Assembly: GCA_022457155.1 (NCBI GenBank)
Contig: JAJGOT010000200.1
Location: 744,001 to 808,000, forward strand
Direction: 5' to 3'
Length of the DNA: 64,000 nucleotides
Source: Cladopsammia gracilis
Taxonomy: Eukaryota > Cnidaria > Anthozoa > Scleractinia > Dendrophylliidae
In this document: positions 1 through 64,000 of the stretch, piece by piece
Position numbering within the stretch: position 1 is the stretch's first letter
Layout: each line of letters opens with the position of its first letter
The notes under the pieces: model-generated
The model's input: the letters and a program-made list of their open reading frames with translations, nothing else
The model's database searches: none
Told to the model about the DNA's origin: nothing
Program-made: the position numbers and the translations under genes

Positions 1-89
1 GCTACGATTTTGAAAGTGTGCCAGAACCCTTCTTCTATATCTACTACTTTTTTTCCCCTCATATTGACCACAAAAAAACATACCATTTT
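1..89. repeat. Left terminal inverted repeat of the Polinton (inner part)
   Basis: Bases 1-89 match the reverse complement of 19098-19185 with a single one-base indel (an extra C at about 47). Weaker similarity continues inward to about 150. The first 44 bases occur again, in the same orientation, at 19448-19491. The repeat probably continues to the left of the window. Confidence 0.92.
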
Positions 90-224
90 GGTGAGAAAAT
101 TTCACTCTGGATGACCTCAGGAAAATTCTGTCGCCGGCGATGGCAAAAAAAAAAAAATTCCACTCTGGGAAAATCTGGGTGGAATTTTTTCTCAAAGGGG
201 GAAAAATTCTCTTCCGGCAAGAAA

Positions 225-782
225 ATGTCTGATTCCGAAGAAGAAGAAATCGATTTCACGCCTGAAATTATTCGAGAAATCCGCACAACATGGCAATCTC
301 ACAAAAATCCCAGGCTGGAACATTTCAAAAATATCATCCGCAAAAATCAGGGGAAAAATCAAATTCCACTCAAAGATCTCGAATTTTATCAAGAACAAAT
401 TCTCTCCCAAATTCCCCGTGACGAAATCACAAGAAAAAAAGTCCGGGATTTCGTCAAAGTTTCCAAGTGGAAAAAAGTCAATGGCAACGATCATACAATT
501 TTTAATCACATAACAGGTCACGACGGGGATGATTATGAACACCTGGAAAAATTCCTCATTGACGACTTTAAATATTTTTCACTGGCATATGATGACCTTC
601 ATCCCAGCAGAAAAAAGTTTCTCAATTGCCACCAAGTTCTTTTCGCCCTGTTGAAGAAGAATGGTTTCAATCCAAATGAAGATGATTTCAAACTGCTCAA
701 ACTTCCATCCAGACGGGCGGAACAAGAAAAAATAATCCAAACAATCTTCAAAAAATGTCATTGGAAAGAAAATGGATCTTGA
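225..782 (+). CDS. VLTF3-like late transcription factor (putative), 185 aa
   Basis: The start is the ATG at 225, just inside the left inverted repeat; an upstream in-frame ATG at 18 would translate the repeat itself. The C-terminal third (residues 120-180) has an R-K-x-F-L block at 129-133, followed by a V-L pair, an F-x-L-L-K motif near 155-159, an E-Q pair at 166-167 and a final C-H-W at 178-180. The N-terminal part has an H-F...Q-G segment at 33-43. This order resembles the poxvirus/NCLDV late transcription factor VLTF3 (A2-like). No N-terminal zinc finger is visible. Inferred role: activator of the element's late genes, consistent with the shared start motif of those genes. The next gene overlaps it by 11 nt. 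The assignment rests on motif pattern only. Confidence 0.5.
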   Translation: MSDSEEEEIDFTPEIIREIRTTWQSHKNPRLEHFKNIIRKNQGKNQIPLKDLEFYQEQILSQIPRDEITRKKVRDFVKVSKWKKVNGNDHTIFNHITGHDGDDYEHLEKFLIDDFKYFSLAYDDLHPSRKKFLNCHQVLFALLKKNGFNPNEDDFKLLKLPSRRAEQEKIIQTIFKKCHWKENGS

Positions 783-1122
783 GAAAGTATTTTCCAATGA
801 AGCCGAGCGAAGCGACGCGAGTGACCATGAAGATTGTTCCACATGTTCAGAGGAAGAAATAAGAAGCGACGATGAAACTCCGACAACATCGGATGATGAA
901 TTTATTGTGTCTGATTCAGAGATGGCGGAAGTTGAGGAAGAGGAGTGGCGAGACGATGAAATTGAAAAACTTTTTGAATCTTTTGCCAATCTCCAGGAGG
1001 AACACGAGATTCTCAAAAAGGAACACAAGATTCTCAAAAAGGAACTCCAAAAGCAAAGCGGTCTTCTCTGGGAAATCCGCCGGGAAATGAACGAAAGCCA
1101 AGCGAAACGAAAGCGCCGCTAA
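772..1122 (+). CDS. Acidic coiled-coil protein, 116 aa, function unknown
   Basis: ATG at 772 overlaps the stop of the preceding gene by 11 nt, suggesting coupled expression. Residues 1-65 are very rich in D, E and S. Residues about 70-100 form a leucine-heptad coiled coil with a duplicated segment (E-H-E-I-L-K-K repeated as E-H-K-I-L-K-K), and the C-terminus is basic (KRKRR). No catalytic motif is visible. An acidic region plus coiled coil plus basic tail would suit a transcription co-activator or DNA-packaging accessory, but this is a guess from composition. I do not recognise the family. Confidence 0.6.
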   Translation: MDLEKVFSNEAERSDASDHEDCSTCSEEEIRSDDETPTTSDDEFIVSDSEMAEVEEEEWRDDEIEKLFESFANLQEEHEILKKEHKILKKELQKQSGLLWEIRREMNESQAKRKRR

Positions 1123-1509
1123 GCGGTGTTTTGAAATAACAGACTTTGTGAATATTAATGTGAAACATTCATATTCTGACACGCCAACGCAATCTGTCAT
1201 TTTGAAATCGCCAGGTGACATTCTCGGAAAGCTGAATAAATTTTCTCAGAATAACTCGCCACTTCACGTGCCCACACACGCCTGCAGGTCCATTGTCTTT
1301 TTTGGCTTCTTTTGTCCGGCGCGTGCTACTTATCTGCCTACAATAAATGTTCACGTGAAAGACAATAGATTTCATTCCACACTTCCCTAACAACCCGAGT
1401 CGCTGAAGCTCAACACAAAAATTATTTTTGGCTCAGCCTGTCGATAGGGAAGTGTGGAATGTTTTGACGTCATATGTCTGGGAAGTGAATCATCACAAGA
1501 AACCAATGG
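1123..1509. other. Convergent intergenic region of the Polinton
   Basis: This 387-bp stretch lies between the plus-strand gene ending at 1122 and the minus-strand integrase ending at 1510. It holds the palindrome at 1373-1461. An 80-aa open frame at 1148-1390 has no recognisable features and crosses the palindrome arm, so I do not call it a gene. Confidence 0.6.
1373..1461. terminator. Perfect 17-bp inverted repeat, putative bidirectional terminator
   Basis: Arms at 1373-1389 and 1445-1461 are perfectly complementary (17 bp) with a 55-nt loop. The position between convergent genes matches two other palindromes in this element (11224-11246 and 13876-13902), each also at a convergent junction. 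A role in 3' end formation is inferred from position only. Confidence 0.5.
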
Positions 1510-2472
1510 TTAAGATAGCTTTTCCACATCGCTCAGTGGAACCCAAGAATTAAATTTGTCAGGGTAACTTTTCCATTTTACAAGCGCGAGTTTTCGCTTA
1601 TTATCGCGGCGCAGAACCTTTTCAATGCGAAACACATCTTGCGTTGTTCTTTGCAATTCTGCCTCGTAAAATGATCCAGTGATTGATTCTCCCAACAGAT
1701 CGACTAATCGGTACGTTACAGGGTTTGTGTTCTTTATTTCGTCAATCACAAATATCTCCTCTGTCCAATTCGGTGTGAAACCTTTGTCAAATAATTGCCG
1801 TTTAAACTTTGAAATTCTCACCCTGTCGCCAACCCTGAATTTTGCCGGGTTGTGTTTAGCATAAATTAAATCTCCGTATAAATTAGCGAAAACCTTTTTC
1901 TCATTTTCCTGCTTGCTCGCCTCTGCGGGAGTCATGGCAATGCTCGAATGAAAACGGTGGTTATATTCATCCAGTAATTTGCCAAGTTTGTCCCAGTATA
2001 TTGTATTGTTGTTCTCGCTAAACATTTTAAAGAGTTTCTCCTTAAAAGACCTGTTCCAGCGCTCAACAACAGATGCCTTTTCTTGATTTTCCGTTGTATA
2101 CAATTTTACCCCATTCTCGCTCAGGAGGGCCTTCATTATTCCATTGAAAAATTCAGACCCTTTGTCAGTCCAGAGCATTTTCGGTTTTCGTCCCTTGAAT
2201 ATATCTCGGAAAGCATCAGCCACTGTTTGACCTCGTTTGTCTTTCAGGGGACGAATCCAACCGAATTTTGAGAAAACATCGATCACCATCAGCAGGTATC
2301 TGATTCCCTTGTTCCACCTCGAAAATTTCCCCATCTCGACCAGATCAGCCGCCCAGATGTTGTCAATCCCATACGCAATGACTCGCCTCTTTGGAAAGCG
2401 CCGCCTGATTGGCCGGTGGAGTTTATTTGCCAGATTTTGAGCCCACCGACCTTCACTCAAAATCTTTTCCCG
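1510..2472 (-). CDS. Polinton integrase, DDE (rve) with C-terminal chromodomain; reached by -1 frameshift
   Basis: Retroviral-type integrase that inserts the element DNA in the host nucleus. Numbered from an in-frame ATG at 2607, the catalytic triad is D88 (W-A-A-D-L), D148 (W-T-D-K-G) and E182 (V-V-E-R-W); the chromodomain is at 326-365 (V-L-R...V-K-W-K-S-Y-P...W-V-P). Homology begins only at about residue 47. Residues 1-45 of that ATG-initiated frame are the out-of-frame shadow of the upstream PLA2-like gene, so I place the functional start at 2472, where a -1 shift at AAAAAAC enters this frame. No N-terminal HHCC zinc finger is seen in frame. The protein resembles the family typified by the C. 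elegans transposon-derived protein F54H12.3. Alternative: initiation at the ATG at 2607, giving a junk N-terminus. Confidence 0.9.
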   Translation of the reverse strand, partial: REKILSEGRWAQNLANKLHRPIRRRFPKRRVIAYGIDNIWAADLVEMGKFSRWNKGIRYLLMVIDVFSKFGWIRPLKDKRGQTVADAFRDIFKGRKPKMLWTDKGSEFFNGIMKALLSENGVKLYTTENQEKASVVERWNRSFKEKLFKMFSENNNTIYWDKLGKLLDEYNHRFHSSIAMTPAEASKQENEKKVFANLYGDLIYAKHNPAKFRVGDRVRISKFKRQLFDKGFTPNWTEEIFVIDEIKNTNPVTYRLVDLLGESITGSFYEAELQRTTQDVFRIEKVLRRDNKRKLALVKWKSYPDKFNSWVPLSDVEKLS

Positions 2473-2478
2473 TTTTTT
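2411..2478 (-). promoter_or_regulatory. -1 ribosomal frameshift signal 2 (PLA2-like to integrase): A AAA AAC plus H-type pseudoknot
   Basis: Read on the minus strand. The heptamer A AAA AAC (2478-2472) lies in the zero frame of the PLA2-like ORF. A 6-nt spacer follows (2471-2466). Stem 1 is a perfect 10 bp, AGATTTTGAG (2465-2456) with CTCAAAATCT (2441-2432). The 14-nt loop contains GGTCGGTGG (2451-2443), which pairs with CCACCGGCC (2419-2411) through 9 bp with one G-U. Loop 1 is 4 nt and loop 3 is about 12 nt. An overlapping C CCA AAA heptamer is also in phase. The -1 frame is exactly the integrase frame, and the PLA2 stop lies 13 nt past the heptamer. Known: this geometry is that of coronavirus and retrovirus frameshift sites. 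Function here is inferred. Confidence 0.82.
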
Positions 2479-3116
2479 GGGGCACCGAGGCCCAGTTTTT
2501 GTTTTGCTTGAATTGTGTTTCTCGCCAAAGCATGACCCCACTGTCTTTCTTTCCAGGGAATGGCATCCAAAGCGGCAACCATTTTCCTGTCTGCTTTGTT
2601 TTTGCATTTGCGCGGATCCGCTTTCTTCGCGCAGACTGAATAATCCACATCGTGCTGCATAGCAACTGCGTCTGTTTTTCCTGTGGGCTGCTGCATAATT
2701 TCGAGAATCTTTCCCTTTTCATCAAATCTGACTTGCTTTTCGAGTGGGTTCCAGGGGCCGGTATAATTATGTCCAGGCAAAGTGAAACCTTTCTTTGGTC
2801 TTGGCAGCTTCCCAATCAGGGAATGAACATCTAAAGCACCCCCATCCAAATCTGCTCGATCTGTTTTATATTTTCTGTTTGGTCGTATCGCCGTACTCAG
2901 TTGATTGAGCATATCCGCAGAGGTTTTGGCAAGAAATGGTTTCATCTTGTCCAGGGCAAAATCCAATGCTTTTTTCTGAGTGTTTTTGTTTCGCAGCAGT
3001 TCGCTTGCTCCATAACGACCCATTTCAACTGTTTTTTTCCCGAGCCAGGGAAGAGCATGAGCCACGCCAGTCAGCGCAAGTTCACCAATGCCCTCACCTT
3101 GTGAGGGCCGACTCAG
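2457..3116 (-). CDS. Phospholipase A2-like domain protein; reached by -1 frameshift
   Basis: Contains a PLA2-like core: a calcium-loop motif Y-T-G-P-W-N-P-L and, about 30 residues later, the catalytic H-D-V-D-Y, then C...C and an A-D-R-K-M helix. This is the short form known from parvovirus VP1 and from adintovirus/Polinton virion proteins, where it breaches endosomal membranes during entry. The open frame runs from about 3218 but has no ATG before an internal Met near 3023, so the natural entry is the -1 shift at GGGAAAC (3122-3116) from the upstream zinc-ribbon ORF. A sequence L-D-G-G followed by A at 2849-2835 matches the adenain cleavage consensus and lies just before the enzyme domain. 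The frame ends 13 nt after the second slippery site, so terminating ribosomes make this form and shifted ribosomes add the integrase. Confidence 0.85.
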   Translation of the reverse strand: MSRPSQGEGIGELALTGVAHALPWLGKKTVEMGRYGASELLRNKNTQKKALDFALDKMKPFLAKTSADMLNQLSTAIRPNRKYKTDRADLDGGALDVHSLIGKLPRPKKGFTLPGHNYTGPWNPLEKQVRFDEKGKILEIMQQPTGKTDAVAMQHDVDYSVCAKKADPRKCKNKADRKMVAALDAIPWKERQWGHALARNTIQAKQKLGLGAPKNGKRF

Positions 3117-3122
3117 TTTCCC
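3090..3122 (-). promoter_or_regulatory. -1 ribosomal frameshift signal 1 (zinc ribbon to PLA2-like): G GGA AAC plus hairpin
   Basis: Read on the minus strand. G GGA AAC (3122-3116) is in the zero frame of the zinc-ribbon ORF, with the zero-frame TGA stop immediately after (3115-3113). A 7-nt spacer TGAGTCG (3115-3109) leads to a perfect 8-bp GC-rich hairpin: GCCCTCAC (3108-3101), loop AAG, GTGAGGGC (3097-3090). The -1 frame is that of the PLA2-like ORF. GGGAAAC is the gag-pro slippery heptamer of Mason-Pfizer-type betaretroviruses. Function is inferred. Confidence 0.8.
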
Positions 3123-3265
3123 GAACTTTTCACAAATCTTGTTTTCTTGATTCCGCAGGAAGCGCAATGGCAAAACCACATCTTTCTTCCATTTTTTGCG
3201 GTCATATATCCAGATGGCTCAACACATTCAGTTTGTTTTTTTTCCTTCACGCAATATGACTTCAT
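3113..3265 (-). CDS. Small zinc-ribbon protein (DUF5679-like), 50 aa
   Basis: ATG at 3265 lies one codon after the protease stop and in the same frame (TGA AAA ATG). The 50-aa product has a first half-site Y-C-V at residues 4-6, a conserved T-A-K-N-G-R block at 22-27, a C-x-C-x-x-C-G knuckle at 32-38 and a basic end. It resembles the DUF5679 zinc ribbon often found at the N-terminus of PLA2-like proteins in cnidarian Polintons, although the usual second cysteine of the first knuckle is a glutamate (residue 8). The stop codon follows directly on a GGGAAAC slippery heptamer, so the ORF is both a stand-alone peptide and the presumed N-terminus of the PLA2-like and integrase products. Too short for most gene finders. 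Confidence 0.72.
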   Translation of the reverse strand: MKSYCVKEKKQTECVEPSGYMTAKNGRKMWFCHCASCGIKKTRFVKSSGN

Positions 3266-3268
3266 TTT

Positions 3269-3703
3269 TCAATCGAAATATTCTTTTATGAATCTTTCAT
3301 TAAACCTGGTATCAGTCAGACTGAGAGGCTGGAGAATATCATAGAAATCTTTCCCCTGCGACCATTGATGGAGGAAATAAAGGCAATAATACCCGCAAAG
3401 AACGCTGTTGATGTTTTGATACTGACTGCTGTTCCAAATCACCGGTTTGGAACTTTTGAATTCCTGGGGAAATCCCATCCCAAAAGAGTCGAAATACCAC
3501 GTGAATTTTTTCCCCGGAGCGCAGCACACCCAGTGAGTTCCTGCATTTTCAAGCGAATCAAGATTGATGATGCAGGGGCTGTGTTCTCGGGGCCTCGCTT
3601 CATCCCTGGTGAAAATCCCTTTGAAATTGGGAATTTTCAGAAAATCAATCCACTGGAGAAGATCAAGGTTGCTCAGGGGTTTGTTCACGAATTTGGTTTT
3701 CAC
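3269..3703 (-). CDS. Adenain-type cysteine protease (maturation protease)
   Basis: Family C5/ULP-like protease that processes virion proteins. Visible active site: H57 (G-T-H-W-V-C), D72 (W-Y-F-D-S-F-G), oxyanion Q near 94-96, and C103 in V-L-C-G-Y-Y-C. The length of 144 aa is at the short end for the family but covers the catalytic core. The frame has no ATG near its start; the first possible codon here is a GTG at 3703 overlapping the TGA of the upstream core-like gene, and the frame stays open further upstream. It may therefore be expressed as a -1 fusion to that gene (weak candidate signal at 3721-3774), by non-AUG initiation, or by termination-reinitiation. The stop is followed by AAA ATG of the zinc-ribbon ORF in the same frame. 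Confidence 0.9.
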   Translation of the reverse strand: MKTKFVNKPLSNLDLLQWIDFLKIPNFKGIFTRDEARPREHSPCIINLDSLENAGTHWVCCAPGKKFTWYFDSFGMGFPQEFKSSKPVIWNSSQYQNINSVLCGYYCLYFLHQWSQGKDFYDILQPLSLTDTRFNERFIKEYFD

Positions 3704-4539
3704 AATATTGCCCCGAGAATTGGGATGTTGTTGAATGGACTTTTCGATCCCAGCAGAAGTCCCGTTCCTTTTTTGGATTTTTTTCCCATCCCTTTTTTCC
3801 AGCTGCCCACAAATGGAGGAGGTGGATTCAACGCGTGATATAGGGAAGGAGCTCCCAATCTTGGCGCACCTTTTCCTTTGTGGCGACCAACTCTAGGAGC
3901 GCCTTTTCCTTTGGGGCGACCAACTCTTGGTGCGCCTTTCCCAAACAAATTTTTCACCATGTCCAGCGCCAGTGGAATTCCGATGGAAGCCAGAATTGTT
4001 CCCAATGCCCCACCAGATTGTTTTGCTGATGGTTTTATCGTCAGTTGTCCTCCTGATTTCAGGGCAGTCAAAATATCCTGTTTCTGCTTATTTGTCAACA
4101 AATGTTTATTGTCAATCAGTTTCTGAATTTTATCTTGGGGAATGAGAAATCCGCCCGTTTGCCCGCTCCCGCTTATCTTTTTCACGACTTGACTCGCTCC
4201 TTCACTCGCCAAACCAGCCAATGCTGACAATCCAAGTGTCTTTGCCAGGGTGGGTGCCAGGGAACGAGCCAGGGGAACAATAGCAGAGAAAAGACTTCCA
4301 CCCTGCCGCATCACTTTTCGGATTTGCGTTTTCGATATCTTGATTTCAACTCCCTTTCCCAAAGCCACAGCTTTGCCGATTCGTCTTATTTGATTTGCCG
4401 TGAGCCACAGTTCATCATTTCCGCTTGTTTGTTTGCCATCCAATCTCAGGGTGATAGGGCTTTTTGTTCGGAATGCTCTTCCAAGCTTGCTTTTTTGCCC
4501 TTCCGACAGATTTACTTTATATGGGTGATATGTTGTCAT
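3700..4539 (-). CDS. Minor virion/core protein (adenovirus pVI/pX-like position), 279 aa
   Basis: Starts at the ATG at 4539, preceded by ATTTAAA; an upstream TTG at 4551 is less likely. The basic N-terminal half contains N-Q-I-R-R-I and S-K-T-Q-I-R-K. A hydrophobic, Ala/Leu-rich amphipathic segment spans about 83-120, then G-Q-T-G-G-F-L-I-P-Q-D-K-I at 126-138, a second hydrophobic stretch at 178-196, three tandem K-G-A-P-R repeats at 201-228, and a C-terminus with G-L-L-L-G and S-P-F-N-N-I-P. Two sites, I-S-G-S before G126 and L-F-G-K before G202, fit the adenain consensus (M/I/L)xGx-G. The gene lies between capsid protein and protease. Proteins of this type are commonly seen next to adenain in cnidarian Polintons. 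A role as membrane-lytic or DNA-condensing virion component is inferred. Confidence 0.72.
   Translation of the reverse strand: MTTYHPYKVNLSEGQKSKLGRAFRTKSPITLRLDGKQTSGNDELWLTANQIRRIGKAVALGKGVEIKISKTQIRKVMRQGGSLFSAIVPLARSLAPTLAKTLGLSALAGLASEGASQVVKKISGSGQTGGFLIPQDKIQKLIDNKHLLTNKQKQDILTALKSGGQLTIKPSAKQSGGALGTILASIGIPLALDMVKNLFGKGAPRVGRPKGKGAPRVGRHKGKGAPRLGAPSLYHALNPPPPFVGSWKKGMGKKSKKGTGLLLGSKSPFNNIPILGAIL
3721..3774 (-). promoter_or_regulatory. Weak candidate -1 frameshift signal (core-like protein to protease)
   Basis: Minus strand: the zero frame reads AAA AAA at 3774-3769, preceded by C, so the heptamer is C AAA AAA rather than canonical. A 6-nt spacer follows, then stem 1 GGACTT (3762-3757) with AAGTCC (3742-3737), and a loop segment TGGGAT (3752-3747) that can pair with ATCCCA (3726-3721). 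The -1 frame is the protease frame. Canonical heptamers GGGAAAA and AAAAAAA lie upstream at 3787-3778 in phase, but are too far from this structure. Confidence 0.3.
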
Positions 4540-4568
4540 TTTAAATGACAAGATATGTTTTTCACTCC

Positions 4569-5846
4569 CTACACGATAACCAGCTCATTTCCAATCTTAT
4601 CGATTTTCACTTCTTCTTCATAGAGAACTATCGCATGAACATTGAAGTTGTCAGTTGCATCTGCGCTCAATCGATACCTGAATATCAGCTGCTTGGGATC
4701 TCTTGTTGGTTTTTCCGTTTGATAAGTCAGATCGAAATAGATCAACGGGAAAAGAGAATTGTAATTGGCCAGATTCAACTGTGTTCCAGTGTTGTAGTCA
4801 TTTTTCCTCATTGCATAAGCCATGACATCCTGGAAAATCCTCACTTTGCTTTCACTGTCATACTCTGTTTCCGGGTAGAAAACTCCGTTTCCATATTCCA
4901 GCCGGCAGTTCGACAAGGATGAGTTTGCATCTGCCTCATTCAGCTTGAAAGTGTCCATCAGATAGGGATTGTCTTCTGCAGGGGCGCCAGCGGTTCTTTT
5001 CAGCCAGACAAAAATATGCCTCACATTGTCAATGCTCGCTGAGATCTGGAAGAATCCTGATGATCTTGCGGGAGCAGATTGCTGATACATTTCCCTCAGA
5101 TATTTCCATTGCGATTCTTTCAGGAATGAGCTGACAAATTTGTCATACAGAGAATCTTTGGGAGTCAATCTGGGGACCCAAAGCAACAACCTATTCACAA
5201 CAACTCTTCCAGCAGCAGTGCCGTTTGCCATATGAATGAGTTCCCCATCATCTTGAAGAGTTATCTCGAATTGCAGCTGCATGGGAACCAACATCTTATC
5301 TTCCAACTCTTCGAAAAAGGAAAAACGATTCAGGGGAATGATCGTGTTAATGTTCTTTGCACCGCCATTTCCATCGTCTGCCACTGCTTGAGATTGCACC
5401 CGCCGAGCTTCAAATCCAAGATTTGTATTAGCGGTTGTTACATCAGTATCCAAATACCAGAAACTGTTCTTGGCGACTGATCTGCTGAAGTCGTCGGAGT
5501 ATTCTAACAAATTCTTTGTGAAACAGACCTGGTGCAGATTATCAGTATCATAAATAATCTTTCCCGCAGATTTTATCGTCAGGTGTTTAATCAGGGAATG
5601 AGCTCCATTGATCACTGTGATTCTGTCAGCTGCGGCATACCCAGCGCCGTTTGCTATTTTCTGGAGTTGAAACTGCACCTCGAAATAAGCGTTATACCAA
5701 TCATAGAATGCGGATCGGTCATTAATTGTGAATTTATAACCACTTTTTTGTTGATGTTGCCCATTAGCTGGAGCCCGGATTGTGTCATCCAGCTGGAAGC
5801 GCACTAATTCATTTCTTTGAAGATATTCATTCGATCGAAAAGCCAT
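4569..5846 (-). CDS. Major capsid protein (double-jelly-roll hexon-like), 425 aa
   Basis: Forms the icosahedral shell. The N-terminus is M-A-F-R-S-N-E-Y-L-Q, followed by a long beta-rich sequence with repeated short strands and no signal peptide, ending in V-H-A-I-V-L-Y-E-E-E and a hydrophobic tail. It resembles the Polinton/adintovirus capsid protein family represented by C. elegans F54H12.2, whose neighbour in that genome is the same type of integrase. The start ATG at 5846 sits in ATTTAAAATG, in which TAA is the stop of the upstream 128-aa gene. It is a single uninterrupted frame without internal stops. Fold assignment comes from family knowledge and gene order; a structure prediction would settle it. 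Confidence 0.85.
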   Translation of the reverse strand: MAFRSNEYLQRNELVRFQLDDTIRAPANGQHQQKSGYKFTINDRSAFYDWYNAYFEVQFQLQKIANGAGYAAADRITVINGAHSLIKHLTIKSAGKIIYDTDNLHQVCFTKNLLEYSDDFSRSVAKNSFWYLDTDVTTANTNLGFEARRVQSQAVADDGNGGAKNINTIIPLNRFSFFEELEDKMLVPMQLQFEITLQDDGELIHMANGTAAGRVVVNRLLLWVPRLTPKDSLYDKFVSSFLKESQWKYLREMYQQSAPARSSGFFQISASIDNVRHIFVWLKRTAGAPAEDNPYLMDTFKLNEADANSSLSNCRLEYGNGVFYPETEYDSESKVRIFQDVMAYAMRKNDYNTGTQLNLANYNSLFPLIYFDLTYQTEKPTRDPKQLIFRYRLSADATDNFNVHAIVLYEEEVKIDKIGNELVIV

Positions 5847-5847
5847 T

Positions 5848-6234
5848 TTAAATCATTTTTTTTCTTTTTCGGATGCCTTGCCCAGAGATCAACCTGTTCA
5901 ATATGGCATCAGAACTTTCTCCGGAGGTTGACGCAGGGGGTGATTGTGGCTTTGTTTTGCCTGGTGGCTTCCCTTTTCTCATATTTCCCAGCTTTTTCAT
6001 GATCAAATCGCCAGATTTTTCAACTGCTTTTTTACCGAGTTTATCCCCAGCGTGAGAAATTCCTGATTCTAATGCTTTTTTCGCAATGGGTTTCGCGAAT
6101 TTATTGAAGACGACTGATGCGATCTTCCTCATTGGTTTGAAAATATTGTCCACAATCAAACCTGTTCCTTTGTGCCGGAAGACAAACCGCCCCAGCTGGG
6201 GGTGGAAAAAACGAGAGAATTCATAACTTTTCAT
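5848..6234 (-). CDS. Small basic virion-block protein, 128 aa, unknown
   Basis: ATG at 6234 overlaps the TGA of the penton-like gene (ATGA). The middle (about 30-80) is a basic amphipathic region rich in K, A, I and V (F-N-K-F-A-K-P-I-A-K-K-A), followed by a P/K/S-rich linker (about 85-108) and a basic C-terminus R-K-R-K-K. The stop overlaps the capsid gene's start motif. Position and composition suit a small virion-associated DNA-binding or membrane-active protein. No family was recognised. Confidence 0.7.
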   Translation of the reverse strand: MKSYEFSRFFHPQLGRFVFRHKGTGLIVDNIFKPMRKIASVVFNKFAKPIAKKALESGISHAGDKLGKKAVEKSGDLIMKKLGNMRKGKPPGKTKPQSPPASTSGESSDAILNRLISGQGIRKRKKMI

Positions 6235-7007
6235 TTTATTTGTTTTTTCAAGATAAGCGAGAACGCTGTATCAGCTCCATTCAAATCAACAACCCGCCTT
6301 TTGCCGTCAGTGATATAAATCCGAATGGAGCTTATTCTGTTTTTATTCACAGGGCTGAACATCACTCTCATGGGTTCAAGAGTGAAACTATAGGAGGCCT
6401 GCAGAACAGATGTTGAAAAGGAGAAGATGATATCACTCTCTTCCCCATCCACAAGTGAATCACTTGTGAGATCGCAATGCACGTTCAACATATCAGTATC
6501 TTGACTGAGGTTTGGAACTCTGGGGCCAATGTTGACTTTGTCTTTCAGAATCTTTTTATCGAAACCAATGAGATCGCCAAAGTTGGATTTCTCGAGATCA
6601 AGTTGCCAGTTTGTTTCCAGCGTGATTGTTACTCTGAAAGTTGTGGGAGAGAAAGCAAGATTGATTGGGAATTTTTCATTCTTTCCTGGGGTGGATCCTA
6701 CGAGGGGGCCTGTTGCGTTTCGAATTGCCGCATTCAAAGTGGAATAATCCCAAACCCCAGCGGGAAAGGTGATATCGGAAAATGTTTTCCCACCGTCAGA
6801 GCTGAATCTGATCAGCTGATTTTTCAATGCCGCATTGATGTTATACCACGTAAAACTCATATTGATAATTCTGTTCAACCCAACAACATATTGGGAATTT
6901 GGATCCAAAGCAATGGGCCGATTGAATTTTGTTGTGAAATTTTCTGGTTTGTTTCCCCCAGTCTTGACGGAAAAAGATGACAGGACAATTTCTCTTTCGA
7001 TTTCCAT
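6231..7007 (-). CDS. Minor capsid protein, penton-like (single jelly roll), 258 aa
   Basis: Expected to form capsid vertices. Start at ATG 7007 (M-E-I-E-R-E-I-V-L); an upstream in-frame start at 7043 would overlap the preceding gene. The sequence is beta-rich with alternating hydrophobic strands, an N-terminal S-S-F-S-V-K-T motif, a central Y-V-V-G-L-N-R-I and the C-terminal V-D-L-N-G-A-D-T-A-F-S, typical of Polinton/adintovirus penton homologues. The stop TGA overlaps the next ATG. The upstream gene's TAA overlaps this gene's TCTAAAATG start context. Confidence 0.8.
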   Translation of the reverse strand: MEIEREIVLSSFSVKTGGNKPENFTTKFNRPIALDPNSQYVVGLNRIINMSFTWYNINAALKNQLIRFSSDGGKTFSDITFPAGVWDYSTLNAAIRNATGPLVGSTPGKNEKFPINLAFSPTTFRVTITLETNWQLDLEKSNFGDLIGFDKKILKDKVNIGPRVPNLSQDTDMLNVHCDLTSDSLVDGEESDIIFSFSTSVLQASYSFTLEPMRVMFSPVNKNRISSIRIYITDGKRRVVDLNGADTAFSLILKKQIK

Positions 7008-7008
7008 T

Positions 7009-8013
7009 TTAGAGTTTGAAATACTTTCTGAAAAGCTTCTCATGCTGGGAACGATTGATGACTCCCTCTTTCAGGAGAAGATCGAGAATGCCAACTCCAG
7101 TATTTCTGATTCCCTGATTCGTATTCCCAGCACGAATGGAGCCAACAATGATCTCAAGTTTCTGGAGGAGATCTGCGGGGTTGGAGAAAAAACGGATGGA
7201 TCCGCCCCTTCTGCCGACACCCGATCCTTTAGATGACTTGAGTTTCCCTCTATAATATTTCATGTAGTCATTCACTACTTTTCTGTCAGCCATTATTGGC
7301 TTTACTGTCGCAGCCAATACCTCTGCCGTTATTTTACCTTTTTTGAATTTATTGTTATGATAGCTGATGCGGCTGTTCAGTTGGTCTCTTTTTTTTAAAG
7401 CCGGCTTTATAATGCTGATTTCAATGAAATTTTTTTTCTTTTCTACCGGAACCTTTGGCTCAGCTAAGACTTTCTCCGTTGTGTCATAATTTACTAAACC
7501 CATGTTATCTAACATGTTATTAACTGCGTCTTCTTGAGCGCCTTCCTCGTCTCCCGCCGCTTCCGCTTCTTCCTCTTCTTCTTCCATAGCATAATCAGGA
7601 ACGCTCTCTTCATATTCCAATGGTTCACCTTCTAACTCTGCCAATACTTCTTCATATGTTGGCGGTCTTGGTGGATGTTGCTTAGCTGCTTGCGGTGCAA
7701 CAGCTGCCTCATCCGCATCAAATAAGCCTTCAACATCCATCTCTTCAAATGGGTCGACTTCGGGGAGATAATCAATTTCTGTTGGTTTGGCCCTACGTTT
7801 CAAGGCCTTCGGCTTTTTCCGGGGAAGTGGGCCCAAATTCGACGCAATCACCTCATCCAATTTCGCTGTGACTGGATTGAACATTTTTTCAAACCCAATT
7901 TGACTTGTCTCTTCACCCAACTTTTTCTGGGTGATGACATCATGAACAAAGTTGATTTTTTTACCCAAAGCAGATTTGCTTTTAGCAATTTCTTGCCATT
8001 TCAATAAACTCAT
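7009..8013 (-). CDS. Structural/accessory virion protein with PPxY late-domain motif, 334 aa
   Basis: First gene of the minus-strand late block; start ATG 8013 in TTAATAAAATG. Layout: basic helical N-terminus (1-75), a proline-rich segment with the late-domain motif P-P-T-Y at 117-120 (nt 7654-7665) followed by an acidic tract with a run of glutamates near 145-160, a basic helical region (about 190-265) and a compact C-terminal helical domain (I-R-A-G-N-T-N...L-L-L-K-E-G-V-I). PPxY motifs recruit Nedd4-type ubiquitin ligases; adenovirus pVI and penton base carry them. The C-terminal domain resembles a conserved but unnamed Polinton protein. Function in assembly or intracellular transport is inferred. 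Confidence 0.68.
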   Translation of the reverse strand: MSLLKWQEIAKSKSALGKKINFVHDVITQKKLGEETSQIGFEKMFNPVTAKLDEVIASNLGPLPRKKPKALKRRAKPTEIDYLPEVDPFEEMDVEGLFDADEAAVAPQAAKQHPPRPPTYEEVLAELEGEPLEYEESVPDYAMEEEEEEAEAAGDEEGAQEDAVNNMLDNMGLVNYDTTEKVLAEPKVPVEKKKNFIEISIIKPALKKRDQLNSRISYHNNKFKKGKITAEVLAATVKPIMADRKVVNDYMKYYRGKLKSSKGSGVGRRGGSIRFFSNPADLLQKLEIIVGSIRAGNTNQGIRNTGVGILDLLLKEGVINRSQHEKLFRKYFKL

Positions 8014-8028
8014 TTTATTAAGAATCAT

Positions 8029-8180
8029 AATCTCAGAATCTCAGAATCTCAGAATCTCAGAATCTCAGAATCTCAGAATCTCAGAATCTCAGAATCTCAG
8101 AATCTCAGAATCTCAGAATCTCAGAATCTCAGAATCTCAGAATCTCAGAATCTCAGAATCTCAGAATCTCAGAATCTCAG
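8029..8180. repeat. 8-bp minisatellite (AATCTCAG)19 in divergent promoter region
   Basis: Nineteen perfect, consecutive copies of AATCTCAG fill 152 bp of the 232-bp gap between the divergent start codons at 8013 (minus) and 8246 (plus). The array ends in degenerate copies (AATCTCAT). It lies where the promoters of both late transcription units must be. Confidence 0.95.
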
Positions 8181-8245
8181 AATCTCATTCTCATAATCTT
8201 ACAAGTTGCCACATATCAAGAAGAACGTTATCTTCTCTTTTAAAA

Positions 8246-8878
8246 ATGAAAATCCCAAATTATGATTGTCAGGATCCAATCACGAATTTCCGACAACGTT
8301 ACCCTTTCATGCCGGATCGAACTTTCAGGATGTTGATCTGTGGCCCTTCAGGATCGGGGAAAACAAATGTTCTCCTGGATATGATTTTCCGCCTGCTCTT
8401 CTACGATAAAATTTATCTCTATGCGAAAAATCTTGACCAAACCAAATATCAGCATCTGCTGAAAACGTTTCGCCCAATCAGCAAAGAAGCGGGGTATGAC
8501 GTTGTGGAAGCATCCCCGGATGAAATCATCCCAGTTTCTGAATTGTCAGGGGAGAATCAAAAGCTGGTTGTTTTCGATGATTTTGTTTCCGAAAAAAACC
8601 AAAAGCCATTGATTGATTATTTCATTCAGGGCAGGCACAAGAAATGTTCTGTGATTTATCTTTCGCAAAGTTATTTCGGAACACCAAAAGATATCCGCCT
8701 GAATTGCTCGCATTTTTGCATCTTTGAATTCCCTAGCAACAAAGAAGTCTCAGCGATCTGCCGGGAGAATAATGTCAGCAAAGAAGATTATCGGAAAGCA
8801 ACAGCGCAGCCCTTCTCTTTCCTGTATGTGGATAAGCCGAGGAAATTCATTGCCAAAAACTTTGATGAAAGCATTTAA
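8246..8878 (+). CDS. Genome-packaging ATPase (A32/FtsK-HerA type), 210 aa
   Basis: Pumps element DNA into the capsid. Walker A is G-P-S-G-S-G-K-T at 33-40, Walker B is L-V-V-F-D-D at 107-112, followed by the G-R-H region at 129-131 and a sensor-like S-Q-S-Y at 140-143. Length and motif spacing match Polinton and virophage ATPases. The start is ATG 8246 in TTTTAAAAATG; the frame is open upstream only because it runs through the 8-bp repeat. The stop TAA at 8876 is part of the start motif of the next gene (fiber-like). Confidence 0.92.
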   Translation: MKIPNYDCQDPITNFRQRYPFMPDRTFRMLICGPSGSGKTNVLLDMIFRLLFYDKIYLYAKNLDQTKYQHLLKTFRPISKEAGYDVVEASPDEIIPVSELSGENQKLVVFDDFVSEKNQKPLIDYFIQGRHKKCSVIYLSQSYFGTPKDIRLNCSHFCIFEFPSNKEVSAICRENNVSKEDYRKATAQPFSFLYVDKPRKFIAKNFDESI

Positions 8879-8879
8879 A

Positions 8880-10676
8880 ATGAGTTATTCAAATGGACTG
8901 CTTTCTGAAACAAGCAACTCCCAGGGAGGAAAAGGACGAGATGGAAAAGATGGATTGCCAGGAGTTGGTTTCAAGCTGACGCCGGCAGGGGACTTCGACC
9001 TGCAAAGGAAACGCCTGACCAATATCGCTGAAGGAACGGGGAATTCGGATGCAATTACCAAACACCAAGTTGACACGCTTGCAACGCAATTGCGAGCAGA
9101 TTCTCTCCAGGTGGATGGTTCCTCGCATATGACTGGGGATCTTGATCTCAGGGGACAAAAACTCATCAACCCCGGGGAAATAGAAATGAATCGCAAATTG
9201 ATCGTCAATCTGGACACTGATGAAGACAACGATTTGTCAGCGGTGAATATGGTCACTCTGAAAAAATTCCACCCTGATGCTCCGGCTCCCACTCATGAAG
9301 TCACGAAGGACCTGGATTTGAAAGGACTTTTCAACGTGAAAAACTCAAAACAGCAAACATGGCATGATTTGGGAGCGCATTATAACAACCTGATCTCTTA
9401 CAATGACACCAAAAATATCTTTCTCAGCCGCAAAGAGACGTTTCCAATGGAGACGGCTTTGGATATGGGAAATCACACCATTTTTAACGTGAAAGATCCC
9501 GAAGTTGCCGATCAGGGCGCAAATAGGCGATATGTGGATGCCCAATCCGCGAAAAAACTTTCGTTGGAAGGTGGAACAATGACTGGAAACCTGGATATGA
9601 ACTCGCAACAAATCAACAACATCTTAACGCCAACTCTGAAGCGACAACCCACGCCAAAATCTTATGTGGATAACCAGATAGGAGGTGTGGTAGCCCACAC
9701 GATGGAATTAGAAGAAAAACTTAAAGAATATGTCAATGAATCGCATATCACGTCAACCTCTCACCCAAAGGACGCATTCCGCTATCTGATGGAAAATGTG
9801 GATGAATCCAGCTCTGAACATCATATGACAGTGACTGGGATAAGTGATTTTCCAGATTCGCCGCATCATTTCAACAAGAAGGCTTATGACTTGGAAATCA
9901 CAAAAGATCTTTTAAATGAATACTCTGGGAGACTTGGATTCAATATGTTCAAACTCCCAGAGGGAGAATACACGATTTGCATTGAATTCTTCCCCGCGGC
10001 AATGGATGGCGTGAGCGTCAACGTTGTGAGCACAAGTCTGAATATCAATCAGCAATCAACTAAGAAGTTTTCGGGGTATTCCAGATCCATCATCCACATG
10101 CACAAATGGAGGATTTCCCCACCTGAATTCATTTTCCTGGATTTGAAATGGAGAGGAACTGCCGAGTCAGCCGAAAAAGGAAACGCAAAGCTGATCATAT
10201 ATGGCATTGCTGGTTCTCAACCTGATGTTGAAAGCAGCGTCTTCGATTCCCCTTTCGTTTTTGAGGGCGGGAAGATGGTCATGGAGGCTGACTTGGATTT
10301 GAATGGCCACAAATTGCTCAATTCAAATTTGAAGAACAATTTCATGCTGATTGGAAGATTTAGAAAAGCATCTGGAGACGCCATAAATATACTTTTTGAT
10401 AATTTTTTCAATGATATAGTCATCCCCATCCGATGCAAATTAATTAAAGCATATGCTCAAATTTTATCGAAAACATCTTCTTTTCCACAACTGACTTTAT
10501 ATCTCCCAGATAAAGAATCACAAAGTGGAACGAGGGTTAGCAGAGATAATAGAATTCAATTATTTTCTTTTTCAAATGTTGTTTATAAGGAAGGAGAATT
10601 ATTTTCAGCAAGAATACATGATCGATCATTGAATATTGGGACTGCCCAAGTCACATTTCTTTTTGAAATTATCTAG
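8880..10676 (+). CDS. Fiber/spike-like protein with collagen-like segment, 598 aa
   Basis: Likely the receptor-binding surface fiber. Residues about 16-31 contain Gly-x-y triplets (G-G-K-G-R-D-G-K-D-G). The shaft has recurrent units with D-L-D-L or N-L-D-M followed by G/N-x-K/Q-L/I-I/L-N (for example at about 82, 230 and 466), as in triple-beta-helix phage tail fibers. The C-terminal ~90 residues are beta-rich and AT-rich (from about 10380) and could form a head domain. ATG 8880 lies in ATTTAAAATG, overlapping the ATPase stop. The lower GC of the distal third than of the shaft suggests exchange of the head module (inference). Confidence 0.72.
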   Translation: MSYSNGLLSETSNSQGGKGRDGKDGLPGVGFKLTPAGDFDLQRKRLTNIAEGTGNSDAITKHQVDTLATQLRADSLQVDGSSHMTGDLDLRGQKLINPGEIEMNRKLIVNLDTDEDNDLSAVNMVTLKKFHPDAPAPTHEVTKDLDLKGLFNVKNSKQQTWHDLGAHYNNLISYNDTKNIFLSRKETFPMETALDMGNHTIFNVKDPEVADQGANRRYVDAQSAKKLSLEGGTMTGNLDMNSQQINNILTPTLKRQPTPKSYVDNQIGGVVAHTMELEEKLKEYVNESHITSTSHPKDAFRYLMENVDESSSEHHMTVTGISDFPDSPHHFNKKAYDLEITKDLLNEYSGRLGFNMFKLPEGEYTICIEFFPAAMDGVSVNVVSTSLNINQQSTKKFSGYSRSIIHMHKWRISPPEFIFLDLKWRGTAESAEKGNAKLIIYGIAGSQPDVESSVFDSPFVFEGGKMVMEADLDLNGHKLLNSNLKNNFMLIGRFRKASGDAINILFDNFFNDIVIPIRCKLIKAYAQILSKTSSFPQLTLYLPDKESQSGTRVSRDNRIQLFSFSNVVYKEGELFSARIHDRSLNIGTAQVTFLFEII

Positions 10677-10679
10677 AAA

Positions 10680-11222
10680 ATGAGAGCGAGAGAAGCGACC
10701 GAAGGGAGCCACGGAGTGGCGAGCCGAGCGAAACCCACGCGAAAACAAAGCATTTTTGCTTTCAATCACATCCACCCCGCAATTCGGGAAGAAGAACTGG
10801 AAGAGATCAAAAAACTTTTTCGATTTTATCACAAAAGATTTTGGTGTCTGAAACGAGCGCATGGTCGATTCAAGAAAATGAATCTGCTCATAAATTTGAT
10901 CTCTTCCGGCCTGGTTGCAATCGGGACGATTGCTGGAGCCGCGACTTTGAACCCAATCGTTTTGGGAGTGATTTCAGGAGCGGGATTAGTTTTGAAAACA
11001 GCGAATGAAATGAAGAATCTGAAAAGCAAAATTGAGATGGCGAAATTCGCTTTCACCACCTATGAAAAAACATTGAGTGATTTGCGCTTCGCTTTGCGGG
11101 GAGGAAATTTTGATCGAGCTGAATTTTTGTTTTCAATGGAAGCGATTGATGGGATTGTGATTGATTTGGGGTTAGATTTGGAAAAGTTTGAAGCTGAATG
11201 GGAGAAAAAATTTGAGGGTTGA
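10680..11222 (+). CDS. Membrane protein with hydrophobic hairpin, 180 aa
   Basis: ATG at 10680 follows the fiber stop by 3 nt. After a basic N-terminus and an amphipathic helix (about 38-60), residues 63-100 form a long Gly/Ala-rich hydrophobic region (L-I-S-S-G-L-V-A-I-G-T-I-A-G-A) that could be two short membrane segments joined at N-P. A charged helical C-terminus with coiled-coil character follows. No signal peptide. Proteins with this layout occur in cnidarian Polintons; a role in membrane interaction or egress is inferred. The first ~20 codons derive from a repetitive GC-rich stretch (GCGAGAGAAGCGACCG) resembling that near 800-820. Confidence 0.65.
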   Translation: MRAREATEGSHGVASRAKPTRKQSIFAFNHIHPAIREEELEEIKKLFRFYHKRFWCLKRAHGRFKKMNLLINLISSGLVAIGTIAGAATLNPIVLGVISGAGLVLKTANEMKNLKSKIEMAKFAFTTYEKTLSDLRFALRGGNFDRAEFLFSMEAIDGIVIDLGLDLEKFEAEWEKKFEG

Positions 11223-11223
11223 G

Positions 11224-11246
11224 TTTTCATTTCCCGGAAATGAAAA
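11224..11246. terminator. Perfect 11-bp palindrome between convergent genes
   Basis: TTTTCATTTCC (11224-11234), one central C, GGAAATGAAAA (11236-11246). It begins 2 nt after the stop of the membrane-protein gene and 26 nt before the end of the convergent gene, matching the pattern at 1373-1461 and 13876-13902. Confidence 0.5.
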
Positions 11247-11271
11247 ATCATGCAAGAAATCAGGGGAAAAT

Positions 11272-11850
11272 TTATTTGAATTTCCTGATTTTATTGAATA
11301 TATCAACGTGAAATGTTCTTTCATTTTTCCTCAAAGATGGGACAAATGACAATCGTTTCAAGGGTTGAAAATCTTTTTTTCCCATCTTCTCCTCCAGTTC
11401 TGCTAGGGCTTTCTCTTTGTTCACCTGAAAAGCCACTCTGCAGATGATGGAAATGATTTTGATGAAACAAACGGTTTCATCATTATATTTCAATTCTTTT
11501 TTCTTCCAGTCCAATTCGAGATCTTCATCCGCGAATAATTTATTCGTAATCATTCGACAAAGTTCATCAAAAGATGAAACAGCGATCTTGAATTTTTCAA
11601 ACCATTCCTCATCCATTGGGAGTGAAGAAAAATCGATTTCGCAAGAAAGTTGTGAATCTTCCGCTTTTGGTTCGCCGAGGAAGAATTTTTTCTTGTCCGA
11701 CCTCCGGGTGATGGTTGAGTTATTCTTTTTCAATGCATTGACGATTGCGCAATTTGAGATTCCATATTCTTTTGCCGCGGAATTGATGGAAGTGAAATTT
11801 TTGGTTTTTTTCCCATCGGAGATTGAAAAATGCGTTGCTGATTTCGACAT
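11272..11850 (-). CDS. HTH (NUMOD1-like) domain protein, 192 aa
   Basis: ATG 11850. Residues 15-60 have the pattern F-T-S-I-N-S-A-A-K-E-Y-G-I-S followed by a second helix and a K-K-F-F-L strand, resembling the NUMOD1/IENR helix-turn-helix module of homing endonucleases and viral regulators. The remaining 130 residues are helical with no catalytic motif. It shares the HTH module with the gene at 14786-15274. A sequence-specific DNA-binding regulator is the likeliest role (inference). Confidence 0.62.
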   Translation of the reverse strand: MSKSATHFSISDGKKTKNFTSINSAAKEYGISNCAIVNALKKNNSTITRRSDKKKFFLGEPKAEDSQLSCEIDFSSLPMDEEWFEKFKIAVSSFDELCRMITNKLFADEDLELDWKKKELKYNDETVCFIKIISIICRVAFQVNKEKALAELEEKMGKKDFQPLKRLSFVPSLRKNERTFHVDIFNKIRKFK

Positions 11851-13640
11851 TTTTTATGTGGAGAAAAAAAGGAAATAAAAAATTAAAATCCCATTTTATC
11901 TGGATAAAACTCAATTTTAACCAATCATTTCGTCAATTTAGTTAACTGAGTTTTAGCTGATTTGGGGAGAATCTTTTCTTGAATTGCCATTTTCCACTGA
12001 TTTTCAGCGAAAGATTTTCATCCCCGGAGAGATTTTCATCTCAAAATCCGTTTTCAGGGAGATTTTTCATCCCAAATCCATTTTTGTGGGCGTTTTTTCG
12101 TTCTGAAATCTATTTTTTGGAGAGATTTTTCATTCCCCCGGACATCCCTTCATATATTAATTTGGAAAAAAAAAAAATTTGGAAAAAAAATATTCCTCCA
12201 AATAATATGGGAGGAATGCTCCGGAGGAAATTTCATTCCAAAATCAGTTTCCGGAGGATTTCATTTTCATTTTCCGGAGGGATTTCAATTCAAATTCTGG
12301 AGGGGTTTTCATTTTCCGGAGGCATTTTCATTTTTCTGGAAGGTATTTTCTGCTCCAGAAAAATCCATTTTTCCGGAGGCATTTTCTGCTCCAGAAAAAT
12401 CCATTTTTTCCGGAGGCATTTTCATTTTCATTTTCCGGAGGGATTTCATTTTCATTTTCCGGAGGAATGTCAAATTCAAATTCTGGGGGGGTTTTTCATT
12501 TTCCGGAGGCATTTTCATTTTCATTTTCCGGAGGGATTCCAAAATTCAACAGTTTTTATGCTGAGAAAAGGGGAAATAATACATTAAAAATCCCATTTTA
12601 TCTGGATAAAACTCAATTTTATCCAATCATTTCTCCAATTTAGTTAACTGAGTTTTAGCTGACATGGGCAGAAAAATTTCTTGGCTTTGAATTTTCCGCT
12701 GATTTTCAGCGGAAGATTTTCAAACCCCGGAGAGATTTTCAATCCCCGGAGGATTTTCATCCCAAAATCCGTTTTTGGGGGTGATTTTTCATTACAAAAT
12801 CCGTTTGGGGAGATTTTTCATCCCCCCGGACATCCCTTCATTTATAAATTTGGAAAAAAAAAATTTGGAAAAAAATTTTCCTCCAAATAATATGGGAGGA
12901 ATGCTCCGGCGAATTCAGGGGGTCAAATTCATTTTTCTGGAGCAGATATTTTTTCCAGAATTTAAATTCATTTTTCTGGAACAGATATCTGCTCCAGAAA
13001 AATCAAATTCATTTTTCTGGAACAGATATTTTTTCCAGAAAATTCAAATTCGTTTTTCTGGAACAGATAGTTTTTCCAGAATTTAAATTCATTTTTCTGG
13101 AACAGATATCTGCTCCAGAAAAATCAAATTCATTTTTCTGGAGCAGATATTTTTTCCAGAAATCAAATTCATTTTCAAATTCATTTTCAAAATCATTTTC
13201 CGGAGCAAATGTACGTGGAAAATCTGCGCTCCAGAAAAATCCATTTTTTCTGGAATAGATATCTACTCCAGAAAAATCCATTTTTTCTGGAATAGATATC
13301 TGCTCCAGAAAAATCCATTTTTTCTGGAAGGCATTTTCTGCTCCAGAAAAATCCATTTTTCTGGAAGGCATTTTCTGCTCCAGAAAAATCCATTTTTTCT
13401 GGAATAGATATCTGCTCCAGAAAAATCCATTTTTTTTTTTCTGGAATAGATATCTGCTCCAGAAAAATCCATTTTTTCTGGAAGGCATTTTCTGCTCCAG
13501 AAAAATCAATTTTTTTCTGGAATAGATATCTGCTCCAGAAAAATCCATTTTTTCCGGAGGGGTTTTGAAATTCAAAATGCATTTTCCGGAGGGGATTCAT
13601 TTTCATTTTCCGGAGTGGAAAATTTCCCCTGAGGAAAAAA
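11851..13640. repeat. Repeat-dense 1.8-kb noncoding region of the Polinton (duplication plus palindrome array)
   Basis: No convincing gene. A direct duplication is present: 11883-12228 and 12586-12910 share a ~75-bp A+T block containing TAGTTAACTGAGTTTTAGCTG and then a series of short repeats. The interval 12230-12540 is made of TTTTCCGGAGG...ATTTTCATTTTC units. From 12920 to 13560 about 14 units carry TCTGGAA/GCAGATA...CTCCAGAAAAAT in alternating inverted form, e.g. the near-perfect palindrome at 12971-13002 centred on AGATATCT. Open frames here (rich in F, W, S, R, Y) are translated repeats. It lies upstream of divergent genes and could be a replication origin, enhancer or packaging region (inference). 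Confidence 0.85.
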
Positions 13641-13655
13641 ATGATTGGAAAGAAA

Positions 13656-13862
13656 ATGCCTTCAAATTCAAATGCGAAAAGAAAAAAACTGAGTGAAAGT
13701 GACGACGAAATTGATTCCATTGACCTGCTGATGGAAAGCTATGTGAATTTGGAAAAGTGGGTTGAAGAGATTGCCGCAGATATGAAAAAACAAACTGAAT
13801 TGTTTGAGAAAATGATGACTGAATCAACTCATTGCAAATTCTGCGAATCTGCACAAATCTGA
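13656..13862 (+). CDS. Small acidic/coiled-coil protein, 68 aa, unknown
   Basis: ATG at 13656 (an alternative in-frame ATG is at 13641). After a basic K-R-K-K-L segment come an acidic S-D-D-E-I-D-S-I-D block, then a heptad-patterned helix (L-E-K-W-V-E-E-I...M-K-K-Q-T-E-L-F-E-K-M), and a C-terminal C-x-x-C. It is the only non-repetitive frame after the palindrome array, and the palindrome at 13876-13902 follows its stop. Could be a small regulator. Not recognised. Confidence 0.5.
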   Translation: MPSNSNAKRKKLSESDDEIDSIDLLMESYVNLEKWVEEIAADMKKQTELFEKMMTESTHCKFCESAQI

Positions 13863-13875
13863 AAAAAAGTTCTGC

Positions 13876-13902
13876 CTTTTCCAGAATTGAATTCTGGAAA
13901 AG
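13876..13902. terminator. Perfect 13-bp palindrome between convergent genes
   Basis: CTTTTCCAGAATT (13876-13888), central G, AATTCTGGAAAAG (13890-13902), between the plus-strand stop at 13862 and the minus-strand stop at 13927. It is the third convergent junction of the element marked by a perfect palindrome. Its TTCCAG/CTGGAA core resembles the array just upstream. Confidence 0.5.
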
Positions 13903-13926
13903 ATTTTCTCCCTGATTTCAGCGAGA

Positions 13927-14550
13927 TCAAACTTCATCGTCCTCATTCTTGTCCTCAAACTCATCGAATTCCGAGGCAGCTTCCACCTTTTCCTCCACCA
14001 AAACTTCATCCACGATGCATGTGATGGCTTTCAGATTTCCGCAGAAAAGGTGTTTGATTGAAAACACAACTTGCCCCCGGAGAGGAACGCCAATGAGTTC
14101 TTTTTGCCTCAGGATTGGTTTTTTCTTCCCATCGTCGCACAATTCCCAAAATCTGCAGGAGAAATCCGTGTGCTTGAGTTTGGAGGGATAAATCTTGGCA
14201 TAAATCTTTTCCTGCTCGGATTTGTCGATTTTCACGAGAGTGAAATCTCCCTCCTGAAATCGAGCAAAAGACGGAGAAATCTCTTTGATTGCCTGCTTCT
14301 TTTTCATCGCAGCAGAGTTGAGATGTTTTTCCAGATCTTTGAAAAATTCGATGTTTTCTTCCGGAAGAGTGATTCCCAGAGAAAACGAGTCACCTTGATG
14401 AGCGAAAATCTTGAATTTGGTTTGGAGTTTCACTTTGAACCGTGAGTCCATGTGGAGGCAGGGGAGAAGGCAGAAATTAATTTTTCCAGAAGATTTTTTC
14501 ACGGGGTCTCCGAGTGAGCAGTCGGGGATAGATATTTTCTCGGGATTCAT
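13927..14550 (-). CDS. Putative ssDNA-binding-like protein with acidic tail, 207 aa
   Basis: ATG 14550 overlaps the TGA of the upstream gene (ATGA). The body is beta-rich: V-K-L-Q-T-K-F-K-I-F at about 40-50, F-T-L-V-K-I near 104 and G-V-P-L-R-G-Q-V-V-F-S-I near 155, with strongly conserved-looking F-C-G-N-L-K and V-D-E-V-L. The C-terminal 20 residues are very acidic (F-D-E-F-E-D-K-N-E-D-D-E-V). A beta-barrel with an acidic C-terminal tail next to the polymerase genes suggests a single-strand DNA-binding replication protein, by analogy with SSBs. This is inference; no motif proves it. Confidence 0.55.
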   Translation of the reverse strand: MNPEKISIPDCSLGDPVKKSSGKINFCLLPCLHMDSRFKVKLQTKFKIFAHQGDSFSLGITLPEENIEFFKDLEKHLNSAAMKKKQAIKEISPSFARFQEGDFTLVKIDKSEQEKIYAKIYPSKLKHTDFSCRFWELCDDGKKKPILRQKELIGVPLRGQVVFSIKHLFCGNLKAITCIVDEVLVEEKVEAASEFDEFEDKNEDDEV

Positions 14551-22877: not shown

Positions 22878-25527
22878 TTTAAGCGGTCTTCTCCAAGTCA
22901 GATCAACGTGAAATTTTCACCACTAACTGGTATTGAATTGCAGTGCGCATTGATTTGAAATCATTAGTAAGCATAACTTAAAAAAATTGTAACGCCATTT
23001 TTTCGGTCGGTTCGTACGTCGTCTTCATCTTTAAATTTAAAGGCGTTCCAGTAAATCAATGTCAATGAAACTTTCAGATCATATTTGCACATCGGTAAGC
23101 ATACACAGGGAATGTTGCAAAAAAATCCATCTGGCCATTTCTCAGATTTTTGCAAAAGCGATTAACCTCGAAAATTACCCAAAAATTGCACATGAAGCGA
23201 TGTTAGGAAAAAAAAAGGTAGTTCTCCAGATCGCAAAAGAGAAAGTAAACAAAACTTTGAAGGTTTACAAACATGACATCAAGCTACTTTTTGGAGATCC
23301 AAATCCGCTAAAATTGCCAAATCATTTAGTACATAATTTTGGCTGTTTTTACGGTTTGACGAATTTGACGAAATTTCGCCAAAATCATCATTTCCGTTGT
23401 TGTGTGCATTTCTGGACATAAGTGACTTTTTGACACTCAAGTGTATTAAGGCTTGACTCAACCAATAATTTGGTGGATTTTTATTTCAAGTAAAAGTATT
23501 TATCTAATCTTTATGAAACTTAGCGAGCATTTTGTTATTCGCGTTTGTATCCATTTGATCAACTTTTTCTTGTCAAGTTTGAGTCACGTGACTTGCATTT
23601 GCCTTATAACGGTTAAAATCTTTCAACGAAAATGGGGAATAGATAGTCACATTATATTCAACTTGTTTATTCTTTTTTCTATGACTTCTAGTAAGGGCTT
23701 AATAATGCCGCCTTTTAATCGTGTCCATGTGTCAACGGAAACCGCCAATTAAGGAAAACAGGTCACGTGACATAACAAATGTCAAAATATCTGACAAGAC
23801 ATATGACGGATACCGCCTTAAAAGGCGGAGTTACATTGGAAAGGACCTTTTGGACATTTTGATGGCGAAAGTTTTCAAACTTTCCGATTGCAAACGTTCC
23901 CCATTTCAAAAAACATGTTTTGTGACGTCATCAATCAGGGAATTTCACGTGATGGTTGATGAAACTTTCGTTTGATCGAACAAGTCAATTGTTTATTCCC
24001 TTAAACTCCATGACCAAGGAAAGTTATTAGATCAAGAAAGAATGGGGTTCTTTAAAATCTCTGCAGGGGGTCCTTTAAGGATAAAAAAATCCAACCCTTA
24101 AGTCACTTGAGCACTATCAGTAAGGAATTTCACAAAACCAGTGTTAATGAACTCTTTTCGAAAAAGTTGTGTATAATTCAAAAGTAACGCAGGCAACAGA
24201 TAATGGGCAAAATTTGGGTGGCAGGGAAGCACGGCTATAACTAGGGATTCGGAGGACCAGGAGGGGAGTGCCCTCCTGGGCGAAGTACAGGTCAGGTGGT
24301 ACCGGGGGTAGCCACCCTGGACTGAATGGTCCGGACCTGTCTCCAGCGGGTGAGGCCCATATCCCATAGCTACGGGGGACTAAGGGAACCAGGGGGGGGG
24401 GGGGTGCCCTACCTGGGGGGAGTACAGATCAGGTGAGACCGGGGGTACCCACCCTGGAATGGATATTTTTCCGGACCTGTCTCCAAGGCCTAAGCCTTAC
24501 TGTGGGGTAAAGTGCAGCCGAGGGTTGCACTTCCCTGCCACCAATCTTTATTCCTGGGAAAATAATCCTGGTAGACAATGGCTGACATAGCTTAGAGTTT
24601 ATGATAGCTATCATTACAAATGCGAGAAGCTAACAGAGGTTCCGATCATGGGAGGTTGGGAGGGAAACTTGATGAGTCGGTACCGAAGCCCTCGAAAGAA
24701 TGAACAGGCAAGTGCGGTATAAGATAATAAGAAGGGTGGAAATGCATGTGATATGCGTGAGAATAGCTGACTGGAACCTTTCTTAAGATACATTTTGCGA
24801 GGCTTGATTACATTGGACTTTGCTTATGGAAGGATATATTGTTTAGTACATAAGAAGCCCTTGTGGATTGATTTGCTTGGACTCTGAGCTCCGATTACAA
24901 GAACTGACTGAAACCTTTGTTGAGATACGTTCTAGAAAGTTCGATTACATGGACAAGGATATATTGTAGTAGATAAGGAGCCATGGAAGATTCTAGTTCT
25001 TGGACTCTGAACCTTGTTTACATTATTGTATAGACTACAGATATTCTTTATATTTGGCAAGGATTTGTGACAGAACATAAATAAATGCCACAGGCCTCAA
25101 GTGTATAGCTTTCTGTGTCTGATTGTCTCAAAGTTCATTAACAGCAGTATAGTCTACAATAAACTTTAACTTAATCTCTCGATCAATTTATTACCAGTAC
25201 ACAAATAGTAAGGTTTGAAATGTTATTGCGATTGAAATCAAACATAAAGAATTTTTTTATTCTTGCCATATACCATATTTTAAGATGTCTATGTAGAATT
25301 TTCAATGCGAAATCTTAAACGCGCAAAATTTCACTTTGACTGATTTCTAAGTTTCTTGTTTATCGTCGTCATGGTAATATCAATTTCACCAGACAATACA
25401 GCTTGCCAAACTTCAATTCAAAACTAGTTAGTGGTGAAAATTTCACGTTGATCTGACTTGGAGAAGACCGCTTAAAAGCCGATTGAAAAATGTAGGTATG
25501 GTCTCCCGAAAACTGTATCGAACCACC
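22878..25527. mobile_element. TTAA-flanked inverted-repeat element, copy A (left end truncated, with nested insertion)
   Basis: Copy of the element at 33170-35184. The right inverted repeat (about 25420-25527) ends at TTAA (25528-25531). The left repeat survives from about 22878 (GCGGTCTTCTCCAAGTCAGA) but lacks its outer ~40 bp. No transposase frame is visible. Confidence 0.65.
23438..24113. mobile_element. Non-autonomous DNA transposon, ~676 bp, only in copy A
   Basis: Copy B reads straight from GACACT to ATCAGTAAGG (about 33775-33790), while copy A has this insert. Termini are inverted: CTCAAGTG-TTAAGG at the left against the complement of CCTTAA-CACTTGAG at the right. A CACT (or CA) duplication flanks it. 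No transposase frame. Confidence 0.8.
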
Positions 25528-25740
25528 TTAAAATCTTCCATAACTATATTTTCCTTTTGCCGAGTTTTAGCTTCTATGCTGCAACCTTTCGCGCATAATG
25601 CCCTAGCGAATGACATATACCCACAACTTAACAAAACTATGTTCCTTTATGAGAGGCTGCACTTCAGAAGGTTGAGCTTTGAACGTGAACAGTTATGATT
25701 AATGAGCGATCGAAAGCATGCCTCTGCACGTGCGTTTTAC

Positions 25741-26109
25741 GAGGGACCAAATCCCAGTTCCCAGGCTAAATTTGGCCCAAATCCCAGTTCCCATTTTACC
25801 CCTTCACGACCCTCTAACTATGCAACCGTGTAAGCCTGGTAGCTAGACCGCGGACGCGAAGGCGAAAAATGCTGATTTCACGGTCTCTACTGTCTCTACT
25901 GAGGAGTGCAAGGTCTGTTGCTATGAAATTTCATTTCCCTATTTCAAAATATTGGAGCAAAGACCGCTGAAGAAAAGAAATCCCATTCCCATTTTATAAT
26001 TGTTCATCCCATTCCCAGTGGCTAAATCCCAGTCCCAGTGAGTAAATCCCATTTTCCCAGTCCAAAATAAGGCTAATCCCAGTTCCTATTTTACCCCTTC
26101 ACGACCCTC
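25741..26109. mobile_element. MITE-like insertion, 369 bp, 6-bp target duplication, only in copy A
   Basis: Flanked by TTTTAC at 25735-25740 and 26110-26115; copy B has a single TTTTAC and no insert. Ends are GAGGG...CCCTC. The interior contains repeated AATCCCAGTTCCCATTTTAC and the block CCCCTTCACGACCCTCT twice. Confidence 0.85.
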
Positions 26110-27011
26110 TTTTACTATACATTTTGGTACATTTCTTTGCCGTTTCGTCAAATTATAGTTTTTGTGGATAACGTAAACTGACACGACGGTTAATTTTTCT
26201 TGCTCTATTTAAAATTAAAACTCGTCCCTACCAATTCAACAGTTTGCCTATATGAGGGAGTCAAAAGTATGCTTTTAAGTTTAAATAGCTTTATGAGTGG
26301 AAACGACAACCAACGACATCGCAATAACTCGTAAGCCACAAAACCGTCTAAAATGGACACGATTTGCGCCCAAATTGCATAAAAGACACAGCGAAAACCC
26401 AATGTTGAGGTAAGTGAAGTTTATTTCTACATTAATAGCCATATTTTAGCATTTTAAAGACTAAAGTGAATTTCCCATACAAAGTCTATATATCGTGCGT
26501 TGCCTAATATCAAAGAACCATCACATCACTGAGCTTGGGCTGCCTCTGGAATCATTATTTCAAATTATTTTTATTACTATTTCAAATTTTTCGTTATGTG
26601 AAATCGTACTATTGTCTAGCTATGGTGATTCATTGCCCCATTTTAATATTACTTTCACTTTCGAGAATCTGAGTAAACTCTGAGTTGATCTTAATTATGA
26701 AAGGAAAAGAAATAAGAGTAAGTTTAATGATTCAGTGAGTTAATTATGCAATTTTAATTGCATTAATTAGGAATTGTTTGCATTTATCTAGATCTGTTCC
26801 TACAAATTTAATCACAAGCGCGTACAGAAACGTCACAACAATGACAGAATCTATGATTAAACCCTTTATAGCGAAACTAGTTTTTGGAAAAAAACCCAAG
26901 CTTTTGACATTGAACTCAAGAACTATACAGGAAGCGAGTTACTTTTCTAAGAACGTCTAGTTGTCCTTCACACAGCACGAGCTGATATCAGTAAAAGGGT
27001 AGGTATTTAGT

Positions 27012-27674
27012 TCACAGTTCATCTCGTCCAACTCCCAAGGCAGGGTATTCTTTCTTAAATCCTTTGAGAGCCTTCATGCGGTAGAAGTCAAAGATATGTT
27101 CCTTTTCTTTCTCCGACAGGTTGCGTTCTTCAAAGCGGACAACGGTATTGGATCCATAAGTAATGAACAAAAACTTCTTTCTGCGTCGTTCCTCGATTTT
27201 CCTTGGTGACAACTTAAACTCCAAGTAAAAGAAAGCGTAAGCTAAATCGATGGTGGAATCTTCACGTTTCACAGTCACGGTTCTGCCATAAAGAACTTTT
27301 CCAGGGGCACCTTTTTCGAATTTAAATTCTCGGACAACTTCTCTATTTACTTCGCCATACTGGCCATCCAAGATCGACCCTTGTATATCGGCTGGGATTT
27401 GGTGTCGTGTCGCGATTCTGTTGACAACTGTTTCAAAGTCTGTTATTTTGATCTTTGTGAGAATCTTGCAAGAAATTTTCTCTTCGTATTTGTCGAAAGT
27501 TAATCCTCTTACGAGCTCTTCGGCGGCCGTCAGATCTGTTTCTGTGATGTCCTCTGAAGTGAAAGAATCCAATAAGAGTTTACCAACACTTACAGCAGTA
27601 CTCCATGAACAACTGCTCTGCTTCACCGAGAAGTGTAATAGAACAAGGAACAGCAACAAAGTCTTGACGGACAT
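27012..27674 (-). CDS. Secreted uncharacterised protein, 220 aa (duplicate A)
   Basis: Start taken at ATG 27674 because it begins a clear signal peptide (M-S-V-K-T-L-L-L-F-L-V-L-L-H-F-S-V) with cleavage expected after about residue 20-23; an upstream in-frame ATG at 27764 would bury it. The mature part has helical stretches (A-A-E-E-L-V-R-G-L), two cysteines at most, and a beta-rich C-terminal half with F-F-Y-L-E-F-K-L and K-K-F-L-F-I-T-Y-G. No membrane anchor. Single exon. I do not recognise the family. The gene is open in both segmental copies with only two visible amino-acid differences, arguing for a functional product. Confidence 0.75.
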   Translation of the reverse strand: MSVKTLLLFLVLLHFSVKQSSCSWSTAVSVGKLLLDSFTSEDITETDLTAAEELVRGLTFDKYEEKISCKILTKIKITDFETVVNRIATRHQIPADIQGSILDGQYGEVNREVVREFKFEKGAPGKVLYGRTVTVKREDSTIDLAYAFFYLEFKLSPRKIEERRRKKFLFITYGSNTVVRFEERNLSEKEKEHIFDFYRMKALKGFKKEYPALGVGRDEL

Positions 27675-28846
27675 TTTGTGGTGGAACGGTTTAGCTTCTG
27701 TAGATCTCTGAACAGCAGTTGCGACGCGTAACTTACTGTATAAATGTGGTCTGTTGCAAAGCACATGTGCTATATGACTCCGTTTACTGTCCGTGTCGGT
27801 CTCTTATTGGTTCAGCAAGAGAGCTGCTAGCCGGCCAAACGGGAAGTAACAGATTTAGCAGTATCCATTCGGCGGTTTACGTCATCCTGTTTAGAACCGG
27901 AGTCTTTCAATTTCGCGTTACGTTATCCAATCTTGACACCACCTTTCACCTGTTTTCTCAGAAATCAAATTTAACATTTTTGTCCCGGAAGTGAGCTTTG
28001 TTGCAGCGTTAACCGGAGCTGCATTTTCGTTCGGTAACGCCGGCGCAGTTCACGTTGGAGCCAGCTTTTGACATACGCGGCCGTCAAGAAGCAACAGATA
28101 GACATCATTTAATGAGGTATGAACTCTTTAATGGCTGTTTATTCTTGGCTCAGCACACGAGTTGTAAATCCGGCTCTGAGTTTCTTTTTCGTGTCACATT
28201 TGCGCATGCAAATTTATGCACGCATATTTTAGTTTATGTCGACGACTATATGTGGCTTTCAGCCATGAAATACATACCGTAAAATCTCTCCGTGTGTTGA
28301 CTTGAGAAGCAAAATAAAGAACTACAGCGTACAATTGCACGTTTTCAAGACAATGCAAGGCGTTCATGGATGGATAGGACCGTTTGATATTGTGTTCGCC
28401 GCTTATTCCTGTGGGAGTTTTGTTCCGGCAAGTTTTGTGTTTTATATAACTTGCAATTTGCTTAGCGATCGAGCTTTGAAGTGTCGGCTACTGAATGTAG
28501 TGTAGTCTAACTTTTAAACCCGTGTATACGCGCAAGCATAATGAAAGGGTTATCGGTAACGGTGGCTAAATAAAATTCACTCACTCACTCACTCACTCAC
28601 TCACTCACTCGTTCCTTCCATCAGCTGTAAACTTTAATAGTGAGTAATGCTTTGTTACGAATACGTTTCGCAACAAGAACAACCTGAATCCAGCGATAAC
28701 AATAATTAATTTTGATGTAAACGAATATAGACAACAATAAGCTTTAAGATGTTTCGCATTTGGATTTTTCAACCGAGACACGCGTTTTGATGCGTATCTA
28801 CCTTAAAATAATAACATTTAGTCTAAATTGGGCATGTGTTCCTCGA

Positions 28847-28925
28847 TAGTGTAGTGGATTGAGGTAAGGTTGTGGCTTATGATGGCTTAGTCCCGGAAGG
28901 CCCGAGTTCAAGTCACGCTCGAGTC
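28847..28925 (+). repeat. tRNA-like SINE head or tRNA pseudogene (copy A)
   Basis: Contains a box A-like TAGTGTAGTGGATTGAGG and box B-like GAGTTCAAGTCACGCTCGAG about 40 nt apart, like pol III internal promoters. The clover-leaf is imperfect (extra bases in the D-loop region, no closed acceptor stem) and a T-rich tract follows, so a SINE head or pseudogene is more likely than a working tRNA. The copy at about 38160-38238 is 6 nt shorter in the D-arm region. Confidence 0.45.
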
Positions 28926-29439
28926 TTTTCTTTCCTTTTATTTTTTCTTCCTGTTTTTTTTCTTTCTTCGGACTCAGGACATTATGAAAGTGATGTACCG
29001 TTTCTTTCTGCGTTCCTCAAAAGTCCTTACGTTTAATTTTTAAAAAGAATATCGAACCGTGTCAGTGTGAAAACGTAAGTTAGGCTTACGGCAATATTGC
29101 GTTATGCGTTAGCATTTCTTCTACATGGGTTGGCTCTTAGGAGCATTTGATAAGGCATAATTTTAAGCTTATGTTTCTCCGTAAAAGCACTCAAAACACT
29201 CGGGAATCAATGTTGCAATGAGTTAAAGGCGCCACGAGTTCAAGCTATGTACAGCTTCTTGTTATTTATAATTTTGATATTTTATCAAACTCACGATGAA
29301 ATTCCATACAAATCCTTATATTTTTGCAATTGAGGACTATGGTGTGGCTTGATGGGATGTTTCCTTGCCGTTGAGTACTAGGTGGCTTGATGCGATGTTT
29401 CGAAAGCACCAAAAGCATGCTTCTTTCGGTTTCTTCTAG

Positions 29440-29651
29440 CCTGTTCCAGGCGTTCAGATAGTGGGGAAAGCGCGAATAGTTGGGGAAGGCGCGAAGAAAA
29501 GCGAGCGAAAAAATTGCGGGGAGGCGAGGCGAGGGAACTTTCTTTCGCTTCCTCTCCCCAGCCTCCTCGCAATTTTTTCGCTCGCTTTTCTTCGCGCCTT
29601 CCCCAACTATTCGCGCTTTCCCCACTATCTGAACGCCTGGAACAGGCTAGG
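29440..29651. mobile_element. Foldback MITE with ~90-bp arms (copy A)
   Basis: The left arm from GCCTGTTCCAGGCGTTCAGA (29440) through GCGAGCGAAAAAATTGCG is mirrored by the right arm ending at TCTGAACGCCTGGAACAGGC (29651). The loop is only about 30 nt, so the element is almost a perfect hairpin. The same element is at 38756-38967. Open frames over it appear on both strands because the arms are complementary. Confidence 0.88.
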
Positions 29652-29752
29652 TTTCTTCCATTTCTAGCGTACAGCTAAGGAAGGCCAGGCAATCCAACGC
29701 GAAAGACTCTGCCTTGTGGCAGGATGACGTAAACCGTGGAATGTGATACTGT

Positions 29753-29882
29753 AGCCTGCGTAGCAGGCGTCGGGGAGGGGGGAACTGGAGAGAGAAGGGG
29801 AAGGTTCCTTCTCTTTCCCCTCCTTTTTTTTTCGCGCCCCCAGCCCCCTCTCCCCCTCCCCGTTTACGCCTGCCACGCAGGC
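29753..29882. mobile_element. Short MITE with TAGCCTGCG...CGCAGGCTA ends
   Basis: Ends TAGCCTGCGTAGCAGGCGT and ACGCCTGCCACGCAGGCTA flank a G-rich then C-rich core. Target duplication GTGATACTG (8-9 bp) is visible on both sides, suggesting hAT-type mobilisation. In copy B (about 39068-39198) the right end is deleted. Confidence 0.75.
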
Positions 29883-30515
29883 TAGTGATACTGTTGAGCT
29901 TGTAACTTTTTGGCAAGTAATCATAATCGAACTAAATCGTTCGATATTGTTCGATTATGTTCGGATAACCTGTGATCAGGCGCTATGTTTTTAATTTTCT
30001 CCCTCTCGCCGGGAGGCCTATCTAGTTGTTTAAATCTTAAAGAGGCTCGACTCAGTTTTCTTTTCGCCGTGGGGTGTATGTTTTTAAATCAAAATTTCGC
30101 AGGGAAGACATGCTTCGATTGCTTTCATACTTCACCAAGTTTATGAAATGTGATCAAAGTTTTATGTGCCACTGGTTTCCATGCAACAGCGGTTACTATA
30201 GCAACGCCAGTTTATTGCCCTTTGTTTTAAACAATGTCATTTTTTTCAAAATATGGTCAGACACTTCATAATGAAACTTTTAAATTTTGTAATACTTACG
30301 TATCAATAGCTGTCGGCGAAGTTTCAAGAAAATTTAAAAGACGGTTTTCGAGTAAATCAACTGAAAACATTTTAGGCAAAACAGTAATAAGGTCTAATAA
30401 AACAAATAATTTTGTATAAAGCAAAATATTTCCAAAATGCCGCAGTCGTTAAAATAATAAACTATAAAAGCTAGGACCGATACAACGTAGATACAAATTT
30501 AAAAGGTGTACTATA

Positions 30516-30544
30516 TTTCGGCTGGCCAAACCAGCCTTCTTCAG
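30516..30544 (-). ncRNA. Hammerhead ribozyme-like core (candidate), minus strand
   Basis: On the minus strand: CTGAAGA (30544-30538), stem II GGCTGG with CCAGCC around a TTTGG loop, then GAAA (30519-30516). The same motif at 39838-39925 is doubled head-to-head, with one copy altered to CTAAAGA. Association with Penelope-like elements is from family knowledge. Confidence 0.4.
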
Positions 30545-30545
30545 T

Positions 30546-33165
30546 TTAAATTTATGTAAAAATTTATGTAAAAATGATATATCTCTGAATCCTATGTACA
30601 GATTTTTTTCAAAATTGATACAAATGTTTGTTATGTTTATAAGACGAAAATATATTAAAATCAAAAAATTTCACCGAGCAGTTTTGAAGTTGTTAGCCTC
30701 AAAAGGTTGAAAATGGGGTCTTTTTGGCCTCTTTTGACGTTGCCATGGTGACAAATTTTTATGTCGTAGACACCTAAATTTGTTTATTGGTTAAGTGTTT
30801 ACAAACCTGTACTAAACGTTTTCTCTTAACTTTACTGGTGTAGCTGTGATTGAATATCATAGATGTATCATGTTGGGTATGTTAAAACTATTAGGAGCCA
30901 CCTTAAGGTAATTCCCTGGAAAAAGAATCTGTCATAGATTTGTAATGAAACTTGGCACAAATATTGAACAAGTCATGAAGGTTCCAAAATTGCAACAAAA
31001 ATGAGGGGTCACCGTGCTCGTTTTAGTGGTATACTGCTGACGAATACAGTGTTTAAAGGCATTTTCAGGCAATAACCGCGTGAAGCTAATATGCTCAATA
31101 TTTCCACTGCATATTGATATTTCGCGTATAAGTTGACTTTATACATATGTATAATCGTCTGTATCATAGAAAACGTGTCCAAAAAGCTTCAAATTTACTG
31201 AACACTCGAACAGTAGACGGTTGCTTGGTGTGCGGTCCTCTACCCAAAATGGCTTTCTTCGTAGGATTTCTATAAACTGTGCAAAATCTGATCATAGATT
31301 TTTGCTCACTTTTTAAATTTGCGTTGGGAACACTGTCCTGATTGAATTTATGCAGTATAAAATGGGGGTCACCGTGCTCGATTTTGCGCTAGCGCTCACA
31401 GAGTCCTTTTCTATCGTGGGAAAGGCCGGCTTTCCTCACAAAAGCCGCCATTTTTTTCAATCTGATGTCGCAATGTTTATGCGCAGTAGGGATGCGCAGT
31501 GCAAAACCAGGGAATCACCTTAAGGCAATGTCGAGGAAAAAGTAATCATCTTCTTTGCGGAGCTTGCCGGTATATACTTCATGGTGACATACTACAAGTG
31601 CAGGCTTGCGCGAGACAGAAGCGGCCTTCTTGGAATAGACAATATTCGTATTCTTGGTATTGAACTGGAACTAGCTTACAGTCGAGGCTAATGCGGGGGA
31701 ATATCATTAAAAATATTTACATGTGAATTGAAAAGATTCCCCCGCATGAGCCTCGACTGCACGCTAGTTCCAGTTCAATACCGTGAATCACCGTGAATAC
31801 GAAGTTGATACGAAGACAATTTTCAGAGGCATACAAATCGTCTTAAGGACTTTTTCTTTCCATTTTGATGTCTTAAAAGGCGTGTTTACATTTTGGTAAT
31901 GGAAAATGAACGTCTGAAAAATTGAAGTGTAGAGTACAGAAGGAGCCATATTTGTTTGAAATCTGAATCTTCTCCGAGTGACAAACCGGTTCTCTCTAAT
32001 CCCCCCTAAAATCCAGACATGTGCTCAGTAGACGGATTTTGATTGGTTTAACCTTCCTGAAGCCTTTTATAACAATAGGGGACAAAAATAATTTTCTAGG
32101 GGAGGCAGGGACGAGTTCGTGTACACTAAAATATGCGTGCATAAATTTGCATGCAAAATCGTGACACAAAAATAAAAATAACAAGAGGCTGCAAGCAGCC
32201 TATACTCATGCGCATGCGTAAGAAAATTTTGTGATACAGTGTATATATATATATATAAACATGATAAGAAGATGTCCGACATGGAGAAGAGTTTATCCTT
32301 TCATTCAGTCATCGTTCCTGTAAACCACGTTGTTTACTATTGAATGTTTTGTAAATGAAGGCTGTACCACAATGAAGCCAGTGATTCTTCTATGTCTTAT
32401 ATATACCTAACGTGAACATTAGTTGTGTAAGTAGGGTTGTAGGAGACGCTGTCGTGACGCTTCAGTAACGCTGTTTTACCGGAAGTGAAAGTAGCCGGAA
32501 GTCACTAAACAGGAAGTGTAAATGGCAAAGCTATGAACCGGAAGAGCACAATTTAAAATAAGCGTGCATAAATTTGCATGCAAAATCGTGACACAAAAAA
32601 AAATAAAAATAAGAAGAAAAACCGAGGCCATTTTATAACTCATGCCGCTACGCGCATGAGTAACAAGAAACACCGAGCCCATTTTTTAACCTCATGCCGC
32701 TATGCGCATGAGTTAATTAACAATACGCTTATGAACAACGATGGGTTAATGGCCGGAAGTGTACTGAATACTGTGTTGGCCGCGAGAAAAAGCGATTAAA
32801 ACACGGTTTCGCGGGCGATCAGCGGCAATTCTCGTGACGTTGCGGGTTTTTAGAAAGAATGTGAGACAGCTCCGTTTTGTAAACAATGTACACAAACGAC
32901 AATTTCTCAAAATTCACTCATTAAAATTTCATTAAATTTGTCAGAATTCTTATTTTTATCGCATTTCAAATAATGAGAACTTACGTTCTTGAATATTTAA
33001 AAAACCGTTTGTTAAAATTTTAAACATTAATTATTTATTGTAAGCTGTGTGAAAGTTCATGAGAAAATCTAATGACTGACCCATGACTGGATTTTACCTA
33101 AAACTTATTTTATAAGCATCCACGTTGCCATGAAAAAAGTCCAAAGCGCAAATTTTAGCCGTTTA
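30546..33165. other. Unique spacer between the segmental duplicates
   Basis: No gene seen. It holds a repeated phrase GGGGTCACCGTGCTCG (31007 and 31366), a foldback at 31655-31790, and a tandem-like segment near 32140-32720 with GTGCATAAATTTGCATGCAA twice and CTCATGCCGCTACGCGCATGAG-type short palindromes twice. Short open frames lack any recognisable motif. Confidence 0.6.
31655..31790. mobile_element. Foldback MITE
   Basis: ATTGAACTGGAACTAGC and CAGTCGAGGCT at the left are mirrored by AGCCTCGACTG and GCTAGTTCCAGTTCAAT at the right, with GCGGGGGAAT/ATTCCCCCGC inside and a ~38-nt loop. Confidence 0.85.
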
Positions 33166-33169
33166 TTAA

Positions 33170-35184
33170 GGTGGTTCGATACAGTTTTCTGGAGACCATA
33201 CCTACATTTCTCAATCGGCTTTTAAGTGGTCTTCTCCAAGTCAGATCAACGTGAAATTTTCACCACTAACTGGTATTGAATTGCAGTGCGCATTGATTTG
33301 AAATCATTAGTAAGCATAACTTAAAAAAAAATTGTAACGCCATTTTTTCGGCCGGTTCGTACGTCGTCTTCATCTTTAAATTTAAAGGCGTTCCAGTAAA
33401 TCAATGTCAATGAAACTTTCAGATCATATTTGCACATCGGTAAGCATACACAGGGAATGTTGCAAAAAAAATCCATCTAGCCATTTCTCAGATTTTTGCA
33501 AAAGCGATTAACCTAGAAAATTACCCAAAAATTGCACATGAAGCGATGTTAGGGAAAAAAGGTAGTTCTCCAGATCGCAAAAGAGAAGGTAAACAAAACT
33601 TTGAAGGTTTACAAACATGACATCAAGCTACTTTTTGGAGATCCAAATCCGCTAAAATTGCCAAATCATTTAGAACATAATTTTGGCTGTTTTTACGGTT
33701 TGACGAATTTGACGAAATTTCGCCAAAATCGTCATTTTCGTTGTTGCGTGCATTTCTGGACATAAGTGACTTTTTGACACTATCAGTAAGGAATTTCACA
33801 AAACCAGTGTTAATGAACTCTTTTCGAAAAAGTTGTGTATAATTCAAAAGTAACGCAGGCAACTGATAATGGGTGGCAGGAAGCACAGCTATAACTAGGG
33901 ATTCGGAGGACCAGGAGGGGAGTGCCCTCCTGGGCGGAGAACAGGTCAGGTGGTACCGGGGGTAGCCACCCTGGACTGAATGGTCCGGACCTGTCTCCAG
34001 CGGGTGAGGCCTATATCCCATAGCTGCGGGGGACTAAGGGAACTAGGAGGGGCTGCCCTACCTGGGGGGAGTACAGATCAGGTGGGACCGGGGGTACCCA
34101 CCCTGGAATGGATATTTTTCCGGACCTGTCTCCAAGGCCTAAGCCTTACTGTGGGGTAAAGTGCAGCCGAGGGTTGCACTTCCCTGCCACCAATCTTTAT
34201 TCCTGGGAAAATAATCCTGGTAGACAATGGCTGACATAGCTTAGAGTTTATGATAGCTATCATTACAAATGCGAGAAGCTAACAGAGGTTCCGATCATGG
34301 GAGGGTGGGAGGGAAACTTGATGAGTCGGTACCGAAGCCCTCGAAAGAATGAACAGGCAAGTGCGGTATAAGATAATAAGAATTGGGGAAATGCATGTGA
34401 TATGCGTGAGAATAGCTGACTGGAACCTTTCTTAAGATACATTTTGCCAGGCTTGATTACATTGGACTTTGCTTATGGAAGAAGGATATATTGTTTAGTA
34501 CATAAGAAGCCCTTGTGGATTGATTTGCTTGGACTCTGAGCTCCGATTACAAGAACTGACTGAAACCTTTGTTGAGATACGTTCTAGAAAGTTCGATTAC
34601 ATGGACAAGGATATATTGTAGTAGATAAGGAGCCATGAAAGATTATAGTTCTTGGACTCTGAACCTTGTTTAAATTATTGTATAGACTACAGATATTCTT
34701 TATATTTGGCAAGGATTTGTGACAGAACATAAATAAATGCCACAGGCCTCAAGTGTATAGCTTTCTGTGTCTGATTGTCTCAAAGTTCATTAACAGCAGT
34801 TCATTCTACAATAAACTTTAACTTAATCTCTCGATCAATTTATTACCAGTTCACAAATAGTAAGGTTTGAAATGTTATTGCGATTTATTTGAAATCAAAC
34901 ATACAGAACTTTTTTATTCTTGCCATATACCATATTTTAAGATGTCTATGTAGAATTTTCAATGCGAAATCTTAAACGCGCAAAATTTCACTTTGACTGA
35001 TTTCTAAGTTTCTTGTTTATCGTCGTCATGGTAATATCGATTTTACCAGACAATACAGCTTGCCAAACTTCAATTCAAAACTAGTTAGTGGTGAAAATTT
35101 CACGTTGATCTGACTTGGAGAAGACCGCTTAAAAGCCGATTGAAAAATGCAGGTATGGTCTCCCGAAAACTGTATCGAAACACC
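33170..35184. mobile_element. TTAA-flanked non-autonomous DNA transposon, 2.0 kb (copy B, complete)
   Basis: Terminal inverted repeats of ~110 bp start GGTGGTTCGATACAGTTTTC (33170) and end at CGAAACACC (35184). TTAA lies directly outside on both sides (33166-33169, 35185-35188), the target of piggyBac-type transposases. No transposase; the interior contains the GC-rich GTACCGGGGGTAGCCACCC block. It marks the left boundary of duplicate copy B. Confidence 0.75.
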
Positions 35185-36254
35185 TTAAAATCCTCCATAA
35201 CTATATTTTCCTTTTGCCGAGTTTCAGCTTCTAAGCTGCAACCTTTCTCGCATAATGCCCTAGCGAATGACATATACCCACAACCTAACAAAACTATGTT
35301 CCTTTATGAGAGGCTGCACTTCAGAAGGTTGAGCTTTGAACGTGAACAGTTATGATTAATGAGCGATCGAAAACATGCCTCTGCACGTGCGTTTTACTAT
35401 ACCTTTTGGTACATTTCTTTGCCGTTTCGTCAAATTATAGTTTTTGTGGATAACGTAAACGGACACGACGGTTAATTTTTCTTGCTCTATTTAAAATTGA
35501 AACTCGTCCCTTCCAATTCAACAGTTTGCCTATACGAGGGAGTTAAAAATATGCTTTTAAGTTTAAATAGCTTTATGAGTGGAAACGACAACCAACGACA
35601 TCGCAATAACTCGTAAGCCACAAAACCGTCTAAAATGGACACGATTTGCGCCCAAATTGCATAAAAGACACAGCGAAAACCCAATGTTGAGGTAAGTGAA
35701 GTTTATTTCTACATTAATAGCCTTATTTTAGCATTTTAAAGACTAAAGTGAATTTCCCATACAAAGTCTATATATCGTGCGTTGCCTAATATCAAAGAAC
35801 CATCACATCACTGAGCTTGGGCTGCCTCTGGAATCATTATTTCAAATTATTTTTATTACTATTTCAAATTATTCTGTATGTGAAATCATACTATTGTCTA
35901 GCTATGGTGATTCATTGCCCCATTTTAATATTACTTTCACTTTCGAGAATCTGAGTAAACTCTGAGTTGATTTTAAAAATGAAAGGAAAAGAAATAAGAG
36001 TAAGTTTAATGAATCAGTGAGTTAATTATGCAATTTTAATTCTAGACCTGTTCCTACAAATTTAATCACAAGCGCGTACAACAATGACAGAATCTATGAT
36101 TAAACCCTTAATATCGAAACTAGTTTTTGGAAAAAAACCCAACCTTTTGACATTGAACTCAAGAACTATACAGGAAGCGAGTTACTTTTCTAAGAACGTC
36201 TAATTGTCCTTCACACAGCACGAGCTGATATCAGTAAAAGGGTAGGCATTTAGT

Positions 36255-36917
36255 TCACAGTTCATCTCGTCCAACTCCCACGGCAGGGTATTCTTTCTTA
36301 AATCCTTTGAGAGCCTTCATACGGTAGAAGTCAAAGATATGTTCCTTTTCTTTCTCCGACAGGTTGCGTTCTTCAAAGCGGACAACGGTATGGGATCCAT
36401 AAGTAATGAACAAAAACTTCTTTCTGCGTCGTTCCTCGATTTTCCTTGGTGACAACTTAAACTCCAAGTAAAAGAAAGCGTAAGCTAAATCGATGGTGGA
36501 ATCTTCACGTTTCACAGTCACGGTTCTGCCATAAAGAACTTTTCCAGGGGCACCTTTTTCGAATTTAAATTCTCGGACAACTTCTCTATTTACTTCGCCA
36601 TACTGGCCATCCAAGATCGACCCTTGTATATCGGCTGGGATTTGGTGTCGTGTCGCGATTCTGTTGACAACTGTTTCAAAGTCTGTTATTTTGATCTTTG
36701 TGAGAATCTTGCAAGAAATTTTCTCTTCGTATTTGTCGAAAGTTAATCCTCTTACGAGCTCTTCGGCGGCCGTCAGATCTGTTTCTGTGATGTCCTCTGA
36801 AGTGAAAGAATCCAATAAGAGTTTACCAACACTTACAGCAGTACTCCATGAACAACTGCTCTGCTTCACCGAGAAGTGTAATAGAACAAGGAACAGCAAC
36901 AAAGTCTTGACGGACAT
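36255..36917 (-). CDS. Secreted uncharacterised protein, 220 aa (duplicate B)
   Basis: Near-identical to the gene at 27012-27674; visible differences are Asn to His in the G-S-x-T-V-V-R-F segment and Leu to Val in the G-V-G-R-D-E-L tail region. Same signal peptide and the same start choice (ATG 36917). Flanking promoter sequence is also conserved, so both copies may be expressed. Family not recognised. Confidence 0.75.
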   Translation of the reverse strand: MSVKTLLLFLVLLHFSVKQSSCSWSTAVSVGKLLLDSFTSEDITETDLTAAEELVRGLTFDKYEEKISCKILTKIKITDFETVVNRIATRHQIPADIQGSILDGQYGEVNREVVREFKFEKGAPGKVLYGRTVTVKREDSTIDLAYAFFYLEFKLSPRKIEERRRKKFLFITYGSHTVVRFEERNLSEKEKEHIFDFYRMKALKGFKKEYPAVGVGRDEL

Positions 36918-37481
36918 TTTGTGGTGGAACGGTTTAGCTTCTGTAGATCTCTGAACAGCAGTTGCGACGCGTAACTTACTGTATAAATGTGGTCTGTTGC
37001 AAAGCACATGTGCTATATGACTCCGTTTACTGTCCGTGTCGGTCTCTTATTGGTTCAGCAAGAGAGCTGCTAGCCGGCCAAACGGGAAGTAACAGATTTA
37101 GCAGTATCCATTCGGCGGTTTACGTCATCCTGTTTAGAACCGGAGTCTTTCAATTTCGCGTTACGTTATCCAATCTTGACACCACCTTTCACCTGTTTTC
37201 TCAGAAATCAAATTTAACATTTTTGTCCCGGAAGTGAGCTTTGTTGCAGCGTTAACCGGAGCTGCATTTTCGTTCGGTAACGCCGGCGCAGTTCACGTTG
37301 GAGCCAGCTTTTGACATACGCGGCCGTCAAGAAGCAACAGATAGACATCATTTAATGAGGTATGAACTCTTTAATGGCTGTTTATTCTTGGCTCAGCACA
37401 CGAGTTGTAAATCCGGCTCTGAGTTTCTTTTTCGTGTCACATTTGCGCATGCAAATTTACGCACGCATATTTTCTTTCTCG

Positions 37482-37553
37482 ACCCCAGAGCTCACGGTCT
37501 TTTTTTGTTTGCGCAAAAAGAGAAGAGCTCTGGGGTCGAGAATGGCATATTTT
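37482..37553. mobile_element. Small foldback insertion only in copy B
   Basis: CTCGACCCCAGAGCTC and GAGCTCTGGGGTCGAG form 16-bp perfect arms. CATATTTT flanks it on both sides (8 bp), and copy A has one CATATTTT and no insert: an hAT-like MITE of about 70 bp. Confidence 0.85.
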
Positions 37554-38755
37554 AGTTTATGTCGACGACTATATGTAGCTTTCAGCCATGAAATACATAC
37601 CGTAAAATCTCTCCGTGTGTTGACTTGAGAAGCAAAATAAAGAACTACAGCGTACAATTGCACGTTTTCAAGACAATGCAAGGCGTTCATGGATGGATAG
37701 GACCGTTTGATATTGTGTTCGCCGCTTATTCCTGTGGGAGTTTTGTTCCGGCAAGTTTTGTGTTTTATATAACTTCAGTTTGCTTAGCGATCGAGCTTTG
37801 AAGTGTCGGCTACTGAATGTAGTGTAGTCTTACTTTTAAACCCGTGTATACGCGCAAGCGTAATGAAAGGGTTATCGGTAACGGTGGCTAAATAAAATTC
37901 ACTCACTCACTCACTCACTCACTCACTCACTCGTTCCTTCCATCAGCTGTAAACTTTAATAGTGAGTAATGCTTTGTTACGAATACGTTTCGCAACAAGA
38001 ACAACCTGAATCCAGCGATAACAATAATTAATTTTGATGTAAACGAATATAGACAACAATAAGCTTTAAGATGTTTCGCATTTGGATTTTTCAACCGAGA
38101 CACGCGTTTTGATGCGTATCTACCTTAAAATAATAAAATTTAGTCTAAATTGGGCATGTGTTCCTCGATAGTGTAGTGGATTGAGGTTGTGGCTTATGAT
38201 GGCTTAGTCCCGGAAGGCCCGAGTTCAAGTCACGCTCAAGTCTTTTCTTTCCTTTTATTTTTTCTTCCTGTTTTTTTCTTTCTTCGGACTCAGGACATTA
38301 TGAAAGTGATGTACCGTTTCTTTCTGCGTTCCTCAAAAGTCCTTACGTTTAATTTTTAAAAAGAATATCGAACCGTGTCAGTGTGAAAACGTAAGTTAGG
38401 CTTACGGCAATATTGCGTTATGCGTTAGCATTTCTTCTACGCGGGTTGGCTCTTACGAGCATTTGATAAGGCATAATTTTAAGCTTATGTTTCTCCGTAA
38501 AAGCACTCAAAACACTCGGGAATCAATGTTGCAATGAGTTAAAGGCGCCACGAGTTCAAGCTATGTACAGCTTCTTGTTATTTATAATTTTGATATTTTA
38601 TCAAACTCACGATGAAATTCCATACAAATCCTTATATTTTTGCAATTGAGGACTATGGTGTGGCTTGATGGGATGTTTCCTTGCCGTTGAGTACTAGGTG
38701 GCTTGATGCGATGTTTCGAAAGCACCAAAAGCATGCTTCTTTCGGTTTCTTCTAG

Positions 38756-38967
38756 TCTGTTCCAGGCGTTCAGATAGTGGGGAAAGCGCGAATAGTTGGG
38801 GAAGGCGCGAAGAAAAGCGAGCGAAAAAATTGCGGGGAGGCGAGGCGAGGGAACTTTCTTTCGCTTCCTCTCCCCAGCCTCCTCGCAATTTTTTCGCTCG
38901 CTTTTCTTCGCGCCTTCCCCAACTATTCGCGCTTTCCCCACTATCTGAACGCCTGGAACAGGCTAGG
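38756..38967. mobile_element. Foldback MITE with ~90-bp arms (copy B)
   Basis: Counterpart of 29440-29651 with a few substitutions. Confidence 0.88.
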
Positions 38968-39837
38968 TTTCTTCCATTTCTAGCGTACAGCTAAGGAAGG
39001 CCAGGCAATCCAACACGAAAGACGCTGCCTTGTGGCAGGATGACGTAAACCGTGGAATGTGATACTGTAGCCTGCGTAGCAGGCGTCGGGGAGGGGGGAA
39101 CTGGAGAGAGAAGGGGAAGGTTCCTTCTCTTTCCCCTCCTTTTTTTTTCGCGCCCCCCAGCCCCCTCTCTCCCTCCCCGTTTACCCCTGCCACGCAGATA
39201 CTGTTGAGCTTGTACCTTTTTGGCAAGTAATCATAATCGAACTAAATCGTTCGATATTGTTCGATTATGTTCGGATAACCTGTGATCAGGCGCTGTTTTT
39301 TTTAATTTTCTCCCTCTCGCCGGGAGGCCTATCTAGAGCTCCTATCTAGTTGTTTAAATCTTAAAGAGGCTCGACTCAGTTTTCTTTTCGCCGTGGGGTG
39401 TATGTTTTTAAATCAAAATTTCGCAGGGAAGACATGCTTCGATTGCTTTCATACTTCACCAAGTTTATGAAATGTGATCAAAGTTTTATGTGCCACTGGT
39501 TTCTATGCAACAGCGGTTACTATAGCAACGCCAGTTTATTGCCCTTTGTTTTTTTAACAATGTCATTTTTCTCAAAATATGGTCAGACACTTCATAACGA
39601 AACTTTTAAATTTTGTAGTACTTACGTATCAATAGCTGTCGGCGAAGTTTCAAGAAAATTTACAAGACGGTTTTTGAGTAAATCCACTGAAAACATTTTA
39701 GGCAAAACAGTAATAAGGTCTAATAAAGCAAATAATTTGTATAAAGCAAAATATTTCCAAAATGCCGCAGTCGTTAAAATAATAAACTATAAAAGCATGG
39801 ACCGATACAACGTAGATACAAATTTAAAAGGTGTACT

Positions 39838-39925
39838 ATATTTCGGCTGGCCAAACCAGCCTTCTTCAGGTAACCTAAAGAAGGCTGGTTTGGCCAGCCG
39901 AAATATAGTACACCTTTTAAATTTG
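39838..39925. repeat. Head-to-head pair of hammerhead-like units (palindrome)
   Basis: GGTGTACTATATTTCGGCTG at the left is mirrored at the right end; the centre is AGGTAACCT. The two arms are the 30516-30544 motif in opposite orientations. Copy A has one arm only, so the second arose by inversion or insertion after the duplication, or was lost from A. Confidence 0.75.
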
Positions 39926-39940
39926 TATCTACGTTGTATC

Positions 39941-40669
39941 TGTCCTTGCTTTTATAGTTTATTTCATTTGTTAAACCGATCAGATCTCTATTGATCCAAC
40001 GTATTCCAGCAGGATTGTCGTCCACGGTTACGTGCTTGAACTTCTCGTTAAAATAATGATTGCAAAGTTAGAACAATCATTATTCTGGCTGTCCGAACAC
40101 TAACATTGTTCTTTTTCAACAAAAATGCTGATTTCCCAGAATTCCTTTCAGACTGTCAGTGTTCTAAATTCACTATTAATCGTGAATTCAAAGCAATTTG
40201 ACAATTCAGGGTAATGGTGAATTCAGAGATGAGAACGGGTTGGATACGAAGACAATTTTCGTCCCCAGAGCCGCTTGACCCTTTTTACCGCCTGAGGACC
40301 CTCGTACTCAGGCTCCGGGGCTCCGGGGGGAGGAGAATGGGAATTGAACGACACGAGATTGGTGACTAGCGTCCAGTCTGTTTCTGTCTGAATTCTTTTC
40401 TTTTGTCCAAAATATTTCAATATGGATTTTAGTATCTATTACACCTGTACACCATTTTGTGAATTAATAGGAAATTTTACATTTCTTGATATAAATAGAT
40501 AAAGTATGGAGGAATGTCAGGGGAGGGGGCGGGGGGGGGGGGGACTTTATAATCTGTACTTGTACCCCCATAATCACCATTCGTCCTGTTGATACTGCGT
40601 TTTTGCTGCGTTTTTGAAGATGGGATAAGGAATATATACTATAAGGTGTTTGAATTTCATCGAAGCTAG
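39941..40669. other. Upstream flank of cystathionine gamma-lyase
   Basis: No gene seen. It contains a small GC-rich repeat (40258-40330, GAGGACCCTCGTACTCAGGC), a poly-G tract at about 40517-40542, and A+T-rich sequence. The promoter of the downstream gene should lie in the last ~200 bp; no clear TATA box could be chosen. Confidence 0.5.
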
Positions 40670-62918
<22,249 letters not shown>

Positions 62919-63197
62919 GGGGTGAGTGGAATAAAGCCCCAAGTGAATTCTGATCAACTGCTAGATTCTCCTGACAGTCTGTCTTGTACAGTGTTTATGC
63001 TCATGTAACAAAGGGAGAATTTGGCTATAGATAAGGAGTCACTTAGGGCCTTATCCCAAACTGAAATAAGGCCCTAAGTGACCCCTGATCTGAAACCAAA
63101 TTCTTCCTTTGTTACATGAGCATATACAAGACAAACTGGAAGGAGAATCTAACATTTGATCAGAAGTCACTTAGGAATTTATTCCACTCACCCCTTC
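62919..63197. mobile_element. Long foldback MITE with ~120-bp imperfect arms
   Basis: GGGGTGAGTGGAATAAA and TGCTCATGTAACAAAGG at the left are mirrored by CCTTTGTTACATGAGCA and a near-complement of the outer arm ending ATTCCACTCACCCC at the right; the inner arms AGTCACTTAGGGCCTTAT and ATAAGGCCCTAAGTGAC close a ~13-nt loop. Confidence 0.9.
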
Positions 63198-64000
63198 GAT
63201 TATATTTCCTTTTATGTTGATCTGCTCTTGTATTTGATTCAATAATGGTAGCAAGTCTTGTTAGTTTTACTTCACCAAACATTAAAATGGCCCCACCCTG
63301 GAGCTTGGGCAGTAGAGGTCAAGTTAATGCCCCACTTATGCTTGGCTTCCCATCCTCTGCGATTGTTATAAATGTGCTATGGAGACACAGGATATAGGGT
63401 AACAAAATCATCTTGCCAAAAATATAGAGGGACAAGGGGAGGGGGTCGGGGAGAAAGGGGGTTTATAGCCGAATTCATTAATCCGCAAAAATGTTTTGAA
63501 TCCGAATCCTCAGATTATTTGTGAATTAGTTTTGAGATGTAATAAAAAATCTTCTGACTTGAATCATTGGAAATGCCTTGTGTACATGTACTAAGGGATT
63601 ATTAAATTTTGTTTTTAGGGAAAAGGTCTTCTTAAGTTTCCCGTGCATTGCAAGTCAAGCCGTCAACAAAATATTTTTTATATATTAAGCAACAGCATAG
63701 TTTGATTGCACATGTACGTAATCTCTGTCGTGATGAAATTGAGAAAAACAGGTCTGTTACGGATTAAGATCCAAGATACAAACGCAAAAAGCACAAATCT
63801 ATGGGTCCAAAAATGGGATTCATCAGTAATCTGCAAGTAGGATCCACAAATCTGTTAAATTTTTTCTCTGAATTCAAAATAGGGGCTACATGTAAATTAT
63901 TTACAAAACCTATATTCACAACCCCTTGTGAAAAGATGGAGTGGGAACCCACTAGAAAAAGCATTTGCGAGATAAATAAGGAAGGAGAGACACTGTTGTT
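63198..64000. other. Intronic sequence, nothing recognised
   Basis: AT-rich, with a GAGGGGGTCGGGGAGAAAGGGGG purine tract near 63437. No exon of CTH could be identified before the window ends. Confidence 0.5.

What the first reader, a model, noticed from the sequence alone, without database searches (positions are those of the whole stretch)
2411..2478. Textbook -1 frameshift signal with H-type pseudoknot joins a PLA2-like ORF to a Polinton integrase
The heptamer A AAA AAC is in the correct phase of the PLA2-like frame. It has a 6-nt spacer, a perfect 10-bp stem 1 and a 9-bp stem 2 formed by the loop and downstream sequence. The integrase is in exactly the -1 frame and its homologous region starts immediately after. 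Nucleotide matches are seen directly; frameshifting is inferred from known signals of retroviruses and coronaviruses. I know of no described recoding signal in Polintons.
Basis: partly seen in the sequence, partly recalled or inferred. Interest (0 to 1): 0.93.

Follow-up and report, generated by a model that had tools for sequence, protein, structure and literature searches.

The report
Double ribosomal frameshift in a Polinton
A giant virus-like jumping gene seems to make its integrase the way retroviruses make polymerase: ribosomes slip back one base at two marked sites, joining a zinc protein, a phospholipase-like protein and the integrase.

Summary
Confirmed and extended. In a ~19-kb Polinton the minus strand holds A AAA AAC (2478-2472) in phase with a PLA2-like frame, a 6-nt spacer and an H-type pseudoknot (2465-2411); the integrase is in the -1 frame. 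A pseudoknot this strong appeared in 1 of 100,000 shuffles and 4 of 100,000 synonymous redraws. The host assembly holds at least 1,082 related integrase sites. In 97 of the 100 listed copies heptamer and -1 relation are kept; none of the 97 has ATG at the junction (TTG 91, TCG 5, TGG 1). Four sequence families (67-77% identical between families) keep a pseudoknot, with pair-preserving double changes; family B has TCG in place of any NTG. I found a second site one gene upstream: a zinc-ribbon frame ends in G GGA AAC + stop in 31 of 31 copies, PLA2 in the -1 frame in 29, usually followed by a hairpin that also varies with pairing kept. Likely products: Zn, Zn-PLA2, Zn-PLA2-integrase, as in gag-pro-pol. 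Frameshifting itself is not measured. A 2024 preprint had proposed -1 frameshifting for other adintovirus genes.

The parts
2472..2478 (-). slippery heptamer A AAA AAC of site 1 (in phase with PLA2 frame; overlapping in-phase C CCA AAA at 2475-2481)
   Evidence: kept in 97 of 100 copies
2455..2465 (-). pseudoknot stem 1, 5' arm (10 Watson-Crick pairs + U.G)
   Evidence: offsets 10-16 paired in 94-97 of 97 copies
2432..2442 (-). pseudoknot stem 1, 3' arm
2443..2451 (-). pseudoknot stem 2, 5' arm
2411..2419 (-). pseudoknot stem 2, 3' arm
2457..2459 (-). TGA stop of the PLA2 frame, inside stem 1
2457..3218 (-). PLA2-like frame (Phospholip_A2_4, E 2.2e-9), stop to stop; its first ATG (3023) lies inside the part conserved in relatives
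1510..2718 (-). integrase frame (rve + chromodomain), -1 relative to PLA2
3116..3122 (-). slippery heptamer G GGA AAC of site 2, followed at once by the zinc-ribbon stop
   Evidence: 31 of 31 copies
3090..3108 (-). hairpin of site 2: GCCCTCAC/GTGAGGGC, 8 bp, 7 nt after the heptamer; 69 of 20,000 shuffles as good
3113..3265 (-). zinc-ribbon ORF (DUF5679, E 4.6e-8), 50 aa, with its own ATG
3778..3787 (-). candidate site 3: G GGA AAA / A AAA AAA in phase with ORF X; protease in the -1 frame; suggestive only
3269..3892 (-). adenovirus-like protease frame without ATG before its core (Peptidase_C5, E 0.022, below cut-off)
3700..4539 (-). ORF X upstream of the protease (no Pfam match)
1..89 (+). left terminal inverted repeat (may begin before the window)
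   Evidence: pairs I5 and I10
19098..19185 (+). right terminal inverted repeat

Best explanation
The element uses tandem programmed -1 ribosomal frameshifting. Translation starts at the ATG of a 50-aa zinc-ribbon ORF. At G GGA AAC, with the stop next and a stable hairpin 7 nt downstream, some ribosomes slip back one base into the PLA2 frame; at A AAA AAC, paused by an H-type pseudoknot, some of those slip again into the integrase frame. Products would be Zn, Zn-PLA2 and, least, Zn-PLA2-integrase. Shown here by comparison: position, phase, absence of ATG at the junctions, conservation, pair-preserving changes. Inferred: that ribosomes slip, how often, and that the aim is to carry a little integrase into the particle on a capsid-linked phospholipase, as Gag-Pol does.
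For: Site 1: heptamer and -1 phase in 97 of 100 anchor-selected copies. Of these 97: junction codon TTG 91, TCG 5, TGG 1, ATG 0; integrase frame open from heptamer to anchor in 97; 43 have a stop upstream in that frame with no ATG between it and the heptamer. Stem 1 offsets 10-16 paired in 94-97; double changes at offset 8 (A-T to G-C, family B), 10 (T-A to G-C, C) and 12 (T-A to C-G, B: this removes the PLA2 stop but keeps the pair). Stem 2: GGCTGG/CCAGCC or CCGGCC in 34 copies, GATTGG/CCAATC in 21, GACTGG/CCAGTC in 9. Six representatives of the four families, each scored against its own shuffles: 0-23 of 20,000 as good. Site 2: G GGA AAC + stop in 31 of 31, -1 relation in 29 of 31; in the 12 family B and C copies the PLA2 frame is closed 3-6 nt upstream, so the shift must fall at the heptamer; in 21 non-C copies stem pair 5 is TG 8, CG 8, TA 4, GC 1 and pair 7 AT 15, GC 5, TG 1. 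Proteins of other assemblies: KN in 49 of 49 distinct PLA2 tails outside the GLN group; the residue after N is GNN-codable in 51 of 52. Proteins with PLA2 and integrase in one frame exist (P0114, P0242).
Against: No expression data. 27 of 66 family A copies have CAGTGG in stem 2, an internal A.C mismatch by inspection; my scan picks a different, weaker knot in 26 of them and none in one. No pseudoknot was found in 3 further copies (L047, L068, L106). Family C has a 10-nt spacer and a 6-7 bp stem 1. One of the 4 family B copies (L088) has an ATG two codons past the junction. 54 of 97 copies have an ATG in the integrase frame within the PLA2 overlap, and 14 of 31, all family A, one in the PLA2 frame within the zinc frame, so separate initiation is open in those. 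Combining 5' and 3' arms of different families costs at most 2.4 of 11 pairs (stem 1) and 1.1 of 6 (stem 2), and in several combinations nothing, because G.U is allowed. No site-2 hairpin was found in 4 of 31. All DNA copies come from one assembly and the 100 are the first listed, not a random draw.
Confidence: 0.92

Rival explanations
1. Stop-restart or direct non-AUG start: ribosomes that end PLA2 restart at the NTG overlapping its TGA (as at the AUGA of victoriviruses, recalled), so integrase is a separate protein.
For: Integrases of other assemblies are called as starting 11-13 residues before LHKP, about the junction, in 111 of 120 listed hits; TTG overlapping TGA is present in 91 of 97 copies; P0017 and P0095 show a true M there inside longer frames; L088 of family B has an ATG two codons further on.
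Against: Any -1 frame across a TGA reads NTG there, and the gene caller seems to write M for non-ATG starts (compare P0246 V with P0247 M). The 4 in-phase family B copies have TCG there and no overlapping stop, yet keep both stems by double changes; 3 of the 4 have no M between heptamer and anchor. Restart gives no reason for an in-phase heptamer with a pseudoknot downstream.
Confidence: 0.04
2. The frames are separated by a mutation or assembly error in an A-run; the working gene is one frame or is spliced.
For: PolB of this copy is broken; homopolymers are error-prone; P0114 and P0242 hold both domains in one frame.
Against: 97 of 100 copies in four families have the same -1 relation; separate PLA2 and integrase proteins are the rule among listed relatives of other assemblies; stems are kept through double changes. 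No search for introns was run.
Confidence: 0.02
3. Transcriptional slippage on the A-run makes edited mRNAs.
For: Site 1 has A6, candidate site 3 has A7.
Against: G GGA AAC at site 2 has no long run; a downstream RNA structure kept through pair changes fits ribosome pausing better.
Confidence: 0.02

Closest known systems
Retroviral gag-pro-pol with two -1 frameshifts (MMTV, HTLV type; recalled)
   Same: Two successive -1 heptamers, one with A AAA AAC, structure downstream, integrase last
   Different: dsDNA Polinton; upstream products are a zinc ribbon and a PLA2-like protein, not Gag and protease; no reverse transcriptase seen among its ORFs
IS3-family insertion sequences, OrfA-OrfB -1 frameshift (PMC5009743, passage seen)
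   Same: A frameshift joins an upstream ORF to a catalytic domain often in the -1 frame (DDE type: recalled)
   Different: Bacterial; upstream part generally a DNA-binding protein; here a eukaryotic virus-like element and a phospholipase-like protein
Adintovirus penton / hexon-adenain -1 frameshift proposal (PMC11071296, section 16 read)
   Same: Same virus-transposon group; -1 slippery sequence near an ORF 3' end
   Different: Other genes; KnotInFrame prediction, no covariation test in the section I read
Polinton integrases with their own start and N-terminal domain (L001-L004)
   Same: Integrase relatives, 37-43% identical
   Different: Single ORF with an ATG and an N-terminal stretch that the window-type integrase lacks (by inspection)

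Membership tests
-1 programmed ribosomal frameshift signal | X XXY YYZ heptamer in the phase of the upstream frame | tested here: met
-1 programmed ribosomal frameshift signal | stimulatory structure about 5-9 nt downstream | tested here: met
   window: 6 nt (site 1) and 7 nt (site 2). Copies: site 1 6 nt in most family A, B and D junctions with a knot, 10 nt in C (outside the range); site 2 6-7 nt in 22 of 31, 3 nt in 4, 9 nt in 1, no hairpin in 4
-1 programmed ribosomal frameshift signal | structure under selection (pair-preserving changes) | tested here: met
   sliding the partner breaks pairing, swapping arms between families does so only weakly
-1 programmed ribosomal frameshift signal | downstream frame lacks its own start | tested here: inconclusive
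   no ATG at the junction in 97 of 97, but 54 of 97 have an ATG further up in the overlap
-1 programmed ribosomal frameshift signal | measured -1 product | not testable with these tools
   needs reporter, peptides or profiling
H-type pseudoknot | two interleaved stems with short loops | tested here: met
   by complementarity in the window and in families A-D; not by a pseudoknot folding program
Polinton/Maverick | TIRs, PolB, rve integrase, A32-like ATPase | tested here: met
   (PolB broken in this copy)
Polinton/Maverick | adenovirus-like protease and capsid genes | tested here: inconclusive
   Peptidase_C5 E 0.022, below cut-off; no Pfam match to the putative capsid ORFs
Polinton/Maverick | target-site duplication | not tested
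   left end lies at the window edge

The most novel reading that the evidence does not exclude
This Polinton clade runs a retrovirus-like expression programme: two (perhaps three, with ORF X to protease) successive -1 frameshifts meter a capsid-linked Zn-PLA2 precursor and a rare Zn-PLA2-integrase, so that integrase is carried in the particle by the membrane-breaching phospholipase and is ready to integrate on entry.
Probability: 0.45. Interest if true: 0.94.

Novelty: new variant of a known kind. Interest (0 to 1): 0.88.

Why it matters
In the openly licensed papers I could search I found no comparatively supported recoding signal for a Polinton. It would explain how an integrase without a start codon at its head is made, suggest how it reaches the particle, and offer a -1 frameshift system with at least 1,082 natural integrase copies in one assembly for studying how pseudoknots evolve. 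It also suggests that gene callers split these proteins and place start codons at the junction.

Tried and rejected
My own first doubt, that relatives have an ATG at the junction and the window copy lost it (note), was rejected for this genome: DNA of 97 copies shows TTG/TCG/TGG, and the listed M is not proof of ATG (P0246 V, P0247 M). For other assemblies the codon is unknown. P0017, a 522-aa 'fusion', enters the other frame well upstream of the heptamer by inspection and is not a clean fusion. That GLN-ending PLA2 tails in other assemblies hide T TTA AAC could not be tested: of the codon-pattern hits in the host assembly I looked at four loci, none in a PLA2 gene. Site 3 (ORF X to protease) keeps the -1 relation in the copies where both frames were recognised, but heptamers vary, the best structure sits 16 nt away (92 of 20,000 shuffles as good) and some copies have an ATG in the protease frame: not claimed. 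Searches for DNA relatives in viral contigs confirmed none; no match in phages (protein) or E. coli. Rfam gave no match at the two sites (37 weak matches elsewhere in 1-20000). The nested MFE fold does not find the pseudoknot.

Full report
What was checked. The window is bases 744001-808000 of contig C419 of an unnamed 878-Mb assembly. Its first ~19.2 kb is a Polinton: inverted repeats at 1-89 and 19098-19185, and Pfam matches to PolB, A32-type ATPase, VLTF3, rve integrase with chromodomain and a PLA2-like domain. The claimed site lies on the minus strand at the PLA2/integrase junction and reads as described.

More than chance. The stem score of the best H-type pseudoknot 4-10 nt after the heptamer was reached in 1 of 100,000 dinucleotide shuffles and 4 of 100,000 synonymous redraws of the integrase-frame codons; among the 1,082 slippery heptamers of the window only a long palindrome scores better. 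The PLA2 frame holds no other in-phase heptamers than A AAA AAC and the overlapping C CCA AAA; the putative capsid ORF at 4569-5846 holds none.

A false trail. Integrases predicted in other assemblies begin with M 11-13 residues before the LHKP motif in 111 of 120 listed hits (of 2,330), about where the window has TTG. This looked like a lost start codon. But a -1 frame across a TGA always reads NTG, and the protease set shows V and M for the same position in near-identical proteins (P0246, P0247). DNA settled it for this genome.

Copies in the host genome. The site itself occurs 440+438 times with up to 3 mismatches, against 4+2 for the reversed control. To avoid choosing copies by the signal, I used an anchor inside the integrase (codons for IWAADLVEM): 548+534 places. 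All 100 listed places were read (30 as loci, 70 fetched). Heptamer in the -1 phase: 97; heptamer out of phase: 1 (L051); no heptamer: 2 (L045, L064). The counts in the rest of this paragraph are of these 97. Junction codon: TTG 91, TCG 5, TGG 1. The integrase frame is open to the anchor in 97; 4 have an M between heptamer and anchor, three of them 33 residues on and one, L088 of family B, 9 residues on. 43 have no ATG in that frame between the heptamer and the stop upstream; 54 have one, in the PLA2 overlap. PLA2-frame stop: TGA 91, TAG 3, TAA 2, none 1; 7 have a stop in the PLA2 frame upstream of the heptamer, so are decayed there.

Pair changes at site 1. By anchor sequence the 97 fall into families A 66, C 17, D 10, B 4, 67-77% identical between families over the last 84 nt plus anchor. 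Stem 1 begins 6 nt after the heptamer in most A, B and D junctions in which the scan found a knot with the full stem. B differs from A by two double changes that keep pairs (A-T to G-C, T-A to C-G); the second changes the T of the PLA2 stop, so B keeps the pair and loses that stop and the NTG. C has T-A to G-C at offset 10, a shorter stem 1 (6-7 bp) and a stem 2 of 10-11 bp. Stem 2, next to stem 1, is GGCTGG/CCAGCC or CCGGCC (34 A copies), GATTGG/CCAATC (21 B and C) and GACTGG/CCAGTC (9 D); D against B and C is a double change that ties a silent Asp codon to a Val/Ile change. In A the 3' arm lies 4 nt upstream of its place in B-D. The window's own 9-bp form is a variant: 4 of 66 A copies have CGGTGG, 27 have CAGTGG with an A.C mismatch in stem 2; in 26 of these 27 the scan prefers a different, weaker knot and in one none. 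Sliding the 3' arm by 1-3 nt cuts stem 1 pairing from 93-100% to 5-56% in A, B and D, and from 71% to 20-36% in C. Exchanging arms between families is a weak contrast: the loss is 0-2.4 of 11 pairs in stem 1 and 0-1.1 of 6 in stem 2, and some foreign arms do as well or slightly better (C stem 1 with A or D; A stem 2 with D; B and C stem 2 with D), since wobble pairs are allowed. Representatives beat their own shuffles: A 2 and 0, B 23 and 1, C 0, D 1 of 20,000.

The second site. Just upstream, a 50-aa zinc-ribbon ORF (DUF5679) ends TCG GGA AAC TGA, and PLA2 is in its -1 frame without an ATG until inside the conserved part. In 30 three-kilobase loci plus the window, G GGA AAC followed at once by a stop is present in 31 of 31 and PLA2 is in the -1 frame in 29; in 7 of 31 my word search found no zinc-ribbon start in that frame. 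In the 10 C and 2 B copies the PLA2 frame has a stop 3-6 nt before the heptamer, and the zinc stop follows the heptamer, so only a shift there can reach PLA2 without a new start. In 14 of 31 copies, all family A, an ATG lies further up in the PLA2 frame. The hairpin changes while pairing is kept: GCCCTCAC/GTGAGGGC, GCCCCCAC/GTGGGGGC, GCCCCCGC/GCGGGGGC, AGCCCGCTT/GGGCGGGCT, and in C a different, longer stem; my scan found no hairpin in 4 C copies.

Proteins from other assemblies. Of 120 listed PLA2 relatives (of 1,793) plus the window, 120 of 121 carry the KxKLGLG anchor; 89 have K-N in the tail, preceded by a residue with an NNA codon in 88, and 28 have G-L-N. In 54 distinct tails (7 of 120 set aside as cut, long or fused) K-N is in 49 of 49 outside the G-L-N group; the following residue can start with G in 51 of 52 (Gly, Val, Ala, Glu), background 22%, and the next with A in 51 of 52, background 66%. 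The amino acid varies at the codon's second base, the third base of the -1 codons (Lys-Lys-Arg), as if the -1 frame were translated from the heptamer on; the tails are related, so these counts are not independent. P0114 and P0242 hold PLA2 and integrase in one frame; P0114's PLA2 match (E 0.0022) and P0242's rve match (E 2e-5) are below the Pfam cut-offs. More distant Polintons (L001-L004) have an integrase with its own ATG and an N-terminal stretch absent here.

How it probably works. Zinc ORF, then PLA2, then integrase, with a -1 slip between each. Shown: geometry, phase, conservation, pair-preserving changes. Inferred: slipping, rates, order of products, packaging. PLA2 has a site fitting the adenovirus protease consensus (recalled) before its domain, LDGG or LDGxG in 114 of 121, which fits a processed particle protein.

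What is known. The searches listed under Why it matters found one related statement: PMC11071296 section 16 (read) proposes -1 frameshifting for adintovirus penton and hexon-adenain. Of the other papers opened I saw passages only. Starrett et al. 2021 is not held and was not seen.

Noticed in passing
window 15316-19034 (+): PolB of this copy is broken: the reading frame of ORF 15316-18558 continues in another frame (18366-19034).
   Followed up: partly
window 3787-3269 (-): Candidate third -1 site between ORF X and the protease: in-phase G GGA AAA AAA, protease frame without ATG before its core.
   Followed up: partly
window 2849-2835 (-), PLA2 relatives: LDGG or LDGxG before the PLA2 domain fits the adenain cleavage consensus (recalled) in 114 of 121 PLA2 proteins.
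   Followed up: partly
window 12900-13560: Dense inverted repeats (TTCTGGAACAGATAT units) within the Polinton; the Rfam matches there are all below gathering scores.
   Followed up: no
window 53856-57469 (-): BEL/Pao-like retroelement (Peptidase_A17, Integrase_H2C2, DUF5641) split into two overlapping frames.
   Followed up: no
window 27012-27803 and 36255-37046 (-): Two ORFs of 263 aa each about 9.2 kb apart, perhaps a duplication; no Pfam match.
   Followed up: no
L001-L004: Polinton-like contigs binned into bacterial MAGs (Ignavibacteria, Nomurabacteria, Limnohabitans), probably contamination.
   Followed up: no
G000:C82 and C162: Several family D integrase copies on the same contigs, as if tandem or nested arrays.
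   Followed up: no
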